Shown: positions 1 to 64,000 of the stretch, piece after piece
How the letters are laid out: each line of letters opens with the position of its first letter
How positions within the stretch are numbered: position 1 is the first letter of the stretch
Source of the DNA: a virus
Reading direction: 5' to 3' (one strand)
Virus record (IMG/VR): IMGVR_UViG_3300037010_001573
Location: 64,001-128,000 of that record
DNA length: 64,000 bases
Program-made: the position numbers and the translations under genes
The notes under the pieces: generated by a model
Seen by the model: only the letters and a program-made list of their open reading frames with translations
Told to the model about the DNA's origin: nothing
The model's database searches: none

Positions 1-968
1 ACTGTTACAACACGAGAAGTACCGAACCATTCAGAGTTAAATGAACTCAGTTTCATCCCTTTTTCAGGTGATACTACAGTTCCCCCGGTTACAGTTGCTA
101 TGTCTTCTAAAACAGCTGTACGTCTATCACCAAAATCTGGAGCTTTAACAGCCGCTACCTTTAACATACCTCTCATTTTGTTTACTATCAATGTAGATAA
201 AGCTTCACCATCGATGTCTTCAGCAATGATTAGTAATGAACTGTCTGTTTGAGATGCTCCTTCTAAAATAGGCAATAACTCTTTAACAGATACTATGTTT
301 CCCTTATATATTAATATAACAGGGTTTTGTAAAACAGCTGACATTGAATTATTATCCGTTACAAAATACATAGATTTATAACCTCTATCAAATTGGATAC
401 CTTCAACAGTTTCTAAAGATGTTTCACCTGTCTTAGATTCTTCTACAGTAACAACACCATCTTGTCCTACCAATTCCATAGCTTCTGCTACTAATGTTCC
501 CATTTCTTCATCATTATTAGCCGAAATAGTAGCTACTTGTCTAATTTGTTCTGGAGAACTGATATCACGCTTAATAGCTTTTAAACCTTCTATTATTTGA
601 TTAGTTCCAGCTTCAATACCTCTTTTAACTAAAACAACATTTGTGTTAGGTGTTATAGCTCCAAAAGATCTTTGAATTAATTCATTGGCTAATACAGTAG
701 AAGTAGTAGTTCCATCCCCTGCTTTATCTGCTGTTTTTATAGATGCTTGTTTTACAATCTGAGCACCCATGTTTTCAATAGGATCTTCTAATTCTTTAAG
801 TTCTTTAGCAACAGTAACTCCATCTTTAGTACTCCGAATACTCCCATATTCATCTTTGAATAATACATTTCTCCCATAAGGTCCTAGAGTAGAACCAACA
901 GCGTCTGCCACTTGTTTTACACCAGATCCTAATTTTTCTTTTGCTTCTTGATTAAAGGCTGTTTTCAT
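1..968 (-). CDS. groEL: GroEL chaperonin, N-terminal 322 residues (cut by window edge)
   Basis: The reading frame runs leftward from an ATG at 966-968 to the window edge, so the C-terminal part is missing. It is recognisably a 60-kDa chaperonin: an LGPYGRNV segment near residues 29-36, TKDGVTVAKE, NMGAQ and the ATP-binding GDGTTT motif follow in the usual order, and the apical domain begins after about residue 190. The family forms a double-ring ATP-driven folding chamber with GroES. The Lys usually found in LGPKGRNV is Tyr here, and the following segment (FKDEYGSIRS) is unlike host GroEL, which suggests a phage-diverged copy. It starts 12 bases after groES, so the two genes form an operon. 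Confidence 0.95.
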   Translation of the reverse strand, partial: MKTAFNQEAKEKLGSGVKQVADAVGSTLGPYGRNVLFKDEYGSIRSTKDGVTVAKELKELEDPIENMGAQIVKQASIKTADKAGDGTTTSTVLANELIQRSFGAITPNTNVVLVKRGIEAGTNQIIEGLKAIKRDISSPEQIRQVATISANNDEEMGTLVAEAMELVGQDGVVTVEESKTGETSLETVEGIQFDRGYKSMYFVTDNNSMSAVLQNPVILIYKGNIVSVKELLPILEGASQTDSSLLIIAEDIDGEALSTLIVNKMRGMLKVAAVKAPDFGDRRTAVLEDIATVTGGTVVSPEKGMKLSSFNSEWFGTSRVVT

Positions 969-980
969 ATTTATTTTTAA

Positions 981-1265
981 TTATATTTGTGCTAAAACTT
1001 TATCTTCTGATAAAGCTATATATTCTTGTCCTTCCCATTCTATTTTTGTTATACCAATCTGTGGTAACAAAACTCTATCATTTATTTGGAATGACATTGG
1101 AATTCTGGCGTCACCAGCATCATTCCATCTTCCTGGGCCTACATCAATAACAGTACCAATTATCGCTTTTTCTTGTGTTAAATCAGGAATTATAAACTTC
1201 CCATGCATTTTTTCGCTTTTTTCGTCTGCTTTTACAATAATAGCATCCCATACGGCTTTAATCAT
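981..1265 (-). CDS. groES: GroES-type co-chaperonin
   Basis: A 94-residue protein of normal GroES length. The mobile-loop region (roughly residues 17-33, ending in IIPD) is followed by GTVIDVGPG and by a typical beta-barrel segment with NDRVLLPQIG. It would cap the GroEL chamber encoded immediately downstream. T4 carries only a GroES analogue (gp31) and uses the host GroEL; here both partners are phage-encoded. The likely client is the capsid protein, as in T4; that is an inference. Confidence 0.93.
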   Translation of the reverse strand: MIKAVWDAIIVKADEKSEKMHGKFIIPDLTQEKAIIGTVIDVGPGRWNDAGDARIPMSFQINDRVLLPQIGITKIEWEGQEYIALSEDKVLAQI

Positions 1266-1288
1266 ATTATATAGTGTTAAATTATTTA

Positions 1289-1465
1289 TTATATTTGTGC
1301 TTCTTCTATTTGTGCTTCTTCTATAACCTCACAAAAAAACATTTTGTTATCTTTTTTAAATGATTTGTGAGATAATGACATTTCATTCCATATATGAGCA
1401 AAGGGTTCGTATATTAAACTAGTCATACGTTTTATTAAAAACAACTCATCATTTACTTTTATCAT
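1289..1465 (-). CDS. 58-residue protein of unknown function
   Basis: A short frame whose ATG (1463-1465) overlaps the stop of the sliding clamp gene as TAATG, the coupling seen at other junctions here. The protein begins MIKVNDELFLIKR and has an aromatic centre (YEPFAHIWNEM). Its end is a tandem repeat: the 12 bases coding EAQI occur twice in a row after an intervening E codon. I do not recognise a family. The overlap and the lack of any other gene in this gap support it as real. Confidence 0.6.
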   Translation of the reverse strand: MIKVNDELFLIKRMTSLIYEPFAHIWNEMSLSHKSFKKDNKMFFCEVIEEAQIEEAQI

Positions 1466-2205
1466 TATAATCTTAATTCTGGTAAGTAATAAACAGTGTG
1501 TCCATTTTCAGCTGTTATAAATTCTAATTTTAGTAACCCTTCAGCACTTAAATACCCCTTGGCACTGGTGTAATCTCCCTTATTAGCATTTAATATTTCT
1601 TTTATGTAAGATGAGTTAAAGGGATGTGAACTTATTTTTAAAGCTTCATAATCAGCAAGACATGTAAATTCAATTTTATTGGCATGTGATGTAGGTTCAC
1701 CCAAAACAAATTTTGCTTGTTTCCCACCATCTTCATGAGCATAACTTGATATTCTACAAATATCACGTGTGTTAGATCCTAAAGCATTTTTAGCTTTAAT
1801 GAAACGTGTTATGAACTCAACATCTATATCAAATGTGATATCATACGTTGGTTCCGAAATACTAGGGGTTGCGGGAACAATATATGGGTCTGCTAAAGAA
1901 TATTGTAAAGAGAAATTAGAATCTTCAATAAGCAATTTAGTCGGAATCTTATACTGTGATTCAACATTTAATAAAATATCTGTTTCTAATATGCTAAGCA
2001 TTTTAAGTAAACCACTAGTATTGTATATTCCTACTGTGTTGTCTCCTATCTTAATACCACAATCTAAATGTCCTACTAAGTCTTGATTAGGTGACACAAA
2101 ATCAATATGGAGTTTATCATTTGATATAATCCATTTTACGCTCTCAATAATACCACCTAAATAGTATTTTTCGATATTCGTTACTAAATCTAATTTTTTA
2201 ATCAT
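1465..2205 (-). CDS. 45: DNA polymerase sliding clamp (T4 gp45-like)
   Basis: A 246-residue protein close to the T4 gp45 length (228). Sequence landmarks of gp45 are visible: an IGIYNTSGLLKMLSIL-like stretch (here VGIYNTSG) near residue 60 and ADPYIVPATP near residue 105, matching the ADPSTVVAP region of T4. The clamp is a ring that tethers the replicative polymerase to DNA and in T4 also activates late transcription. It lies directly downstream of the polymerase genes, as expected for a replication cluster. Overall similarity is modest, so the assignment rests on these motifs plus context. Confidence 0.82.
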   Translation of the reverse strand: MIKKLDLVTNIEKYYLGGIIESVKWIISNDKLHIDFVSPNQDLVGHLDCGIKIGDNTVGIYNTSGLLKMLSILETDILLNVESQYKIPTKLLIEDSNFSLQYSLADPYIVPATPSISEPTYDITFDIDVEFITRFIKAKNALGSNTRDICRISSYAHEDGGKQAKFVLGEPTSHANKIEFTCLADYEALKISSHPFNSSYIKEILNANKGDYTSAKGYLSAEGLLKLEFITAENGHTVYYLPELRL

Positions 2206-2253
2206 ATTTAAATATAATAATAATTCTTGGGTTTTCCAAATTCTAAAAGTTGT

Positions 2254-3150
2254 TTATTTAAACGAAAAGAATTTATTTATTTTATTATTGAATATAGGTT
2301 TACCCCATTTTAAATCTTTATATAAACTTTCTAATTTATTAGTTAATATTGATTCAAATACTTGAGATTTATCTAAGTATTTCTCAACAAACTCAGTTAT
2401 AAAAGGAGGATCATCATAACCATTGAAACCTATTACATCTATTCGATAAGGGTTATCTTTTAAATAAGCTATAAACATTTTATCACCAATAGATAAAACA
2501 TTATGTTTTTTATCTAATTTTTTAAAACGCAACAAATCATTATAGAAAATAGCAGCTTTCGTATTAATAGGACATTTTAATCCTAAACGTGAAAATATTT
2601 CACCCGCTTTAGGAGGAGACGCAATGTAATCTTGTAAATTTTTTATTCCTGTTGGTTTTAATAATAAACGCCAATCAACAACATCAATACTATCTCTAAA
2701 TTCCAATATTTTTTTATCTATGTTCGGTTTTTTAGCACCAAACATTATATCTTGTAAAAGTTGTTTACTAAATGTTCTAAAATATGGGGGGAAATTAGAT
2801 TTCATCAAGTCTAATCCTTTAATATCTAATTCTTCTACAGGCACCCCTTCTTTATTTACAATATACATAGCATAACGTCGTTTACCAGCAAAATAACCTC
2901 GCTCTAATACTACTTCTTGTTTTAATTCAAAATAATGTGTTCGATCATGTAGATTAAATGCTTCTTGTGAAAAATTACCTATAAAGGTATTTGCTACTTC
3001 TTGTAATTCTGTTGCTATTTCTAAAACTAAAGGTATTACCTTTTCTTTATCATTTATATCTAAATCAGGATATCTATGTAATAATAAATCCTTTACATGA
3101 ATAAACAATGAATCCGTATCACTTGTTATTATTCTATCTTTATCTTCCAT
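2254..3150 (-). CDS. 43: Family B DNA polymerase, C-terminal half (motif C, thumb)
   Basis: A 298-residue protein that begins just before catalytic motif C (SDTDSLF at residues 10-16) and continues through the ELKQEVVLERGYFAGKKRYA-like region (KRRYAM near residue 90) to the thumb and C-terminus of a gp43-type polymerase. It lacks the exonuclease domain, motif A and motif B, which are in the gene at 3823-5547. An intact homing endonuclease lies between the halves. The ATG is 2 bases after the endonuclease stop. Together the halves give about 870 residues, comparable with T4 gp43 (898). I infer that the two polypeptides assemble into one enzyme, as reported for split gp43 in Aeromonas phages. 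Confidence 0.92.
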   Translation of the reverse strand: MEDKDRIITSDTDSLFIHVKDLLLHRYPDLDINDKEKVIPLVLEIATELQEVANTFIGNFSQEAFNLHDRTHYFELKQEVVLERGYFAGKRRYAMYIVNKEGVPVEELDIKGLDLMKSNFPPYFRTFSKQLLQDIMFGAKKPNIDKKILEFRDSIDVVDWRLLLKPTGIKNLQDYIASPPKAGEIFSRLGLKCPINTKAAIFYNDLLRFKKLDKKHNVLSIGDKMFIAYLKDNPYRIDVIGFNGYDDPPFITEFVEKYLDKSQVFESILTNKLESLYKDLKWGKPIFNNKINKFFSFK

Positions 3151-3152
3151 AT

Positions 3153-3782
3153 TTATTTTTTATACACCCATATAAAATTATTTGTTTTTTTCAATATTTT
3201 TCTACATACTTTAGATATGGAAGAAGCATTACTATTTGTTTGTTTTGATGCTTCTTTAATACTATGCCATTCTTTAATAAAATTTCCTTCTAAATCATAT
3301 TGAATGATAGGTTTTTGATTATTTTCGGCTGCTTTTTTATGATTTCTATTTTTAGAAACTTTACATCCCATTCCTTCAGGTTTTGGAACTCCTAATCTGC
3401 ATTGTTTCATTAATTCTCCAAACCCATATGGTTTTTTTTTACCTTTTAATGCTTTGCTTTTTCGTTGTTTTGTTATATCCGATTGTTTTTTTCCTAACAT
3501 TGGTTTTTTGTCTTTTCTCCCTTCTTTAGATTCTTCAGAATGTTTTAAAGGACCACCACCACCTTTATTTTGATTAATCAAATCAAAACCCCATTGTCTA
3601 AATTGTTCAATCCAGTAGCATTCTATCAATTTTTTATCAATAGAATTAGTTATTTCTATATCTAATATTTCAATATCTATACCATATTTTTGCCTATGTT
3701 GGTTTACTCTAGTTTTTAAATTTTTAGTATATCCTACATAAAAAGGTATTTGATTTTTCTCTAAATAATATATATAAATCAT
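3153..3782 (-). CDS. GIY-YIG homing endonuclease splitting the polymerase gene
   Basis: A complete 209-residue homing endonuclease. The GIY-YIG nuclease domain is at the N-terminus (YIYYLEK then PFYVGYTKN, residues 3-21, with the RxNQH helix following), then a basic NUMOD3-like linker rich in K and G, then a C-terminal IENR1/NUMOD1-type DNA-binding repeat (QYDLEGNFIKEWHSIKEAS to the end). It sits between the two halves of the family B polymerase gene. Flanking gaps are only 40 and 2 bases, too short for group I intron cores, so it appears to be an intronless insertion. No stop or frameshift interrupts it, so it may still be active. Confidence 0.93.
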   Translation of the reverse strand: MIYIYYLEKNQIPFYVGYTKNLKTRVNQHRQKYGIDIEILDIEITNSIDKKLIECYWIEQFRQWGFDLINQNKGGGGPLKHSEESKEGRKDKKPMLGKKQSDITKQRKSKALKGKKKPYGFGELMKQCRLGVPKPEGMGCKVSKNRNHKKAAENNQKPIIQYDLEGNFIKEWHSIKEASKQTNSNASSISKVCRKILKKTNNFIWVYKK

Positions 3783-3822
3783 ATTTTATTTTATCATAAA
3801 TATTACATTTACTATACAACGA

Positions 3823-5547
3823 TTAAGTTTTTTTATTCCCACAACCTTTAAGTGTATTTTTTATTTCATTGTTTATATAATTATTCATATTTATTATACT
3901 TTCTTGTAAAAGTCTTTGTCCTGTAAGTGTTATTGCCTTTGATATAAATTTATGCCCATCTGTATACCTCCATCCGTTTATAGCATAACAACCATAAACA
4001 TCGTTAAGTTTAATTTTGTAAGCATGTTGGCGTCTGTTATAAAAATCACCCATAATAGGATCTTTATCCACTTTAAACGCTTTTTTCATTAATACCTTAT
4101 ATTCACTCCTTTTATTAAACCAATCTGTCAATATATCACAAACAACGCTTGGTCTATCTTTTCTAAATAAAACACCCGGAGCTGAAATTGTCCAGTTTTC
4201 TTTTTCTATTAATTCCAATATTTTTCCTGCTTTAACAGTAGAACGAATAACAGATTTAGATGGTGTTAATCTTTCAATTTGTAATTCATATTCTGGATCT
4301 AGTTCTTTAAGTTCTTTAAGAGACCATTGATTATCATATTTATCTCTATTTACAATACGACCTATTAAAGTTTCAATACCTATATTCAATGAACGTATAA
4401 TAGAAGGGTATAAAGATGTAAAATCCAAGTCAATAACCCATTCATACAAACCTGGGACTGGATCTTTTAAATAACCACCTGCATATTCTTCTTTGATATC
4501 CTGTAGAGAAGGATTATAAGTGGTAGGTTTGTTAGGAGAAACAATATTATTACGTTTTAAATATGTTAATATAGCTCCTTCATTTAATACAGTAGACATG
4601 TATATTTGTTCATAAGGAACATGACATAAATGGCAAACAGTAATAGTTAAATCAATAAATTTCAGTTTTTTTTCTAATTCAACAAGAATTTCAACATCTC
4701 GAATATTATAATCGATGAATTTATCAACATCATCAACAAACAGTTTATCTAAAGAACCCAAATATTCGATTTTGCCTAAATTTACGTACTTTTCACCAAT
4801 ATCACCTAATTTGTAAGATGGTTCTTGCGCAGTAACATATTTTTTAAACAACAACATGTAATCTAAATGGTTAAGACCCGCTATTTTTGTTGTTTTAACT
4901 CCTCTAAAATCATTTTCATCGACCTTATTTAACGGTGATAAACGCACGGCCTCTGTTTTTCCGCATATTTTGGCGATTCTAGAGTAAAGATACGGTATAT
5001 CGAAGAATTCGCTGTTCCATCCTGATATTATTGTTGGGTCTATTTCATCCCACATGTCTAAGAAGCGGTTTAATAAATCCGCTTCATCTGAACATGGTAT
5101 TATATGTTTATTTCCTAATATTGAAGATTTTAATTTAGATTTTTCATCTAAAATATAACAATAATATATTTTTGTATTATTGTCATACAAAGCTATGGAT
5201 GTTATTTTTCCTTGTGGGTTTCTAACACTATCTTGTGTAAGAGCACCAGCAATTTCACATTCGATATCTAAATAAACTAAATTTTGAAAAGAAGGAACAT
5301 CATCTGAATCTGAATATGCATCTACTAATACTCTAGTGTATTTGTCTACATCACTTTCAAAAACAGCAATTTCTTTATAATCGTATGTTTTTGTAGGAGA
5401 CACACGTTTACCATCTATCGTCTTGAATTCACCAGCATCATCCAATCTATAACCGGTCGCACGATATGGGAAAGATACCCACCCTTTTTTATCGTCTTTT
5501 AAATGATACTCTTTAGTACCTCTATTGTAGTATATTGATTGATACAA
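3823..5547 (-). CDS. 43: Family B DNA polymerase, N-terminal half (exonuclease, motifs A and B)
   Basis: A 574-residue protein holding the proofreading exonuclease and most of the palm of a gp43-type polymerase. Visible motifs: Exo I LDIE (about 93-96), Exo II GWNSEFFD (176-183), Exo III YNIRD (280-284), polymerase motif A DLDFTSLYPSII (373-384) and motif B KIKLNDVYG (511-519). It stops about 50 residues after motif B, before motif C, which is carried by the next gene. The last dozen residues (LKGCGNKKT) look like readthrough into inserted DNA rather than native polymerase sequence. On its own it should be catalytically incomplete. Confidence 0.94.
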   Translation of the reverse strand: MYQSIYYNRGTKEYHLKDDKKGWVSFPYRATGYRLDDAGEFKTIDGKRVSPTKTYDYKEIAVFESDVDKYTRVLVDAYSDSDDVPSFQNLVYLDIECEIAGALTQDSVRNPQGKITSIALYDNNTKIYYCYILDEKSKLKSSILGNKHIIPCSDEADLLNRFLDMWDEIDPTIISGWNSEFFDIPYLYSRIAKICGKTEAVRLSPLNKVDENDFRGVKTTKIAGLNHLDYMLLFKKYVTAQEPSYKLGDIGEKYVNLGKIEYLGSLDKLFVDDVDKFIDYNIRDVEILVELEKKLKFIDLTITVCHLCHVPYEQIYMSTVLNEGAILTYLKRNNIVSPNKPTTYNPSLQDIKEEYAGGYLKDPVPGLYEWVIDLDFTSLYPSIIRSLNIGIETLIGRIVNRDKYDNQWSLKELKELDPEYELQIERLTPSKSVIRSTVKAGKILELIEKENWTISAPGVLFRKDRPSVVCDILTDWFNKRSEYKVLMKKAFKVDKDPIMGDFYNRRQHAYKIKLNDVYGCYAINGWRYTDGHKFISKAITLTGQRLLQESIINMNNYINNEIKNTLKGCGNKKT

Positions 5548-5572
5548 AACCTTTGTTTTAAATTAATAACCT

Positions 5573-5758
5573 TTATATAAATAAATATATTATTTTTTCT
5601 TTTTTGGGGTAATATTTTCTTTTTTTCTTAGATAATGCTTCAGTAGCATCTGCTTCAAGTTGATTTATCCTCCTTAACATCTGATGCGCGTTCATTGATA
5701 ACAGAAGATTGAGGATGTGTATTATCTTCATCTTGTTTAATATCTGGTTGTTCCTCAA
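5573..5758 (-). other. Doubtful alternative frame over the end of the small membrane gene
   Basis: From about 5700 leftward this frame encodes a charged, helical stretch (RRINQLEADATEALSKKKRKYY) that looks more like protein than a chance frame, although its upstream part is a shadow of the neighbouring membrane gene. It could be a separate tiny gene starting at the ATG near 5697, or the frameshifted tail of the membrane protein. There is no independent support, so I list it only as a possibility. Confidence 0.25.
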
Positions 5759-5885
5759 CCACCATATCTTTTAAAGCAGGTTGCCCTTTTGTAAGTTGAT
5801 AAGAAATTAAACCAGCCATGGTTACTATTCCTAAAAAAAGCAATATTACTTCAGCTAAATTCATTGTTGAAATTGTGTTTATCAT
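5655..5885 (-). CDS. Small single-pass membrane protein
   Basis: A 76-residue protein with one hydrophobic segment (about residues 8-28, LAEVILLFLGIVTMAGLISY) and a polar, acidic cytoplasmic or periplasmic tail. No family is recognised. It lies between the polymerase and the small gene at 5953. The last 100 bases overlap another plausible frame, so its exact C-terminus is uncertain. Confidence 0.55.
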   Translation of the reverse strand: MINTISTMNLAEVILLFLGIVTMAGLISYQLTKGQPALKDMVVEEQPDIKQDEDNTHPQSSVINERASDVKEDKST

Positions 5886-5952
5886 TTTGTTTATTTTATT
5901 AATAATATAAAATTGTGATGCTAAATATAAAAAATCCTAAAATTAATCTATT

Positions 5953-6099
5953 TTACTCTACAAAGTCTTCATCTTTTAAATCTTCACCACCAACACCCAT
6001 AGGTGTCCAAGATGCTTGTATTTTATCTAAATGAATCCCCAATGTTACTTCATAATTAGGATCATTTAAATTTATGAAAATATTATCCGTTATTCTCAT
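5953..6099 (-). CDS. 48-residue acidic protein of unknown function
   Basis: A short gene whose ATG (6097-6099) overlaps the end of the MazG-like gene by 17 bases. The product has a beta-like N-terminal half (NIFINLN, YEVTLGIHLDKI) and an acidic tail ending in DEDFVE. It fills an otherwise empty gap and has a clean start and stop, but no recognised family. Confidence 0.5.
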   Translation of the reverse strand: MRITDNIFINLNDPNYEVTLGIHLDKIQASWTPMGVGGEDLKDEDFVE

Positions 6100-6598
6100 T
6101 TGATTTTTTTATTTCTTCTTTAGTAAAAAATTGGTTTAGATTTGGGCGAAAATAATTTATACTTTTCATTACTTTTCTATCATCCGTTCTGTAAACAACG
6201 AAAACCTCTCCAACTTTTTCATAATGACAAGCTGCATTTTGTTCGATACTTCTTTTAGAGACTGTTGCGATTGCTTCTTCTTCAGTTTTACAAGTTTTCG
6301 ACAAATTTGAAGCTTGTACTTCTTGATAGGCCGGCCATATCTTATTCTTAAGACCGTGTAACATAGTACCGTTCCCAGTAGCAACATAAGTAATATCACA
6401 TAAAGCATCCAAAACTTCCACGATGTCGCCGTTTTCGCATGCTTCTCTATATTCTTCAAGCTCTTCGAGTATGAAATTATACACAAATTCCCATTCTTTT
6501 CTTTCGGGGATATTGGGTTCATAATTATTGGGTTTGGCCATAACAGCATTAAATTCTTCGACCTCATCTATAAAAGGCACATTTGGTTTTGTAATCAT
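6083..6598 (-). CDS. MazG-like all-alpha NTP pyrophosphohydrolase
   Basis: A 171-residue protein with the all-alpha NTP pyrophosphatase signature: LEELEEYREA (about residues 44-53) followed by VEVLDALCDITYVATG (61-76), which supply the EExxE and ExxD metal ligands, then a conserved-looking EVQASNLSK. Enzymes of this superfamily (MazG, HisE-type) cleave nucleoside triphosphates or phosphoribosyl-ATP to monophosphates and pyrophosphate. In phages they are thought to shape the nucleotide pool or dampen host starvation signalling. It is packed 3 bases from the phosphoribosyltransferase gene. Exact substrate is not readable from sequence. Confidence 0.82.
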   Translation of the reverse strand: MITKPNVPFIDEVEEFNAVMAKPNNYEPNIPERKEWEFVYNFILEELEEYREACENGDIVEVLDALCDITYVATGNGTMLHGLKNKIWPAYQEVQASNLSKTCKTEEEAIATVSKRSIEQNAACHYEKVGEVFVVYRTDDRKVMKSINYFRPNLNQFFTKEEIKKSNENNG

Positions 6599-6601
6599 GG
6601 T

Positions 6602-7012
6602 TTATTTTGTTGTTTTTATTAAATAATCGGCAATTGGTTCAGCATTTATATCTTCCCATGGGTAGTATATAAATTCATCACCTGAATGAATAGCAGCATA
6701 TACATTAGGTGTGTATAAGGATGTATGTGGTTTAAAATGTAAAGCACCTGTATAAACACCATGTATGTTCTTTAATGTCTTTCCTGAATCACATATATCA
6801 TCTATAACTAAAGTATTAGGCATCATTATGTTTGTGTATGGTAATTTTAAAATATGAGATACCATAACAGCAGGTATTAATCCTCCTCTTGCAACCCCGT
6901 GGATTGAATCTATATTTGGGTATTGGTTTTGGATATTTAAGCAAAGTTTATTAACCAAATATTCAACATCATCCCAACTTAAAAAGATTTTATTTTGTGA
7001 TTTTAATGACAT
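6602..7012 (-). CDS. Type I phosphoribosyltransferase
   Basis: A 136-residue protein with the PRPP-binding loop LVIDDICDSGKT (residues 68-79), the diagnostic motif of type I phosphoribosyltransferases, preceded by a GVARGGLIPA loop (39-48). The shape resembles xanthine/hypoxanthine-guanine enzymes, which join a purine base to PRPP. It sits between the MazG-like gene and folE with almost no spacing, so it is probably part of the nucleotide/deazaguanine operon. A role in salvaging a 7-deazaguanine base is possible but speculative. Confidence 0.85.
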   Translation of the reverse strand: MSLKSQNKIFLSWDDVEYLVNKLCLNIQNQYPNIDSIHGVARGGLIPAVMVSHILKLPYTNIMMPNTLVIDDICDSGKTLKNIHGVYTGALHFKPHTSLYTPNVYAAIHSGDEFIYYPWEDINAEPIADYLIKTTK

Positions 7013-7013
7013 T

Positions 7014-7715
7014 TTATGAATTTAATTTATAATGGGATGCTATTTCTATTGATTTAAAATATTCATCTCTAACTTCAGGTTTGTTTTTGAAAACTCCTGT
7101 TAACTCACTTGTAACCATTGCTGATCCTTTATGATTTGTTCCACGACACGATACACAATTATGTTCTCCTACTATAGAAACGGCTACACCAATATTACCT
7201 TCACACACTTTACTAACTGAGTTATGTATTGCTACTGTAAGTTGTTCTTGGATAGCTCCTCTTCGCCCAAAATGTTCTACTAGTCTATTAAGTTTGCTCA
7301 ACCCAATAACACGAGCATCTTCTCCAGGAATGTAAGCAATATGAACACGTCCTGTTATTGTTTCATGATGATGGCTACACATACTTGTTAAAGGTATATT
7401 TGTTTGTACTACCATTCCTTTAAAACCATCACTAGGGAATGAAGATATTGTAGGGGGAGCATCATACCTTCCTTTCCATTGTTCTAAAACATATTTCTTA
7501 GCAATACGTCTTGGAGTATCAGCACTATTTGGATCATTTTTCCAATCACAACCTAAAGCAGTTAAAAAATTACCATAAGCTTCAGCAGCAGCATCGATCA
7601 TTACTTCTTTATCTTCCTTGCTTAAAGGAAAACCAGGAGCAACCCCATTAGCTAACCCAACAGGAACTACTTCAAGATCATTGTAATTTTTTCGTCTATT
7701 GTCTTCTACGTTCAT
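7014..7715 (-). CDS. folE: GTP cyclohydrolase I
   Basis: A 233-residue FolE. Zinc and active-site motifs are intact: SMCSHHHE (residues 111-118; C113, H115, H116), the GLSKL and RLVEHFGRR segments (138-152), and the EHNCVSCRG loop (184-192). FolE converts GTP to dihydroneopterin triphosphate, the first step of both folate and 7-deazaguanine (preQ0) synthesis. With QueD, QueE, QueC and a DpdA-like protein nearby, the deazaguanine route is the likely purpose. The first 30 residues are a non-conserved extension. Confidence 0.96.
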   Translation of the reverse strand: MNVEDNRRKNYNDLEVVPVGLANGVAPGFPLSKEDKEVMIDAAAEAYGNFLTALGCDWKNDPNSADTPRRIAKKYVLEQWKGRYDAPPTISSFPSDGFKGMVVQTNIPLTSMCSHHHETITGRVHIAYIPGEDARVIGLSKLNRLVEHFGRRGAIQEQLTVAIHNSVSKVCEGNIGVAVSIVGEHNCVSCRGTNHKGSAMVTSELTGVFKNKPEVRDEYFKSIEIASHYKLNS

Positions 7716-7899
7716 AAATTATTGTTTTTTCTTTATTTGAAAATTTATATCCTCTAAATGTAATAAAATCTAATTCAATTTCCAAAAAATTTGCAATTTT
7801 TCTTACATCATCTATGGTAATTAAAGCATTACACCATTGCCACCATATTGAATTTAATATATCATTTATTGATATACCTGTTATTTTTAAATCTATCAT
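7696..7899 (-). CDS. 67-residue protein of unknown function
   Basis: A small gene overlapping the folE start by 20 bases, with its stop inside the folE leader. The sequence (ISINDILNSIWWQWCNALITIDDVRKIANFLEI) looks like a compact helical domain and is not low complexity. No family is recognised. It is in the queE-folE gap and so would be co-transcribed with the deazaguanine genes. Confidence 0.5.
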   Translation of the reverse strand: MIDLKITGISINDILNSIWWQWCNALITIDDVRKIANFLEIELDFITFRGYKFSNKEKTIIYERRRQ

Positions 7900-7920
7900 G
7901 CTTTTTATTCTTGAATATTA

Positions 7921-8709
7921 TCACACACATCTCTCACTCTCAAAGGCAATAATGTGGGGCCTCCAAGTTAATCTATACCCATTATCACGCACCCAATTAA
8001 ATAATCTTGGATATGATTGAAATAAAGCTTCCCTTGTATCCCCACTAGGCATAAACCATACTTTATCTTGTGGTATATCTAACATTCTAATACAACCTAA
8101 TATTTCTTCTAATGTTTGTTGATCTTCACCACTCCATACTGGTTTTAGATGGTAATCAGAATGATACGCAATTGATTTAGACATAGCTTCATAATTTAAT
8201 CTAAATTTATTATGTTGTTTTATCATTTTTTCATCAACAATATATCCTTGCGGTGTTGATACTCCTATTTTTGGATTAGAATTACTAAACTTAGGACTAA
8301 TGCTAAGTAAATTAATAGGCCAATCAGTTTCAAGAAAATGACTCCCTTCCGTTTCCATAGTAATAAAAATTCCTCTTTCATGTGCAAAATGTGTTAGTTC
8401 GTTTACTAATTTAGGCCACATAGTGGGACTCCCTCCTGTAAGCATCATCTCAGTAATGTGAGGGTTATCATCATACATTTTAATGATGTCTTGAAAAGAA
8501 TATTGAGCTTTTTCTGGGTGGATTGATGTATACCAACTATCACACCACCCTCCATCACCAAAAAAACAACGATGAGTGCATCCAGTAGTTCTTATTATCA
8601 CTGTAGGATAACCTGCTCTGCTTCCTTCTGATTGTACGGCCGTATATAATTCAATAATTGCTGACTTTTTATCTTTTTCAACTTCAGTCATTCTTGTTAT
8701 TTGTCCCAT
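7921..8709 (-). CDS. queE: 7-carboxy-7-deazaguanine synthase (radical SAM)
   Basis: A 262-residue radical SAM enzyme of the QueE family, which ring-contracts 6-carboxytetrahydropterin to 7-carboxy-7-deazaguanine. N-terminal features are typical (YTAVQSEGS near residue 22, GYPTVIIRTTGC). The cluster cysteines are C44, C48 and C56, a CX3CX7C spacing that includes a short insertion (FFGDGGW) instead of the common CX3CX2C; QueE is known to vary here. TGGSPTMWP (91-99) is the glycine-rich SAM motif. It opens a transcription unit just below a terminator hairpin. Confidence 0.92.
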   Translation of the reverse strand: MGQITRMTEVEKDKKSAIIELYTAVQSEGSRAGYPTVIIRTTGCTHRCFFGDGGWCDSWYTSIHPEKAQYSFQDIIKMYDDNPHITEMMLTGGSPTMWPKLVNELTHFAHERGIFITMETEGSHFLETDWPINLLSISPKFSNSNPKIGVSTPQGYIVDEKMIKQHNKFRLNYEAMSKSIAYHSDYHLKPVWSGEDQQTLEEILGCIRMLDIPQDKVWFMPSGDTREALFQSYPRLFNWVRDNGYRLTWRPHIIAFESERCV

Positions 8710-8764
8710 CTTATTCTAAGTGTTGGCTTAATAATTTATTTATATTTTTGTGAAGATACAAAAA

Positions 8765-8783
8765 GGTTGGCGAGAAGCCAACC
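8765..8783 (-). terminator. Intrinsic terminator below the lysis cassette
   Basis: A perfect 7-bp stem (GGTTGGC/GCCAACC) with a 5-base loop. On the minus strand it is followed by TTTTT, and it lies between the stop of the gene at 8806 and the start of queE. A run of T on the other side would also let it work on the plus strand, though no plus-strand gene is present. Confidence 0.85.
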
Positions 8784-8805
8784 TATTTTTAATATTTTTT
8801 TAAAA

Positions 8806-9444
8806 TTATTTATGTAAACTTATTTTCCAATACATTCCTCCTTGAATAGATACGTTTTTATCAGTTCCATAACCAGCTGCTAGAAAAAATATACGATCTT
8901 GTTTTGTTTTATATAATACTGAAGGTCCAACAAAATTAATAATATTTGTTTTATCAAATCCAGAAATACCACCAATATATATTTGGTCTTTAGGTAATTC
9001 TTTTACGATTTTAGTATCATAAATTGTTTTCTGGATGATAGTCGCTTTATAATTTCTACCTTTAATTTGATTTTGAGTAATTGTGTCTGTTATATTAATT
9101 ATCCCCAAATGATTATCCAAAGTTAAAGTATCTTTATAAACATATGTACTATAAAAATCTTCTACTATTTTTAATGTATCCAAATTTTTAGGTGGTTTAC
9201 CAGGTTGTGGTAATGAACGCCATATTGTCTTGCCAGGTTTATATACGGTTGTTATTTTAGGTATATAAATTGTATCAACAGTGTGTTTTACAACTTCATA
9301 TTTCTTTCCATCAATTTTTACAACATTCTTAGATGTTTGGCTATTACAACTATCTGTTATATTAGAAAAAAATAAAAATATCATTAAACCTAGTATAAGT
9401 AAGGTTTTAAGATCTAATTTTTTAAATAATGATTTGTCTTCCAT
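8806..9444 (-). CDS. Membrane-anchored envelope protein, possible spanin-like lysis protein
   Basis: A 212-residue protein with one N-terminal membrane segment (about residues 13-31, LKTLLILGLMIFLFF) immediately followed by a cysteine (SCNSQ), then a long predicted extracytoplasmic part rich in beta-forming TVDTIYIPKITTVY-type segments and a C-terminal GGMYWKIS strand. It ends the lysis cassette after the holin and the GH19 endolysin. Position and topology suggest a spanin-type or envelope-disrupting role, but no spanin family match is visible to me. It resembles small DUF6808-like proteins of Bacteroidota phages. Confidence 0.6.
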   Translation of the reverse strand: MEDKSLFKKLDLKTLLILGLMIFLFFSNITDSCNSQTSKNVVKIDGKKYEVVKHTVDTIYIPKITTVYKPGKTIWRSLPQPGKPPKNLDTLKIVEDFYSTYVYKDTLTLDNHLGIINITDTITQNQIKGRNYKATIIQKTIYDTKIVKELPKDQIYIGGISGFDKTNIINFVGPSVLYKTKQDRIFFLAAGYGTDKNVSIQGGMYWKISLHK

Positions 9445-9445
9445 T

Positions 9446-9901
9446 TTATTCTTTTTCTAATTCTTTAATATGTTCTGATATTTGTTCCTCAATAACATCT
9501 TTATGTTTGTCTATTTTATCTAGGTATTTTGTTACTAAGTTGTTTGGGATTAAATCTACTTTAGATGCGTTTTTTAAAATAGAAATAATTTGAAATATTA
9601 AAAAAGGAGGTAATATAGTCGAACTTAACCAATCAACCCCATGGAATCCTTTTTGAATAGAAAGAACTATTGAAAGTAATATTACCCAAAACACAAATGT
9701 TTTTATAACTTTAATAGCTTTATACGTCTTAAAACCTTCTCGTTTTATACCGGCCCACATACCAAAAAAACCATCAGCAAATATAACCAAGGTTATTGCT
9801 AAATATTGATACACATTATCTATAACAAGATGATTAAAATATGATATTACGAATGAGAATAAAGTTGTCAATGATAATGTTATTATAGTTGTTGTTTTCA
9901 T
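9446..9901 (-). CDS. Holin-like protein (phage holin family 4 type)
   Basis: A 151-residue membrane protein with three to four hydrophobic segments (about residues 5-22, 29-50, 66-84, 92-110) and a charged C-terminal helix ending in KELEKE. The second segment contains DGFFGMWAGIKREGFKTYK, which matches the core pattern of the Phage_holin_4_1 family. It is directly downstream of the endolysin gene, with 5 bases between them. It would permeabilise the inner membrane at lysis. Confidence 0.78.
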   Translation of the reverse strand: MKTTTIITLSLTTLFSFVISYFNHLVIDNVYQYLAITLVIFADGFFGMWAGIKREGFKTYKAIKVIKTFVFWVILLSIVLSIQKGFHGVDWLSSTILPPFLIFQIISILKNASKVDLIPNNLVTKYLDKIDKHKDVIEEQISEHIKELEKE

Positions 9902-9906
9902 ATAAC

Positions 9907-10518
9907 CTATTTAACGTATTCGTAATATTTTTTAGTTTTTAATTTTCTATCATCCAAACCAAGTATACCTCCGTTAATTCTTTTTGTAAGAGCTGTAATT
10001 GATTTGTCATCTACACCTTGATCACATATTGACCATAAATTGTTATTCTCAAAGAAAAACAATGCAGATTCAAAAGCATATTGTGTTGCTACCAGATCAG
10101 GATTAGCCATTATTTCTGGGATTGATAAGTATTTTGCCAACATCATATAATTTTCTCTACCCGTTGTTTGAATTGCTCCTCTTCCTTTAAACCTCCATCC
10201 ATCACCCGAAGCTTCGTTCCCATTACCCATTCTATTACAATAGACATGGTTGGCTATCTTTTCTGGTTGTCTAGTATATATTTCTGATATATTTCCAGGA
10301 AAATATTTTGGAAATGTTTCTTTTAACCCTTGTGCATTGTAATTTAAATTTTCAATGAAAATAGTAAAACCACCGGTTTCATGTGATATTTGTCCGAAAA
10401 AATGAGCAGCTCTAAATGGTGTTAATTTAAAGTAACTCATCGCTTTATTCATTGTTGTTGGACCAAAAATACCATCTGGTATTAATCCCAACTTTTCTTG
10501 TAAATTTTTTAAACTCAT
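9907..10518 (-). CDS. GH19-type endolysin with N-terminal wall-binding segment
   Basis: A 203-residue muralytic enzyme. Residues 1-30 resemble a short peptidoglycan-binding helix pair (LQEKLGLIPDGIFGPTT). The rest is glycoside hydrolase family 19: SHETGGF (45-51) carries the likely general acid E47, with E56 nine residues on; WRFKGRGAIQTTGRENY follows near residue 108. These enzymes hydrolyse the glycan strand of peptidoglycan. There is no signal peptide, so release depends on the adjacent holin. Confidence 0.92.
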   Translation of the reverse strand: MSLKNLQEKLGLIPDGIFGPTTMNKAMSYFKLTPFRAAHFFGQISHETGGFTIFIENLNYNAQGLKETFPKYFPGNISEIYTRQPEKIANHVYCNRMGNGNEASGDGWRFKGRGAIQTTGRENYMMLAKYLSIPEIMANPDLVATQYAFESALFFFENNNLWSICDQGVDDKSITALTKRINGGILGLDDRKLKTKKYYEYVK

Positions 10519-10521
10519 GTA

Positions 10522-10779
10522 TTAATCTGGAATGTTTGGTGTATTTGATGATGGTTTTCTAAATGAAGCAAATTTTTCTATTACATCAGGTAAGAAACTA
10601 CCTAAAGTAATATACATAAAAGCATCAAATATATATTCATTTAATTTTAATTCTTTTCCCATAAAATTAGCAACAATATCAGCTGTAAACCCCAATACCA
10701 TTACTATAAAAGCCATGAACCCAATTATAACTTTTTCATTATAATCGTTTGATTTTTTAAAAATATCTGTAAAAGCCAT
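10522..10779 (-). CDS. Small two-pass membrane protein, second holin candidate
   Basis: An 85-residue protein with two hydrophobic segments (about 18-38, VIIGFMAFIVMVLGFTADIV, and 50-68) separated by a short polar loop, and a Pro/Ser/Asn-rich tail. It is first in the lysis cassette, 3 bases before the endolysin gene. Size and topology fit a holin, antiholin or accessory membrane protein; no family is recognised. Confidence 0.65.
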   Translation of the reverse strand: MAFTDIFKKSNDYNEKVIIGFMAFIVMVLGFTADIVANFMGKELKLNEYIFDAFMYITLGSFLPDVIEKFASFRKPSSNTPNIPD

Positions 10780-10847
10780 AATATATTATAGTTTTAAATT
10801 AATACACATCAGTAATACAAAACAATTAAAAAACAATAACATGTTTA

Positions 10848-10857
10848 TTATAAATAT
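10848..10857 (-). promoter_or_regulatory. ATATTTATAA element upstream of the lysis cassette
   Basis: One copy of the recurring minus-strand element ATATTTATAA, here continuing as TAAAC. It lies just below a terminator hairpin and about 70 bases before the first lysis gene, which is where a promoter is expected. Identity as a late promoter is inferred from recurrence and from partial resemblance to the T4 late -10 box TATAAATA. Confidence 0.45.
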
Positions 10858-10863
10858 AAAAAA

Positions 10864-10881
10864 GCTCAGTAATAACTGAGC
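10864..10881 (-). terminator. Intrinsic terminator
   Basis: A perfect 7-bp stem (GCTCAGT/ACTGAGC) with a 4-base AATA loop, followed on the minus strand by six T. It separates the gene ending at 10904 from the lysis cassette. Confidence 0.88.
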
Positions 10882-10903
10882 TCTCTTTTAAAATATTGTA
10901 TTA

Positions 10904-11080
10904 TTATAACATCTTTCTTATCTTCTGTCCTAAATCAGAATCATTGGGTGTTTGTTTAATGATTTCACGAGAAACTAAAATATAATCATCCATGTTACGA
11001 ATAACATAAAGGGGAGTTATTATTTCTTTTTTAATATCATTTTCTTTTTCAATTAAATCGTCTATAAGATGATGTCCCAT
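10904..11080 (-). CDS. 58-residue protein of unknown function
   Basis: I choose the ATG at 11078-11080 because it starts 1 base after the stop of the preceding gene; a longer in-frame start at 11152 would overlap that gene by 71 bases. The product (MGHHLIDDLIEKEND to QKIRKML) is mostly helical and charged. No family recognised. Confidence 0.6.
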   Translation of the reverse strand: MGHHLIDDLIEKENDIKKEIITPLYVIRNMDDYILVSREIIKQTPNDSDLGQKIRKML

Positions 11081-11081
11081 T

Positions 11082-11414
11082 TTATATAGTTTCGTATGTT
11101 TTTTTAAAAATATCTGGTCTGCATGGGTAAAATTCTCCTTGTACTCCTTCAATAATAAAATATCCTATACTAGCAACCATTACTCCTTCTAAAGTATGTA
11201 CATCTAAATAATTTGTTTCAATTGGAGTATTTCCTTCATAAGCAATATGTTTATTTACTTTTCCATTACTAAATATGTAAATATCATTGGTATTACTTCC
11301 ATTCCATTGAATCGCTTTTATTTTTACTGGTTTCTTACGATATATTTTCCAAGGATGGTTATTTCCTAGGAAGTTTTTATCATAATAATTTTGATCTAAA
11401 TTATCTAATCCCAT
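11082..11414 (-). CDS. Conserved phage protein of unknown function
   Basis: A 110-residue protein with the pattern YRKKPVKIKAIQW near residue 25 and GYFIIEGVQGEFYPCRPDIF near residue 85. This pair of motifs is common in small phage proteins of unknown function. A compact beta-rich fold is likely. It is tightly packed between two small genes. Confidence 0.7.
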   Translation of the reverse strand: MGLDNLDQNYYDKNFLGNNHPWKIYRKKPVKIKAIQWNGSNTNDIYIFSNGKVNKHIAYEGNTPIETNYLDVHTLEGVMVASIGYFIIEGVQGEFYPCRPDIFKKTYETI

Positions 11415-11415
11415 A

Positions 11416-11826
11416 TTAAAATGTAATTGTAGTTATCTCCTTAATTACTATAGTCTCAGGATCAAAATCTTTATCCAATTGTTTAGCTACTGTTAATTCT
11501 AAAGATACTCCTTTTTTAATTTCTACCCATAGTTCTTTTACAAATTTAGAAGAAATTACTTCATTCTTATCATTTCTTTCTACAGTAAAGACTGCTACTT
11601 TTACTTGTTTATCCATATTGTTTGAATGTGTTATTGTTTGTTGTAATAAATAATTTGCTGTATTCCCGAATGCTTTTAAATCTGTTAAATAAGTTTCCCC
11701 ACTTGATGGAAGGTTTATTATATTAGTATTCTCAATATATGGTGTTGTGCTCCAATTATTTGGATCATATACATTCACCCCAATTGTTCTATTAGTTGTA
11801 TTGTTTGTATTTGTTTGATTGAACAT
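11416..11826 (-). CDS. 136-residue protein of unknown function
   Basis: The N-terminal third is rich in Asn and Thr (a TNTNNTTNRT stretch); the middle is helical (ANYLLQQTITH) and the C-terminal half beta-like (VKVAVFTVERN, TIVIKEITTITF). It lies 4 bases below queC in the same transcription unit. No family is recognised; it could be a small virion or regulatory protein. Confidence 0.6.
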   Translation of the reverse strand: MFNQTNTNNTTNRTIGVNVYDPNNWSTTPYIENTNIINLPSSGETYLTDLKAFGNTANYLLQQTITHSNNMDKQVKVAVFTVERNDKNEVISSKFVKELWVEIKKGVSLELTVAKQLDKDFDPETIVIKEITTITF

Positions 11827-11830
11827 AGTC

Positions 11831-12718
11831 CTAATTGTTGTATTCTTTTAATACTTTTTGAACTGCATCTCTTGCAGTCTCCCATGTTACGGGTCCTGTT
11901 TCGTCTGCATAAGCAACGGGATCTTTTCTTCCTAATTTAATAAATGCTTCGATACGTTCTATTGAAGATGCTGACTTATAGTCTGAGAACCAAGTGTAAG
12001 TCTCTACCCAACCTCCTTCGTCTTTATACCCATCAGTAATACAAATTGGCTTATAAGATGTATTAGTTCTTGAATAAACTTCATCAAAATCTAATTCTAA
12101 CTCTTCACATAATACTTCTCCATCTTTTAAGATATCGAATTTATTACCTTCAAGATAGGGAGTAAAATATCCTACTTTTTCGGCTCCCCAATTTCCTAAA
12201 CGGAAAGCATTATCATCAGCATCTCTAAATTCAACTCTACAATCCGGGTAAATCGAAAAATCCCCAGCATGGATTCCTAATGCAATATCACACTGCTCTC
12301 CTGTACGATTTGCAATTGATAATGCTACGGCTTGAGAAATAGAAGCAAACATCTTGTTTCTGTTAGGAACAACTGTTTCTTTCATATTATCTTGCTCGTA
12401 ATGACCTTCTGGTACATCTTTACCTCCTGTTACTAAAGCTGAATCTAATAGATCAACTAATCCATCTAGTTTGATTTGACGGTAATTTACAGGAATATAC
12501 TTACCAAAATCTTCTCCTCTGTGATTAGTTTCGTAAAAGTTACTGTTAACGTAATCTACTAATGATTGAGCTCTCTCTAGCTCTACTCTGTGTTTTTGAC
12601 CATAGTCAAAACTTATGGCCGTAACAGTTGAGTATTCTTTTAAACAACGTAACAATAAGGTGCTGCTATCCATTCCACCTGAAAGTGAAACCACTACATG
12701 TTTTTTTAAATTTTGCAT
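11831..12718 (-). CDS. queC: 7-cyano-7-deazaguanine (preQ0) synthase
   Basis: A 295-residue QueC. The ATP-pyrophosphatase PP-loop SLSGGMDSST is at residues 11-20, followed by DYGQKHRVELERA (38-50). QueC converts 7-carboxy-7-deazaguanine to preQ0 using ATP and ammonia. The C-terminal zinc-binding cysteine cluster of bacterial QueC is not visible; the matching region (TSYKPIC then WFSDYKSASS) keeps one Cys. The first 14 residues repeat, with synonymous codons, the peptide of a stranded 5' fragment at 13239-13283, with an endonuclease remnant between them, so this gene is the restored full-length copy. Confidence 0.93.
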   Translation of the reverse strand: MQNLKKHVVVSLSGGMDSSTLLLRCLKEYSTVTAISFDYGQKHRVELERAQSLVDYVNSNFYETNHRGEDFGKYIPVNYRQIKLDGLVDLLDSALVTGGKDVPEGHYEQDNMKETVVPNRNKMFASISQAVALSIANRTGEQCDIALGIHAGDFSIYPDCRVEFRDADDNAFRLGNWGAEKVGYFTPYLEGNKFDILKDGEVLCEELELDFDEVYSRTNTSYKPICITDGYKDEGGWVETYTWFSDYKSASSIERIEAFIKLGRKDPVAYADETGPVTWETARDAVQKVLKEYNN

Positions 12719-12787
12719 ATTTTTAATTTTTAAAACTTTACTCCGGTATTTACAAATTATGGAGCTTTAAACTTTATTATAATATAA

Positions 12788-13238
12788 TTATTCTTTTTTG
12801 AGTTTCCAACGATTTTTAGCGGCTTCTTGCATCTTTAACCGAATTTCTTCTGATGGTTTTCTCCCTGTAGCAGCTTTACGTATCTTTTCATTTCTCTCTT
12901 CAGTATAAATTTTATCTTTCCAATCTGATATGTCCCTTTCCTTGGAGATAATCTCTAAGTTTTTGGTTTCTTTCTTGGGATGATTCTACATTCCATTTCC
13001 AATTTTTACCCTTATTAGCTCCTTTGTTACCACAATTTGTAGTGTCTTTTAATTTCCAGGTTTTACCTTGAGTGGTACTTTTTCCTATCATTCTTTTAGA
13101 TTGAGATTGTTTCCATTCTATAGTTTGAGATACAGGGTCATAACTTTTGTTTATTTTATTATAAAATAAAGGATTATTAGAGGCATCATAATATCTATTC
13201 AATGTAAATATATGAAAAAGTCAAAAGCTGCCATTTAG
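12788..13238 (-). pseudogene. Decayed homing endonuclease inserted in queC
   Basis: Between the stranded queC start and the restored queC lies a degenerate reading frame. One frame (12912-13202, no ATG) carries GKTWKLKDTT and KGKNWKWN, then a second frame (about 12788-12940) gives RNEKIRKAATGRKPSEEI and AAKNRWKLKKE, typical of NUMOD3-type DNA-binding tails of homing endonucleases. A frameshift near 12940 joins the two. The nuclease domain itself is missing or unrecognisable. No group I intron core elements were seen around it. Confidence 0.75.
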
Positions 13239-13283
13239 TTACATTCCTCCACTTAAGGATACCACAACATGTTTTTTAGACAT
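13239..13283 (-). pseudogene. Stranded 5' fragment of queC
   Basis: ATG at 13281-13283 followed by codons for MSKKHVVVSLSGGM and an immediate TAA. The peptide is the start of QueC up to the middle of the PP-loop SGGMDSS. Twelve consecutive residues (KKHVVVSLSGGM) are identical to the intact queC, yet six of the twelve codons differ and every difference is synonymous. It is the old exon left upstream of the insertion. Confidence 0.88.
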
Positions 13284-13343
13284 AATTTATAATCTAATTT
13301 GTGCCAGGTATTACTAGGATATAGGCAAATCCTTTTATAACTA

Positions 13344-13571
13344 CTATTTTTTCTCTCCTTCGTAAATCTTATTTCCGAAATATTCATCTAAAAATTCTCT
13401 TCGATAAAGCAATATAGTACCTTTGTAACGAGTATTATTAATTTGTCTTGTACCAATTGTTTCTTTTAGTTTTACAGCAGTATCAGCTACTTGTTTTCCT
13501 AAATCAGAACCTGCTGCTTTTCCTAAATAATCAAAAAGAGACATCATGTATGGGGGTTGTGTTTCTTGCAT
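13344..13571 (-). CDS. Conserved small phage protein
   Basis: A 75-residue protein beginning MQETQPPYMMSLFDYLGKAAGSDLGKQVADTAVK and containing YKGTILLYRREFLDEYF. Proteins with a FDYLGxAAGxxLGKxVAxxAV pattern followed by a YxGxxxLYxxxFL stretch are common in T4-like phages of environmental bacteria; the function is unknown. Two small genes overlap or abut it upstream. Confidence 0.7.
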   Translation of the reverse strand: MQETQPPYMMSLFDYLGKAAGSDLGKQVADTAVKLKETIGTRQINNTRYKGTILLYRREFLDEYFGNKIYEGEKK

Positions 13572-13699
13572 AACGATTTTATTTTAAATTTAAGTATTGA
13601 AAAATAACCAATAGCACCAGCTATTATTGGGGATGTATTTAATAAATGGGGGTGGCCTTCACCACAAGAACCAAACAAATGTCCTATTATTTCACCCAT
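13544..13699 (-). CDS. Small membrane protein (51 residues)
   Basis: The ATG at 13697-13699 lies 1 base after the stop of the upstream gene; the end overlaps the next gene by 28 bases. The protein has an N-terminal GxCGEGHPHLL segment and one hydrophobic stretch (SPIIAGAIGYFSIL, about residues 28-41), then a basic tail. No family recognised. Confidence 0.55.
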   Translation of the reverse strand: MGEIIGHLFGSCGEGHPHLLNTSPIIAGAIGYFSILKFKIKSLCKKHNPHT

Positions 13700-13700
13700 C

Positions 13701-13844
13701 TTATTTAACCCCTTGAGATTTATAATGCTCTGCTTTTGAAAAATTATATGCAGATTGTTCTCTTCTTTCTAATTTTGCTTTTCCCAATGTTGGTAACCAC
13801 TCCATTAGTTGCATGTATTTACTTTTTGATGATGTTTTACTCAT
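13701..13844 (-). CDS. 47-residue basic protein of unknown function
   Basis: A small basic helical protein (MSKTSSKSKYMQLMEWLPTL at the start, then GKAKLERREQSAYNFSKAEHY). It sits 6 bases after the DpdA-like gene and 1 base before the small membrane gene, so the spacing supports it as a true gene. The function is unknown. Confidence 0.6.
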   Translation of the reverse strand: MSKTSSKSKYMQLMEWLPTLGKAKLERREQSAYNFSKAEHYKSQGVK

Positions 13845-13850
13845 ATTTTT

Positions 13851-14639
13851 TTATTTATTACAAAATCTTTTAAATCTTTCTACATTAAATTTAATATCTT
13901 CTAATTGATTCTCCAAATTTAATTCCATAAATTCTTCTATTTTATTAGAGGGTTTTTCTAATAAACCAATATCACTATATCTGATGTTTAAAGCACCACA
14001 TATTATTGGATTTGAAGTATCAACAGAATTAATCATTCCTTTAGGCCAGTTATCTCTATAATGGGTAAATTCTTGAGGAGCAGAACATCCTAACAGATGT
14101 ATATAATGATGATCTTTAATTAAATTTTCATCTTTAAATTGTTCTAATAATAACACACGCCCAACAGCTTGGTTTGCTAATTTATTTTCAGTAGGACATA
14201 ATGTTTGGTATACTATAGAAGAATGATTAAAAGCAAAATGTTTATATCCAAGATCAATACAACTCTGAAATAATAATTTAATATCAGATACAGTTTCACC
14301 TTGTAATACAACCATCAATTGAGTTCTTTCAGGCATTTCATATTGTAACCAATGTTTAGCATTAACAGATGTTGTTATTTTGTCATTCCAAGCATCGGGT
14401 ACAATAAAAATATCAGGTTGAATTAGTTTTATTTTTTCACGTAAATCCGCTATAGTATGTGTTACACCTTCAAACAAACCATTATCCATTATGATAAATC
14501 TACCTTTTGCTCGAGCATCTATAAAATATTCTTTGTAAGTTTCATATTTATCTAACAAATGTGGTAAACAATATTCATAGTCATTCCATCCTAAACTATA
14601 AGGAAGCAAAGATAAAGGTAACTCATGTGAAATTTTCAT
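13851..14639 (-). CDS. dpdA: DpdA-like deazaguanine DNA transglycosylase
   Basis: A 262-residue TIM-barrel protein with the landmarks of phage DpdA, a relative of tRNA-guanine transglycosylase that swaps guanine in DNA for a 7-deazaguanine base. Seen in order: IIMDNGLFEG (49-58), FIVPDAWND (78-86), VVLQGET (110-116), YIHLLGCSAP (179-188) and NSVDTSNP (204-211), where D207 is a good candidate nucleophile. It lies among queD, queC, queE and folE and overlaps the thioredoxin gene by one base. The assignment rests on motif pattern and context; it could instead act on tRNA. Confidence 0.8.
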   Translation of the reverse strand: MKISHELPLSLLPYSLGWNDYEYCLPHLLDKYETYKEYFIDARAKGRFIIMDNGLFEGVTHTIADLREKIKLIQPDIFIVPDAWNDKITTSVNAKHWLQYEMPERTQLMVVLQGETVSDIKLLFQSCIDLGYKHFAFNHSSIVYQTLCPTENKLANQAVGRVLLLEQFKDENLIKDHHYIHLLGCSAPQEFTHYRDNWPKGMINSVDTSNPIICGALNIRYSDIGLLEKPSNKIEEFMELNLENQLEDIKFNVERFKRFCNK

Positions 14640-14893
14640 TATCCTATAAATATTTTTAAATCACGTTCACTCATTATACCACTTTGTTTTTTAATAGAAC
14701 CATCTGTATTAACAACGACAGTTGTTGGAACATTTCTAATTTGGTATTCTATTATCAAATTGTTGGCTGAATCTACATCTATTGTTTCAAAATCAACATT
14801 CGGTGTTTGGTTAGCTACTTTATCAAAAGTAGGTTTATAAGATTGACAAGGTCGGCACCAAGTTCCACTAAATAATATTATTTTTTTCTTCAT
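14639..14893 (-). CDS. Thioredoxin
   Basis: An 84-residue thioredoxin-fold protein with the active site WCRPC (12-16) and the cis-proline loop NVPTT (about 54-58). It would reduce disulfides; the obvious client is the phage class I ribonucleotide reductase encoded just upstream, whose C-terminal CxxC needs re-reduction. It is one of the shortest thioredoxin lengths, as is usual for phage versions. Confidence 0.92.
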   Translation of the reverse strand: MKKKIILFSGTWCRPCQSYKPTFDKVANQTPNVDFETIDVDSANNLIIEYQIRNVPTTVVVNTDGSIKKQSGIMSERDLKIFIG

Positions 14894-14898
14894 TTTTA

Positions 14899-15735
14899 TT
14901 ATTTTATTTTTCTATCATCGTATTCCAAAACTCCTTTAGAATCAGCATATGCTTTTATTTCATCAAACCGGGATATTCTAAAATTCTCACGTTCTTTTTC
15001 AGTAATACTTGCTGCTTTTACTTCAGTCCAACAGTTTGGGGTTTCATATATAACAACTCTATGAATTTTCAAACCTGTCGTTGAGTTTTTATACACTTCA
15101 TCAAACAATATTTCCATTGCTAAGAATACTTCACGTGAAATATTCTCAACAGAAGGATTACAATATTCTCCACGACCGTTTAAAGACATTTCCCATAATT
15201 TGGTACCGTATTCTTTAGTAGTATCGATAAGTTTTGTGTCTTTTGGGTTAAGAATCATACCATGATCTAATATATCATCAATCCATTGACAACCAACACG
15301 TTTGATTTCTTTAAAATCAATTGCATATCCTATTTCATCCATATTTTCAAAGGAAAACGTTAATTCGTAAAGATAAGTGTGTCCCACTTTATTAACATAG
15401 AGACTCTTTATTCTCTATTTCTTATAGTTTCCTATAAGTTTGGACTATATCATCACCAATTGGTGTTGGGCGCTCGTGGAGGTAGTATTGTTAGGCTCAA
15501 CCTCTAGTCTCTGAACTTTTTTAATCCCTTTATCCTAGATTAAACTTAGCTGCTGATTTACTACTTAGTATACTTAATTTTGTATATACCTTTATGGCTT
15601 TAGTGTTCCAGCAATTCACCCAATTTTATATCCACCGACTCTTTAATGGATATTGAAGCACTTCATAAATTCATTCATTACTCTGTGTCCCGAATCAAAA
15701 TTACCTTTTCTAGATATATATTGAGTTTTATTCAT
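14899..15735 (-). CDS. queD: 6-carboxytetrahydropterin synthase, interrupted by a group I intron
   Basis: Join of exon 1 (15646-15735, 30 codons from the ATG at 15733-15735) and exon 2 (14899-15384). Exon 1 ends in codons for FNIH and exon 2 begins GHTYLYEL, so splicing restores the zinc-binding HGH motif; exon 1 also carries GHRV (H17) and C26. Exon 2 has YAIDFKEIK, LDHGMILN, PSVENISRE and the C-terminal IHRVVIYETPNCW expected of QueD. The spliced protein is about 191 residues. QueD makes 6-carboxytetrahydropterin from the FolE product. Without splicing, exon 1 ends at an in-frame TAA right after the 5' splice site. Confidence 0.93.
15385..15645 (-). ncRNA. Group I self-splicing intron in queD (261 nt, no ORF)
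   Basis: The core elements are directly readable on the minus strand. P box AATTGCTGGAAC (15605-15616), Q box AATCAGCAGC (15549-15558), R box GTTCAGAGACTAGA (15503-15516) and S box GATGATATAGTCC (15442-15454). The 5' exon end ATATCCAT pairs with the internal guide GGTGGATAT (15628-15636), giving the obligatory U-G at the splice site. The intron ends in G. Additional hairpins include CTTATAG/CTATAAG closed by a GAAA tetraloop (15421-15438). It carries no endonuclease gene, so mobility would need help in trans. Confidence 0.95.
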
Positions 15736-15742
15736 TTTAACT

Positions 15743-15988
15743 TTAATTTTTTAATACAGAATGCACAATTAATTTATCCCCAATAAATTGTTTTTGTATG
15801 TTATATTTAATAAATGACAACAATCCAATTCTAACAACAGAAACGCTTTCACCTTTTTTATTATTAGTTAATCTTTGTTTTGTTCTGTTTTTTTGAGAAG
15901 GTCCTTGAATATAAGGGTTTTCTTGTGTAATAGGGTTAACTAAAACACCATTCTCATAAATTTTTACATAAGGTACATTTTTTTTCAT
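15743..15988 (-). CDS. 81-residue basic protein of unknown function
   Basis: A basic protein beginning MKKNVPYVKIYENGVLVNPI with a PSQKNRTKQRLTNNKK centre and a beta-like end. The upstream gene overlaps it as TAATG, and it ends 7 bases before queD. Similar short proteins occur in related phages, but I know of no function. Confidence 0.6.
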   Translation of the reverse strand: MKKNVPYVKIYENGVLVNPITQENPYIQGPSQKNRTKQRLTNNKKGESVSVVRIGLLSFIKYNIQKQFIGDKLIVHSVLKN

Positions 15989-16152
15989 TATTCTTCTATT
16001 TTAAAATTTATAATTTTTTTTTCTAAATCATCAACAATATTACTTATCTCATCAACTTGAGATTCGGTTATTTCATTTTTATTTGAGTATTTTTCCCTGA
16101 TTGAACGTTCTAGCTCAATCAGGTACTCTTGAAATTTATCCTCTTTTTCCAT
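15988..16152 (-). CDS. 54-residue acidic helical protein
   Basis: The ATG is at 16150-16152, and the stop overlaps the next start as TAATG. The sequence is a charged helix (EKEDKFQEYLIELERSIREKY to VDDLEKKIINFKIEE), probably a coiled coil. No family recognised. The tight coupling supports translation. Confidence 0.55.
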   Translation of the reverse strand: MEKEDKFQEYLIELERSIREKYSNKNEITESQVDEISNIVDDLEKKIINFKIEE

Positions 16153-16170
16153 AACTAAATGTACAAACTT

Positions 16171-16395
16171 TTATTTAGATTTCCAAATATAACCAAAGGC
16201 TGTTTTTTATCTTCCTTTTAAACATACCGTTATACAGGAGTTGTTTATTGATTTATATAAGCTTTTTAAGGCTTCTAATATAGATTTAAATTCTTTAATT
16301 AAATTTCCTTGAAAATCGTATTGCTTAATAGATTTACTAAATCTTTCACTAACTGGTTGGGGTTTTGGTTTGCTATTGGCTTTACTTATTTGGCT
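16171..16395 (-). pseudogene. Homing endonuclease remnant beside nrdA
   Basis: Leftover C-terminal part of a homing endonuclease. The frame reads SIKQYDFQGNLIKEFKSILEA, then CLKGR, an in-frame TAA at 16207-16209, then KTAFGYIWKSK and a stop. This is the IENR1/NUMOD1-type DNA-binding repeat; the internal stop replaces the Gln seen in the parallel fragment at 62876 (GRQKTA), consistent with a single CAA to TAA change. No nuclease domain or start remains. Confidence 0.8.
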
Positions 16396-16429
16396 TTATA
16401 TTCATATGTAAAAGATCAAAATATTATGC

Positions 16430-18160
16430 TTAACCCTCACAAGAAGAACAAAGATTTTCAACTGTACGTTGGAGGTTGTCCCCCCTCAAAACAGACTCGG
16501 TTCTTAAATAATATAACGTTTTAATACCAAGAATATGTGCTTCTTTATGAACCATACTTATCCATTTGGGTGTATCATTTGGATCAAATGATAAATTTAA
16601 AGACATAGCTTGGTCAATATATTGTTGTCTAATACCTGCTTGTCTTACAATTTCTAATTGATTTATCTCTTTGAATGTTAAAAATATTTCTTTTTCTTCA
16701 TCTGATAATATGTAATCAGGTAATCCTACTACAGAACCTTGATCTCTTAAGATTTGATCCCAAACACTATCAATATTAAAACCTTTAGCATCTAATACTG
16801 TTTCTAATATTGGGTTTTTCTTGATGAATACACCTTTAGCGGTTTTTAAATTAAAAACATTTGCGGGGATAGGTTCAGTTGATGCTGATACTCCACCAGA
16901 TATATTAGCATTAGATACTGTTGGAGCAGTTGCACAATGGTGTGTGTGTCTTAAACCAGTTCCTTTACACCATTCTGGTTCTCCATATTCTTTTGCTTGT
17001 TCTTTAGAAGCTTTTATTGCTTCTTGTTCTATAAAACCAAAAATCTGTCGCGTGTATGTGTCAGATTGTAACCCAACATAAGGTAAATTTTTAGATTGTA
17101 AAAAAGTATGCCATCCTAATACCCCAATACCAATTGCTCTACCTTTTATGGCAGAACGTACCGTATTTTCAAAGAATTTAATATTTTTTGCTCTATCTAT
17201 AAACTCTTGTAATACTCCTTCTAAAAACCAACATGTTAGTTCAGGTAAAGACATACCATTTTCAAATTTATAATCTTTCCACTCATCCCATCTAGCTAAA
17301 TTTAATGAAGATAAACAACATACAAATGAATGAAGTTCATCGGTATAAAGCGCGATCTCTGAGCATATGTTGGTCATGGTGACCTTTAAGTTATTTTGTT
17401 TATACGCTAATGGATTCGCGTTATTTACATTATCTTCAAACATGATATAAGGCTCTCCTGTCTCTAATCTTGTTTTTAATATTTCACCCCATAATTTTAA
17501 AGATCTTGGATCTCTTTCATCTAATTTAGTCATAAAAGCATTATCTATAACAACACATTGATGTAAATTCAAACATTGTCTGTTAACATCTCCTTTAGGA
17601 CGTCTAATATTAAAAAACTCTTCAATATCCGGGTGGTTTATACTTAAATTTACAGAAGCTGCCCCTCTACGTACAGAACCTTGATTTGTTGCTAATATAG
17701 TTGAATCAAATATTTTAGCCCAAGGTACAACACCCTCACTAATACCATTGTCTTTAATATTTTTTCCTCTACCTCTAATACGAGATATACCGATTCCAAC
17801 CCCACCACCTTGAGAAGATAACCTCATTAATTCAGAATTAGAATGAGCAATTCCTTCAATAGAATCATCAACATCTATTCCGAAACAAGATATAGGCATT
17901 CCTCTTTCTGTTCCCATATTTGAAAATACAGGGGATGCAAGACATAACCAATTTTTAACCATTGCTTCGTAAAAATATGGTTGTAAATCTTTTCTTTTTA
18001 ATCTTTTAGCAGATGCTCTACTTACTCTAGCAAATGCCTTAAACATATCTTCATCATGCATTAAATATCCTTTAGATATAATACTTATCCCGATTTCATC
18101 GGCCCATGTTGGGTAGTTCTTACCCTTAACCCACGTACTGGTATCTACATGTAAACTCAT
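16430..18160 (-). CDS. nrdA: Class I ribonucleotide reductase, large subunit
   Basis: A 576-residue alpha subunit lacking the N-terminal ATP-cone, as in many compact phage enzymes. The catalytic set is intact: PISCFGID (C92), TNICSEI (N264, C266, E268), the partner cysteine in FVCCLSSLN (281-282), and the redox tail CSSC (571-574) that accepts electrons from thioredoxin. It reduces ribonucleoside diphosphates to deoxy forms. The beta subunit gene precedes it by about 70 bases. It is followed by an endonuclease remnant but is not itself damaged. Confidence 0.96.
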   Translation of the reverse strand: MSLHVDTSTWVKGKNYPTWADEIGISIISKGYLMHDEDMFKAFARVSRASAKRLKRKDLQPYFYEAMVKNWLCLASPVFSNMGTERGMPISCFGIDVDDSIEGIAHSNSELMRLSSQGGGVGIGISRIRGRGKNIKDNGISEGVVPWAKIFDSTILATNQGSVRRGAASVNLSINHPDIEEFFNIRRPKGDVNRQCLNLHQCVVIDNAFMTKLDERDPRSLKLWGEILKTRLETGEPYIMFEDNVNNANPLAYKQNNLKVTMTNICSEIALYTDELHSFVCCLSSLNLARWDEWKDYKFENGMSLPELTCWFLEGVLQEFIDRAKNIKFFENTVRSAIKGRAIGIGVLGWHTFLQSKNLPYVGLQSDTYTRQIFGFIEQEAIKASKEQAKEYGEPEWCKGTGLRHTHHCATAPTVSNANISGGVSASTEPIPANVFNLKTAKGVFIKKNPILETVLDAKGFNIDSVWDQILRDQGSVVGLPDYILSDEEKEIFLTFKEINQLEIVRQAGIRQQYIDQAMSLNLSFDPNDTPKWISMVHKEAHILGIKTLYYLRTESVLRGDNLQRTVENLCSSCEG

Positions 18161-18230
18161 AATTATTTATTGTTTATTTTTATTATATTTTTCCTATTTA
18201 TGATGTTAATAGGATTATAAGTGATTTACT

Positions 18231-19181
18231 TTATAAATCACTCCAATCTCCCGTAGATTTAGAATAATTAGTTACTCTTCCTGCAAAAAAATCTTGATGT
18301 GTTTTACCTGAAGTTAAGTGACCAAACCATTCCATTTGTTTTAATAAATTTGGGTCTACATCATTATAAACAGCATGGTAACCTAATTCAATCATTTTTT
18401 CATTTGCTCGTGCTTTGATAAAGTTTTTTAATTGATCTACATTTAATCCTTCGACAGCACCCATTTCAAACGCTTTATCAATAAAATCATATTCTAATTG
18501 TACTGATAGATTACAGGCTTCTATAACATTGTTTCTCATTTCTGGGGTGTTAAGTTCAGGTTGTTCTTCTAATAATTTATTAAATAACCAACATCCTGCT
18601 CTTGAATGTAAGGATTCATCTCTTACACTCCATTCTACAATTTGTCCTGTTCCTTTCATTAAATTTCTTAATTGAAATGACATTAAAATAGCAAAAGATG
18701 AGAATAAATTTACACCTTCTGTAAACGCTGAGAATATTGCCAATGATACTGCTTGTTCAGCAATATTATTACCTGGTACTTCTAATAAACGTTCAATCTT
18801 TGCTTTTGATGCTTCATCTTCCATAAATGCTTCAAAATCATCTAACCCTAACTCTTCATTTAGGCGGGCATATGCTTCAGCATGTATGCTTTCAAAATCG
18901 GCAAAAACACGGGCCATAGCTTGTATTTCTGGTTTTGGGAACCATAGTGATACTTTAGTAGACCAATAATCATTTACATGTACTTCAGTTTGTGCGAATG
19001 ACTTTAAAATGTTACCTATTAAGTTCTTCTCGGGTTCTGTAAGTTTTTGTTTCCAATCATTTAAATCAGAGGCTAATGGAACTTCATCAGCTAACCAATG
19101 TACCCTGTGTTGGTCTTTATAAAAATCAAAAGCTTCTTGGTATTCGAAAGGCTTATAAAAATGCCTTGGTTGTGTTAACAT
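18231..19181 (-). CDS. nrdB: Class I ribonucleotide reductase, small (radical) subunit
   Basis: A 316-residue ferritin-like beta subunit. Metal-ligand helices are visible: FAQTEVHVNDYW (about 62-73), FESIHAEAYARL (about 96-107, with E, H and the candidate radical Tyr), SAFTEGVNLF and VRDESLHSRAGC. It generates the radical used by NrdA. The first ligand helix appears to use Glu (QTEVH) where E. coli has Asp. It is the first gene of a nrdB-nrdA pair. Confidence 0.95.
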   Translation of the reverse strand: MLTQPRHFYKPFEYQEAFDFYKDQHRVHWLADEVPLASDLNDWKQKLTEPEKNLIGNILKSFAQTEVHVNDYWSTKVSLWFPKPEIQAMARVFADFESIHAEAYARLNEELGLDDFEAFMEDEASKAKIERLLEVPGNNIAEQAVSLAIFSAFTEGVNLFSSFAILMSFQLRNLMKGTGQIVEWSVRDESLHSRAGCWLFNKLLEEQPELNTPEMRNNVIEACNLSVQLEYDFIDKAFEMGAVEGLNVDQLKNFIKARANEKMIELGYHAVYNDVDPNLLKQMEWFGHLTSGKTHQDFFAGRVTNYSKSTGDWSDL

Positions 19182-19210
19182 AAATTTTATTTTAAATTTT
19201 TAAATCGGGA

Positions 19211-19220
19211 TTATAAATAC
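19211..19220 (-). promoter_or_regulatory. ATATTTATAA-like element upstream of nrdB
   Basis: The minus strand reads GTATTTATAA, one mismatch from the recurring element, 30 bases before the nrdB start and just below the helicase stop. It may be a promoter; this copy lies before a metabolic rather than a virion gene, so the late assignment is uncertain. Confidence 0.3.
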
Positions 19221-19232
19221 AGAGAAATTAGG

Positions 19233-20594
19233 TTATTCCGAACTAGATATGAAACTTCTTAAAAAATCTTTTTCACCTTTATCTAAAGCATTGTAATCTT
19301 GAGGTCTATTTTGATTAACTGAAGTGTCTATCTCTAATAAGTCACTAAATATTTCTATTTTACCCATAGATGTGTCTATTTGTGAACCATATGTCATACC
19401 ATCACCACCAAGTCTGTTCTTCATAACGTGCCAACGTCCTGTTCCTTCCAATTTATCCTTTCTATTTCGGGCCAACGATAATACTATATCCCCAATCATT
19501 AATTTAGAATATGAACCAGCTATGTTATCACCTTCGATAATATCACTTTTTGCTCCACTTCTATTAGCTTGAGACGGTGTTACTATAGGTAATTTTAATT
19601 CTCTTGCTAACCCCCTAACACTAGTGTATATATCTTCTGTACCTTCTAGTCTATCACGAGAATTATTTTTCATTAAATCAATATAATCTATGAATATAAC
19701 ATCAGGAACGAAATTATCTTGCATCCTTAAGGATTCAATATGTTGTTCAACTTGATCTAATGTGGTTTTACCTGAGGGGAATTCTTTAATTAGAATATTA
19801 CCAGGTAATTTTTCTACTTCACGTTCAATATCTTTTCTATGTTTTGTCATTTGATCTACAGGAACTCCTAATAGATTAGCATCCATACGACGAGCAACAT
19901 ACGCTTCACTTAACTCTAATGTATAAAACAATACATTAAATCCTAATTTAGCAGCATGTACAGCCATCGCTATAGCACCCCATGATTTACCCCCTCCAGG
20001 ATTACCAAATAATATTACTAATTCTCCTTTTCCATAACCACCTTGTGTTATATCATTAAATACATCCCAAGGAAAAGGTATAGGATTTCTATCATCTTCT
20101 CTATAACGAGTTTCGACATCTTTAGAATATTCATGTCCTATAGATCTAATTTCACCTATTTTAAGAGCATTTAATATTAACTGACGAATAGAATCAAAAT
20201 CATTAATACCTAACAAATCTGTAGAAGCAATAATCGCTTTTTTCATTTGTTGGTTTTTACAAAAACCTAGGAATTCATCTTTAATATACTGAATGTCTGT
20301 TTGTTCTGAATCTCTATAAGCTTGTGTTAATTGTTCCTTAATAGCTATTTTTAAAACATCATTTTCAATCTTTTGTATTTCTACTTTAAGAGCTTCCATT
20401 GAAGGAACAGTATGATATTTATGGAAATATTTAAGAATTTCCTTAATTACCCACTGATGTGATGTGTTTTCAAAATATTCTTCAGTTAATGAATCTGATA
20501 TTGTTATTAAGAAATCTCTATCAGTTAATAAAGCCCCTATTACTTTTATTTGGAAAGTATTACCATATTGCGAAAGCCGTGATAAGGTTGTCAA
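19233..20594 (-). CDS. 41: Replicative DNA helicase (DnaB/T4 gp41-like)
   Basis: A 453-residue DnaB-family helicase. An N-terminal helical domain (about 1-130) precedes a RecA-like ATPase with Walker A GNPGGGKS (197-204), Walker B VIFIDYIDLM (about 302) and a PSQANRSG sensor motif. It unwinds DNA ahead of the split polymerase. It lies between RNase H and nrdB in the replication block. Confidence 0.93.
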   Translation of the reverse strand: MTTLSRLSQYGNTFQIKVIGALLTDRDFLITISDSLTEEYFENTSHQWVIKEILKYFHKYHTVPSMEALKVEIQKIENDVLKIAIKEQLTQAYRDSEQTDIQYIKDEFLGFCKNQQMKKAIIASTDLLGINDFDSIRQLILNALKIGEIRSIGHEYSKDVETRYREDDRNPIPFPWDVFNDITQGGYGKGELVILFGNPGGGKSWGAIAMAVHAAKLGFNVLFYTLELSEAYVARRMDANLLGVPVDQMTKHRKDIEREVEKLPGNILIKEFPSGKTTLDQVEQHIESLRMQDNFVPDVIFIDYIDLMKNNSRDRLEGTEDIYTSVRGLARELKLPIVTPSQANRSGAKSDIIEGDNIAGSYSKLMIGDIVLSLARNRKDKLEGTGRWHVMKNRLGGDGMTYGSQIDTSMGKIEIFSDLLEIDTSVNQNRPQDYNALDKGEKDFLRSFISSSE

Positions 20595-20637
20595 TTTTTT
20601 ATTTTATTAAATGAATAATTTTATTTTTCTAAATTTA

Positions 20638-21666
20638 TTATTTTAGAAGGAGAGATCCAAAGTTTTCTACCAACCAATTTTGGGTATTTTGGATAGAATT
20701 TTGTAAACCATCAGTATCATACAATACCATGAATTTACCTACATTTAAAGGTGTTATTTCTTCACATAACAGATTTAAGATAACCTCTTTATCATACTCT
20801 GATATATTAGGTTTACGAATATTCATCAATTGGTAATTAATATTCAGTTGTTGTTTACCTGCTAGTATTTTTTTATAGGATGGGTTTGTTTTTATATTTT
20901 CTTCACTTATATTCATTATATCAACAAATGAATGTTCTTTTTCTGAATTTAGAGGGAATAATTTTATAATTTTTTTATGCCCCACACCAAATATACCAGG
21001 AAGATTATCAGAATTATCACCCAACAAAGTCTTATATATTAAAAAATTATTAGGGTGAACATTGAATTCGTCTAAAACATCTTGTATTTTAAATACTTTC
21101 TTTTTAGTAGGAGAATATATTTGAACTTTATCACTGATTAATTGGTAGAAATCTTTATCAGACGATAATATTGTTACTTTACTACAATCTTCATTGTTTT
21201 CATAATAATCAGCAATAAAACCAATACTATCGTCTGCCTCTATTTTATCTATTGATATTAAAGAAACTGGAAGTTGTTTTAGATAATGAACCAAACGTGT
21301 CATTTGGTTAACCATAGCTTCACTTTCTTCTTCTTTATCATCAAAAGTATCCCAATTAGTCACACGAGAAGTATTTCTATTTCCTTTATAATCAGGGTAT
21401 AAATTTTTCTTATTATGTGAACTTCCAACACCGTCAAAAACAAGAATTATACGTGTTGGGCGAAACATTCGGACAGCAGAACCTAAACTTCTTAAATATC
21501 CAACAAGACCACCTATATGGTGGCCTGTCGGATTTATTAAATTTACAGAAGCAAAATTTCTTATAAACGTATTCATAGAATCTACTACCAATACTCTACT
21601 ATCCTTAGTAGATTTATCGTTTTCTAAGGATGCTAATACTTGATTTAAAAATTTTTTATCAAACAT
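20638..21666 (-). CDS. rnh: 5'-3' exonuclease / RNase H (T4 Rnh-like FEN fold)
   Basis: A 342-residue PIN/FEN-fold nuclease. Acidic metal ligands occur in LVVDSMN (about 26-32), IILVFDG (about 73-79), IEADDSIG (143-150), LSSDKDFYQL (about 167-176) and GDNSDNLPG (about 216-224), followed by the GVGHKKIIK helix-hairpin-helix. T4 Rnh removes RNA primers from Okazaki fragments. One-base overlap with uvsX upstream shows an operon. Confidence 0.9.
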   Translation of the reverse strand: MFDKKFLNQVLASLENDKSTKDSRVLVVDSMNTFIRNFASVNLINPTGHHIGGLVGYLRSLGSAVRMFRPTRIILVFDGVGSSHNKKNLYPDYKGNRNTSRVTNWDTFDDKEEESEAMVNQMTRLVHYLKQLPVSLISIDKIEADDSIGFIADYYENNEDCSKVTILSSDKDFYQLISDKVQIYSPTKKKVFKIQDVLDEFNVHPNNFLIYKTLLGDNSDNLPGIFGVGHKKIIKLFPLNSEKEHSFVDIMNISEENIKTNPSYKKILAGKQQLNINYQLMNIRKPNISEYDKEVILNLLCEEITPLNVGKFMVLYDTDGLQNSIQNTQNWLVENFGSLLLK

Positions 21667-22763
21667 TATTCATCTGCTATTTCAATAATAGGAGAAATAT
21701 TTTTACTTTCTTCCCATTCAGAGTTATCTTCAACTATTTGTAAAGTATCAATATCTACAGTTTCTTCAAACCACTCATTTGCATATTGTTTTTTGTATAC
21801 TTTCACAGCATCTGGATCATCAGGTATGAATCCATGTGGTGTAACAATAACAGTTGATGTTGTAGCTATACCACAGTCAGCATGTATTTTATCAATTGCT
21901 ATTTTAGTACGTTTAGCAAATTCAACTTTTTTACCTTTATGCTGCACATTAATTTTAGATGTACCACTATTGGTGACATTACCAAATGTAATAACAATAG
22001 CAGCATCCCAATACATTGCATTTCCCCCTTTATTTGTCATTCTTGGTTGAGACATAGGTGTTAATGCAGGTTGAACACCTGTTTTATTAATAACAAAGAA
22101 AGTATTAGTATATGGGTATTTTTCTTTACGTGAAAGTGGAAACTGTTGGTTAATAAAATTACCAAACTGGGTTGCCATAGCTCCGGCATTCCACATTGGG
22201 TTATTGTTACCTTGTTTAACACTCATTTCGCATGGTATTGAACCTACTGAATCCCATAAAAATAACAAATCATAAGGTAATTTACCTTTTTTCTGTTCAT
22301 TTAGAATATCAGCAATAAAAGATGATACATCTTCTATAGTATTCAACGAAGATCTATCGACATAAAGGAAAAATCCTTTATAATCTACAACCTCACCAGT
22401 TTCATCATCTGCCATAGCTTCTACTTCAAATCCCATTTTTTTAGCATGAGCGAAATCCCATTTCATCTCAGTAATAATGAATATAGGTAAAACTTCATTT
22501 TGTTGAGCAGCAATAGCAGCTTCAATCAATAATGTTGTTTTTCCTGTATCGGAACCCCCACGAGCAATTGTTACTTGCCCCATAGGGATTCCAGGAATAG
22601 AAAGAGCATCTTGTACAGCCGGTGAAAATGGTATCCATCTTTGTTTTTTAAATTTAGAAGATTCTGTTAAATTTTTAGATTTTTTAAAATTTTCTAAACT
22701 AAAACCCTTATCAGATGATTTAATGGCAGATGATACTGCCCCACTTACACTAGGTCTTCCCAT
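21666..22763 (-). CDS. uvsX: Recombinase UvsX (RecA family)
   Basis: A 365-residue RecA-type strand-exchange ATPase. Walker A GGSDTGKTT is at 69-77, Walker B LLFLWDSVGS near 165, and the NKTGVQPALTP loop near 228 is typical of UvsX. It drives recombination-dependent replication and repair together with the gp32-type SSB encoded 2 bases upstream. Length is close to T4 UvsX (391). Confidence 0.93.
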   Translation of the reverse strand: MGRPSVSGAVSSAIKSSDKGFSLENFKKSKNLTESSKFKKQRWIPFSPAVQDALSIPGIPMGQVTIARGGSDTGKTTLLIEAAIAAQQNEVLPIFIITEMKWDFAHAKKMGFEVEAMADDETGEVVDYKGFFLYVDRSSLNTIEDVSSFIADILNEQKKGKLPYDLLFLWDSVGSIPCEMSVKQGNNNPMWNAGAMATQFGNFINQQFPLSRKEKYPYTNTFFVINKTGVQPALTPMSQPRMTNKGGNAMYWDAAIVITFGNVTNSGTSKINVQHKGKKVEFAKRTKIAIDKIHADCGIATTSTVIVTPHGFIPDDPDAVKVYKKQYANEWFEETVDIDTLQIVEDNSEWEESKNISPIIEIADE

Positions 22764-22765
22764 AA

Positions 22766-23617
22766 TTATTCTTCAAATAAAGCATCAAATTTATCCGCTT
22801 TTGCTTTTTTTACAGGAGCAGCCGATTGTACACCAACATTTGAATTAGCTTTATCATCCCAAGGCATATCATCAAACTTACTATCATCCTTAGTGCTAGA
22901 TTCTGTATCATCTTCATCTTTTGTCACGATTGATTCATTGTCATCTTCATCTTCAGGATTAGCCCATTTTTGAAAGATTTCATTCAAGCTTTCGTAAGTG
23001 TGTTTTTTGTTGATAGACATGATATCTGGTTGATCCTCCAAATACGATGTTAATAAAGTAGCATCCTCTGTTATAGCTGATGTTTTAACTCTAGGAGTTA
23101 ATGTGCATTTTACTACTTTTTTTCCTAGCATTTCACTGTCAATACCTTCAACAACAAAATCACGTCCTTCACTTACATCGGTGAAGTCTCCATAATCTTC
23201 ATTCATTGCGATATTCATCAATTGCGTGTAAATTTCTTTACCAAATTCCCACAAACGCACTCCATTTCCTTCTTCACCACGAACAACAACTGGTGCAAAA
23301 ACTCTCATTTTAGGAGTAATCTTTTTAGCCATAGCCCAATGATCAGGATTGTCAGATTTGCGTAGTTTTTGTGCTGCCTCTACAATAGGGTCAGCTTCAC
23401 CCCAGTTAGATAATGCTAAAATAGGTGCTTTAGTGTAACCATAGTGAAAATAAATCTCACGAAACGGGTTTGACTTGTTAAATTTAGACGGAATTATACG
23501 AACTTGGTGTTTACCCGCTTTCGGTTTCCAAAAAATTTTACTGTAGTCAATTTTTTCTTTTGATTGTCCCTTGTTTTGGAACGAATCTAATTTTGATTTG
23601 ATCAAAGATAAATCCAT
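22766..23617 (-). CDS. 32: Single-stranded DNA-binding protein (T4 gp32-like)
   Basis: A 283-residue gp32-type SSB. It has a basic N-terminus, a core with FWKPKAGKHQVRIIP (29-43) and REIYFHYGYTKAP (53-65), and a long acidic tail (DEDDNESIVTKDEDD, DDMPWDD) ending in FDALFEE, the part that in gp32 recruits replication partners. The zinc-ribbon Cys/His set of T4 gp32 is not apparent. It heads the UvsX-Rnh-helicase operon. Confidence 0.9.
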   Translation of the reverse strand: MDLSLIKSKLDSFQNKGQSKEKIDYSKIFWKPKAGKHQVRIIPSKFNKSNPFREIYFHYGYTKAPILALSNWGEADPIVEAAQKLRKSDNPDHWAMAKKITPKMRVFAPVVVRGEEGNGVRLWEFGKEIYTQLMNIAMNEDYGDFTDVSEGRDFVVEGIDSEMLGKKVVKCTLTPRVKTSAITEDATLLTSYLEDQPDIMSINKKHTYESLNEIFQKWANPEDEDDNESIVTKDEDDTESSTKDDSKFDDMPWDDKANSNVGVQSAAPVKKAKADKFDALFEE

Positions 23618-23668
23618 AACATTAAATAATTTTATGTTTATTAATAAAGTAAATATACAGAAGGAAGT

Positions 23669-24075
23669 CTAGAAAGCCAAATTATATTTGGCAGATTTTA
23701 AAATATCTTCAGGCGAAGAATCCCATTTAATATCTATACATTTAATATTTGATGTGCCTTTATAATCTGAGATCCTAACAGGGATACCATTAAGTTTAAA
23801 ATAGATGGATTGGGTACTTATTGATGGATTGTAATCAGTTATTATACCTTTATTTTGTAACCACTTAAATATTTTTTCTATTTTATAATAAGTTAAATGA
23901 TTTTTAAAACTATTTAAAGTAAAAGAACCTTTATTCTTTTTATAATTTATAAAAAACCTAGGTTTACTTAAAGAATCATAATGAGTAGAAATATTTCTTA
24001 CGGATAAATTAGGAAAATATTTTTTCCTTCATTATACACATTTAAAACATCATTATCTACTTCTCCATGTACCAT
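23669..24075 (-). pseudogene. Frameshifted or frameshift-decoded gene of unknown function
   Basis: Starts with an ATG overlapping the upstream stop (TAATG at 24073-24077). The first frame codes MVHGEVDNDVLNVYNEGK and soon stops. A shift of -1 at the A6 run (24020-24025) opens about 115 further codons, beginning YFPNLSVRNISTHYD and ending KSAKYNLAF with TAG at 23669-23671. The shift site reads GGA AAA AAT, i.e. an A AAA AAT slippery heptamer in the correct phase, so programmed frameshifting is possible; simple loss of one A is equally possible. Combined product about 135 residues, no recognised family. Confidence 0.6.
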
Positions 24076-24530
24076 TACAATTCAATAATATTAAAAATTT
24101 TTGTATGAACTTTTCTAAGTCCACCATCTTGGGTAAGTAATATAACGTTTCGGTGGTCTGACCAGTTTACTTTATAATCAGTATTTAACATCCCACCATT
24201 TAATTCTTTAATCAATGCATTAAGGGCATTGATTGTATATAAAGTATTTGACTCTTTTTTTCTATGTACTAAAATAGTACCAGGAAGTGCATTTTTTGAG
24301 TTAGTATTTATAACATCAAGGTTATACGTAAGAATATATTCGTTTGTATCTGGAGAAGACAAAACAAAGATTTTATTATATAAAATTGAATATTTATTTA
24401 CTAATATATTTATAGTATTATCTAATTTATCTGAATCGATAAAAGTGCAAAAAAGTTTATTTCCTACCATTTCATTTATAACAATGTTGTCGAATTTATA
24501 GCTAGTCATAAATATTGGTTGTTGTATCAT
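24075..24530 (-). CDS. 151-residue protein of unknown function
   Basis: Alternating beta and helical segments (NKIFVLSSPDTNEYILTY, IYSINALNALIKEL-like) and a C-terminal WSDHRNVILLTQDGG. No family recognised. It lies 10 bases below the family A-like polymerase and overlaps the next gene start, so it probably belongs to the replication block. Confidence 0.6.
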   Translation of the reverse strand: MIQQPIFMTSYKFDNIVINEMVGNKLFCTFIDSDKLDNTINILVNKYSILYNKIFVLSSPDTNEYILTYNLDVINTNSKNALPGTILVHRKKESNTLYTINALNALIKELNGGMLNTDYKVNWSDHRNVILLTQDGGLRKVHTKIFNIIEL

Positions 24531-24540
24531 AACCTTATTT

Positions 24541-25821
24541 TTATTTTATTATATTATAATTAGTTCCTGATTTGATTTTTGTAGGGTATTTTAATTTTTT
24601 CATAATATTTTTTATTTGTGGTATTTCATCATCAATGGCATCAATTAATATAGAATCATATGTGTATAAAATAATTCTTGATTTTAGATCTATGAATTCT
24701 TCAAATAAGTTATCCATTTGTTCAATATTTTGTGATGTTTCAAAATTTTGCACAATATAATTTAATACTTTTTGTGGGTTCGGTTTTTCTATATCTTTCA
24801 AATGAAATATTTTACCAGAAGGAGCAACAATATAACCCTTTTTAGTTATATCCATCCATATTTCATTAGTTAATTCATTTATTTCTTTAAAAAACGGTTT
24901 ATTTCGTAAATTGTAACTTATACCACCATATAAATTCTGAAATGTTATTGTTTTTACATTATTTATGTCATTTTCTTCCAGAATAAGGGCTATTTGTTCA
25001 TAAACATTTGTGTGAAAATCAAATTCATAACCAACTAATGTTCCTAATAAACGAGGATGATAACCATTAAAATCAAATTCTAAAAACGAACTATTTTCAG
25101 GCACGAAACATGCTCGCTCTCCATTCTCCTTACCTAAAGCCGCGTAATTTATGTTGTTAAATGCATTAGACGGACGCCCAGTTAAAGTATATAAATTGTA
25201 GTTTGTATATGCTCGTCCTTTTTTAATAGAAAATTGTAATGTTTGGTGATTTTTATAAAAATTTAAAAAACACTGTTTATCCAGTTTAATTCCTTTTTTT
25301 TCTATATTAAAGAAAAAATTAATTTTTTTATTTGTAAAATCTGTATTCTTTCTTATATAAGGTTGTATACCATTGTATAAGTTTTCACAATATTCGTAAT
25401 GTTTGGATATAGGAACTAAATGGTTTACATTATATAATGAACCAAAACGTCTATAAAAATCAGACAATATAGTAGGTTCATATTTTTCTGTTTCCAACAG
25501 AATACCTTCCTTATCTATATATTGAAAATTTATATCATTTATATCTTTATTTAAAAAATAACGAGTATATTTAGCATTTAATGCATATATTTCTTTTCCT
25601 AATAAGAATTCTTTAAGAGAACCCCAATCTAAACTAAGAGATTCATTGTGTTTAATACAAAACATATACCCCTTATCGTTAAACGGCTTAACATATATCA
25701 AAGATATTTCAGATATAGCAGGGTGGTAGTTGTTATTATTGGATATTATATGAACAAAACACTCATTAAATTGAGGTATTGAAGATAACTGTGAGTTTTT
25801 TTCTATTATATAAAATGACAT
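24541..25821 (-). CDS. Family A DNA polymerase-like protein
   Basis: A 426-residue protein with the palm/fingers signature of PolA: TLTGRPSNAFNNINYAAL (212-229), motif A FLEFDFNGYHPRLLGTL (246-262) with D250, a short finger helix KTITFQNLYGG (290-300) and motif C LYTYDSILID (385-394) with D389 where E. coli has HDE. Both catalytic carboxylates are kept. The N-terminal 200 residues do not show clear exonuclease motifs. It is short for a polymerase (typically 550-900 residues). Having this next to a T4-type family B polymerase is unusual. A polymerase active in repair or primer processing is possible. Confidence 0.75.
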   Translation of the reverse strand: MSFYIIEKNSQLSSIPQFNECFVHIISNNNNYHPAISEISLIYVKPFNDKGYMFCIKHNESLSLDWGSLKEFLLGKEIYALNAKYTRYFLNKDINDINFQYIDKEGILLETEKYEPTILSDFYRRFGSLYNVNHLVPISKHYEYCENLYNGIQPYIRKNTDFTNKKINFFFNIEKKGIKLDKQCFLNFYKNHQTLQFSIKKGRAYTNYNLYTLTGRPSNAFNNINYAALGKENGERACFVPENSSFLEFDFNGYHPRLLGTLVGYEFDFHTNVYEQIALILEENDINNVKTITFQNLYGGISYNLRNKPFFKEINELTNEIWMDITKKGYIVAPSGKIFHLKDIEKPNPQKVLNYIVQNFETSQNIEQMDNLFEEFIDLKSRIILYTYDSILIDAIDDEIPQIKNIMKKLKYPTKIKSGTNYNIIK

Positions 25822-25862
25822 AACCTATTTTTTTTAACTTCTATAAAGATATAAAAGTTCTT

Positions 25863-26303
25863 CTAGGATGCCAAAAAAGATTTTAATCCAAACATTTGAT
25901 TATTCAATATATCTAGATTTTGTGTCATTTTATTATAAGATATTACTTGAAATGTGCTAGATAGCACACCAACATATTGATCGTATGTTGGTTTGTCTAT
26001 TTCTTTAATTAATATTTTAGGAGATGTTAAATCTTTATAAAAATATCGGATGTTATTAGAAGTAGATATACCCCCAATCATAGGTATTGATTTAACTTGA
26101 TTATTATTTAAATTTACAGGTAAATTATATATTTCTAAAGGTAAAGAAGAATCATTGTAATTCTTTCCAGTTGAATATGTAACACCATTTATTATATTAT
26201 AAAAACCTATATACGGGGTTTTAGAATTAGGTAATAATAGTATAACATCAACACCATTAGTATATTGATTTTCTAAAATTTTATTTTTTGGTATTTGTCT
26301 CAT
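25863..26303 (-). CDS. 146-residue protein, probably virion-associated
   Basis: Overlaps the stop of the baseplate hub gene by one base, so the two are translationally coupled. The protein is beta-rich with frequent Asn and Tyr (VDVILLLPNSKTPYIGFYNIING) and a C-terminal helical end. No family recognised; context suggests a baseplate or hub accessory protein. Confidence 0.6.
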   Translation of the reverse strand: MRQIPKNKILENQYTNGVDVILLLPNSKTPYIGFYNIINGVTYSTGKNYNDSSLPLEIYNLPVNLNNNQVKSIPMIGGISTSNNIRYFYKDLTSPKILIKEIDKPTYDQYVGVLSSTFQVISYNKMTQNLDILNNQMFGLKSFLAS

Positions 26304-29300
26304 TAATTAAATTCTCCGTTTTGTATTCTTTCTAATAAATCCTTGGTAAATCCTATTCTATTTCCAGTTTCGGATGCTTGTAATACATCTTGGTAAGTGG
26401 TATTAGTTCCTTTAGTTATACCACCAAAACGTTCATAAGAAGCGGCAGCAGCGATGGCATCCTCCAAAGTAGAAGATGTTTTTAGTTTTTTATTTGAACC
26501 AGATGAAGAAGTATTTAATTCTTCTATTATAAAAGATAGTTGTGTATCTATATTTTTGTAATTTGGTTTAGATTGTAAGTTAATTTTTCTATCTCCCAAC
26601 CACTGTGCTATTCCTATAGCCCCTATTCCGTTTGTTATATCAGGCATCAATCGAGATTCTTGAATAAAACCACCAACTAAAGCAGCTGTTTGAAAATCTG
26701 TATATCCTTTTTTTAAGAAAAATTGTACTGCTTTTTTAATATTAACTGGGTTTATATGTTTTGTACTAGCAAATGATATTGTAGCATTACCAATAACTGT
26801 ATCTCCGGATGATGGATATTTATTATTATTCCAGTTTTTTGAAATGTCTTTACCTATAGCTTGTTCAAAAACAATAGGATATGCTTTTATATCAGTAGTC
26901 CAATCATTATCAGTTATATTATGACTAAGTCCGGCTACTATATATGCCATTTTTCTCCCACCAACATTTTTATAACCTTTAGGCACTATATCTTGATTTA
27001 TTTGAAATAAATTTCCTATAATAAACCCACCTAAACCATCCATAGTTATATTTAGTTCAGTAGGGATTATTGTTTTGAATTTATTTCTTCCATCAAATTT
27101 ATCAATATTTGCTAAAAAATCCCTAAAAGCAAAATTTAAACCACCATATATTAATGTATTATCATCTTTTCCTTTTCCTTGTAATGTTTTAAAATATTCC
27201 CACATTTGAGTTAAAAAAGGTAATATATATGTTGTTTCAATATTTGAATTTGGTAATGAATCAGGAGTTATTTTTTTAGGAATTATTCTATCCGATATTC
27301 CTTCATTCCATGCTACTAAAGTAGCATTATCATATCCCAAAGTTGCAACACCTTCAGGATCCTGAGCACTTATTGCTATGATAGAACCCATTTCTGGGAA
27401 TATTTTAGAAGAAAATTTATAATTTCTTACAACTGAATTTAGGTTATGAATTTGTAATGTAAATGGTTCTTTATCTTGACCAGGGTTTCCTGTATAATTG
27501 ATATCTATTATTCTCCCTACAGCATTTCTGCTATCTACTTGAATATCAAAACTATTTATATTTCCTAAACTGTTTTGTGTTTCTCTTAATATACCCTGTA
27601 GATAAGATAATATAGATATGTTATTTTTATTTTGGGTATCGTTAGATGCCATGTTTTTCGATACTGCTTGTTCATAAAGAAAATTCAAATTGATATATAT
27701 GTTACCTATATTACCAAGTTGTTTAGAATTTAATGAAGATGGTACTAAAAACTGTTTAGCATTGTCATTTATATTAACACCAGCAATATTTGATATTTGT
27801 TCTGCTATTTTAGGTATATCTTCATTAAGAGTGGCTTGTAATTCGGGTGTTATACGTGCTTTAGTTAAAGCCAATGTTAAAGCATTCAAAACACTTTGCT
27901 TATCCCATAATTTCCCAGTGTTATCTTTAACAAGTTTAGAATCACCATTTAAAAAAGGATCTTCAACAGCACCAGTGTGTTTTGTCAAATTTATTCCACC
28001 GTTTTTATTATAATCATATATGAATAAACCATTATATATAAACTCAATATTAGAACCAAAATAAGAACTAAAATCTACTGTTATACTGTTTGTATTATCA
28101 AAATTAGTATTTGATTTAAATGAAGTACCATCATAAAAAGTAAAAACAGGAATTAGATTGTTTCCCTGTATTGTGTAGTCCGCTTTTTTTAAAGAATTTA
28201 CTAAATCAACAGATAATTCTGTAATAGTAGATTGTAGATTCCCATTAAAGGTATATTCTGTCTGACCTGGTATTAAAACTGAACCCATTAATGCTGTATT
28301 ACCTAATGCTCTTGTTATACCAGATTGTATATCATGTCTTTGTATGTTACCACCAAATCTTTGAAAAATATTAATAGGATGAACACCCGTATTATAACCA
28401 GATGATTTAGATTCTATAAAAACCTTAATATCTTTACTAATCGGTTTAAGAGATACAGAAGTTTGAGTCTGATCTGTTTTTACATTAATTTTTAAATTAT
28501 TCCAACTATCATTCTGAATGTAGCATATTCCTAAATTTGTAGATAAAGAATAAGGACTTGATATACATTTAAGTAAATCTTTAGTTAATTCACCTTCTTG
28601 ATTTTGTTCATTTGTTGTAATTTGAATTAAAGGATTTTTTTTATCATCTGATATTAAAACATGTTTATTTAATAAATCACAAAAGCTTTTTAATGTAATG
28701 AAATATTCATAATCACTTCCTTTTCCCAATATTTTAGTAAGTCCTCCTCTATTATTTTTTTGGCTATTTTTTACATTTAATTTAAGAATATCATAATAAT
28801 TGATAGAACCATCAGGATTTGGAGTATCTTTAATAACAAAATTGGTAATATTTTTGTCATTTTTAGTACTTGTGTAATTATATATTTCTTGTAACAAACC
28901 TGGGATCATGCCTTTCTTATATGATTCAACAACATTATCTCTAGAAGAATCTGGAATATTTAATATTCCTTTTCCAGAAGAATCTAATGCTTTTGTGTTC
29001 ATTGGAACCCAATTGCATTTTAAAGATTCTAATATTTCACCTAAAGATATTATAGTAGTAGTACAATCATATCCACCATCTTCCCTAGCACTCCAATTAT
29101 AATTTTTGACATACCCAATAAGAGCATCGTAATTCCCACTACTGTTTGTTATTAAAGAATGTATTCCTTTAAAAGCATCATTTAATGATTTAGGAGGGCT
29201 ATTTAAAATATCATATGATGGTAATGCACCGTTTATTTTAGCATAATTCCACCCAAATTCCAAAAGAACAGTATATCCAGGACGCATGTATAAAATTTCT

Positions 29301-29737
29301 AATTCTTCTAATTGTCTAATATCCCATGCTGTAAAAGATACAGTAGCTTCCTGAAGAGACCCATATGCGCTTTTAGATTGGATAGATAAATTAGTAATCC
29401 CAGGCATAGGACGAATTCCTAAACGATTTTTATTACCTCCAGGAGATAAATTATCATATGCTGTACCTCCCGAGCCTAATCCCGCTTTTAATGCGAAATT
29501 ATCAACGATCTTATCACCTACAGTACTCGTGCTGTTATTTAAAACACCGCCTTGTAAAACGTATTTTTTTGCAAGTTCAGAACTATTGTTTACATTAACA
29601 CCAGATGACATTCTCACCCATGCTGAGCGTGAGTTTAGCTGATGTACAAAATTGGGATTGCGTAATAGCATCCCATCTTGTCTTCTTGTTAGTTCTTCTT
29701 TAATAAAATCAGGAAATGATTCTCTGAATATACTCAT
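26303..29737 (-). CDS. Baseplate hub / tail lysozyme fusion
   Basis: A 1144-residue virion protein. The N-terminal and central parts are long beta-rich structural sequence with tail-hub features (an early GIRPMPGITNLSI region, residues about 108-120, and YILPFLTQMWEYF near 840). The last 140 residues form a lysozyme-like domain: AALVGGFIQESRL (about 1040, with the likely catalytic Glu), IGIAQWLGDR and YERFGG, the pattern of phage tail lysozymes. By analogy with T4 gp5-gp27 it would sit at the tail tip and locally digest peptidoglycan during entry. Confidence 0.8.
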   Translation of the reverse strand: MSIFRESFPDFIKEELTRRQDGMLLRNPNFVHQLNSRSAWVRMSSGVNVNNSSELAKKYVLQGGVLNNSTSTVGDKIVDNFALKAGLGSGGTAYDNLSPGGNKNRLGIRPMPGITNLSIQSKSAYGSLQEATVSFTAWDIRQLEELEILYMRPGYTVLLEFGWNYAKINGALPSYDILNSPPKSLNDAFKGIHSLITNSSGNYDALIGYVKNYNWSAREDGGYDCTTTIISLGEILESLKCNWVPMNTKALDSSGKGILNIPDSSRDNVVESYKKGMIPGLLQEIYNYTSTKNDKNITNFVIKDTPNPDGSINYYDILKLNVKNSQKNNRGGLTKILGKGSDYEYFITLKSFCDLLNKHVLISDDKKNPLIQITTNEQNQEGELTKDLLKCISSPYSLSTNLGICYIQNDSWNNLKINVKTDQTQTSVSLKPISKDIKVFIESKSSGYNTGVHPINIFQRFGGNIQRHDIQSGITRALGNTALMGSVLIPGQTEYTFNGNLQSTITELSVDLVNSLKKADYTIQGNNLIPVFTFYDGTSFKSNTNFDNTNSITVDFSSYFGSNIEFIYNGLFIYDYNKNGGINLTKHTGAVEDPFLNGDSKLVKDNTGKLWDKQSVLNALTLALTKARITPELQATLNEDIPKIAEQISNIAGVNINDNAKQFLVPSSLNSKQLGNIGNIYINLNFLYEQAVSKNMASNDTQNKNNISILSYLQGILRETQNSLGNINSFDIQVDSRNAVGRIIDINYTGNPGQDKEPFTLQIHNLNSVVRNYKFSSKIFPEMGSIIAISAQDPEGVATLGYDNATLVAWNEGISDRIIPKKITPDSLPNSNIETTYILPFLTQMWEYFKTLQGKGKDDNTLIYGGLNFAFRDFLANIDKFDGRNKFKTIIPTELNITMDGLGGFIIGNLFQINQDIVPKGYKNVGGRKMAYIVAGLSHNITDNDWTTDIKAYPIVFEQAIGKDISKNWNNNKYPSSGDTVIGNATISFASTKHINPVNIKKAVQFFLKKGYTDFQTAALVGGFIQESRLMPDITNGIGAIGIAQWLGDRKINLQSKPNYKNIDTQLSFIIEELNTSSSGSNKKLKTSSTLEDAIAAAASYERFGGITKGTNTTYQDVLQASETGNRIGFTKDLLERIQNGEFN

Positions 29738-29742
29738 AACTA

Positions 29743-30039
29743 TTATTGATTTTCATTATTAAATGTAATAAGGATTTTATTCAAATCCACAGGAATTCTT
29801 AATTGAGTTCCTGGCTCTGGAAATAAAGAACCACGTGTTACATTGTTGTTAACACCTGATATAACCCACCAAAAAGAAGGATCTTTATAATAAGTATAAG
29901 ATAATAGATCTAATCTATCACCACTAGTTGTTACTATGTAGATATCACTTTCAGTGGGTGGGATATTAGGAAATCTTTTAGATTTGTAATATTTTACTCC
30001 ATTTGAATTTGTTAATATGTCTGATGAATTATATATCAT
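29743..30039 (-). CDS. Baseplate wedge protein with LysM-like fold (gp53-like)
   Basis: A 98-residue protein with the run SDIYIVTTSGDRLDLLSYTYYKDPSFWWVI (about 31-60) and then PGTQLRIP, which matches the LysM-like fold of T4 gp53 and tail protein X: short strands around a DRLDLLSY helix and a conserved WW. It lies between the hub gene and a larger tail protein, in line with a wedge or hub role. Confidence 0.75.
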   Translation of the reverse strand: MIYNSSDILTNSNGVKYYKSKRFPNIPPTESDIYIVTTSGDRLDLLSYTYYKDPSFWWVISGVNNNVTRGSLFPEPGTQLRIPVDLNKILITFNNENQ

Positions 30040-30042
30040 GTT

Positions 30043-31998
30043 TTATTTTACATTTATTGAATTTACAGGTATTTTACCATTACTGTATATATCTGTTAAC
30101 CATTTATTACCTGGTGTTCCTTGATTATTTATAGTTTGTCTATCAGCAACAAAAGCAGGAAGATCAGTCCAGTTTTTCCCATCATATGATTTAGGAAACT
30201 TACGAGGTAAGAAATCATGAATAACACCAAAAGTTATTTGTATAGTCATCACATGAGGTAATTCATATAAAACACCTCCACTTTCAGGTTCATCTATAGC
30301 TATCTCCCATGGTGAATTATCATCTATAGTATATGTCATGCTTTTAATAATCCCGGGTTGTCTAAACATATAATCTCCTAAAGTTAATTTCATATATGGT
30401 GCTCTCATTACATTTCCACCACCATAATCAGGCATTGTATTTGAATAAAGAAAATTTAGTTTTTGATAAATAGGCATTAATTCAGCTTCAGACATTGCTG
30501 CTACTTGAAGAGTAAAAGATACTGTTCTTTCAAATCCTTTGTATATATAAAAAGGTTCCCCTCTACCTACATAATTAACATTGTTCCAGTTTGGATTGGG
30601 GTTATCAGTTATATTTTTTAAATACGCTCTAAATATCATCCAAACACTATCTTCTGGTTTGTCATTATCTACAGCTTCTATTCTAAATTTAATTAAATCT
30701 CGTACATTATGTTCTTTACTATTTATTATAACTTTAGTGCCAGGAGCATTAGAGTCAACATAAAGTGGGGTTAAATTAACTGTATCTTTAGCATTATTAC
30801 CTTCGGCTTGAGCTAATCCTAATCTATGATCTATATTAAACTGCGTTAAATTTAGTTGTTTGTATTTTGATTTTCCTGAATATGTGAACACTATAGGACC
30901 ATCGATTGTATTTTTATCATTTACAATCCCAGGTCCTGATTTATTAGGGATTATAATTTTGTTATATGAACTTGTTCCTAATTTTTTATTATTAGTTTGT
31001 TCATTAATAGCTGAGAATATGTTATCGTATGTTCTCCCACTAGTTGATGAATTAATAGTATTCTGATCAATTTGACTATATTGTGCCAAATCACCATTTC
31101 CTTTTATATTGTTATTTTCAATACTCCCCGAATCACCAAAAGTCTGTAATGATGCTCCTTGAACATTGTGGTAATTGATTTTAGTTAAAGGTCGTTGCCA
31201 TTGTATATCACCATTCTCATCAATATTAGTTAAAACATTACCGTTTTGATCAAGTTGTAAAGGAACACTATTAGAAATAAGAGATTTGTTATTCAACGTA
31301 AAATTATAACGTTGTATAGTAGTAGTTCCTATACCATCTATAGATTCAGGACCACTTACATAACTAGCAATAGTAGTATCAGTATTTCCTTTTAATTTTT
31401 TTCTTAATTGAACTAATCTATTATTCCCACCTTGTGGTTCTTGATTATTAGTAAAAGCAACATTTTCGTATTTTTGGCTATTTGGTAATATTGGAACTAA
31501 TCCATGTCTAGTTATATGCCCACCAAAAGCTTCTAAGGGTATTTGTGCTAATGTATTTATACCTAAATTATAAATACGGGTTGCACCAACATTAGCAAAT
31601 GTTGAATTACTGCCAAATACAGAACTTAAATTTCCTTGTATTATGTTATCTAAAGTAGCACCCGTTCCTTTTTTAGTTTCTAATTGAGGATTAGACAACT
31701 GTAGCCCAACTTGTTTAGCTATAAACAAAGGGCCTCTCGGGGCATCTTTAATAAATTTGTTTATACGAACAAAATCAGTAGCTGAAGCAATAGTTGCTCC
31801 TTTAAAACCTCCTCTAATTAAACCATTATCAGAGTTTAATAAGGATGTTGTATCTACTTGCTGATCTTCTGCTGGTGGGATGTTATTAATAATGAAGGGT
31901 TCTCCACTATCCCCACCACCAGGAGTATCATGTCCATACAGACTACTTCTTAAAGATGTCAAGGATGCTTGCATCCTGATGCTATTAATTATAGCCAT
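30043..31998 (-). CDS. Large tail or baseplate structural protein
   Basis: A 651-residue protein. The N-terminal 350 residues are Asn/Gly/Ser-rich and low in clear structure; the C-terminal 250 form a more conserved-looking domain with WMIFRAYLKNI (about 455), RTVSFTLQVAAMSEAELMPIYQKL (about 490) and THVMTIQITFGVIHDFLP-like text near the end. This arrangement is seen in tail tube cap or baseplate proteins of T4-like phages. I cannot assign the exact T4 equivalent. Confidence 0.65.
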   Translation of the reverse strand: MAIINSIRMQASLTSLRSSLYGHDTPGGGDSGEPFIINNIPPAEDQQVDTTSLLNSDNGLIRGGFKGATIASATDFVRINKFIKDAPRGPLFIAKQVGLQLSNPQLETKKGTGATLDNIIQGNLSSVFGSNSTFANVGATRIYNLGINTLAQIPLEAFGGHITRHGLVPILPNSQKYENVAFTNNQEPQGGNNRLVQLRKKLKGNTDTTIASYVSGPESIDGIGTTTIQRYNFTLNNKSLISNSVPLQLDQNGNVLTNIDENGDIQWQRPLTKINYHNVQGASLQTFGDSGSIENNNIKGNGDLAQYSQIDQNTINSSTSGRTYDNIFSAINEQTNNKKLGTSSYNKIIIPNKSGPGIVNDKNTIDGPIVFTYSGKSKYKQLNLTQFNIDHRLGLAQAEGNNAKDTVNLTPLYVDSNAPGTKVIINSKEHNVRDLIKFRIEAVDNDKPEDSVWMIFRAYLKNITDNPNPNWNNVNYVGRGEPFYIYKGFERTVSFTLQVAAMSEAELMPIYQKLNFLYSNTMPDYGGGNVMRAPYMKLTLGDYMFRQPGIIKSMTYTIDDNSPWEIAIDEPESGGVLYELPHVMTIQITFGVIHDFLPRKFPKSYDGKNWTDLPAFVADRQTINNQGTPGNKWLTDIYSNGKIPVNSINVK

Positions 31999-32001
31999 AT
32001 T

Positions 32002-32277
32002 TTATAAAGGTGGGTTATCCATATATTTTTGCCCAGGAGCATTTCTCCAATGAGCAGTATTAAGTGGATCTGATTCTTCTAAATGTGAAGGGGTTGGTAA
32101 TGCAGGAACAAATCCAGCAGCTGTGACACGAATTGCCGGGGTACCATCAATAGAATATCTATCATGACGAGAACCCGGTGGGTTAGGTGTAACGTTTGGT
32201 TGAAAAGTTGGTGGAACGTTTCCTCCACTCCATCCTAAATGACTTGCACCAGCAAGTAATAAATTTAATAATCCCAT
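32002..32277 (-). CDS. 91-residue Pro-rich protein, probably virion-associated
   Basis: A short protein rich in Pro and Gly (GGNVPPTFQPNVTPNPPGSRHDRYS) and without clear helices. It lies 3 bases from the next tail gene and below a copy of the ATATTTATAA element. No family recognised. Confidence 0.55.
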   Translation of the reverse strand: MGLLNLLLAGASHLGWSGGNVPPTFQPNVTPNPPGSRHDRYSIDGTPAIRVTAAGFVPALPTPSHLEESDPLNTAHWRNAPGQKYMDNPPL

Positions 32278-32297
32278 TTGTATATATTTTATGTTTA

Positions 32298-32307
32298 TTA
32301 TAAATAT
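32298..32307 (-). promoter_or_regulatory. ATATTTATAA element, putative late promoter
   Basis: The minus strand reads ATATTTATAATAAAC, starting 30 bases before the start at 32277 and just below the tape measure gene. The same ten bases precede other structural genes here at similar distances. Confidence 0.5.
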
Positions 32308-32312
32308 TAAAA

Positions 32313-34640
32313 TTAAGCGAAATTGTAATTACCCATAACTTGAGCTGTACCAAATTTTTGACTGTCTACATTTATTATACTTTGTTTATTATACAATTGA
32401 TTTATACTATTATGTACATTTTTCATTGTATTATTTAACCCTGCAATAGCATCTACTACATTTGAGTTATCTTGTGATATTAATGTATTTTGTGTTGGTT
32501 TATTAATCATATCACCCAATCCAGGAGCAGCAGCAAAATCATCATTCGGGCTTAATTGAAATAATCCTCCTTCAGCTGTAGATACAACTGTATTTCCATT
32601 AGATGAGAAAACATCACCTACTGATTCTGGTTTAACATCTGATTTAAATGATTCGTATAAAGCTGCTAAACCCGCTATAGCAGCACCAACGGCTATTGCA
32701 CCAGCCCCAAAAGTCAAAGCAGACATTGCTACTGTAGAACCAACAGCTAATTCAGAAGCACTCACAGCGGCTGCAGCAATACCACCTATTAATTTAATCA
32801 ATGATACCCCAGCTAAAGCAGTAACGGCTCCAAATAAAACCCATGAGTTATCAGCTAAACTGGCCATCATATCCACAAGTTTTCCTAAAGGTCCACCAAC
32901 TAGACCAGCAAAAACATCTTGCATTTTTTCAACAGCAGCATTTAACTTGTCTTGAGCATTCATTGCTTCTAAACGTTTTGCCACTTCTTCACCAGCTAAA
33001 GCAACAATATCTTCATGAGATTTACCCATATATTGTTGTTTCAATAGTTGATCTGACAGTTCATCTGTTGATAAACCTAACATATCCGCTACTTTTTTCT
33101 GTGCTATAACGTTCATGTTAGAAAATTTATTGAAGTCAAGTCCTTGACTGTTTAATTCTCTCATCTCTGTTGTTATATCCCCAGTTAAAGCAGCAGCACG
33201 TGCTCTCTCAAGATTAAATTGTCTCCCAGTTAATAATTCTGCTTCTAATTCATTTGAGATAGAAGATTCAAAATCTAACAAAGATTCACCTTGTTTTTTA
33301 ACATTGTTTAAATTTGTTCCTAATAATTTTGCTTGAGCAACTGCTTCAGCTAAGGCTTTAGGATTTGCTTTAAGCATAGCAAGTGTTTGACCAGAAGTTT
33401 TACCTATTTCTTCTAATACTTCTTTTTGATCTAATTGTATACCATATTGGGCAGATAAACGTTGTGATGTTTCTAAAGCAACATTTTTTGTTTCTTTTAA
33501 ACTTATACCTGTTACTTTAGATAATTTTGCTAAACCACCAGCCGCTTCTTCGCTTAACCCTATTTCTTTAGTTAATTTTACAAACTGAACATTCATATCA
33601 TTACTAAAATGGGCATTAAAACCTAATTGTTTTCCCAATGCAACATTAGCTGCTATTAAATTATTAGTTGTTACAAAAACATCATTAGTAGTAATTGCAA
33701 GTTCGTTATATTTTTCTCGTAAATCATAAGCCTCATCATTAGATATAACTAAACTTTTTTCTAATTGAGTTGCTTGTGATGATACATCAAACGCTACCTT
33801 TTTTAAAAATGAAAATATTGAAGACAAGGATAAAGCAGATTTAACACTTTCTATTAATTTATTTGCTATGCCTTTTACTTCTTCTTTAGATTGATAAAAT
33901 AAACTATTTTGTTTTTTTAGATTATCATTAATAGTATTTAATTCATTTAATTCCTTTTCATACATATCTGCTAATTTTTTATCAGCATATAGTATGTTTT
34001 CATGATATTCTAATTCTTTTTTCTTCTGAGATATTATCCTTTCAATACCAGCCGATGATCTTTCTAAAACGTTTATGCCTCTATCTTCCTCAAAACGTTG
34101 TGCTTTTAAAGCTTGTATTTCTTTATTTAATAATTTAGCTCTTTCACCACTTACATTATTAAGACGTTCTGCTTTTTGATTTATACTAGCAGATAAAGCA
34201 TCTATTCTAGCATTACTTGCTTCTATATTTGATTGTTTATCAGCGTATTTATTTCTTAAATTTAATATATCTTCATTTAAAATAGTTTCATTTTTTGCAG
34301 AATCCGATATTTGTTTACCTAATTGACTTTGTTGATCTATTCTTTTTGATAAAAAATCTTGATATTTAGCTTGTGCCTTGTTTATTTGAAGGGATATTTC
34401 TTTATCTTTTAACTTACCAGCATTTAATTTGTCCGTTAAAGCTATAGTATTAGATATACTTTTAGACATTTCACGCATGTCCTGAAGAACGTCATTTCCT
34501 TCTTTTCCTACTTTACGATACCCACCTGCTAAATTAACAATGTTATCAGATAATAATTTAGATAAACTAAGAGTTTCCTTTAACGCTTCATTCTGTTCGT
34601 ATAATTCTGCTTTTAAATCGGGTTTATTTTGATCTGCCAT
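32313..34640 (-). CDS. Tail tape measure protein
   Basis: A 775-residue protein with the usual tape-measure layout: a long coiled-coil region (about 1-260, many K/E/Q and repeated LNKEIQALKAQ-type heptads), a helical centre, and Ala/Gly-rich hydrophobic helices near 570-660 (WVLFGAVTALAGVSLIKLI, GAGAIAVGAAIAGLAALY) that could insert into the membrane on ejection. It is followed upstream by two small overlapping genes, as expected for tape-measure chaperones. Its length sets tail length. Confidence 0.85.
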   Translation of the reverse strand: MADQNKPDLKAELYEQNEALKETLSLSKLLSDNIVNLAGGYRKVGKEGNDVLQDMREMSKSISNTIALTDKLNAGKLKDKEISLQINKAQAKYQDFLSKRIDQQSQLGKQISDSAKNETILNEDILNLRNKYADKQSNIEASNARIDALSASINQKAERLNNVSGERAKLLNKEIQALKAQRFEEDRGINVLERSSAGIERIISQKKKELEYHENILYADKKLADMYEKELNELNTINDNLKKQNSLFYQSKEEVKGIANKLIESVKSALSLSSIFSFLKKVAFDVSSQATQLEKSLVISNDEAYDLREKYNELAITTNDVFVTTNNLIAANVALGKQLGFNAHFSNDMNVQFVKLTKEIGLSEEAAGGLAKLSKVTGISLKETKNVALETSQRLSAQYGIQLDQKEVLEEIGKTSGQTLAMLKANPKALAEAVAQAKLLGTNLNNVKKQGESLLDFESSISNELEAELLTGRQFNLERARAAALTGDITTEMRELNSQGLDFNKFSNMNVIAQKKVADMLGLSTDELSDQLLKQQYMGKSHEDIVALAGEEVAKRLEAMNAQDKLNAAVEKMQDVFAGLVGGPLGKLVDMMASLADNSWVLFGAVTALAGVSLIKLIGGIAAAAVSASELAVGSTVAMSALTFGAGAIAVGAAIAGLAALYESFKSDVKPESVGDVFSSNGNTVVSTAEGGLFQLSPNDDFAAAPGLGDMINKPTQNTLISQDNSNVVDAIAGLNNTMKNVHNSINQLYNKQSIINVDSQKFGTAQVMGNYNFA

Positions 34641-34666
34641 AATTTATATTATATTGATAAATATAA

Positions 34667-34691
34667 AAAGCGCCTATTTTTTAGACGCTTT
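34667..34691 (-). terminator. Intrinsic terminator overlapping the end of the gene at 34674
   Basis: Minus-strand stem AAAGCGTC/GGCGCTTT (8 bp, one G-U) with a loop of about 9 bases, followed by TTTTTATATTT-like sequence. Its first arm is inside the last codons of the gene at 34674-34925, so stop codon and terminator are merged. Confidence 0.75.
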
Positions 34692-34925
34692 CTTTGCTGT
34701 ATATGTTGTGTTATTAGGTTTAACAGTTTGCCCGGTCTTATTTAAACTCTTATTTTGACCTTCATTGTTTGGTTTGTTTTTATTTTCATAATGTGATCTT
34801 ATTTTTTGATAAATAAATTCTCGATACATTATAGGCATATAATAAACAGTATTCCAATCATAACCACCCTGACCATAAAAACATATTTCATGTATTCTAG
34901 TAAATAGATATTCTCTATACTTCAA
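34674..34925 (-). CDS. Small tail assembly protein, possible tape measure chaperone
   Basis: An 83-residue protein with an aromatic N-terminal half (RIHEICFYGQGGYDWNTVYYMPIMYREFIYQKI) and a basic Asn/Lys-rich tail. It overlaps the preceding gp26-like gene by 11 bases and lies directly before the tape measure gene. Size and place fit the small chaperones that precede tape-measure genes, but the family is not identified. Confidence 0.55.
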   Translation of the reverse strand: MKYREYLFTRIHEICFYGQGGYDWNTVYYMPIMYREFIYQKIRSHYENKNKPNNEGQNKSLNKTGQTVKPNNTTYTAKKASKK

Positions 34926-35679
34926 AGTCAGGCCAAAAAAAGCTAATCCCTATAGGGATATTAACGCCCTCCTGTACGTATCCGTCTTTTTCTATTGTTA
35001 TTACAGTATCAATATCCGGTGCTATCTCATAAGCATATTTTTTTAGAGCTCTTGAATCAGGAGCCAATAGATAATTATCAACAAAATCATAAATAGATAC
35101 TTTATCACTTTTCCCATTTACAGATAAAATCATATGTTTTAAACGAGTAGTATTTTCATAAGAACCGTTAGCATCTATTTTCTGCATACCTTTGATTTCA
35201 GCATCTATTGCTTTATCATCTTTACCAGTTAATAATTTAAAAGTAATAACATTTCCGGATTTAGGCAAAGTAAACTTAAATTCATTTTTGCCTTTTTCAA
35301 ATAAATTTTCATCTATTCTCTTTTCATCTAATACTGTTAAATCAACAATATAATCATCTGATTGACCGGTTGATGTATTGTTAAACTTGAAAGTGTAATC
35401 TTTACCATATCCCAGAATACGGGCAGCAAATAAAACAGCATTTTTATCACCTGTTATCATATCATCTATATCAATAGGTGTAACAATTAAAGATTTCAAC
35501 AATTTATCAATTGCTGTTCCTTGTTTGATAAAATTGATATTAGTTAAAATATCTTCATCTCTTGCACTCATATAACGCATTTCGATTTCGCCTTTAGATA
35601 ATGGAGATGTTTCAGGATAAACTAAACCTTTTGAAGGTAATGTAATTGTTTCGGTTGGAATTTTAAACGTATTATTCAT
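34915..35679 (-). CDS. T4 baseplate hub protein (gp26-like)
   Basis: A 254-residue protein whose N-terminus shows the T4_baseplate family pattern: ITLPSKGLVYPETSPLSKGEIEMRYMSARDEDILTN-like order (LPSKGLVYP at about 14-22, RDEDILTN at about 40-47), then LLKSLIVTP and a GDKNAVLFAARILGYGKDY stretch (about 77-95). In T4 the equivalent gp26 acts in hub assembly. It is followed by the small gene and the tape measure. Confidence 0.8.
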   Translation of the reverse strand: MNNTFKIPTETITLPSKGLVYPETSPLSKGEIEMRYMSARDEDILTNINFIKQGTAIDKLLKSLIVTPIDIDDMITGDKNAVLFAARILGYGKDYTFKFNNTSTGQSDDYIVDLTVLDEKRIDENLFEKGKNEFKFTLPKSGNVITFKLLTGKDDKAIDAEIKGMQKIDANGSYENTTRLKHMILSVNGKSDKVSIYDFVDNYLLAPDSRALKKYAYEIAPDIDTVITIEKDGYVQEGVNIPIGISFFWPDFEV

Positions 35680-35699
35680 AAACTTATATTATTTGTATA

Positions 35700-36464
35700 T
35701 AAATATATCAAAAAAAAACAAATTGTTATTTTTCTTTATCTCTAATAATATTTTTCTTTTGTGAATCATATTAAGGTATGGCAAATTTGGTATTTGGATT
35801 ACAATGCCAAAATCACCATCTACTTCTATTATAATATTTTTTGAAGGAATGTAAAAATCATAAAATGCTTTAATTTCTTTAGCATAGAATCTTTCAGAAT
35901 ATTCTATATTTAATAAATCTAATATGTTTGCAAATGTTTTTTCTAATTTAGACGAATAATGTTTTTATTTCCTATACCTCCATTTTCCTATTTTTCTAAA
36001 GCTGTTTTGCTCATTTTATCTTTAGTTTTCTGAGTGTATTTTATTCCTATTCCAAACCCTTTTGGTTTAGGTTTTGCTACACCTTTTGCTCCTTTAGATA
36101 TTTTTTCTTTGAAATCAGGTTATTGTCTTCCTATTTTAGCTTTCTCTAATATGTAATTATATTCACCTGAAGCAAATTTTTCTTTACGTGTTTTACTTAT
36201 TGCATTAACTCGTTTTTCAGATTTAAGATCACCCCAATGTCCTTTAAGTCTTGATTGATGACCATGTATGAATTTGCTAAAACTAAGTTTACCAGGGTCG
36301 TATTTGGTATTTTCACCATAACCACACCTACATAAAGGGTTTATACCACCATATTGTGTTTGGATAAGGTAATTTGATTTAGTAAGTTTGTGAAAGTATT
36401 ATATATGTTTTGATAATTTTAGCTCACCTTCTACCTCAAAATTACATAGTTTACATTTTTGCAT
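35700..36464 (-). pseudogene. EDxHD (Vsr-like) homing endonuclease pseudogene
   Basis: Starting at an ATG (36462-36464) this fills the gap between the tube and gp26-like genes. The first frame reads MQKCKLCNFEVEG, LSKHI, stop, then LCRCGYGENTKYD, FSKFIHGHQSRLKGHWG and KTRKEKFASG, a zinc-finger type N-terminus known from homing endonucleases. Further in-frame stops follow. A second frame gives SSKLEKTFANIL, YSERFYAKEIKAFYDFYIP and IIIEVDGDF; adding one T there would restore the EVDGDFWHCNP motif of Vsr/EDxHD nucleases. At least three stops and two frameshifts, plus a lost C-terminus, mark it as dead. Confidence 0.85.
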
Positions 36465-36466
36465 AA

Positions 36467-36522
36467 AAAATCCTTTTAATATTAAATATCTTGTTTAGTG
36501 ATAAACATATTAAAAGGATTTT
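36467..36522 (-). terminator. Strong terminator hairpin below the tail tube gene
   Basis: A perfect 16-bp inverted repeat (AAAATCCTTTTAATAT and its complement, arms 36467-36482 and 36507-36522) whose loop itself holds a small GTTTA/TAAAC stem. On the minus strand it is followed by a T run. It separates the tube gene from the endonuclease pseudogene. Confidence 0.85.
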
Positions 36523-36570
36523 AAAATGTGAATGGATTATACTTTCTTTAATCCAATTACAGCATGTTTT

Positions 36571-37062
36571 TCAATAGTTAAGGACCATGTAATCCATTCC
36601 TACTGTCATAGTAAGATTTACAGCTTCTGTATATGTTGACCAATCATAATCATCAAAGTTAGCGGTTTTTATAAACGCTCCTTTTACAACCCATTCTGAT
36701 ACAACATCTCCAACAGGTCCTAAAACATTGAATGTTAAATCTTTTTTATAGAAATCGGAATAACCCGCTCTACCTGTTACTGATTCATATGCTAGACGAG
36801 CCCATTCCATTACAACTTGTGCTCCAGAAGGTGCAATTGGGTCAAATAGTGTAAATGTTAAATCACCCCAAAGTCTTTTACCACTACGTATTTTTCTATA
36901 AGTATTGATGTGATCTAAAATAATCTCTCCATCATCAAAAGTTACGGCACTTACTCCTTTAATGATATATGATGGGATACCATTTACATACATTATAAAC
37001 CTATTTGGTAATTTAGGTTCATATTGAGTAAACATAATTTCATTTGCGTTTAATATAGGCAT
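36571..37062 (-). CDS. 19: Tail tube protein (gp19-like)
   Basis: A 163-residue protein equal in length to T4 gp19. The tube fold pattern is visible: PNRFIMYVNGIPSYIIKGVS (about 19-38), then GDLTFTLFDPIAPSGAQVVMEW (about 66-87) and a C-terminal NLTMTVGMDYMVLNY. It polymerises into the inner tail tube under the sheath encoded next to it. Confidence 0.93.
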   Translation of the reverse strand: MPILNANEIMFTQYEPKLPNRFIMYVNGIPSYIIKGVSAVTFDDGEIILDHINTYRKIRSGKRLWGDLTFTLFDPIAPSGAQVVMEWARLAYESVTGRAGYSDFYKKDLTFNVLGPVGDVVSEWVVKGAFIKTANFDDYDWSTYTEAVNLTMTVGMDYMVLNY

Positions 37063-37086
37063 GTTTTCTGTATTATTAATTGTTAT

Positions 37087-37096
37087 TTATAAATAT
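37087..37096 (-). promoter_or_regulatory. ATATTTATAA element, putative late promoter of the tube gene
   Basis: The minus strand reads ATATTTATAAATAAC beginning 34 bases before the tube start; it contains an exact T4-type late box TATAAATA (37084-37091). It lies in the 37-base gap between sheath and tube genes, the place for an extra promoter for an abundant protein. Confidence 0.55.
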
Positions 37097-37099
37097 TAA

Positions 37100-39286
37100 T
37101 TAAGACGGGAATGATACACCAGTTGGTAAGATATTGAAATCTAAAATGATGAATTCAGCCGTTTTTGTTGGTTGTATATAAATTTGACCAATTAACTGGT
37201 TTCTGTCTATAACGCTTGGTGTGTTGTTTGAATCATCCATTACAACTTTGTAAGCATATAATCCTTGTTTTTGTACAACACTATCTAAATACGGATTTAC
37301 TTGAGATAAAAATCTATTTCTTGTAGATGCTGTATTTTGCTCAAATACTAATGTACGAGAAACACCTGAGATATATCCTTTTAAAGCTATTAATAATCTT
37401 CTTACACTTACTCTATCCAATGCTGTTGATTTTTGTTGAAGTGTTTTCTGTCCATATACTACTATCCCTTGTCCAGGAAGTGAAGCTAATGGGTTAACAT
37501 TATCAACATATAAATTATTTCTATCAGCTAAAGATAATTTTCTTTCTACTTTTACAACATTAGGAATCCCACCACGTGTAGTACCAGCAGGAGCAAACCA
37601 AGGAGCTGATACTTGATCTGTAAAAGCAAAAACACCACCCATTAATACAGAAGCAGGAACCCATACTAGTTTACCCATAGCAGAGCTAAATATTTGACAC
37701 CATGGCCAGTATGTAGCCCCATAACTTGAATTAGAAGCATTTGCTGCTGTTTTAGTGCTGGTAATAGAACCACCATAAGGAACTGAATCTACTATAGCTA
37801 TCGCATCTGCTCTTCCTTCACATAAAGCAATAGGATCAGCACCATTAGAACCAATGTTTATATTTGGATTGCCACCAGCTAAAAACAAACCAGGAGTTAA
37901 CAATAAATCAAACTGATATTCATCTGTATTGCTTAGTAAATTTAAAGCCGGAGCATAATCTTCAGTTGTAAATCCTTGAGCATTTGTTGCACTTGTAGTA
38001 ATATTTTCAAATAAAAATTTAGGTAAATTTGTATCTACAATACCACCATCAAAAGCACCATTTAAAGAACCACTTCCTAATACAGGTAAACTAGCACTAT
38101 GTGTAGATGCTTGGTAAATCCCATTATTATCAAAAGTACCATGTTGTGCTTGAGGAACATCTGATATTCTTACATATCTAGAAGCATTAGGAAAATCACC
38201 AACATAATCAATATAACCCATACCATCTTCAGCAGAGTATGTATATGTTGGTTTTGAATTACCTAATACTCTAGCGATATAATTAGGTTGATTGACATCC
38301 ATTGATAAATTTGTCCATGTTTCAAGAACATTTTTGTGGTTTTCACTATCATTACCACTTCTTATAGTTAATGTAAATGTACCTAATGTAGTACTTACTT
38401 GACTTACTTCCCATCTAACATTTGAAGCACTACCACTTGGTAAAACTCCATCAATTATAGTACCACCAGAGTTATTCATTTGAGAACCCCAAGCTAATGT
38501 TTCTAATTCAAAAGCAGCAGAATTAACACCGTCTGTACCTCCAACAAAGTTATTATATGTAGGAAAACCAAATCCAAAACTACTAGTTAATTCCCAAGAA
38601 TTACCTGTTGTTCCTGTTTGTAAAGATGTAAATTTAAGTTTACCACCAGCAAAAGAAGCAGAGAAATATGAGTTTATATTACCTGTACTATTATTAACAG
38701 CATTAACTACATAAGAAGCCCAGTTTGTTGTAGATGAAACATCATTTACTCCATTTGTTCCCACACCCACATATAATGTATTAGTACCATCTGAATATGA
38801 TCCCGTTGATACATAAGGATAATTAAAAATTGTATAACTAACTTCACCATATGGTGTATTAGCATTTAAAAGAATTTGACTCCAAGAACCAGTATCGCTT
38901 GCATTTACAGTAAATGAAGCACTAGCTTGGGTACCAGGGATAGATGAAACCTTACTAGGAGCACTTGCTGATGCAAATGACTCTAGAGCGGAACCTGTAC
39001 CTTGGTGTGTTATTCTAGTTACTAATAATGTGTTTCCACCATTATCAAAATAATTTTTTGCAGCTAATGAAGTAAAGTATTCTGTACTACCACTAGTGCC
39101 GTTATTGAAATTAGTCCCGAATTTAGCAACATAATCACTATAAGTAGTAACTACAGTTGGCACATAAGGAATACCATTAACAGTTGGACCCACAATAGCT
39201 GCACCTACGACAATAGGGCCTTGTGTTACTGCACTCTGGTCATTCTCATTTGAATAAACACCAGGGGAAATGATTGCTTCTGCCAT
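37100..39286 (-). CDS. 18: Tail sheath protein (gp18-like)
   Basis: A 728-residue contractile sheath protein. It starts with ISPGVYSNENDQSAVTQGP, the usual sheath N-terminus, carries variable surface insertions rich in Ser/Thr/Gly in the middle (about 100-450), and ends with the conserved subdomain (GQKTLQQKSTALDRVSVRRLLI near 610, VVMDDSNNTPSVIDRNQLIGQIYIQP near 690, then AEFIILDFNI). Length is close to T4 gp18 (659). It contracts to drive the tube into the host. Confidence 0.95.
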   Translation of the reverse strand: MAEAIISPGVYSNENDQSAVTQGPIVVGAAIVGPTVNGIPYVPTVVTTYSDYVAKFGTNFNNGTSGSTEYFTSLAAKNYFDNGGNTLLVTRITHQGTGSALESFASASAPSKVSSIPGTQASASFTVNASDTGSWSQILLNANTPYGEVSYTIFNYPYVSTGSYSDGTNTLYVGVGTNGVNDVSSTTNWASYVVNAVNNSTGNINSYFSASFAGGKLKFTSLQTGTTGNSWELTSSFGFGFPTYNNFVGGTDGVNSAAFELETLAWGSQMNNSGGTIIDGVLPSGSASNVRWEVSQVSTTLGTFTLTIRSGNDSENHKNVLETWTNLSMDVNQPNYIARVLGNSKPTYTYSAEDGMGYIDYVGDFPNASRYVRISDVPQAQHGTFDNNGIYQASTHSASLPVLGSGSLNGAFDGGIVDTNLPKFLFENITTSATNAQGFTTEDYAPALNLLSNTDEYQFDLLLTPGLFLAGGNPNINIGSNGADPIALCEGRADAIAIVDSVPYGGSITSTKTAANASNSSYGATYWPWCQIFSSAMGKLVWVPASVLMGGVFAFTDQVSAPWFAPAGTTRGGIPNVVKVERKLSLADRNNLYVDNVNPLASLPGQGIVVYGQKTLQQKSTALDRVSVRRLLIALKGYISGVSRTLVFEQNTASTRNRFLSQVNPYLDSVVQKQGLYAYKVVMDDSNNTPSVIDRNQLIGQIYIQPTKTAEFIILDFNILPTGVSFPS

Positions 39287-39348
39287 TTTTTATATTTTTT
39301 GTTTAAGTTTTAATAAATTTTATTCTAACGATAAATATTCTAAAACAT

Positions 39349-39609
39349 TTACAAACTTGGGGTGAGGTTACCTGTTTCTAAATCGATTTGTTGGTTACCA
39401 TATTTATCCCCCAACTGTTTAAAGAATTCATTTTTAGAAGTATTGAATTGTTTTAAAGTATCTGTTATTTTATCTTTTTCAACATTTAATAAAATTAATT
39501 CTGATGATACTGTTCCCAACATGAATATCAAAGTTTGGTATTCTTCCTGAATACGTTTTAAATTGGTTAATTCTTCTGATGTAATTTGTGTTTGTAATTC
39601 TTGTTCCAT
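39349..39609 (-). CDS. 86-residue coiled-coil protein
   Basis: A charged helical protein (ITSEELTNLKRIQEEYQTLIF, then VEKDKITDTLKQF) resembling a prefoldin-like two-helix coil, ending in GNQQIDLETGNLTP. Similar small proteins sit next to structural genes in T4-like phages; the function is unknown. It is between the Cys-rich protein and the sheath. Confidence 0.65.
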   Translation of the reverse strand: MEQELQTQITSEELTNLKRIQEEYQTLIFMLGTVSSELILLNVEKDKITDTLKQFNTSKNEFFKQLGDKYGNQQIDLETGNLTPSL

Positions 39610-39622
39610 TTTTTATATATTT

Positions 39623-39856
39623 TTATTTATTCCATTTCTTCTCAGGACATGATTCTTTATCAAGGGCAAATATTTTTTTATCCAATGGACATAAACATAC
39701 ACCACAATAATAAAAATCAACCAAAGTTGTATTTTGTTTTCGAAATTCACACCCATTACATATGGATGCTCTTGATTCTGCTATCTTTTTTTCTTCAAAA
39801 GTAGGGTTGGCTGCTTTTATCCAAGCTTGACTTATTTCCTTAAATTTTTTAAACAT
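39623..39856 (-). CDS. Small Cys-rich zinc-ribbon-like protein
   Basis: A 77-residue protein with cysteine pairs in ICNGCEFR (33-40), YYCGVCLCPLDKK (50-62) and SCPEKKW near the end, probably binding one or two zinc ions. This CxxC...CxxCxCPL...CP pattern recurs in small phage proteins. It may act in assembly or gene control; no direct evidence. Confidence 0.7.
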   Translation of the reverse strand: MFKKFKEISQAWIKAANPTFEEKKIAESRASICNGCEFRKQNTTLVDFYYCGVCLCPLDKKIFALDKESCPEKKWNK

Positions 39857-39869
39857 AACATTTTATTTT

Positions 39870-40745
39870 TTATAACCCACCACTAGATATATCATTTATA
39901 TTTTTCACAATTTCTGATGTTATAGATACTACAGATTTAGAAAAAAATTGTTTTTTCCCATTTGTTGCTAGATTTTTATTTATAGAATCTGGTAGTAGAT
40001 AACCATGTAATGTTATACTTAATGAAGTTTTTGTTATTCTTTCCTCATTAATAGCATATTCATTTGTCGAATCAAATCTATCAATATACGTTCTAAATTG
40101 AAATCTATTTTTATCACCCCAATATGAATCAGATGCAAACTCTATTGCTTCTATTATTTTATTGTTTTCTTCTATATAGTTGGTATTTACTATACATTCG
40201 TATGTTAATGTAACGTAATCAGGAACAGCAGTTAAATAAAACTTATCAGAAGGAATAAAATTATTTAATATTCCAAAATTATCATATTGGTTTTTAGAAT
40301 TATATCTAGCTTTGGATACAACTAAATTATTTACATTATTACCATCTAATTTATTACCAATATTTCTGTCTTTTTCAAACCCCGTTCGACGTACCATTAT
40401 TATAGGGTACATTAAATTACCGTTTTTATCACGATAGTATCCGTTTCTTTGTACTGATACCCAACGTTCTTGAGAACCATATATTACCGGGACTTTTATT
40501 TCGCTCCCATTTTGTATTATAGTTGGTTGGATGATTTTATTAAAATAATAAAAAACAGCATCATCTATATCTTGAAGCCCAACAGTAAACTGTTTTACAT
40601 CATTTTCTATATCAACCGATATTTGATTAGCTCGGTTTATTTGATCTTCTGGTAAGATTGGTTTAGTATCTGGTATAAGTGGGATTATCTGTTCATTCAC
40701 TCTACGAGCCACTGTATTAGGCAGTAATGGAAGTTCTCTACTCAT
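39870..40745 (-). CDS. Tail terminator / sheath stabiliser (gp15-like)
   Basis: A 291-residue protein whose motif order follows T4 gp15: IKVPVIYGSQERW (83-95; T4 has VPITYASKEHF), a proline-rich IIMVRRTG strand, YVTLTYECIVNTNYIEENNKIIEAIEF (about 177-203), a FQFRTYID segment and SLSITLHGYLLP (about 246). gp15 caps the tail tube and sheath at the head-proximal end. Its place directly after the gp13- and gp14-like genes and before the sheath repeats the T4 order 13-14-15-18-19, which supports the call. Confidence 0.62.
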   Translation of the reverse strand: MSRELPLLPNTVARRVNEQIIPLIPDTKPILPEDQINRANQISVDIENDVKQFTVGLQDIDDAVFYYFNKIIQPTIIQNGSEIKVPVIYGSQERWVSVQRNGYYRDKNGNLMYPIIMVRRTGFEKDRNIGNKLDGNNVNNLVVSKARYNSKNQYDNFGILNNFIPSDKFYLTAVPDYVTLTYECIVNTNYIEENNKIIEAIEFASDSYWGDKNRFQFRTYIDRFDSTNEYAINEERITKTSLSITLHGYLLPDSINKNLATNGKKQFFSKSVVSITSEIVKNINDISSGGL

Positions 40746-41242
40746 TATCTAGATAGTGTTATACCAAGACCTTCAGGAGATTGGTAGTTTGTTTTGCATA
40801 TTATAGAAAAACTTCTACCAAAATCAGCTAAGTAAGGCCCATCATAATTATAATCTGGGTTTTTACCTACTATTTGTTGGTTTTCATTTACTAAATTTAC
40901 TTTATAAAAATCATTATTCCATAATATAATATCACCAATTTGAGGAACAACATTTTGTTCTATTAAATCTTTTACTAAAAATCTAAATGAAAAATCTCTA
41001 ACAAAATCGGGACCTGTTGGTGTATAGTTACCTTCATAATCTCCTCTATCTATAAGACACGACAACAATACGGGAGGATAAAACATTTTATTCCCATTTT
41101 TTGCTTCTCCATATATGTTTACAGAAGTTTCATCTAAAGAAATCTGATAATATCCTATTTCTTGTTCAATAATATTGTGAATTAATTCTTTATTTATTAC
41201 ATGAAAAAAAGAAATATCACGAGAAGATCCATATAAAGCCAT
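40745..41242 (-). CDS. Neck protein (gp14-like)
   Basis: A 165-residue protein. The pattern IEQEIGYYQISLDETSVNIYGEA (about 26-48), followed by a PQIGDIILWNNDFYKVNLV stretch (about 101-119) and FGRSFSI near the end, parallels T4 gp14 (YYVPREY..IFGED, GDLIYFPMDNSLFEINWV). gp14 with gp13 forms the head-tail collar. One-base overlap with the gp15-like gene. Confidence 0.58.
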   Translation of the reverse strand: MALYGSSRDISFFHVINKELIHNIIEQEIGYYQISLDETSVNIYGEAKNGNKMFYPPVLLSCLIDRGDYEGNYTPTGPDFVRDFSFRFLVKDLIEQNVVPQIGDIILWNNDFYKVNLVNENQQIVGKNPDYNYDGPYLADFGRSFSIICKTNYQSPEGLGITLSR

Positions 41243-41243
41243 A

Positions 41244-41576
41244 TTAATAGTTTCTTATTTTTACCAAAGTGTGTGTTCTAACATGAAATTTTATCAATCC
41301 TGGGATTTTTAAGGCTTCATGTTTTATATTTTTTATTGTATCTAAAGCATTCCCCCTAGATAAAAATTTTGTTTCTAACAATGAATAATTATACAAATTG
41401 TTAGAAGCAGAGTCTAATTTATCGTTATCTACTACTTTTACAACAATAACACCATCTATCCCTCTTACCTGGTTATATATTTCAGTAAAATTAAAATCAT
41501 TCTTCATTTTTATAATAATCTGAACGAAAAATGTTTCAAAAGTAGTCTCACTTAATAAATGTTCTAATAATACCAT
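41244..41576 (-). CDS. 110-residue protein in the neck gene cluster
   Basis: An alpha/beta protein with VRGIDGVIVVKVVDNDK (about 38-54) and KIPGLIKFHVRTH near the end. It is packed between the gp13-like and gp14-like genes with 1-base gaps. Proteins with this RGIDGVxVVKV pattern occur at the same place in related phages; the role is unknown. Confidence 0.6.
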   Translation of the reverse strand: MVLLEHLLSETTFETFFVQIIIKMKNDFNFTEIYNQVRGIDGVIVVKVVDNDKLDSASNNLYNYSLLETKFLSRGNALDTIKNIKHEALKIPGLIKFHVRTHTLVKIRNY

Positions 41577-41577
41577 A

Positions 41578-42753
41578 TTAAAAAATATAAATCCCCATAG
41601 GAATATTACTTAATGTTTTGTTTAGATTATCAGCATTAGCTGCTTGTTTCTCTAATTGTTTTGTTCTTCCAGTTTCTGCTAAATCTAATCTTAATTTTTC
41701 AATTAATGATGATTTTTCATTTCTGGCATCGTTTAATAAGTCCGCTTGGTTTAATGTAACTTCAGATCCTGGAATAGGTACAGTACTATACTTTCCTCTA
41801 ACATACCCTAATGTTTCTCTACATAAAGCCAAAACATATTGAAAAATCCACATTCTACCTACTGAATTTATATAATTGTAATTAGGATTTGTATAAGGAA
41901 CGTTAGATTGATTTGTAATTAAATTGGTCATAACCGACCCACTTGCATCTAAACCTCCTATTGAACTGTCTCTTTCAGATCCTTTGATATATTGGAACCA
42001 AACAACCTGTTTATTTTCTTGTGGGATTGGAAATAATCTTAAATGGTTATTATGTATTTCAAATGTAAAAGCAGCTTTTCTTATCTGATCATTTAATTTA
42101 ATAGCTTGAATTCTTTGTAAATCAAAAAATAAAGGCATTAATAAAAATGTAATAGCAGGTGAATAAGCTCCAAATCCGAAACTATTCAATAAACCCTCAT
42201 AACTATAACCAATACCAACATATGGATCAAAATATCTCATAGAAGCCGGTGGGGCCTCAAAAAATATACGTTTAACTTCAATGTAATCTCCAGGAGCCAA
42301 TGAAGCAGATTGTTGAGCCCATATATTTAAATCATAATCTTGTACACCAGCCTGTAATTGTATAGCTCCACTATACCAAGTAGCGTGTCCACCAACTCCC
42401 GCTTCTTCTCCGTAATTACCTGCTATTCTTACAGTTCCTCCTAAAGAAGGTGTTATTAATAGTTGGTTATATGGTACAGATCCAGTAGTATTACCCTCCA
42501 TTGATAGCATATTTTCATTTATTTGGAACTGATATAATTCATTTCCATAAACAGTAATAGCTTCTTCAAAAGCTGTGTAAATTTGAATAGGTTGTAGTTC
42601 TACAACTTCAATAGGCCATCCTAAACGTCTTGTAACAAAAACAACAACATTATCTGCATCTGTTTGAAAATCATATTGGTAATCATAAAAACCAAATGCT
42701 GTGTCTCCTGGGAAAAACTGTGAGGACCCGTTATATACTGGAATATCTGCCAT
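41578..42753 (-). CDS. Neck protein (gp13-like)
   Basis: A 391-residue protein. RRLGWPIEVVELQPIQIYTAFEEAITVYGNEL (about 42-73) and a C-terminal VGRMWIFQYVLALCRETLGYVRGKYSTVPIPG plus LNQADLLNDARNEKSSLIEKLR (about 300-355) follow the pattern of T4 gp13 (VTLNGRAILEEAKTEIEKLEEE near its end). It is longer than T4 gp13 (309) because of a beta-rich middle. It would close the capsid after packaging. Confidence 0.68.
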   Translation of the reverse strand: MADIPVYNGSSQFFPGDTAFGFYDYQYDFQTDADNVVVFVTRRLGWPIEVVELQPIQIYTAFEEAITVYGNELYQFQINENMLSMEGNTTGSVPYNQLLITPSLGGTVRIAGNYGEEAGVGGHATWYSGAIQLQAGVQDYDLNIWAQQSASLAPGDYIEVKRIFFEAPPASMRYFDPYVGIGYSYEGLLNSFGFGAYSPAITFLLMPLFFDLQRIQAIKLNDQIRKAAFTFEIHNNHLRLFPIPQENKQVVWFQYIKGSERDSSIGGLDASGSVMTNLITNQSNVPYTNPNYNYINSVGRMWIFQYVLALCRETLGYVRGKYSTVPIPGSEVTLNQADLLNDARNEKSSLIEKLRLDLAETGRTKQLEKQAANADNLNKTLSNIPMGIYIF

Positions 42754-42784
42754 TATTTATTTTATAATAAATATTAAATTTTAA

Positions 42785-43168
42785 CTAAACATCAATTGAA
42801 TTTAAACAATGGCCTCCTTTAAACCAAAATTCAAAATCTATAAACCAAAGAAGACAAACAATAAACCAACCAACAATAGACAATCCTTTATCTCTTTGTA
42901 ATTTACCTAGAGTTGATGACAACGTTTCACCTTTATGTCCAAAAAGGTAAGTTTTTGGTTTTCGTAACAATGTATTCCATAATATTGGGAACGATTCATT
43001 AGCAAATATATCAATATTTTTTGCGGATGCAAAAAATGTTTTATTAGTTTCTTTATAGAAATATTGGTGTTTTATAGTTTTATATAAAGAAACTAATAAA
43101 TTTAACATTGCAATCGGAAAAAACAAGGCACTAGCTATAATATATAAAATAATACCTATCATACCCAA
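42785..43168 (-). CDS. Membrane protein of unknown function
   Basis: A 127-residue protein with a hydrophobic N-terminal segment (MGMIGIILYIIASALFFPIAMLNLLVSL, 1-28) and a second near the C-terminus (LSIVGWFIVCLLWFIDFEFWF, about 96-116), with a basic loop between. It is an outlier among virion genes. It could modify the host envelope or superinfection; no family recognised. Confidence 0.6.
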   Translation of the reverse strand: MGMIGIILYIIASALFFPIAMLNLLVSLYKTIKHQYFYKETNKTFFASAKNIDIFANESFPILWNTLLRKPKTYLFGHKGETLSSTLGKLQRDKGLSIVGWFIVCLLWFIDFEFWFKGGHCLNSIDV

Positions 43169-43512
43169 TCTTCTATTACTGTTCCAAAATTATCACCGCT
43201 CTCCTGTGTTAATTGGATTATAGTAAATTCCTGAATCCTTTGTTGCATAGCATTCTTTAAATCAATAGTATTTAAAGGACTTAACATATTTTGTTCTATA
43301 TATTGAATCTTTACCCAATCTAATTTTGTGCTAAAATCTTTAAGTTTAACGAGTTGTTCATTAGAGTCTAAATAATAGTAGAAACCATTAGCTGTAATAT
43401 CGTTTTCATTTGCTATCAACTCTCTAATTGTAATATAAAGATAAAAATCTCCTATTACTTTAAACCGTTCATTATAAACAGTTTTTACTTTGTTTGTTTT
43501 AATTACTATCAT
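43159..43512 (-). CDS. 117-residue protein of unknown function
   Basis: A protein with beta-like text (VKTVYNERFKVIGDFYLYITIRELI) and a C-terminal MQQRIQEFTIIQLTQ segment. It overlaps the next membrane protein start by 10 bases and lies just after the first fibre gene. No family recognised; possibly a fibre chaperone or attachment protein by position. Confidence 0.55.
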   Translation of the reverse strand: MIVIKTNKVKTVYNERFKVIGDFYLYITIRELIANENDITANGFYYYLDSNEQLVKLKDFSTKLDWVKIQYIEQNMLSPLNTIDLKNAMQQRIQEFTIIQLTQESGDNFGTVIEDWV

Positions 43513-43527
43513 AATATTGTTTGTTTA

Positions 43528-45198
43528 TTAATTTATTACCCAAAACTTTATTACTGTTTCTGTTGTTGGTGCTACATAATTTATAGTAAAAAAACCATTA
43601 GCTTCTACTACAGAAATTATTCTACAAGTAGTGTCATTTGTCCCCATTTGACACATTACAATACTTGAGGTTTTTACAAGTGAGTTTGTTACTACTAAAG
43701 ACGTTGTTCCGAATGCAGCATTTACTTTACCCGCTATTTTATGTATAGTTTGATTACCTGTAGTTCCTGGTGCAATGATAGTATTAGAAAAATACAATTT
43801 ACCTGTCTGTACTTCCAATGCTCTATACTCTCCTAATGTAGAAGTAAGAATAGCATCTATTAAAACACCTCTTGTAATACCATTTGCAGTTCCAGTTTGA
43901 TTAATAGTAGGATTTATTCTTAGTGCTGAATATTGACCAGTATTAGTTGTGGGAGAAAATGTTTGTTGTAATTGCATTAAATAATTTGTACTTGCTAATT
44001 GAGCATCAGTAGTTATACCATTAGTAAAAATATGTCCACCTACATAATTATTATAAGCTGTATAAACTATACCAGCATTTGGGTTACTAGATAATGGATT
44101 TGCTTTAACTGACCAAGTAGCAGCACTTAATTGGAAGCCAGATGTAAATAATGCTGATACAAAATTAGATGATGATATACCATTTGCATTTAAGGCAGCA
44201 TTTAGTGTTGCATTACCAGCATAATCAACTGAAAATCTATTCACACCACCAACTTGTAAATCAAGTAATTTTGCTCCAGTACCAACAGAAATGTTTGTTA
44301 TATTTAATTTTATAGCACTTGGTACACCTGTTGTATTCCAAGTTTGTTTTAAATCTAATAAAGATCCAGATAATGAACCGGAAGCTGAGTATGTGTCTGT
44401 TAATATTACTTTTCCATTTGAAGATTCAATACTTATATAATTAGCAGCTGCAGTTAATACTGGGTCAATAAATAAACCTCTTGTAATACCATTAGCACCA
44501 CCAGTTTGGTTAATTGTTGGTACAATATTAAAAGTATTATAAATTCCAGTTCCAGTTATTGGTGCAAATGTTTCAGTTAAATTCATTAATCCAGATATAC
44601 CACTTGTAGTTGTTCTATTTAACATAACACCAAAATAATGAGCATAACCAGTTGATGTTAATGGTTGTGAGATATATCTCATAGCAGTTCCATCTATTGA
44701 ACCAGCACCAGTTGTAGCTAATGCTGGACCAATAATAACGTTATTAGAACCATTACCAAATATTAAAGCAGCACTTAATGCTTGAAATCTAAAAGCATTT
44801 TTATTACCTATAACAAACTTCATAAAGTTAGATGCTGAATCTGAAGCTTGATTATTTATTGCAAGTTTAATAGCATCTGGTTGTCCATTTGTATTCCAAG
44901 TTTGAGATAAATCCAACAATGAACCTGATGCTGATGAACCTGAAGCCGAGGTTGTATTTATAAGAAATGCAGAACCTGTTATAGTTTGATTCCCTATAAA
45001 AATATTTGAACCTGTAGTTGCAAAAGAACCAGTATTTATTTGAGATGTATTTAATGCATATGAAGCTGTTAAACTATTCATAGCATAAGATGAAGTCCCA
45101 AATAAAGAACCTGTTATACCGTTTGTAACAATAAACGATCCTGTTATTATAGAATTATTTTGTGCGATAAGTCCATTACGAATTATGAATTCTTGCAT
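43528..45198 (-). CDS. Tail fibre-like protein with two internal repeats
   Basis: A 556-residue Ser/Thr/Gly-rich protein. The N-terminus carries the shared fibre module (NGITGSLFGTSSYAMNSLTASYALN, about 27-51). Two long tandem repeats follow, each with SGSLLDL-QTWNT-G-P-AIKL (about 90-115 and 275-300) and PTINQTG-ANGITRG (about 228-242 and 430-444). A C-terminal 75-residue tip domain ends the protein. It is probably a fibre or whisker with a trimeric beta structure. The paralogous modules in the next two genes suggest duplication and swapping. Confidence 0.72.
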   Translation of the reverse strand: MQEFIIRNGLIAQNNSIITGSFIVTNGITGSLFGTSSYAMNSLTASYALNTSQINTGSFATTGSNIFIGNQTITGSAFLINTTSASGSSASGSLLDLSQTWNTNGQPDAIKLAINNQASDSASNFMKFVIGNKNAFRFQALSAALIFGNGSNNVIIGPALATTGAGSIDGTAMRYISQPLTSTGYAHYFGVMLNRTTTSGISGLMNLTETFAPITGTGIYNTFNIVPTINQTGGANGITRGLFIDPVLTAAANYISIESSNGKVILTDTYSASGSLSGSLLDLKQTWNTTGVPSAIKLNITNISVGTGAKLLDLQVGGVNRFSVDYAGNATLNAALNANGISSSNFVSALFTSGFQLSAATWSVKANPLSSNPNAGIVYTAYNNYVGGHIFTNGITTDAQLASTNYLMQLQQTFSPTTNTGQYSALRINPTINQTGTANGITRGVLIDAILTSTLGEYRALEVQTGKLYFSNTIIAPGTTGNQTIHKIAGKVNAAFGTTSLVVTNSLVKTSSIVMCQMGTNDTTCRIISVVEANGFFTINYVAPTTETVIKFWVIN

Positions 45199-45242
45199 TT
45201 TATTTTTACTTTAGTTCACTGTCCCTAAAGTGTGGGTTTATG

Positions 45243-46616
45243 TTATATATATGTAACTAATGTTTTTATAGTCCATCCTGATGTTAAAGTCACAGCATTT
45301 ATTTGTATTTGTCCTGTTATTATGGTTGATGTGAATGTAACAGGTGATGTATCTCCCAAATCTGTTGTAGAAACATCTGTATAAGTTGTTCCTAATCCAT
45401 CATTCCATACTGTCATAAATTCTCCGGCTCGTGCATTTAAGCCATTGAATAAAGTATATTTTGTAAAAGCAGCAGTGTATGAACCTGTTGCTTGTGTATA
45501 AATATTGTTTGTCCCAACAATAGAAGACGCTATATTTGAATAATCTGTTAAAGTTCCATCTAATTGTAGTGTGTTTGTTATTATAAAATTAGATGAACTA
45601 ACAGCATATGAAGATGTACCAGCAAATTTAGATGAATTTGAACCGGTATATGCATTAAAAGAGGATGTTGTTACCAAAGACCCAGTGTCTATAGTACTTA
45701 CATTTAAAGCATATGATGCTGTTGTTGAATATGATGATGTACCTATTAAATCTCCAGTAAATGTACCTAAAAACGACCCTGTATTGCTCATGAATTGATC
45801 AATCCTATTTGCCGTTACTATAAGACAAGGAGAAACCGGAGTTGTTGGTGTTGTATTTGCCGGATTTGTTTTAAGTGTTACAGTAGTACTTTCAGCCTGA
45901 TACATTAATTGTACATAATCACCAGTAGCAGCGTTTATGTAATAATTTAAAGATGTTATAAGTTCACCATCAGCCCCCCCTGTTTTTTGAGGAATAACAA
46001 ATTGCGAGTTAGTATATGCTATATCTGATGAACTACCACCATCATTTCCTTTTCGTATCCATATGTTAACTATTTCATTCTGTCCAGAATTATTTGAAAA
46101 CTGGGCTGAGAATTGGTAATTATAAACCCCAGCATTAGTAAAATATACTTTTGTTTTATCCCCATTGGATCCACTTATATAAACACCATTTGATATATAA
46201 GTAGTTCCTAAAGAAGCAGAATAGGCTTCAGTAGTTGATGTTATAGGATAAGATCCAGTATCATAAAAACTTCCATAAGAACCAGTAGTTGTATTTCCTC
46301 CAATCCCACCACCTGCAGAAGTAATAGTTACTTGTCCTACACCACTTGAAGGTGATAAAGATATATTAGGTCCCGCTACTAGTTGAGTTACACCACCATT
46401 TAAAGCAATACTTGCGGTATCAGCATAAGATGCTGTCCCGAATAAAGAACCAGTAAAATAAACAGCTGTTATATTTCCGTTTATATTAAAATCTACAGAA
46501 GACGATTCAGGAAATATACTTGAAGAATAATATTGTAATAATAAAGTACTACCACTTTTTATAAGTTGATATCCATCTTTATCATTAGGTTTTCTAAACG
46601 ATATACTATTTTGCAT
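45243..46616 (-). CDS. Tail fibre / adhesin protein
   Basis: A 457-residue protein with two copies of the GSLFGTASYADTASIALN-type module (about 55-73 and 285-310) around a central domain (about 105-265) that has the jelly-roll look of a C1q/TNF-like head (NGVYISGSNGDKTKVYFTNAGVYNYQFSAQF, then IVNIWIRKGNDGG). A DTGSLVTTSSFNAYTGS segment (about 312-328) is shared with the gene at 46754. It is likely a receptor-binding or decoration protein of the tail. Confidence 0.72.
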   Translation of the reverse strand: MQNSISFRKPNDKDGYQLIKSGSTLLLQYYSSSIFPESSSVDFNINGNITAVYFTGSLFGTASYADTASIALNGGVTQLVAGPNISLSPSSGVGQVTITSAGGGIGGNTTTGSYGSFYDTGSYPITSTTEAYSASLGTTYISNGVYISGSNGDKTKVYFTNAGVYNYQFSAQFSNNSGQNEIVNIWIRKGNDGGSSSDIAYTNSQFVIPQKTGGADGELITSLNYYINAATGDYVQLMYQAESTTVTLKTNPANTTPTTPVSPCLIVTANRIDQFMSNTGSFLGTFTGDLIGTSSYSTTASYALNVSTIDTGSLVTTSSFNAYTGSNSSKFAGTSSYAVSSSNFIITNTLQLDGTLTDYSNIASSIVGTNNIYTQATGSYTAAFTKYTLFNGLNARAGEFMTVWNDGLGTTYTDVSTTDLGDTSPVTFTSTIITGQIQINAVTLTSGWTIKTLVTYI

Positions 46617-46644
46617 ATTATTATATTTATTTATTAAAAAAAAA

Positions 46645-46676
46645 TAGTCGCTCCTATTAAAGACAAGAAGCGACTA
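46645..46676 (-). terminator. Intrinsic terminator between two fibre genes
   Basis: An 8-bp perfect stem (TAGTCGCT/AGCGACTA) with a 16-base loop, followed on the minus strand by nine T. It lies in the 137-base gap between the fibre genes at 46754 and 45243. An ATATTTATAC element (minus strand, 46743-46752) lies upstream of it rather than downstream. Confidence 0.85.
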
Positions 46677-46753
46677 AATAGAACCACCAATTTTAGACCT
46701 GGTGATCTGTAATGGAATACCCAATTATGGACTTGGATGCTCATGTATAAATA

Positions 46754-48379
46754 TCAATAATTCTTGTTTAGCTTAATATAAGATATTGAAGACTTCCCAT
46801 ATTTGTTTAAAATAGGTAATATTGATTTTTCAAATACATTGCATGTAAAATCAGGATAGAAAACTACAACATCTATTGTCTTAATAGTTTTATATTTTTT
46901 ATTATGATATATCAAAGGTGCACCATATGTTGTAATCCCTAAACCATAATCCAAGCGATTTAAGGGTTGGGCAAATGAAATTGTATTTCCTTGTTTATAT
47001 ACAACAAATGACGAATTTTTATAAGCTTCTGATATTCCTGTACTTCTGTGTCCTAGAGGTATTGTTATCTGATCTATAGATATAAAATCAACAGCTAAAG
47101 TTCTATCACCATTACTTGTTTCTATTATATAAACATTAAAAAGACTTAAAATATAGTTATTATTAAAATTACCAGGATTAGATTCATATCCGTAATTTGT
47201 TGTAAAATTTGAAAATGAAACACCATAATCAGATTGATTAAAAGTACATAAAATAGTTCCTAAAATTTTAGATTTATATGGGTTTGATTGGTCTCGAAGA
47301 TCACCATTGGTGTCTACCCCGATCCTATATTCACCAGCATAAAATCTAGAAAAATTTCTTTTGTTATATTTATCTATTTTTAAAAAACGTAAAAGATTAT
47401 TATGTTTTGAAGTACATATTGTGTTTAATTGATTTTGGTTAATGTAGTTTTCAGTAAAATTAGGTATATGCGAACCAACATGTGATATTAAGTTATTTTG
47501 TAATTCATTCATAAGATTAGCATATGCTTTTGAATTTACATCTATTTCAAACCCTCTCTTAGTTGATACTTTCCCATATAATTTTCTAACACCAACACAT
47601 GTCGAGAATAAATTAACACCTCCTACTCTCAGATTATTTGTACTGCTTCTATAACTATATAATATTACCCTACCCCAGATCATTTCTTTATCTTGAATAT
47701 ATATTTCTATATCTTCAATATTATTAAATACTAGTTTAGTATATTTAGTGGAATTTGTAAAATCTAAAATATCAACATATAAGGAAGGCAACATGGTGTT
47801 TAAAACAGTCTCTGTTTTAAAATGTGTCTGTGGGTTTATATTTGTAGATTCAAACCATCTAAGTCTACGTTGTTCTACGGGTGGATCTCCAACTCGACCA
47901 TATTCAAGATTATACATTTCATAACGTCCATCAAATAAAACACCATTTTGATAAAAATCACCAGTTATATCTATACTACCTGTAATTATAACATTTTGAA
48001 TTAATGGATCTACAAAAGAAGCAGTAGCAGTATATGAAGAACTTATAGAATTACCGCTAGTTATTGCGTATGATGCGCTAACTATTCCTTCTAACCCACC
48101 CCCGTCACCTGAAAAAGATCCTGTAAAACTTCCAGTATTATATGATGATGTGAATTCATTAAAAGATGAAGTTGTTACGAAAGAACCAGTATCTACTATA
48201 GAACCTGTTCCTGAAAGTCCAGGTGGTCCTTGAGGTCCTGGAGATACCACCTCAACGATGTTGGTTATTTCTCTAGGTACAACAATTATATTGCTAACGT
48301 CTGAATTAACATCTATATTATTGATGGTGTTTTCTACATTAACATTATTTGTGTTTATATTAATATCTATCTTACTCAT
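46754..48379 (-). CDS. Tail fibre-like protein with a short collagen-like segment
   Basis: A 541-residue protein. The N-terminus is Asn/Ile/Val-rich, followed by a brief collagen-like GPQGPPGLSGTGS (about 70-82) and the fibre module DTGSFVTTSSFNEFTSSYNTGSFTGSFSG plus SASYAITSGN (about 84-130). The larger C-terminal part (150-541) is a distinct folded region with WFESTNINPQTHF and repeated Tyr/Asn-rich strands and no known family. It starts in the stop codon of the gene upstream, so the two are coupled. Confidence 0.68.
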   Translation of the reverse strand: MSKIDININTNNVNVENTINNIDVNSDVSNIIVVPREITNIVEVVSPGPQGPPGLSGTGSIVDTGSFVTTSSFNEFTSSYNTGSFTGSFSGDGGGLEGIVSASYAITSGNSISSSYTATASFVDPLIQNVIITGSIDITGDFYQNGVLFDGRYEMYNLEYGRVGDPPVEQRRLRWFESTNINPQTHFKTETVLNTMLPSLYVDILDFTNSTKYTKLVFNNIEDIEIYIQDKEMIWGRVILYSYRSSTNNLRVGGVNLFSTCVGVRKLYGKVSTKRGFEIDVNSKAYANLMNELQNNLISHVGSHIPNFTENYINQNQLNTICTSKHNNLLRFLKIDKYNKRNFSRFYAGEYRIGVDTNGDLRDQSNPYKSKILGTILCTFNQSDYGVSFSNFTTNYGYESNPGNFNNNYILSLFNVYIIETSNGDRTLAVDFISIDQITIPLGHRSTGISEAYKNSSFVVYKQGNTISFAQPLNRLDYGLGITTYGAPLIYHNKKYKTIKTIDVVVFYPDFTCNVFEKSILPILNKYGKSSISYIKLNKNY

Positions 48380-48759
48380 TAACTAAATGTAGTAACTTCT
48401 TTACTTAATCGTACTTTTCCTTCTAAAATTCTATTCACTACAGGACAATCCCCACTTCCCGATATAATATCTAAATCATAAACAGCAGTATCAAAATCAA
48501 ATAATGAAGATGTACATGACGCTATGTAAATTCCTATAGAACCTGAAGATGAATTAGTCATATTTAATCCGGTTCCATCATTATTTAATACATTTGTTAA
48601 TGTAACTATAGGAGGATTAACACCTAATGCCGATCTAATCTGCATTTTAGAATTATATGTAGATAAATCAACAGGAATACCATTAGCATCCTTGTAAATT
48701 ATAGAAAAATCAACAGTTGAACCTTGTTCAATTGTAAAAGAGTATTTGCCTGCACCCAT
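48379..48759 (-). CDS. BppU-like beta-sandwich virion protein
   Basis: A 126-residue protein with a FTIEQGSTVDFSIIYKDANGIPVDLSTYNSKMQIRS core (about 8-43) and an FDTAVYDLDI strand near residue 92, the pattern of the N-terminal domain of baseplate upper proteins (BppU-like) and related attachment modules in environmental phages. It lies directly before the fibre gene and may anchor it. Confidence 0.62.
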   Translation of the reverse strand: MGAGKYSFTIEQGSTVDFSIIYKDANGIPVDLSTYNSKMQIRSALGVNPPIVTLTNVLNNDGTGLNMTNSSSGSIGIYIASCTSSLFDFDTAVYDLDIISGSGDCPVVNRILEGKVRLSKEVTTFS

Positions 48760-48775
48760 ATCAGTAGTTTATTTA

Positions 48776-48785
48776 TTATAAATAT
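48776..48785 (-). promoter_or_regulatory. ATATTTATAA element, putative late promoter of the fibre unit
   Basis: The minus strand reads ATATTTATAATAAATAAAC, beginning 26 bases before the start at 48759 and immediately after the capsid-gene terminator. This terminator-then-element order is what a promoter for a separate transcription unit would show. Confidence 0.55.
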
Positions 48786-48794
48786 GATAAAAAA

Positions 48795-48814
48795 AGCCTA
48801 GCTTTCGCTAGGCT
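48795..48814 (-). terminator. Intrinsic terminator after the major capsid gene
   Basis: An 8-bp perfect GC-rich stem (AGCCTAGC/GCTAGGCT) with a 4-base loop and seven T on the minus strand, 24 bases below the capsid stop. Confidence 0.93.
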
Positions 48815-48837
48815 CTTTATTTTATTTCAGGTATTAA

Positions 48838-50511
48838 TTACACACCAAGTGTATTTAAACCATGAACGAATATTCTACCATAGAATTCTGGTCTTAACAT
48901 TTTCTTAGCGTATCTTGTCATTATTCCTTTTCTTGGTACGAAAGTATTAGGATCGTAAACAAGTGGAGTCATTAATAATGGAACGTAAGGAGCATAAACA
49001 GCACCTGATTCTAAGAATTGAGCACCTTTATAACCAGTTAAAATTACGTTATCACTAAAATATGGATTAACATATACTTTGAAACGTGAGTTTAATGTAC
49101 CAATTTTTTGGCTACCAAAATTAAATACTTTATCTAATTCAGCACCTGCATCAGAAGCATATCCTGGAATAGATTGCATAATAGTTGCTACAGCTGGTGA
49201 TATTACTAAGAAGTTAGCTTGACCACGAAGTGTTTTTTGTAAAATTTTATTACTTACACCTTGAAGAACAGTACCTAAAGTAGCGAACCAAGCACCTTGG
49301 TTATTGTAAAATCCTGTATTTGCTGTAGTTGATGTTTGGGCAAATGAAGAACCATTCCAGAATGTATTATTTTGTGCTGACCAGTATCCAGTTGTTGCTG
49401 CTTCTTCAGTTAACATAGCTAAGATTTCTAAATCGATTTCCATAGCAATATATTGAGAAAGAAGACCTGTTAATTCAGCTTCAGCATCAATGTTTTGGTA
49501 AGCGTTAAGATCCTGAGCCATCTCTGGTGTCCATTGTGCTTTTAATTTTCTTGTTTTAGCAACAATAGCTTCAGATTTCATCTGAATGTTGATAGATGGG
49601 ATCTCAATTTGAGAAGCATTTAATGAGTTAGGTACAGAAACGTCCGTTCTATCAGCTTCAAAATCACCACGAGCAGCAGGAGTTGTTTGTTTATTATAGA
49701 ATAATACTGTAGAAGTACCACCTACGTTAGGAGCAGCATTTGTAATAAATGTTAAACCTGAACCACTTGCATAAGATGTAAATTGAGATAATACGTTTGC
49801 TGGTGTAACACCTGAACCACTAATTGTAAAAGCTGTAGAAGCTAAGTAATCAGCAGAATCAAGAGCAGCTAATTGTGCATCTGCAATTGTTACTCTATAA
49901 AGAGTAGTTGCAGTACCAATAAAACGAGAATCATAGTTTACATAAGGAGCTAATGAATCAGAAGCAGCAGTAGCATAAGAAGCAGTAGTTAATGTTGTTA
50001 CAGAAGCTGAGAATTGGTTCATTGAATAACCATATCTTCCTCTACCATAAAGACCACCAGTTGGATCAACATTAGTAATATCAACATCACTTGCTTGAAC
50101 GTCTGCTAATGAACCGTATAATGATTTACCAGCTTGGAATGGGTTTTTATTATTACCATATTGGAAATCTAGATAAAATACAAGACCAGAAGGCATAGAC
50201 ATTGGTTGTACAGAAACGAAATCTTTAGCTACGATTTCTGCAAATACTCTACGTACTAATGGTAAAGCAATACCAGCCCAGTTTTCACCAGTACCACCTA
50301 ACATTGAATTTTGACCAGATGTTGTGTTAGTTTCAACAACTAATTGTTTAGCTTGGTTTTCAAGAATAACAGCCATGTTGTTCTTTTCAACTTCGCTAGT
50401 AATATTTTTAAGAAGTCCACTTCTTTCCCATTTAGCAGCTGTTTTAGCAGCTTCTGCTTGTTGGCTTTTCCATGGATTTGCTCCTTCTAAAAGCATGTTT
50501 AAATTTTCCAT
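48838..50511 (-). CDS. 23: Major capsid protein (gp23-like)
   Basis: A 557-residue HK97-fold capsid protein of the gp23 type. An N-terminal helical region (1-65) is followed by NWAGIALPLVRRVFAEIVAKDFVSVQPMSMPSGLVFYLDF-like order (about 76-116), a hallmark of gp23, and the conserved C-terminus GAVYAPYVPLL, RKGIMTRYAKKMLRPEFYGRI (about 505-550). The prohead protease encoded upstream probably removes the N-terminal part. It follows the scaffold gene and has its own strong terminator. Confidence 0.95.
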   Translation of the reverse strand: MENLNMLLEGANPWKSQQAEAAKTAAKWERSGLLKNITSEVEKNNMAVILENQAKQLVVETNTTSGQNSMLGGTGENWAGIALPLVRRVFAEIVAKDFVSVQPMSMPSGLVFYLDFQYGNNKNPFQAGKSLYGSLADVQASDVDITNVDPTGGLYGRGRYGYSMNQFSASVTTLTTASYATAASDSLAPYVNYDSRFIGTATTLYRVTIADAQLAALDSADYLASTAFTISGSGVTPANVLSQFTSYASGSGLTFITNAAPNVGGTSTVLFYNKQTTPAARGDFEADRTDVSVPNSLNASQIEIPSINIQMKSEAIVAKTRKLKAQWTPEMAQDLNAYQNIDAEAELTGLLSQYIAMEIDLEILAMLTEEAATTGYWSAQNNTFWNGSSFAQTSTTANTGFYNNQGAWFATLGTVLQGVSNKILQKTLRGQANFLVISPAVATIMQSIPGYASDAGAELDKVFNFGSQKIGTLNSRFKVYVNPYFSDNVILTGYKGAQFLESGAVYAPYVPLLMTPLVYDPNTFVPRKGIMTRYAKKMLRPEFYGRIFVHGLNTLGV

Positions 50512-50529
50512 TGTTTAAATTTTGTTTTT

Positions 50530-51555
50530 TTATTTAATATTTGCTAATTTTTGCATTCTAGTAATGAAATCATTACCTTCTACAATTAACGGTTTTGTTG
50601 CAACACCCGCAGATTTTGAAGCAAAACCTAATGATTCTTTAAGTGGAGATTTTTGAGTAACTGAATTGAATGTTTCAAAAAGTGATTCATATATCAATTT
50701 AGCATCTTTAGCTGTCCCCGCTTTATCGAACGCTCTTACAACTTTTAATTTTTGAGATTCGTTAAGATTTTTAGCTTTGAAAATTTTGTTAACGTATAGT
50801 AATTTAGCATTTAATAAATTTACTTCGTTTAATTCAGTACGTAAAGTATTAACCGTTTCTAAAGCAAGTTTTAAATCTTCTTCGATTTTTTTCTTGTCTT
50901 CATCTTCTACTTTGTTTTTAGCTTCTTCGATTTCATCTTTATCATCGGCCATTAACTCAGCAAGAATAGCGTCTAATTCTTCTTCTAAATTTTCTTCTTC
51001 ACTACCAAAATCCTCACTACCCATATCACCACTTAAATCAACTCCGTCTCCGGTTTCATCTTCATGGTTTTCAATCTCATCTCCAGCACCACCAGTTTCC
51101 TGATCTATAATGCTTTTAATAAGATCTTCTAATTCATCCATTGATAAATCTTTAACTTCTTTTTCGTCTTCGTCTTCGATTTCTTCAGCTTCTTCTGTTT
51201 CTGCTTCAGCATCTTCTGCTTCTTCATCTTCATTTTCTGCTTCATTTAATTCATTGTCTAATTCTGCAAGAATTTCATCAAGATCGATTTCGTCCATACT
51301 GTCAGTATAATCTGTATTATCAGTGAAATCATCAATACTTCTTTCTGTTGTGTCTCCTTCGTAATCCATACCAGTTGTTTCGTCTAATTCTTCTTCGTTT
51401 TCATCATACGCTTCTTTCAGTCTAGCTGAAAACATAGATTGCAACTTAGGAGTAAAAGCTTCTTCAAGAGCAAGTTTGGCTTGTTGTAGAGCAGTTTCAC
51501 GAACAGCTTTAGCATCAGCAATAGCCTCCTTTAAAAGGTCTTTTGTGTTTTTCAT
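50530..51555 (-). CDS. 22: Prohead core scaffold protein (gp22-like)
   Basis: A 341-residue, highly acidic helical protein: Asp/Glu-rich blocks dominate residues 50-225 (EDEEAEDAEAETEEAEE, EELDAILAELMADDKDEIEEA), with helical basic ends (KDLLKEAIADAKAVRETALQQAK at the start and KLKVVRAFDKAGTAKDAKLIYE near 285). Composition and place between protease and capsid genes identify a T4-type scaffold, which is degraded after assembly. Confidence 0.85.
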   Translation of the reverse strand: MKNTKDLLKEAIADAKAVRETALQQAKLALEEAFTPKLQSMFSARLKEAYDENEEELDETTGMDYEGDTTERSIDDFTDNTDYTDSMDEIDLDEILAELDNELNEAENEDEEAEDAEAETEEAEEIEDEDEKEVKDLSMDELEDLIKSIIDQETGGAGDEIENHEDETGDGVDLSGDMGSEDFGSEEENLEEELDAILAELMADDKDEIEEAKNKVEDEDKKKIEEDLKLALETVNTLRTELNEVNLLNAKLLYVNKIFKAKNLNESQKLKVVRAFDKAGTAKDAKLIYESLFETFNSVTQKSPLKESLGFASKSAGVATKPLIVEGNDFITRMQKLANIK

Positions 51556-51682
51556 TTTTGTCCTAAAATTAATTTGTGGAAATAAGCTTATTGAGTAAAA
51601 GCTTAATAGAATTGTTTATATAATGACGAGTTATATGAGATAACTCATTAGTCAAGGATAAATATGTTAGGGAAAACCAAAA

Positions 51683-51708
51683 ATGCATCTCCTGTAAAGG
51701 AAATGCAT
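51683..51708 (-). terminator. Hairpin terminator upstream of the scaffold gene
   Basis: An 11-bp stem (minus strand ATGCATTTCCT/AGGAGATGCAT, one T-G pair) with a 4-base loop, followed by TTTTT. It lies in the 176-base gap (51556-51731) between the 44-residue gene and the scaffold. The rest of the gap contains smaller inverted repeats (AAGCTT...AAGCTT; GAGTTAT/ATAACTC) and an ATATTTATCC element at 51658-51667, possibly the scaffold-capsid promoter and leader. Confidence 0.75.
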
Positions 51709-51731
51709 CATATTTTTGTAAAATATTATTA

Positions 51732-51866
51732 TTATCTACCTTGCCCAGCATAAGATTTATCACTTACATGTTTATTTACATGTTTTGTGTGTTTGCCTGT
51801 CTTTTTAGAACCAAACGTTACTTTGAGACCATTTGAAGATGGTTTAGTGTTTTTAACTTTTGCCAT
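51732..51866 (-). CDS. 44-residue basic virion-cluster protein
   Basis: A very small basic protein (MAKVKNTKPSSNGLKVTFGS, then KTGKHTKHVNKHVSDKSYAGQGR). The start lies 2 bases after the stop of the preceding gene. Short Lys/His/Gly-rich proteins ending in a YxGQG-like motif occur in head gene clusters of related phages. A competing longer frame at 51569-51763 lacks such support. Confidence 0.65.
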   Translation of the reverse strand: MAKVKNTKPSSNGLKVTFGSKKTGKHTKHVNKHVSDKSYAGQGR

Positions 51867-51868
51867 TA

Positions 51869-52240
51869 TTATTGTAAATTAACTAGTTTGTATTTTGTTG
51901 AATAAAGTAATTCAGCGACATTATCTATTTGATTTTGTAACCAACTATCTGACAATTCTGGTGCTTTTCTTAATGTTTCTACTATAGCGCATATTTTTTC
52001 AAAATATTTCACAATGTTAGAAACATCACAATTGTTATCTATCCCTAAAACTGATTTAAATTGTATTAAACCGTTTTTTCCTTGATATGATTCAACCAAA
52101 CCATCAGTTAAACCTACAATTTCTTCGTAATATCCTTCTAGAGCTTTATGAGCAGCATATGCTCCAGGTCCATTTACTCCTAAGTGGAAAACATGAACTT
52201 GTGTTCTAGAATGAAATAATATTGATGCTAATTCTTCCAT
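51869..52240 (-). CDS. Helical phage protein of the DUF5856 type
   Basis: A 123-residue all-helical protein with LFHSRTQVHVFHLGVNGPGAYAAHKALEGYYEEIVGLTDGLVESYQGK-type order in its first half (H16, H19, HKALEGYYE at about 31-39), similar to DUF5856 proteins, which recall a Dps/ferritin-like bundle. It is packed between protease and a tiny gene in the head cluster. Biological role is not established. Confidence 0.7.
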   Translation of the reverse strand: MEELASILFHSRTQVHVFHLGVNGPGAYAAHKALEGYYEEIVGLTDGLVESYQGKNGLIQFKSVLGIDNNCDVSNIVKYFEKICAIVETLRKAPELSDSWLQNQIDNVAELLYSTKYKLVNLQ

Positions 52241-52242
52241 TT

Positions 52243-52872
52243 TTAATTAGGTAACTCACAAGAACAAAATCCTGCTCGATTACATAAAATTTCTGTTATT
52301 AATTCGTTTATCTTATTCAATTTTGTTTGTTCTTGGTGGTATGGGTTAAGAGATTCGTTTACTATCTCCATAAAAGCACCTTGTGTTGATGGTGTTGATA
52401 CAAAATCCCAACATACAATATCTAAATCATCTTGTACTTCAACTGTTTCTCCTATTTGTTTTACGGATCCCATAGCACGTGATGAAATACCAACAGTAAT
52501 TCCAGCTAAAAGTAAAGCTTTTAATATGTTTCCAGAAGGTGTTGGTAATATTTCAATCTTACCTTTAACATCATCTCCTTCCCACCATAAATCTAAAATA
52601 TTGTGGCCTACATTTTTTAAATTAATGATAGGTGATTCAGGATGATCCAACTCACCCAAAGCTCTATTTTCTTTAATATATGTTCCTTTATATTTTTCAA
52701 TTTCACGTTCAAGAGTATCTTTAGGGTACACACGACCATTACCATTTTTGGTATCGGCTCTTTGTACTATACCCTCAACTATAAGGCGACCATTATTATT
52801 CCTAGCCGATTCTTGAAGTAATTGAGGAGTTATTGAAAGAGTAGATATACGCTCTATTAATAATTCTTTCAT
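52243..52872 (-). CDS. 21: Prohead core protease (gp21-like)
   Basis: A 209-residue serine protease of the herpesvirus-assemblin-like prohead family. Catalytic landmarks: NGNGRVYP (43-50), GELDHPES with H77 (73-80) and GISSRAMGSV with S130/S131 (128-137), then DIVCWDFVSTPS. It cleaves scaffold and capsid during maturation. Length matches T4 gp21 (212). It ends with a Cys-containing tail (CSCELPN). Confidence 0.93.
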   Translation of the reverse strand: MKELLIERISTLSITPQLLQESARNNNGRLIVEGIVQRADTKNGNGRVYPKDTLEREIEKYKGTYIKENRALGELDHPESPIINLKNVGHNILDLWWEGDDVKGKIEILPTPSGNILKALLLAGITVGISSRAMGSVKQIGETVEVQDDLDIVCWDFVSTPSTQGAFMEIVNESLNPYHQEQTKLNKINELITEILCNRAGFCSCELPN

Positions 52873-53714
52873 TATTTTTTATTTTTTTCAGCTAATACTT
52901 CTTTAAGCAATTTTTCAACTACTTTATTTAATTTTTGTTCAATTCCTTCTTTATGAAGTACTTTATTTAAAATAGAACCAGCAACACGTTGTCCCGCTTC
53001 TTTAGAACCATATTCTTTCGCCCCAGCTTTAGCAACAGCAGCAAACCCAGATTTTCCAGATACGTTTTTCTTACCAATATCAGTACCTTTTTTAAAACGA
53101 GCTTCATCCAGATCAACTTTCATTAATTTTGCAAATTTAATACGACCCTGACCATGTAGTGTTTTTACTTTTTCTTTTAATTTAGATAATGCTTCTTTCC
53201 CTTTAGCTTTAAGAAAGGCCTTTAATTCAGTTGAATCGTCTGTATCCAAACAACGTTTCAATATATTATCTAATTCATCTTCATTAAGTTGTAAGGCCTC
53301 CTTAACTATTTTAACTTTTTTCATTTCGTTTTTAGTATCTTTGTCTTTAATAGGTTCTAAACCATCCGAAGTGTTCTTAACTTTTTTATTTACTTTATTT
53401 TTAGGAATATCAGTTAATGTAGTTGCAGGATACACACCATTTTGTTCATCTATTTCAGGAGATTGTTCAACTTTTTTATATTTAGTTTTAGAATCAGGAG
53501 TTGGTGACTCATAAGTTGGTTCTTTATCAGGAGTACCTTTAACAGCATCACTTTCCGTTAACATACCATGTTGTTTTAGAATACTTACTGAATCTTGTAA
53601 AGAATTTTGAGTTGTTACTAGATTAGGGAACATTGTTCTCACATTTCTTAGAAACTGTGATTGTTCCATTTTACCTTCCTTAAGGTCTTGATATTGTCCA
53701 CTAATGTTTTTCAT
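52872..53714 (-). CDS. Head-cluster protein with a conserved N-terminal segment
   Basis: A 280-residue, Lys-rich helical protein. The start (GQYQDLKEGKMEQSQFLRNVRTMFPNLVTTQNSLQDSVSILKQHGML) resembles an N-terminal segment frequent in head genes of T4-like phages; the middle is Pro/Thr/Lys-rich and disordered; the end is a basic helical region. It overlaps both neighbours by one base. It is possibly an internal head or core protein; function unproven. Confidence 0.65.
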   Translation of the reverse strand: MKNISGQYQDLKEGKMEQSQFLRNVRTMFPNLVTTQNSLQDSVSILKQHGMLTESDAVKGTPDKEPTYESPTPDSKTKYKKVEQSPEIDEQNGVYPATTLTDIPKNKVNKKVKNTSDGLEPIKDKDTKNEMKKVKIVKEALQLNEDELDNILKRCLDTDDSTELKAFLKAKGKEALSKLKEKVKTLHGQGRIKFAKLMKVDLDEARFKKGTDIGKKNVSGKSGFAAVAKAGAKEYGSKEAGQRVAGSILNKVLHKEGIEQKLNKVVEKLLKEVLAEKNKK

Positions 53715-54211
53715 TATTCTTTAGTATTTTCTTTATTTCCTGTTAATTTTTCTAAAATACTTGTTAAAGTATCTTTCATTTCTTCAGTATTATGAACAAC
53801 AGCAAATGAGTTTGGATTATCTTTATAATATTTTTCAGTTTCTTTTTTAGCTTTAGGTAAAGCCATTTTAATCTTAGAAGCTAGTTCAATAAGATCAGCA
53901 AAAGAATCAATTCTATTTTTATGAAGTTCTTCTCTTTCTTTGGCTTTTTTAGGATCTTCTTCTTTTTCTTCAGCTAAATTGGATAATATATCTTCGAGTT
54001 GTAATGAATCTTGTTCTGTTTGTAATACTTTCCCATAAGTTTCTTTTAGATTTCGGTATCCTTTCATTAATTCTCCAATATCTGTCTTATGAGCATCACC
54101 AGTACCACCACCTTTTTTAGCTTCAGCCGCTCTATATTTAATTTCTTCTCCTAAAGTATCTAACTTTTTCTTAAGTTGGTCTTTAGTTAATTTTGGTTTT
54201 TCATTTGTCAT
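53714..54211 (-). CDS. 165-residue coiled-coil head-cluster protein
   Basis: A charged helical protein (DQLKKKLDTLGEEIKYRAAEAKKGGG near the start, SNLAEEKEEDPKKAKEREELHK in the middle). It overlaps neighbours by 1 and 4 bases (ATGA). Composition suggests a core or scaffold accessory protein. No family recognised. Confidence 0.6.
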   Translation of the reverse strand: MTNEKPKLTKDQLKKKLDTLGEEIKYRAAEAKKGGGTGDAHKTDIGELMKGYRNLKETYGKVLQTEQDSLQLEDILSNLAEEKEEDPKKAKEREELHKNRIDSFADLIELASKIKMALPKAKKETEKYYKDNPNSFAVVHNTEEMKDTLTSILEKLTGNKENTKE

Positions 54212-54807
54212 TGTGATAGTTTTTGTATATTTTCTGCTAAATTGTTTAGTCTTTCAGATAAAGCATCTAATTCATCCATTTTAGATTCCCAAAAAAAATG
54301 CTTTTTAACAGTATTTTCAGTTTTTAATCTATTAGAATATTCAACAACCTTTTCAATTTCTGAAATATGTTTTTTTACTTCTTTCAAAGCTCGTGTTATT
54401 TTTCTTTCTGGTGCTATTTGAGAAACATTTTCATTAAAACGACGATATGATATTTCATTTAATATTTCGTGTTTTATTTCTTCTTTAAATTGCATGATAT
54501 CAAATGTTTTATGTTTTTTACTGTTTTTTACTTTAGTAAAACCATCTTTAATATATGAGTCGATGTTTGTTTTTCCTAAAAAATATTTAGATGTATATTC
54601 ACCACCAGAAGCCGTAGTACCAGTACCTCCCTCTTCAGATAATATTTTTATCTCACCGTCTTTATTATATATGTTAGAAGCTTTAGTACGACCATTCCCA
54701 GCATTGTAAATAACACTATAATATGTTCTACCTATTTGATCAATACCAACAAAAATTATCTCACCTGGGTGTCCTAAATAAGTTACTTTATCTCCTTTTT
54801 TAAACAT
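54208..54807 (-). CDS. 199-residue head-cluster protein with an SH3-like start
   Basis: The N-terminus (FKKGDKVTYLGHPGEIIFVGIDQIGRTYYSVIYNAGNGRT, 2-41) reads like a small KOW/SH3-type beta barrel, followed by a Gly/Thr linker and a long helical region (about 100-199) rich in E/K/L. No family assigned. It is coupled by a 4-base overlap to the next gene. Confidence 0.6.
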   Translation of the reverse strand: MFKKGDKVTYLGHPGEIIFVGIDQIGRTYYSVIYNAGNGRTKASNIYNKDGEIKILSEEGGTGTTASGGEYTSKYFLGKTNIDSYIKDGFTKVKNSKKHKTFDIMQFKEEIKHEILNEISYRRFNENVSQIAPERKITRALKEVKKHISEIEKVVEYSNRLKTENTVKKHFFWESKMDELDALSERLNNLAENIQKLSQ

Positions 54808-54808
54808 A

Positions 54809-55660
54809 TTATAATGATTTTATCTCATGTATTAATTCATGAAATTGAAGTATGTTTAGGATGTCTTCGTCCTTTACATTTTCATGTTTATCTAAAGGTT
54901 TTATTATAGAAGATAATTCTTGTAATTTAATTTGAGTTCGTTTATCTTTTACTTTAACTTGAAGTAAATCTATTGATTTTTTAATACCCGATAGATTTTG
55001 ATTTATAAATTCTTTTAAAGAAACAGTATTTGATATTTTATTGATATATACCTTTAATACTTCACGTTGTTCTGGTATTAAATCAGCATATTTAGTATTA
55101 AATTTTTCAATCATTATTTGTGAAATCATAGCACGTGTAGCTTTATCTTGAGAAGAATATTCAGCCATTACTTGATTTTCTACTTTATCTTTATCTATAT
55201 CTTGTTTTGTTAAGAATTCAAGTAAAGTTACTTTATTATCAATAATAAAAGAAGGATCAACAAATTCCAAAGTAGTTTGCGCTTCAATTAGATTATAAAC
55301 AGAAGCATATGCTTTGTAATTATGAATCTTCGCTTGAAAAAATTCTTCTAAATCATAATGGCTTTTTATTTCTTTAATTAAGTTATATTTCTCTTTACGC
55401 AATACCGTTCGATTTAAACGTTCAGACAGTTTAATAGTAGAGTTAATAATACTCTCAGCCTTAACTTCATTTAATGAAGTTGCTTTTGTTAATGCCTGGT
55501 ATATTTTATACTCTTTCGCTAATTCTCCTTTAGAAAAATATTTTTTTACAATACCAACAGCAGCAGAGTCTTTATTAGACATTATATCTGCTGTTATCTG
55601 TCTTGTAAGAAGTTCAAAGAGTATACCAGAATTCTTGAATTTATTATGTTTCAATTTCAC
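54809..55660 (-). CDS. Conserved helical head-cluster protein
   Basis: A 283-residue helical protein that begins with a GTG codon (55658-55660) and starts KLKHNKFKNSGILFELLTRQITADIMS. This N-NTGILFELLxRQITAD-type start is common to a family found between portal and protease genes in T4-like phages of environmental bacteria. Its role is unknown. Portal gene lies upstream, with an ATATTTATAA element in the gap. Confidence 0.7.
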   Translation of the reverse strand: MKLKHNKFKNSGILFELLTRQITADIMSNKDSAAVGIVKKYFSKGELAKEYKIYQALTKATSLNEVKAESIINSTIKLSERLNRTVLRKEKYNLIKEIKSHYDLEEFFQAKIHNYKAYASVYNLIEAQTTLEFVDPSFIIDNKVTLLEFLTKQDIDKDKVENQVMAEYSSQDKATRAMISQIMIEKFNTKYADLIPEQREVLKVYINKISNTVSLKEFINQNLSGIKKSIDLLQVKVKDKRTQIKLQELSSIIKPLDKHENVKDEDILNILQFHELIHEIKSL

Positions 55661-55676
55661 AATATTAATTTACTAG

Positions 55677-55686
55677 TTATAAATAT
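55677..55686 (-). promoter_or_regulatory. ATATTTATAA element upstream of the head-protein operon
   Basis: The minus strand reads ATATTTATAACTAGTAAATTAATATT starting 26 bases before the GTG at 55660, in the 34-base gap below the portal gene. Same ten bases and similar spacing as at the tube and fibre units. Confidence 0.5.
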
Positions 55687-55694
55687 GTATTTTA

Positions 55695-57557
55695 TTATAT
55701 ATCTTTAATATTATTTTCATCCAGCAATGAAGAACCTGTATTTTCGTCATCAAAAACATTAGATTTTTTAAACATCTCTTGAAGCATTTGTTTATTTTGT
55801 AACCACACTGCTCTTGTACTTTCAATAGCTAATGGAGAACCACCATGAGGCTCAGGAGCATGTATTGTATCTGGTTTGATATCGATACCTTTTCCTAATG
55901 GGTCTTTCCCTAAAACACGTTTTTGAGTATTATATATTGATGTTTTTTCCTGTGGTCTTCCTAATGGTTCAGCTTCATTATAAGCTGGTGGAACACCAAC
56001 ATCATTTCTTCCTTTACCATATAATGATGCTAAGTCATGAGGCGTACCATAAGATTGACCACTTACAACCGGGTCATTTCCTTCATTTTCGATTTGAGAT
56101 AATCTAAATTGACGTTTTTTATCTTCTACTACTAAATCCCGCATATCACTATACTTGTCTTCACTCATATGGAAAATATAATCATATATAAAGTCAGTAG
56201 GGAATAAACTAGCATCCATTATTTGTTTAGCTAAATCTACTTTTTCCTTCATCAAAGCTACTCTTTCCTGATCGTAAACAATAGAGGGAGTAGTTAATTC
56301 TAATTCAAAATTAGTTAAATTTTCATCATTAAAACCTTGAGCATATAAATGGACTAAAGCTATTTTTGTTAATTCAGAAACAACAATACGTTGAATACGC
56401 TCGATTGTACGAGCAAAACGAATATCTTGTTGAGCTAAAGTTGATTTACCTTCTACATCAGCCTCATATCCTAAAAACGCTTTAGGTACTTTTAAAGCTG
56501 ATAGCATTTTATCTCTTAAATAAACAACATCTTCTATAGCATTGTATTCTAAACCAGGTAAAGTATCAATTTGAGTAGAAGTATTTCCCCCTCTTCTAGG
56601 TACCCAAAAATCTTCATTTACACTCATCATGTTATATCGAAGATTGTATTCCCCTGTTTTAGGATCCACAAATGGAGTACGTTGAGTTTGATTTTTAAGT
56701 TTTTCCATATATGCAGGTATCTCATTTGGTGGGATATTACCTGTATCTACATAATACACTCTACGTTGCGGTGCCCTTAATATACGGTGAATTAACATAG
56801 CATCTTCCATCAATGCTAATTGTTTAAAAATTTTACGAGCAGGTTCAATATAACTTCTCCCATATGGTAGGAAATTATAATCACCTAATAATCTAAAATT
56901 AGCTACTTCATAATTTTGAAATACTAAATCATTCCTATCAGTTGGGCCTAATACACCCGTGTATGAAGCATTTGGTTCTACTCTAAATTGAACATATGAT
57001 GGGTTTTTAGGATCTAAACCTTCTTCTCTTAAAACATTATATACATTAAGAGGAATTACTTGATAAACCCCATATTTTTCAGCTATATGTAAATGTAAAT
57101 AAAAATCTCCATATTTACACATTGAGCGAATCCACCCCCATAAATTAAATTCAATGTTCAGAACATCGTAAAATAAATTATATAAAATGCGTTGTATATT
57201 TTCGTCAGATGATTTAATAGCTAAAACTTCACCAGCGCCGTTTTTTAAAGTAGATTCATCAGCAACTATATCTAGTGTAGAAGCAATAATAGGATCACCA
57301 TCCATTACTTCATAATCATTATATAATTGTGGTCGTAATACTGTAAAATTAGAATAAGGTGCATTACCTACATAAGTTCCTAACCCTCCAGTATAAATTC
57401 GTTGATAACGTTCAGGGTACATATTTGTTTGTACAGCTCCAGAAGCCTGGATGTGATCGCTATCTATAACTTTAATTTGACTTCCTCCAACATTTCTAAT
57501 AATAACGTCGTTTGAGAATAATCGTTTTAATCTACCAAATAAAGATGTATCTATCAT
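55695..57557 (-). CDS. 20: Portal protein (gp20-like)
   Basis: A 620-residue portal of the T4 type (T4 gp20 is 524). Landmarks: YNDYEVMDGDPIIASTLDIVADEST (about 78-102), FLPYGRSYIEPARKIFKQLALMEDAMLIHRILRAPQRRVYYVDTGNIPPNEIPAYMEKL in overall order (about 234-292), and YLRDKMLSALKVPKAFLGYEAD near 360, all typical of gp20. The C-terminal 100 residues are a Pro/Gly-rich extension. It forms the dodecameric DNA gate at one vertex. Confidence 0.94.
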   Translation of the reverse strand: MIDTSLFGRLKRLFSNDVIIRNVGGSQIKVIDSDHIQASGAVQTNMYPERYQRIYTGGLGTYVGNAPYSNFTVLRPQLYNDYEVMDGDPIIASTLDIVADESTLKNGAGEVLAIKSSDENIQRILYNLFYDVLNIEFNLWGWIRSMCKYGDFYLHLHIAEKYGVYQVIPLNVYNVLREEGLDPKNPSYVQFRVEPNASYTGVLGPTDRNDLVFQNYEVANFRLLGDYNFLPYGRSYIEPARKIFKQLALMEDAMLIHRILRAPQRRVYYVDTGNIPPNEIPAYMEKLKNQTQRTPFVDPKTGEYNLRYNMMSVNEDFWVPRRGGNTSTQIDTLPGLEYNAIEDVVYLRDKMLSALKVPKAFLGYEADVEGKSTLAQQDIRFARTIERIQRIVVSELTKIALVHLYAQGFNDENLTNFELELTTPSIVYDQERVALMKEKVDLAKQIMDASLFPTDFIYDYIFHMSEDKYSDMRDLVVEDKKRQFRLSQIENEGNDPVVSGQSYGTPHDLASLYGKGRNDVGVPPAYNEAEPLGRPQEKTSIYNTQKRVLGKDPLGKGIDIKPDTIHAPEPHGGSPLAIESTRAVWLQNKQMLQEMFKKSNVFDDENTGSSLLDENNIKDI

Positions 57558-57570
57558 ATTTATAAATATT

Positions 57571-59154
57571 TTAACCTAATAACCAAGTAATATCTTCATT
57601 ACCATGATCCGAAGGCATTTGCCAGGCTGTGTTATTGTTATAGCCCCTGGCTAGCATTGGGTTATACGTTCCTACATCTATAGAAAACGCACTTAAATTT
57701 GCTTTATCTGATTCTATACCTGATTTTCTAAATCTTAAAGCTGTATCTCTTAAATACAAACCTATACCATAAGACATTACTAAATCATCATTATAACCAT
57801 CTTGAGCTTGTGCTTTGCTATTTTTCCAAATAAACACCTTCATTTCTTCTACTAAACGTTTTGAACGAATAATACAAACTCTTTCACGTGTGTACTCTCT
57901 AAATTTTTCAATAATCAAAGGACGTGTTTTAACAGATGTTGTAAAACCAGCTACTAAACTATCTAAATTTTCAGACCGTCTACTCCATTGATCCGAAGTA
58001 TATGCTTCAGTTTTGGGAGAATAATATAGATTTTTATATCCTCTGTCTATTGCTGTTTGTACAGTGTCCCAACCAACATTAGCGTTTTCAATAGCTAACA
58101 AACCATCATTGTATTCAGATGCTAATCCTACTAATAAATGTCCATAATCTCTGGTTCCAATTTGTCCTCTATACTCAGCCACTTGTGTTGAAGTTTCAAC
58201 ATCAAAAACATGACATGCCGAATAATCTTTCCCATCACCTCTAGCAACATCCGCTGTTATTAGATAAGATTTATTATAGTCTGGTTGTTCCCAAATCCAT
58301 AAATTACCATCTATACCTCTTTTTTCAATAGGTTGCATGATATTAGCTTCATACCAATCCATAATTTCAGGTTCAAATACAGTATCCCCAGATGTATTAA
58401 AATCACAATCACATTCTTGAGCGGCTAGTCTAAGTCCTAAATCAGAATCTTGCGTATCTCTCCATGATTGGCTTCTTTCAGGATGTACATCCCATTTTAA
58501 CCTAATAGGAACAAAGGAGTTATCAGATGTTTCTGCTTTTTGCCATGTTTTATGAAACCAATTTCCAGTACCATTGGGTGTTGATAATGCAATACAACCA
58601 CCACCCGTTGCTAATGTTTGTTGAGCAGAAGCAAATATTTCATCTATACTATCAATAAAAGCAGCCTCATCTATGATAAGTAAAGATACAGCTTCTGAAC
58701 GACCAGCATCACCTGCTGCTGAAACTGCTTTTACTTGAGAACCATTTGGTAATTTAAGTAGAAGCTTGTTGTTCTCCAAGGGTTTTTCATTTCCTTTTAA
58801 CCAAGAAGGTAAATTATCGTACATAAATCGTACTTTAGTAACCATATTCTTAGCTGTATCTTGTTTTGTGGCAATACAAAGTATATTTTTATCTTTATGG
58901 AATAACATTAACCAAATAGAAAAACCAGCTACCAAAGTAGATATCCCAAGCTGTCTTGATTTTAAAACAATATTGTAGTTATTTTTCTGAAATTGGTGTA
59001 ATACACCTTCCTGAAAATGGTATAGATTGAAGGAAATCCTACCACGAGTAGGATGTTGAATCATACAATATTTTTTCATAAAATGTGCAGGATCCGTCAT
59101 GCATTTTAGGTATTCCTGCTTTATAATTTCTTTTATATCGGGTTGGTTACTCAT
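57571..59154 (-). CDS. 17: Large terminase subunit (gp17-like)
   Basis: A 527-residue packaging motor. ATPase: adenine/Walker A region VLKSRQLGIST (63-73), Walker B LLIIDEAAF (158-166). Nuclease: ITADVARGDGKDYS (299-312, D302), LAIENANVGWDTV (about 345-357) and DDLVMSYGIGLYL near residue 460. It cuts concatemers and pumps DNA through the portal. No insertion, intron or intein interrupts it. I found no clear small terminase in the window. Confidence 0.95.
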   Translation of the reverse strand: MSNQPDIKEIIKQEYLKCMTDPAHFMKKYCMIQHPTRGRISFNLYHFQEGVLHQFQKNNYNIVLKSRQLGISTLVAGFSIWLMLFHKDKNILCIATKQDTAKNMVTKVRFMYDNLPSWLKGNEKPLENNKLLLKLPNGSQVKAVSAAGDAGRSEAVSLLIIDEAAFIDSIDEIFASAQQTLATGGGCIALSTPNGTGNWFHKTWQKAETSDNSFVPIRLKWDVHPERSQSWRDTQDSDLGLRLAAQECDCDFNTSGDTVFEPEIMDWYEANIMQPIEKRGIDGNLWIWEQPDYNKSYLITADVARGDGKDYSACHVFDVETSTQVAEYRGQIGTRDYGHLLVGLASEYNDGLLAIENANVGWDTVQTAIDRGYKNLYYSPKTEAYTSDQWSRRSENLDSLVAGFTTSVKTRPLIIEKFREYTRERVCIIRSKRLVEEMKVFIWKNSKAQAQDGYNDDLVMSYGIGLYLRDTALRFRKSGIESDKANLSAFSIDVGTYNPMLARGYNNNTAWQMPSDHGNEDITWLLG

Positions 59155-59191
59155 ATATTTTTATATATAAATATTACCTTACATACAAGAA

Positions 59192-59215
59192 AGGCCTAAC
59201 TTAATAAGTTGGCCT
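59192..59215 (-). terminator. Hairpin terminator above the terminase gene
   Basis: A 10-bp stem with one bulge (AGGCC-AACTT/AAGTT-GGCCT) and a 3-base loop, flanked by T runs on both strands. It lies in the gap between the 147-residue gene and the terminase gene. T run is better on the plus strand side, so activity on the minus strand is likely but moderate. Confidence 0.65.
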
Positions 59216-59240
59216 TTTTATAATAAATAAAAATATAATA

Positions 59241-59684
59241 TTATTTTTTATCTTCTAATTGTTTTTGAAAATATTCATAAATATCAGCATAATCAGTAAA
59301 ATCATCTTGAATAGAACTCACATCATCATCATCTATGTAATCTTCTTCATTTATTTCATGTTCATTTGAATCATCTGCTAATTGACGAGCAGCTCCTTGT
59401 AATTGAGTATCGGACCATTTCGCTGCTTCCTCTCGAGTTAATCCTAAAAAACTAATTAATTCAGATCTACCCATTTTTTTAATTTTATCAACAGAATATT
59501 CATTTTCTTTAACAAAATTAACAGGATTAGATAATGAACCTGCTGTTTGATCACCTGTTGTTCTTTTTATTTGATCTATTTGTTGACTTTGCTGTTGTGG
59601 AGTAAGAGTTCTACCTCCGGTTTTAACAGTCAATGATTCACGTACTTTAGTTCTAATAGTTTCTTTTAATTGAGATACTTTCAT
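59241..59684 (-). CDS. 147-residue acidic protein of unknown function
   Basis: A helical protein with a basic, Gln-rich N-terminal third (LTPQQQSQQIDQIKRTTGDQ), a helix-rich middle (MGRSELISFLGLTREEAAKW) and an acidic tail (INEEDYIDDDDVSS). It precedes the terminase gene; a small terminase subunit is conceivable by place but nothing in the sequence supports it. An ATATTTATAG element lies about 20 bases upstream. Confidence 0.55.
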   Translation of the reverse strand: MKVSQLKETIRTKVRESLTVKTGGRTLTPQQQSQQIDQIKRTTGDQTAGSLSNPVNFVKENEYSVDKIKKMGRSELISFLGLTREEAAKWSDTQLQGAARQLADDSNEHEINEEDYIDDDDVSSIQDDFTDYADIYEYFQKQLEDKK

Positions 59685-59703
59685 AAATTAGTAATTGTAT
59701 TTA

Positions 59704-60234
59704 CTATAAATATTCAGAAATTGCATTTAACACAATTTTAATTCTATCTTCTGTTGTACCTGATATTTCAACTAAACGTTTAGGTGGGTATGTTTTTAAC
59801 AAATCAACAATTGTTCGATCAATCAGTAATCTATAATCTGGATCTATTGTACGAACTCCATTATCTTCTATCTCTACACCTATTGGTGATATGTAAAATA
59901 TGATATCATATTGATCAGATAAACAAGAAGCCAATTCTATATATCGTTTTTTCGCATTTTCATCAATGGATTTTGCATTATCTGTAAATGAGCATACATC
60001 CCATATGGTTCTATCAGTCAATACGTTATCTCGCAAAATTTCACTAGATCTTTCAGCTAAAAATATAATCTGTCCTGGTAAAGTAGAATCTGTATTTAGA
60101 GGGATACCTAAATCTCTTAAATATTTACTACGTTCAGTTGCTATAAAATAGTCTTTAAATTCTGGTAATTCAGATAATGCTTTGACTAATGTTGTTTTTC
60201 CACATGACATTGTGCCCGTAAATCCTATTTTCAT
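59704..60234 (-). CDS. P-loop kinase-like ATPase (NadR kinase / AAA_28 type)
   Basis: A 176-residue P-loop protein with GTMSCGKTT (6-14), an ERSKYLRDLGIP switch-like segment, LTDRTIWDVCSF (72-83) and a lid-like NGVRTIDPDYR (about 128-138). This pattern matches the AAA_28 family, which includes the ribosylnicotinamide kinase domain of NadR and phage nucleoside-kinase-like proteins. It probably phosphorylates a small nucleoside. Exact substrate is unknown. Confidence 0.75.
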   Translation of the reverse strand: MKIGFTGTMSCGKTTLVKALSELPEFKDYFIATERSKYLRDLGIPLNTDSTLPGQIIFLAERSSEILRDNVLTDRTIWDVCSFTDNAKSIDENAKKRYIELASCLSDQYDIIFYISPIGVEIEDNGVRTIDPDYRLLIDRTIVDLLKTYPPKRLVEISGTTEDRIKIVLNAISEYL

Positions 60235-60235
60235 A

Positions 60236-60520
60236 TTATCGCATTGTATTTTTAAATAATGGGTTTTTTGCTGGTGGTAAACCTGTGTGATTACGTTTTA
60301 ATTCTTTAATTACTTCAGGTGTGTTTCCTTGATATATTCCCCAAAAATAGTATTCTTTTTTCCCATCTGGTTTTATTAGAGCAGGTCCTTCTGTATTATG
60401 TAGAACCCATTCTTCTTTATATGAATTGGGATCATTTTTGTCTTGGGCGCCCTCTTTTAGGCGTTTCGTTTTGGATAAGTGCATTACTTGTCCGTCCGGG
60501 GTTTTTAGTTTTCTTTCCAT
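60236..60520 (-). CDS. 94-residue protein of unknown function
   Basis: A small basic protein with YKEEWVLHNTEGPALIKPDGKKEYYFWGIYQG (about 34-65), a repeat-like pattern (HNTEGPAxI-PDGKKEYYFxG) shared with small phage proteins of unknown role. Its first 89 bases overlap the end of the upstream gene in another frame, and both readings look protein-like. Confidence 0.65.
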   Translation of the reverse strand: MERKLKTPDGQVMHLSKTKRLKEGAQDKNDPNSYKEEWVLHNTEGPALIKPDGKKEYYFWGIYQGNTPEVIKELKRNHTGLPPAKNPLFKNTMR

Positions 60521-60665
60521 TTTTTTCTATTTTAATTTTTTGTATTTCTCGTTTAGTTTTAATATCTACAGAAACAGGCCCATATGTGTTAAAATCTAAA
60601 TCATAAACCCATGTTACTTTTTCATCATCGTCTTCATAAATTCTTGTAAATTGTCTTTCACCCAT
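60432..60665 (-). CDS. 77-residue protein of unknown function
   Basis: Begins MGERQFTRIYEDDDEKVTWVYDLDFNTYGPVSVDI, which looks like a small beta domain, and ends in a basic GRPRQK tail reminiscent of an AT-hook core. The C-terminal 30 residues overlap the next gene. Overlap of this length is unusual here. Confidence 0.6.
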   Translation of the reverse strand: MGERQFTRIYEDDDEKVTWVYDLDFNTYGPVSVDIKTKREIQKIKIEKNGKKTKNPGRTSNALIQNETPKRGRPRQK

Positions 60666-60684
60666 TTTATAAAGATAATAAAAA

Positions 60685-61485
60685 TTATTGGTTTTTCAAA
60701 ATATATTCGGATACATAAACCCCATGTGCACCACTTACAGTAATACCACGTGCTGATAAAGCATCACCCACAAAATGAACATTTGGGTATGTGTTAAGAG
60801 ATAAATTATCGTAATTAACTAAAGGTTCTGGTGATAAATATTTTACTTCTGGTATATACATTCCCCAATCGTCTCCGAATTTAAATACTTTATTCATTTG
60901 TTCGATAAAGTTAAGAATATATTCTGCATATTCACCAAATGCTTCTTTGAAGGGTTGTAAGTCTTTTACGCGAATGGTTTTAATCAATTCATTTTCAGAT
61001 GTTTTGGAAGGTTCTCTTGAAGGTGAATAATAAATTCCTCTTAAAGATTTCATCCCTACTAAGTATTTAAATTGACATTTTCTTACTACCTCTCGACTCC
61101 ACTCAAATGGATTTTCAATGCCTTTGATTTCCATTAATATACCAAAGTTGGTCATATCATTTCTAAATTCTTCTCCTTTTTTAGCATGACCATTATAACT
61201 AATATCACCATATGTTTCTTCTACAGCAACATAAGCAGCATTGTTATTAGTGCAAAATGATCTTAAAGATACTTGTTCGTTTGGTTTTTGATATAATTTG
61301 AAATCATAAGATACATCAATCAATTTTTGGAAATATTTTTGTGGGCTTTCAAATCTACAGCCTATTTGAACTGATTTAGGTTCAGTTGATAAGTCATATT
61401 CTTCAGCTAAAGATTTACCAAAATCAATACCTGATTTACCTACTGCGAATATTAATGAGTCGTATTTAATTTTATTTGTTTCCAT
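60685..61485 (-). CDS. FAD-dependent oxidoreductase (COG2509-like), C-terminal part
   Basis: A 266-residue C-terminal portion of a flavoprotein dehydrogenase. Its beginning (YDSLIFAVGKSGIDFGKSLAEE) is the strand and glycine turn that follow the FAD domain insert, and it ends with HFVGDALSARGITVSGAHGVYVSEYI, the classic C-terminal FAD-binding GD motif. The N-terminal half is at 62341-62883, with a frameshifted GIY-YIG element and a small gene between them. Its ATG lies inside the end of the small gene. COG2509 proteins have no established reaction. Confidence 0.85.
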   Translation of the reverse strand: METNKIKYDSLIFAVGKSGIDFGKSLAEEYDLSTEPKSVQIGCRFESPQKYFQKLIDVSYDFKLYQKPNEQVSLRSFCTNNNAAYVAVEETYGDISYNGHAKKGEEFRNDMTNFGILMEIKGIENPFEWSREVVRKCQFKYLVGMKSLRGIYYSPSREPSKTSENELIKTIRVKDLQPFKEAFGEYAEYILNFIEQMNKVFKFGDDWGMYIPEVKYLSPEPLVNYDNLSLNTYPNVHFVGDALSARGITVSGAHGVYVSEYILKNQ

Positions 61486-61735
61486 CTGTTATTTTAATTG
61501 TACTGTAAAAATTTGGGTAATAGTTTTTTTGAGAATATTTAGAAATAAATTTGCTTTTTAAATATTTTGGTTTGATAAAGAAATGCTTAATTTTTAATAA
61601 GAAATTCTTAAATTTATTTTTATACCAAACTGTTTCTCCATTTATTTGAGTAGCAACAGTAACACAAATATATGGAGCCCAAACATATCCTTTTTCTAAA
61701 CTTCCTTTATCTATTTTTATATCTTTATTTTCCAT
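61472..61735 (-). CDS. 87-residue protein inside the split flavoprotein locus
   Basis: Overlaps both neighbours (19 bases upstream, 14 downstream). Its first half reads KGYVWAPYICVTVATQINGETVW and its end SKFISKYSQKNYYPNFYSTIKI. This spacing of APY, a basic SxKYxxK and a PxFYxxI end resembles the C-terminal motif of the gp23-type capsid protein in this window (VYAPYVPLL ... TRYAKKMLRPEFYGRI), with a 20-residue Lys/Phe-rich insert. The resemblance is weak; function unknown. Confidence 0.5.
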   Translation of the reverse strand: MENKDIKIDKGSLEKGYVWAPYICVTVATQINGETVWYKNKFKNFLLKIKHFFIKPKYLKSKFISKYSQKNYYPNFYSTIKITDGNK

Positions 61736-62387
61736 CCTTTATATGTTTTTGCTTTGTTTGTGACTAAATTATATATTCCTTTATAAGTTAAATTATATTG
61801 ATTTTGAAAATCATATCTAATACCTTCAAATTCTTCATTAGTATTTATATTAATAAAAATATATATTTGATTATTTACAAATTTATATTTTCCTTCTTCA
61901 GTATGTTTAGGTTTACCTTTTTGTTTTAAATTTTTAGATAATTTAGCTTCTTCATTCATTTTAAAACCTTTAGGTGCTCCTATCTTTATACCAGGAGTTT
62001 TAATATGATTTAAACCTTTATCTTTTCTAATTTTTATTCTATTTTGTTTTACTCCTATTTTTTAGATCTAATTTTTTCAATAGTTTCATCAGAGTGTTTA
62101 TTCAATCCTCCTCCACCTTCATTTTGATTGATTAATTGGAATCCCCATTGTTTAAATTGTTGAATCCAATGGTTTTCCCAAAATTTCCAAATTTCTTTTA
62201 TATTATCACATTCATCGATTAAATTAAAAATAATATCTTCTCCAAATTCTCTCTTCCAATCCGCTTCTCTAGATTTAGGATTTTTTGTTTTTCCTATATA
62301 AAATGGAATATTGTTTTTTTCTAAATAATATATAAAAGCTTTATTTTTTATCTTCAATTGGTTTGTATTCGACTTCATTAGTTTCAA
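61717..62387 (-). pseudogene. Frameshifted GIY-YIG homing endonuclease inserted in the flavoprotein gene
   Basis: The first part (62055-62387) has the GIY-YIG nuclease domain: FIYYLEKNNIPFYIGKTKN, then FWENHWIQQFKQWGFQLINQNEGGGG and HSDETIEKIRSKK before a stop. A -1 shift at an A6 run (just before the stop near 62055) opens a second part reading IGVKQNRIKIRKDKGLNH, GAPKGFKMNEEAKLSK and, at the end, IYNLVTNKAKTYKGWKIKI, a typical DNA-binding tail. It closely parallels the intact endonuclease in the polymerase locus. Decay or a homopolymer error explains the shift. Confidence 0.87.
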
Positions 62388-62883
62388 AATTTATATTGGT
62401 GACCTCATGCTGCCATAAGAAATTAATACCCTTATCAACTAAATATTGATACCAAGCAACTGCTATAAGAGAAAGATAATTACTTCCTATATGCCATACA
62501 GGAAATAAACGTAATCCAAAGTATGGTTTAATAAATTCAGGTTCTTCAACAGGATCAGAACAAAATATTTCTTCTGGTTTAGGGTGAAAGCGTCTAAAGT
62601 TACTAATAACTTGATCCATCAGTTGCATTGCTTTGTCTTCACCACAATACTTGGATAATTGACCCCCAATGGCTGTATGGTATGTGAGTTTACCATCAGA
62701 GTATCCTCCAGCTCCTGCAAACCCACACATAACCTCTTCTGGTTTTCTTTCATAAGGGTCCTTGCCTTTATCTATAATTGTTATAAGTTCACCGGGATAA
62801 CCCCCATCTACTAATTTTAATGCTGCGTTAATCCCAGCTACTCCACTTCCTACAATTACAATTTTCTTTTCGTATTTACTCAT
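62341..62883 (-). CDS. FAD-dependent oxidoreductase (COG2509-like), N-terminal part
   Basis: A 180-residue protein with the dinucleotide-binding start KKIVIVGSGVAGINAALKL (6-24), then DKGKDPYERKPEEVMCGFAGAGGYSDGKLTY (38-68), the distinctive COG2509 pattern. It runs to NFETNEVEYKPIEDKK and stops exactly where the GIY-YIG element begins. The missing half is at 60685-61485. Such flavoproteins are rare in phages. Whether the halves assemble is unknown. Confidence 0.85.
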   Translation of the reverse strand: MSKYEKKIVIVGSGVAGINAALKLVDGGYPGELITIIDKGKDPYERKPEEVMCGFAGAGGYSDGKLTYHTAIGGQLSKYCGEDKAMQLMDQVISNFRRFHPKPEEIFCSDPVEEPEFIKPYFGLRLFPVWHIGSNYLSLIAVAWYQYLVDKGINFLWQHEVTNINFETNEVEYKPIEDKK

Positions 62884-63118
62884 TTTTACATTTCCATTTA
62901 TAATTTAATGCTGTTTTTTGTCTTCCTAATATACAATCTTTAATTTGTGAAGTTAAATTACTATTTTTGCCTGTTAATTCTTTAAAATATTTAGCAGCTA
63001 ATCCTTTACTCTCCCATTCTTTAATAAAATTACCTTCTAAATCTAACTGTAATACAGGTTTAGCACACTTTAATTTAGCCAAACCCGTATTAATAGTATG
63101 TTCTGATGGAAATGGTTT
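62876..63118 (-). pseudogene. Homing endonuclease C-terminal fragment
   Basis: A frame without an ATG (a TTG at 63080-63082 is possible) that opens after a TAA with KPFPSEHTINTGLAKLK and continues KPVLQLDLEGNFIKEWES, AAKYFKELTGKNSN and GRQKTALNYKWKCK. These are a NUMOD3-like piece followed by an IENR1/NUMOD1-type DNA-binding repeat, as in the intact endonuclease at 3153-3782. The nuclease domain is gone. It overlaps the flavoprotein start by 8 bases. A near-repeat (TCTGATGG...CCATCAGA) lies just upstream at 63100-63148. Confidence 0.78.
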
Positions 63119-63156
63119 TTAGTATTAGTATACTAAAGAACCATCAGACCAAAAAC

Positions 63157-63402
63157 CTATTCATCCGTTAGTTTTTTATCAAATTTATTAAATCTGTATT
63201 TTGCTTTTTCTTCTATTTTTCCAGGACTACACATAATACAACTACATGGTTTACCTGTTGTTCTGTAACAGTTAAAATTTATTAATTTATTTCTTGGATT
63301 ATTTCCCCAACCATTATCAAATATATCTTGGATAATACCGTAATTTTTTAAACGTTTTTTAAATTTTGCCTGACCTTTTAATTTTCGTTCTTGCTTATTC
63401 AT
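63157..63402 (-). CDS. Small Cys-rich protein of unknown function
   Basis: I choose the ATG near 63400-63402 (MNKQERKLKGQAKFKKRLKNYG); a longer frame would run through the terminator hairpin upstream. The 81-residue product is basic and contains CYRTTGKPCSCIMCSPGK near its middle, a Cys cluster that may bind zinc. Similar small proteins with a CSCWMC-type motif are common in phages and bacteria and lack a known role. Confidence 0.65.
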   Translation of the reverse strand: MNKQERKLKGQAKFKKRLKNYGIIQDIFDNGWGNNPRNKLINFNCYRTTGKPCSCIMCSPGKIEEKAKYRFNKFDKKLTDE

Positions 63403-63438
63403 CTTAAAAATTTTAACTATTAAATATACGAAAAAAAA

Positions 63439-63470
63439 ATGTGAACTCAAAATCTTTTTTGAATCCACAT
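63439..63470 (-). terminator. Intrinsic terminator with a 14-bp stem
   Basis: Minus-strand arms ATGTGGATTCAAAA and TTTTGAGTTCACAT (one G-U) around a 4-base loop, followed by nine T. It is 25 bases below the stop of the gene at 63496. Confidence 0.9.
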
Positions 63471-63495
63471 CTCTTATAATTTTAAATGACTTATA

Positions 63496-63969
63496 TTATC
63501 CGTAAATACTTTCACACATCATTTCATCTTCCTCTCTACTTTCAGCAATAGCACCAAGAACTGTATATTTTTTACCTCCAATATTTAAAGCTTGTATAGT
63601 CTTTGTATTAATCATTCTATATCCTTTAGCTTGGATATCATAAACAGGAATAAGACCCATTTCAGCAGCATTATATTTTAATTCTCCTCCTTTTAGATAT
63701 TTTTTAACACCTAAACGAGCATTCATAGTACGTTCAGAACCATCTTTTTTAATAAATACTACTGTAAATATTTTACCTTTAGTATTGAATATAAGTTCTT
63801 TAGCAGTGTCCAAATCAATCTGCCCACTAGGTTCAGCAGGTGCCGGGGCTGGTTCAGCAGGTGCTCCTAAGAAATCATCTGTTGGTTCTTCATTTTCTTC
63901 GTTGATAAGTCTCGAGTTTTTAGTCATTTTATGTTCAACTAGAAATTGTTTTAAATCGAATTCTTGCAT
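63496..63969 (-). CDS. WYL_2 / Sm-like SH3 beta-barrel phage protein
   Basis: A 157-residue protein. Residues 1-50 are a linker with a PAEPAPAPAEP stretch; the folded part (about 58-140) has GKIFTVVFIKKDGSERTMNARLG and LIPVYDIQAKGYRMINTKTIQAL, the pattern of small SH3-like beta-barrel (WYL_2, DUF2693) proteins widespread in T4-like phages. A nucleic-acid-binding regulatory role is often supposed. An ATATTTATTA element lies immediately upstream at the window edge. Confidence 0.75.
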   Translation of the reverse strand: MQEFDLKQFLVEHKMTKNSRLINEENEEPTDDFLGAPAEPAPAPAEPSGQIDLDTAKELIFNTKGKIFTVVFIKKDGSERTMNARLGVKKYLKGGELKYNAAEMGLIPVYDIQAKGYRMINTKTIQALNIGGKKYTVLGAIAESREEDEMMCESIYG

Positions 63970-64000
63970 TTTGTTTTCTTTTAATTTAATAATAAATATT

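What the first reader, a model, noticed from the sequence alone, without database searches (positions are those of the whole stretch)
12716..13283. Endonuclease insertion in queC followed by a synonymously recoded replacement of the lost 5' end
The old queC start (13239-13283) ends at SGGM, in the middle of the PP-loop, and is followed by a decayed homing endonuclease. Beyond it a complete queC starts again with the same twelve residues (KKHVVVSLSGGM). Six of the twelve codons differ and all differences are synonymous. So the element either carried or acquired a replacement gene end that keeps the protein but changes the DNA, which would also remove the endonuclease target and prevent recombination between the copies. 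Elements bringing a replacement gene end are known for fungal mitochondrial atp6; I know of no clear phage 5'-end example.
Basis: partly seen in the sequence, partly recalled or inferred. Interest (0 to 1): 0.9.

Follow-up and report, generated by a model that had tools for sequence, protein, structure and literature searches.

The report
Phage endonuclease cassette replaces queC start
A DNA-cutting "homing" gene has inserted into a phage's queC gene and brought a spare front end for the gene (leader RNA, start codon and first codons), so the gene still works; the same trick recurs in at least 16 related phage loci with two unrelated kinds of nuclease, mirroring a gene-tail version known from fungal mitochondria.

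Summary
On the minus strand the old queC start (13283-13239, MSKKHVVVSLSGGM-stop) sits behind its own leader. A wrecked GIY-YIG endonuclease follows (13238-12788; catalytic domain deleted, one frameshift), then a second leader and a complete queC (12718-11831).

Relatives settle the direction. Insertion-free phages have one start, at the old position. Three GIY-YIG cassettes in three phage lineages interrupt queC at the same bases, GGAGGNAT^GGA. An unrelated HNH endonuclease family sits directly upstream of queC in every close member found (13 loci including one remnant), often behind a broken queC start. In a near-isogenic pair (L100/L275) the sequences differ up to SGGMDSS and are then identical for 84/84 bases. 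In the queC-body tree, carriers are scattered among insertion-free relatives.

So this is a recurring homing cassette: endonuclease + queC leader + substitute 5' end. The nearest known kind is the fungal mitochondrial mobile ORF that brings a substitute gene 3' end.

Correction: the six synonymous codon differences are ordinary divergence (46% of insertion-free pairs differ as much). The same 30 bases occur in insertion-free L002, so protective recoding is not shown. Cleavage and homing are inferred.

By-product: a covarying pseudoknot leader on queC, absent from Rfam 15.

The parts
13302..13333 (-). Ancestral queC leader ('leader A'): H-type pseudoknot, P1 AGGAT/ATCCT and P2 TGCC/GGCA
   Evidence: Same position in insertion-free relatives; 176 of 181 pattern matches lie directly upstream of queC; P1 covaries.
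13239..13283 (-). Displaced old queC start, MSKKHVVVSLSGGM-stop (dead 5' fragment)
   Evidence: Core 1 nt from the queC starts of L007, L008, L204 and L269. Homology with L007 runs through the upstream gene, leader A and fragment and stops exactly at GGAGGAATG.
12788..13238 (-). Remnant of a GIY-YIG homing endonuclease: catalytic domain deleted, one frameshift
   Evidence: Aligned to intact L083 GIY-YIG from the first bases past the queC junction. L083 model's best PDB match is the I-TevI catalytic domain (probability 0.99 but E=0.08, mean pLDDT 55).
12740..12774 (-). Incoming queC leader ('leader B'): pseudoknot P1 AAGTT/AATTT, P2 GCTCC/GGAGT
   Evidence: Apart from four chance matches inside coding sequence, every pattern match is between an endonuclease (or remnant) and queC; one variant without adjacent endonuclease in L086.
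12662..12718 (-). Replacement 5' end of queC (codons 1-19, MQNLKKHVVVSLSGGMDSS). The right edge is mapped in L100/L275, not in the window itself, where the tract may be longer or shorter.
11831..12661 (-). Body of the intact queC (PreQ0 synthase)
   Evidence: Pfam QueC. Body groups with insertion-free L002 in the tree.

Best explanation
The insert is a site-specific homing cassette of phage queC. It consists of an endonuclease gene, a complete queC leader RNA, and a substitute queC start of roughly 17-37 codons. The endonuclease is inferred to cut insertion-free queC alleles at the PP-loop codons (GIY-YIG type at GGAGGNAT^GGA, inside the SGGM codons). Repair from a carrier phage during co-infection copies the cassette in. 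The recipient's own leader and start are left stranded upstream, ending at or before the cut. The cassette's start joins in frame to the recipient's own queC body, so QueC stays functional without splicing. In this window the endonuclease has since decayed, but the gene now depends on the substitute start, so the scar remains. Shown: the architecture, its recurrence, the junctions, and the scattered distribution on the queC body. Inferred: DNA cleavage, homing in co-infection, and immunity of the carrier allele.
For: (1) Single start in insertion-free relatives at the old position. (2) Three GIY-YIG carriers each have an empty-site relative whose homology ends at the same bases: window/L007 79% over 354 nt to GGAGGAATG; L083/L349 97% over 282 nt to GGAGGGAT; L336/L332 90% over 239 nt to GGAGGGAT. 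(3) The HNH relatives at 69-75% identity (L096-L106) and a 71% one (L385) all lie directly upstream of a complete queC; many follow broken queC starts such as MKHVVISLSREI-stop, MNKQAVLF-stop and MAKHVVV-. (4) L100 and L102 against L275: 53% identity over start to SGGM, 33-44% at the DSS codons, then 84/84 identical. L083/L349: native-like sequence resumes at 58/60 after about 22 further codons. (5) The queC-body tree needs 8 changes for the endonuclease label (7 forced by well-supported branches). (6) Leader B directly upstream of queC is tied to cassettes. (7) L176 keeps old leader, old fragment, leader B and new start after losing its HNH gene, parallel to the window.
Against: No cleavage or homing assay. 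HNH and queC-body distances also correlate, so part of the association is shared descent or long conversion tracts. In the window the replacement core is identical to insertion-free L002, so its immediate donor and right-hand junction are not resolved. Five of the 16 carriers keep no queC fragment upstream. L083, L336, L105 and L385 lack leader B, so the leader is not obligatory.
Confidence: 0.88

Rival explanations
1. A two-gene cassette (endonuclease plus a whole foreign queC) arrived and the old queC lost its body afterwards.
For: Some HNH carriers (L096, L101, L104, L106) have related queC bodies forming a clade, so long conversion tracts may have carried the body along.
Against: Bodies of L100/L102 are identical to insertion-free L275 right after SGGMDSS; carriers are scattered in the body tree; no remnant of an old queC body lies between fragment and nuclease.
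Confidence: 0.08
2. Tandem duplication of the queC 5' end, with a free-standing endonuclease later inserting between the copies.
For: Two copies of the start flank the nuclease.
Against: The two copies have different leaders and come from different lineages (fragment 1 nt from L007, replacement identical to L002). No locus with both starts and no nuclease or remnant was found. Fragments end at one shared site in all GIY-YIG carriers.
Confidence: 0.03
3. A self-splicing intron or trans-splicing arrangement in which the old start is still used.
For: The insertion lies in a conserved active-site motif, the usual intron niche, and the protein would be the same.
Against: No intron family hit; a stop directly follows or closes the fragment in window, L083, L336 and L098; the downstream copy has its own leader and start codon; several carriers have lost the old fragment and still have an intact queC.
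Confidence: 0.02

Closest known systems
Fungal mitochondrial mobile ORFs with replacement gene ends (Allomyces atp6; Glomus atp6, atp9, cox2, nad3; PMC3630166)
   Same: Endonuclease ORF inserted in a conserved gene, a foreign substitute end joined in frame to the native core, the displaced native end left as an untranslated stub; nuclease families differ between hosts (LAGLIDADG, GIY-YIG).
   Different: There the 3' end (C-terminus) is replaced. Here it is the 5' end with start codon and leader RNA, in dsDNA phages, with two unrelated nuclease families at one gene.
Free-standing phage homing endonucleases (T4 seg/mob; review PMC2988022) and nucleases at exchange boundaries (PMC10448857)
   Same: Intron-less GIY-YIG and HNH genes spread by conversion with co-conversion of flanking DNA.
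   Different: Those sit between genes, or split genes; no substitute gene end is described in the passages read.
Endonuclease-split genes: mobE in Aeh1 nrdA, mobA in T4 gene 60 (PMC2988022)
   Different: There the two halves stay as separate coding regions; here one whole protein is restored and the old end is dead.
preQ1-I riboswitch (Rfam; for the leaders only, resemblance recalled from memory)
   Same: About 35-nt H-type pseudoknot in front of a queuosine-pathway gene.
   Different: No Rfam match even at E<=10 in the window or E<=1 in six relatives; different conserved bases (CC-ATA, AATACC); ligand binding untested.

Membership tests
Intron-less homing endonuclease element | Encodes a homing-type endonuclease domain | tested here: met
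   relatives match PHROG homing endonuclease / endonuclease VII; L083 model resembles I-TevI catalytic domain (probability 0.99, but E=0.08 and low overall pLDDT). The window copy itself has lost the catalytic domain.
Intron-less homing endonuclease element | Occupies one site, with empty alleles in close relatives | tested here: met
   three GIY-YIG carriers with empty-site relatives, same bases. L100/L275 for HNH.
Intron-less homing endonuclease element | Sporadic distribution independent of the host gene tree | tested here: met
   14 carrier rows need 8 changes on the queC-body tree (random labels mean 13.5).
Intron-less homing endonuclease element | Cuts empty alleles and spares carrier alleles | not testable with these tools
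   SGGM to SGGL in HNH carriers is suggestive only; GIY-YIG carriers keep SGGM.
Mobile ORF with replacement gene end (Allomyces/Glomus type) | Substitute end joined in frame to the native core | tested here: met
Mobile ORF with replacement gene end (Allomyces/Glomus type) | Displaced native end remains beyond the nuclease | tested here: met
   Recognisable in 11 of 16 loci; absent in L015, L100, L101, L102 and L385.
Mobile ORF with replacement gene end (Allomyces/Glomus type) | The replaced end is the 3' end (C-terminus) | tested here: not met
   Here it is the 5' end; so it works like that system but is not a member.
Group I intron with endonuclease | Intron core RNA | tested here: not met
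   no match.
preQ1 riboswitch (leaders) | Match to a preQ1 covariance model | tested here: not met
   no match.
preQ1 riboswitch (leaders) | Binds preQ1 or a precursor and controls queC | not testable with these tools
   Only queC linkage and covariation shown.

The most novel reading that the evidence does not exclude
Phages host a class of splicing-free homing cassettes that stay harmless by carrying their own substitute gene end, including an interchangeable regulatory leader RNA. The nuclease gene in the cassette can be swapped (GIY-YIG or HNH) while the queC site stays the same, and both 5'-end (queC) and 3'-end (neighbouring gene in L086) versions occur in the same phage group.
Probability: 0.6. 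Interest if true: 0.87.

Novelty: new variant of a known kind. Interest (0 to 1): 0.78.

Why it matters
Homing elements in essential sequence were thought to need splicing (introns, inteins) or a gene that tolerates splitting. This shows a third route in phages: replace the end of the gene you break. It also gives a way for foreign gene starts and regulatory leaders to spread between phages, leaving hybrid genes after the nuclease dies. Natural filled/empty pairs and intact nucleases (L083, L336, L015) make it directly testable. A pseudoknot leader found on the way is a candidate new regulatory RNA class.

Tried and rejected
Group I/II intron (no Rfam match). Tandem duplication before insertion, and whole-gene import (see rivals). 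'Recoding' as an adaptation: rejected as unneeded, since codon differences between any two insertion-free queC with the same ten residues average 4.9 and 46% of pairs reach 6. SGGM-to-SGGL as protection: 10 of 14 carrier rows against 0 of 130 at first, but 5 of 71 further insertion-free loci in the L105 subfamily also have it, and the 5' ends are related by descent, so the Fisher value overstates it. Reading L015 GTTGTGG...GGAGTGTAA as a queC remnant: rejected, it is the conserved 5' leader of the HNH gene. A bacterial source of the HNH family: no confirmed relative in genome contigs. A systematic scan of other endonuclease loci for duplicated gene ends gave only L086 (3' end) and an unproven case in L148/L149. 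Identity-gradient test across carriers: weak, not used. First Pfam and DNA searches failed on input limits.

Full report
What is there. The window is bases 64001-128000 of a 161,676-base virus record. It reads on the minus strand at this locus. A conserved small gene (13571-13344) is followed by a leader RNA (13333-13302), an ATG at 13283 that opens MSKKHVVVSLSGGM and stops at 13239, a wrecked endonuclease (13238-12788), a second and different leader (12774-12740), and a complete queC (12718-11831). Twelve residues are shared by the two starts; six codons differ, all synonymously.

The nuclease. The longest remnant ORF (13202-12912) has no Pfam match of its own, but it is 67% identical to a protein in L083. 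That protein is intact, carries the GIY-YIG signature (HIY...YIG), matches the PHROG homing-endonuclease profile, and its model's best PDB match is the catalytic domain of I-TevI (probability 0.99, E=0.08; overall model confidence low, pLDDT 55, with the first 75 residues best). Aligned to it, the window copy lacks about 200 nt encoding the catalytic domain and has a frameshift near residue 166. The window copy is dead.

Which start is old? In insertion-free relatives there is one start, directly behind leader A, in the place of the window's fragment. The window's upstream gene, leader A and fragment are collinear with L007 (79% over 354 nt), and the match stops exactly at GGAGGAATG, where L007 goes on into queC. 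The fragment core is one base from L007, L008, L204 and L269. The upstream start is therefore the ancestral one, stranded.

It recurs. L083 has the same layout with an intact nuclease: MEKHVVISLSGGIL-stop, GIY-YIG gene, then MEKTKKHVVISLSGGMDSS.... L336 is a third GIY-YIG case. Its old start overlaps the stop of the upstream gene (TAATG) just as in insertion-free L312, L313 and L324. The empty-site partners are very close: L083 against L349, 97% over 282 nt; L336 against L332, 90% over 239 nt. Both matches end at the same bases, GGAGGGAT, after which the partner continues GGA. Three phage lineages share one insertion point.

A second nuclease at the same gene. L015 has an unrelated HNH (endonuclease VII-like) gene at this place. 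Its eleven closest database relatives (69-75% identity, L096-L106; L098 and L099 carry the same locus) all lie directly upstream of a complete queC, and the next relatives fall to 38% or less. One more (L385, 71%) turned up later. Many follow a broken queC start: L096 MAKHVVV-, L098 MKHVVISLSREI-stop, L103/L105 MNKQAVLF-stop, L104/L106 MKHVVS-, L097 leader A plus a decayed start. L176 has lost the HNH gene but keeps leader A, the old fragment, the HNH tail, leader B and the new start. That gives 16 distinct loci, 11 with a recognisable old fragment.

How much is replaced? L100 and L102 sit in the queC-body tree with insertion-free L275, L031 and L073. Against L275 they are 53% identical from the start to SGGM and 33-44% at the DSS codons, then identical for 84 of 84 bases. 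On the left, homology ends inside leader A (TCCAAAAAATAACGTT). So nuclease, leader and 5' end moved as one block into a native gene. In L083 the foreign tract is longer, with native-like sequence resuming at 58/60 after about 22 further codons. On the body tree the 14 carrier rows need 8 changes, 7 forced by well-supported branches (two of the rows, L096 and L178, are one contig). In the window itself the right junction is not resolved: codons from HVVV on are identical to insertion-free L002 over 30 bases. L002 could be a source, or a carrier that later lost the cassette by recombination; I could not tell which.

Recoding. Among 51 insertion-free queC with the same ten residues, pairs differ at 4.9 of 10 codons on average, and 46% differ at six or more. 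The difference is what any other lineage would bring. In the HNH version the insertion codon itself is changed (SGGL instead of SGGM) in 10 of 14 carrier rows against 0 of 130, but five insertion-free loci of another subfamily also have SGGL. Protection is plausible, not shown.

The leaders. Leader A precedes queC in 176 of 181 pattern matches; three of the other five are contig ends still showing the queC start, and two are the same HNH insertion. Leader B precedes queC in every match apart from four chance hits inside coding sequence and one contig end that is also the L015 locus. Both leaders parse as one H-type pseudoknot. P1 appears as AGCGT/ACGCT, AACGT/ACGTT, AGGAT/ATCCT, CGGAT/ATCCG, AGTGT/ACACT and AGGTT/AACCT. 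P2 appears as TGCC/GGCA, GCTCC/GGAGT, GTTCC/GGAAC, GCCCC/GGGGT and GCTTC/GAAGC. Distinct P1 helices pair better than any of 2000 reshufflings (4.59 of 5 pairs against a maximum of 4.24). Rfam 15 has no match. That it senses a queuosine precursor is inference from position only.

Cassette swapping. The window's GIY-YIG remnant is followed by TATATTATAATAAAG and leader B, nearly as in the HNH cassettes L096, L101 and L104; L083's tail shares AAAGTTATTATATTTAA with the HNH tail of L100. This suggests that one nuclease replaced the other inside an existing cassette. The sequence is short and AT-rich, so I hold it as likely rather than shown.

Known work. Fungal mitochondrial mobile ORFs replace gene 3' ends: Allomyces atp6, and atp6, atp9, cox2 and nad3 in Glomus, where the hybrid transcripts were shown (PMC3630166). 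T4-type phages have nucleases that split nrdA and gene 60 (PMC2988022). Searches of the held library found no phage 5'-end case; most subscription papers are not held, so absence is weak evidence.

Verdict. The replacement-end reading is right and general in this phage group. It is a new variant (5' end, phage, with leader RNA, two nuclease families) of a known kind of element.

Noticed in passing
window 12740-12774 and 13302-13333; L002-L080, L086, L185-L302: queC leader is a small covarying H-type pseudoknot (conserved CC-ATA and AATACC), linked almost only to queC and absent from Rfam 15: candidate new regulatory RNA, perhaps a queuosine-precursor riboswitch.
   Followed up: partly
L086:2797-4500: Mirror-image case: a GIY-YIG gene follows a complete copy of the gene neighbouring queC, and a displaced C-terminal stub (KLEYYLEKDLSLQEEDIIFNINKFKQFIGR) lies beyond it; a 3'-end replacement in the same phage group.
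   Followed up: partly
L148/L149:2730-3970: HNH gene between a 38-residue start fragment and a complete gene with a similar start; possible 5' replacement in an unrelated phage, no relative in the phage collection.
   Followed up: partly
L176:10600-11030: Cassette whose HNH gene was replaced by an unrelated short ORF while old fragment, HNH tail, leader B and new queC start persist.
   Followed up: yes
L002 queC start (L002:5992-6050): Insertion-free, with leader A, yet codons 5-14 are identical to the window's replacement copy: possible scar of cassette loss by recombination between the two starts.
   Followed up: partly
L001:1: A contig identical to the window begins exactly at the replacement junction (TG|GATAGC), as expected if other alleles coexist in that sample.
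   Followed up: no
window 2254-5547: DNA polymerase B is split by a GIY-YIG/NUMOD endonuclease (3153-3782) just before the SDTDSLF active-site motif, with no sign of a replacement end.
   Followed up: partly
window 60685-62883: A short GIY-YIG gene (62055-62387) lies between an FAD/NAD oxidoreductase N-terminal piece (62341-62883) and a possible second piece (60685-61485): probably another nuclease-split gene.
   Followed up: no
window 7014-8709 and 14899-15387: The phage also encodes GTP cyclohydrolase I, a QueE-like radical SAM protein and a QueD-like protein, i.e. the whole PreQ0 route.
   Followed up: no
window 11831-12160: The phage QueC C-terminal 110 residues hold only two cysteines; the four-cysteine zinc site of bacterial QueC (from memory) seems absent.
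   Followed up: no
HNH cassettes, e.g. L105:2940-3000, L015:5220-5280: A conserved hairpin (TATGGNGGTTATAATATTTATAACCGCCATA) lies just before the HNH start codon, possibly translational control as for T4 homing endonucleases.
   Followed up: no
L002:7548-7907, L275:2329-2708: These phages carry a tmRNA gene and many tRNA genes downstream of queC.
   Followed up: no

Follow-up and report, generated by a model that had tools for sequence, protein, structure and literature searches.

A divergent family A DNA polymerase, named divPolA1, was described from 14 phages by Yutin et al. (2024, Virol J 21:200; PMC11348598). Its thumb is truncated, its exonuclease is inactivated and its gene lies in a conserved replication neighbourhood. 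The same phages also encode a regular polymerase, which belongs to family A, B or C and has a less replication-like neighbourhood (PMC11348598). The authors favour that divPolA1 is 'involved in replication' without choosing a specific role, and the function of the 'regular' polymerase is called 'less obvious', so that the identity of the main replicase in these phages is itself unproven. DNA polymerase activity is not reported for any divPolA1 member in this publication, and a full-text literature search for 'divPolA1' returned only the article and its preprint.

The divPolA2 proteins of barbaviruses (PMC11348598) are likewise second, exonuclease-less family A enzymes found beside a family B polymerase (PolB), but in the published description their N-terminal globular domain is unrelated and their gene neighbourhood varies. 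The TV-Pols (Iyer et al., 2008; PMC2579912) share with divPolA1 that they are small family A-related polymerases without an active exonuclease. In TV-Pols, however, the RxxxK motif of the fingers and a coiled-coil thumb are retained and nuclease neighbours are absent, whereas divPolA1 lacks the Arg, contains an exonuclease-like domain and is encoded close to a 5′-3′ exonuclease (flap endonuclease, FEN) gene.

The window analyzed here, a stretch of 64,000 nucleotides, covers positions 64,001 to 128,000 of a 161,676-bp IMG/VR virus record. It belongs to a large tailed phage, the host of which is probably a member of the Bacteroidetes. The compact family A-like polymerase of 426 aa that had been predicted from the sequence was confirmed, the ORF being located exactly at 24541-25821 on the minus strand. 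By tblastn, the protein matches gene 1 of Flavobacterium phage immuto, a founding member of divPolA1, with 30.7% identity over 98% of its length (E = 2e-45), and both genes lie in an operon of the same kind. As a full-length syntenic ortholog, the window protein is a new member of the published divPolA1 family, with which it has the intact palm, the truncated thumb, the apparently dead exonuclease and the presence of a second, regular polymerase in common. It differs from the immuto protein in that it is found in another phage, where a GIY-YIG endonuclease splits PolB. The co-occurrence of two polymerases, highlighted in the original prediction, is real but less unusual than was assumed, since the family had already been published.

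The family is far larger than the 14 published genomes. Among 50,697 phage records, full-length relatives were found by tblastn only in immuto (four records, 31% identity) and in the Microcystis phage Mel-JY01 (27%), to which the 484-kb uncultured phage LR756508 is added, as its ORF, when translated, likewise aligns from end to end. In a profile scan of IMG/VR, at least 586 relatives were confirmed, which amounts to more than 580 loci in this resource. Eight of the divPolA1 loci stem from assemblies of bacterial or archaeal genomes, including several Flavobacteriia MAGs.

The detection of divPolA1 by standard domain models is poor. The Pfam model DNA_pol_A matches residues 198-409 of the ORF with E = 4.6e-5 and 23 bits, which is below the gathering cutoff of 34.3, and a scan of the phage's own genome with PF00476 at E<=0.001 missed the gene; the absence of a Pfam match is thus no proof of absence in relatives. 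The PHROGs database gave a better match (phrog_17, DNA polymerase, 7e-13). When the protein alone was searched against PDB sequences, no match was obtained, whereas the family profile recovers Klenow.

An AlphaFold2 model built on 67 sequences, all from IMG/VR, reached a mean pLDDT of 94.4 and a pTM of 0.91. In this model a polymerase palm is present, and residues 2-425 align to Bacillus Pol I with a Z score of 26.8 (396 residues, rmsd 3.5). The predicted fold is that of a complete but shrunken Klenow fragment with a full Pol I-type palm. The large fragment of bacterial Pol I (Klenow/Bst) thus has the same fold and the same palm catalytic residues; it comprises about 600 aa, compared to 426 aa in divPolA1. 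Residues 1 to about 160 of divPolA1 form a vestigial 3′-5′ exonuclease-like domain, residues of about 161-213 the truncated thumb, and residues of about 214-426 the palm and fingers. The thumb is largely missing: the spacing from E174 to R216 is 23-43 aa across 109 sequences, and most of the Pol I thumb was left unmatched by hhalign. Because the model aligns from residue 2 onwards on the exonuclease-like domain of Pol I, the N-terminus of divPolA1 has an exonuclease-like fold. This domain seems to be devoid of catalytic acids, as no conserved DEDD acids are found by hand inspection at positions 24, 26 and 86, although the domain could not be matched to E. coli Pol I by profile alignment; the result agrees with PMC11348598. 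The earlier statement that exonuclease motifs are lacking therefore holds for working motifs, but not for the domain as such. Purifying selection on divPolA1 is strong (dN/dS about 0.01-0.16 in close pairs).

For the active site, 109 family members, many of them close relatives, were aligned, and T214, R216, N225, D250, H255, K290, F294, Y298, Q358, E361, Y388 and D389 were invariant in 109 of 109 sequences. According to the concordant hmmsearch profile and hhalign alignments to E. coli Pol I, D250 corresponds to D705, H255 to E710, K290 to K758, F294 to F762, Y298 to Y766, Q358 to Q849 and D389 to D882, and in the profile alignment R216 falls on R668. The predicted palm aspartates D250 and D389 and the TGR motif were hence verified. 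The patterns of the large IMG/VR scan contained motif A or motif C, by which the conservation of D250, H255, Y388 and D389 is partly conditioned; K290, F294, Y298, R216 and Q358 lie outside the main search patterns and their conservation is unconditioned.

Three Pol I residues are replaced in divPolA1. Motif C reads YDS in the window protein, as had been noted before, and across the family 80 YDS and 29 YDA motifs were counted (n = 109), which means that the equivalent of Glu883 is lost to Ser or Ala. The fingers Arg754 is replaced by I286 in the window protein, and Y, I and Q predominate at this site in the 109 sequences, with no conserved Arg. Finally, Glu710, the ribonucleotide-excluding residue of Pol I (PMC13228545), is replaced by His (H255) in all 109 sequences. 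The same His was found in three divergent lineages from the phage collection that were recovered without motif patterns, and Glu is kept at this ribose steric gate in the classical comparison set (E. coli, T7, the full-size PolA of immuto, CRP-3 and MT837764). Both features of the classical family A test, the Glu steric gate and the RxxxK fingers, are consequently absent from divPolA1, and its Pfam score is below the cutoff. With the loss of Arg754, Glu883 and Glu710 taken together, activity on ordinary dNTPs is not to be assumed. The His gate, the loss of the fingers Arg and the retention of K758, F762, Y766 and Q849 are absent from the text of PMC11348598 and are added here.

The PolA of Roseobacter phage CRP-3 (705 aa) resembles divPolA1 in motif B (...KSVTFSPLYGG) and in motif C (HDS), but it is full-length and keeps the Glu steric gate and the Arg of RxxxK. 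This protein (L215:732-2849) may connect classical PolA with divPolA1.

Downstream of divPolA1 in the window, all on the minus strand, follow orf151 (24075-24530, 151 aa, unnamed, with an HRKKxxNxLYTINALN core), a gp32-like single-stranded DNA-binding protein (22766-23617; Pfam gp32 3e-11, phrog_1192), a UvsX/RecA-like recombinase (21666-22763; Pfam and PHROGs), a FEN encoded as a separate gene (20638-21666; Pfam 5_3_exonuc_N 4e-30, phrog_107) and a DnaB-like replicative helicase (19233-20594; Pfam and PHROGs). This is the order observed in immuto, and divPolA1-orf151-gp32-UvsX-FEN-DnaB was found in nearly all loci with room downstream, often with ribonucleotide reductase next. In most relatives hardly any spacer separates orf151 from gp32, but in the window an open frame of 119 codons, which lacks a usual start codon, lies between them (23669-24028, minus strand). 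This frame looks coding, is possibly disrupted near its start and has no homolog in the loci compared.

The constant neighbour of divPolA1 is orf151, which was found in exactly the same six of the 50,697 phage records as full-length divPolA1. As a separate test of this linkage, orf151 instead of divPolA1 was used as query, and the best 80 loci of a longer list were taken, some on contigs already known. In the 77 IMG/VR loci newly fetched by this search, divPolA1 is located upstream of orf151 in all 76 that have room for it. No trustworthy sequence match to orf151 was obtained in PHROG, NCBIfam, PADLOC or PDB, and among viral proteins the one clear match is itself an unnamed protein of a phage. 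The orf151 model has a pLDDT of 85; the best PDB match by Foldseek has E = 0.26, and the best structural match, the origin-binding domain of the SV40 T-antigen (VIA Z 5.8), is below the trust level and serves as a lead only. This linkage makes orf151 a strong candidate for acting together with divPolA1. The gene is absent from the text of PMC11348598, so that this fixed partner is a further addition to the published family.

The likeliest reading, held with somewhat less than even confidence, is that divPolA1 is an active accessory polymerase without proofreading, which belongs to the gp32-UvsX-FEN-DnaB operon and serves to fill gaps or to extend intermediates of recombination. The enzyme would derive from the Klenow module of Pol I and would be template-directed, its thumb being reduced and its exonuclease domain apparently dead, whereas the split PolB would act with the clamp as replicase. 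Encoded in one operon with the single-stranded DNA-binding protein, the recombinase, the flap endonuclease and the helicase, divPolA1 together with the separate FEN could re-create in two proteins the 5′ nuclease and polymerase of cellular Pol I. It would perform short, distributive synthesis at gaps after primer removal and/or at the ends of UvsX strand invasions. In this, orf151 probably acts with divPolA1, perhaps by supplying the DNA contact of the missing thumb. Membership in the operon fits several replication roles, so that gap filling and recombination-linked synthesis are not separable by it. A primase role as a necessity was rejected: DnaG primase is encoded elsewhere in 4 of 4 genomes tested, and divPolA1 therefore need not prime.

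The regular polymerase of the window is a gp43-like PolB encoded on the minus strand, with the sliding clamp gene (gp45-like, 1465-2205, minus strand; phrog_223 6e-8) adjoining PolB and not divPolA1. A separate replicative polymerase, PolB or PolA and either full-size or split, was detected in every scanned record of at least 120 kb, and the records of 59-111 kb in which no replicase was found may be fragments. PolC was found in none of the six relatives examined. In immuto and one further relative (G016), PolB is missing and a full-size PolA of about 780 aa is present, and the small enzyme is still kept. This widespread group of large phages has thus retained a second, altered polymerase through swaps of the main one. 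Alternatively, divPolA1 might itself be the main or a co-essential replicase, e.g., for the lagging strand, with PolB or PolA being secondary. Such a role would agree with the invariance of divPolA1 and its position in a conserved replication operon, as opposed to a regular polymerase that varies between families A and B here, extends to family C and has the less replication-like neighbourhood in PMC11348598. It is nevertheless judged unlikely, because divPolA1 seems to lack proofreading, has a truncated thumb and has no known processivity device of its own, while the gp45-like clamp adjoins PolB; a 160-kb genome copied by divPolA1 alone would be error-prone.

The accessory role is compatible with an altered choice of sugar or base, by which divPolA1 would use rNTPs or deaza-nucleotides and make RNA patches, RNA or modified DNA. 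The invariant exchange of the Pol I rNTP gate for His (PMC13228545) and the loss of Arg754 point in this direction. Furthermore, 7-deazaguanine genes (GTP cyclohydrolase I, QueE-like, QueC) are located at 7014-12718 on the minus strand, as in immuto, which adds DpdA, and on account of these pathway genes the phage DNA is probably modified. The copying of modified DNA suggested in the original prediction is hence possible in view of the genes in both phages, which give it no specific support. Against an altered choice, however, it must be considered that His is bulky and can still exclude the 2′-OH, that Phe is kept at the position of F762 as in DNA-type Pol I, that a DnaG primase is present, and that DpdA normally inserts deazaguanine into DNA after synthesis, and the proposal is therefore viewed as doubtful.

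About as doubtful is a more specific arrangement, in which divPolA1 and orf151 would constitute a dedicated two-protein polymerase. Here orf151, the fold of which weakly resembles that of a polyomavirus origin-binding domain, would replace the thumb or deliver the enzyme to DNA, and the invariant His gate would confer an unusual sugar or base choice. If the two proteins do work as a pair, they would represent a compact, thumb-reduced polymerase with possibly altered substrate choice, which would be of interest for enzymology. Because the His gate is invariant and the unnamed partner constant, the function can be tested directly, either in vitro or in the cultured pair of immuto and Flavobacterium sp. 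LMO8.

A loss of the chemistry, which would leave divPolA1 as a structural or regulatory pseudo-polymerase, is considered quite improbable. The lost equivalents of Arg754, Glu710 and Glu883, the truncated thumb and the apparently dead exonuclease would be in line with it, but both metal-binding aspartates and the equivalents of K758, F762, Y766, R668 and Q849 are invariant.

The split of PolB in the window, noted in the original prediction, is real and spans 2254-5547. The N-terminal part (3823-5547, minus strand, 574 aa) contains motifs A and B and the C-terminal part (2254-3150, minus strand, 298 aa) motif C (DTDS), so that the break, as read from the sequences, falls between motifs B and C, and a GIY-YIG/NUMOD homing endonuclease gene (3153-3782, minus strand) separates them. 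Among nine IMG/VR relatives with PolB, the gene is in one piece in seven (860-880 aa) and split like that of the window in two (G006 and G012); intact PolB was also found in Mel-JY01 (855 aa) and in G017. The small enzyme is thus retained whichever main polymerase accompanies it, and its presence is not explained by the split. The proposed linkage of the two was rejected, and the independence of divPolA1 from the split adds to the published description, as do the His gate, the partner gene and the much wider spread. That divPolA1 stands in for a PolB disabled by the homing endonuclease, as originally proposed, is very improbable and refuted as a general explanation, for although both occur together in the window, G006 and G012, most relatives have an intact PolB, immuto and G016 have a full-size PolA instead, and the split gp43 halves of phage 25 co-purify as an active polymerase (PMC2988022), by which no backup is needed. 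In the 484-kb phage LR756508, PolB matches were found in two frames and the gene is possibly split there as well.
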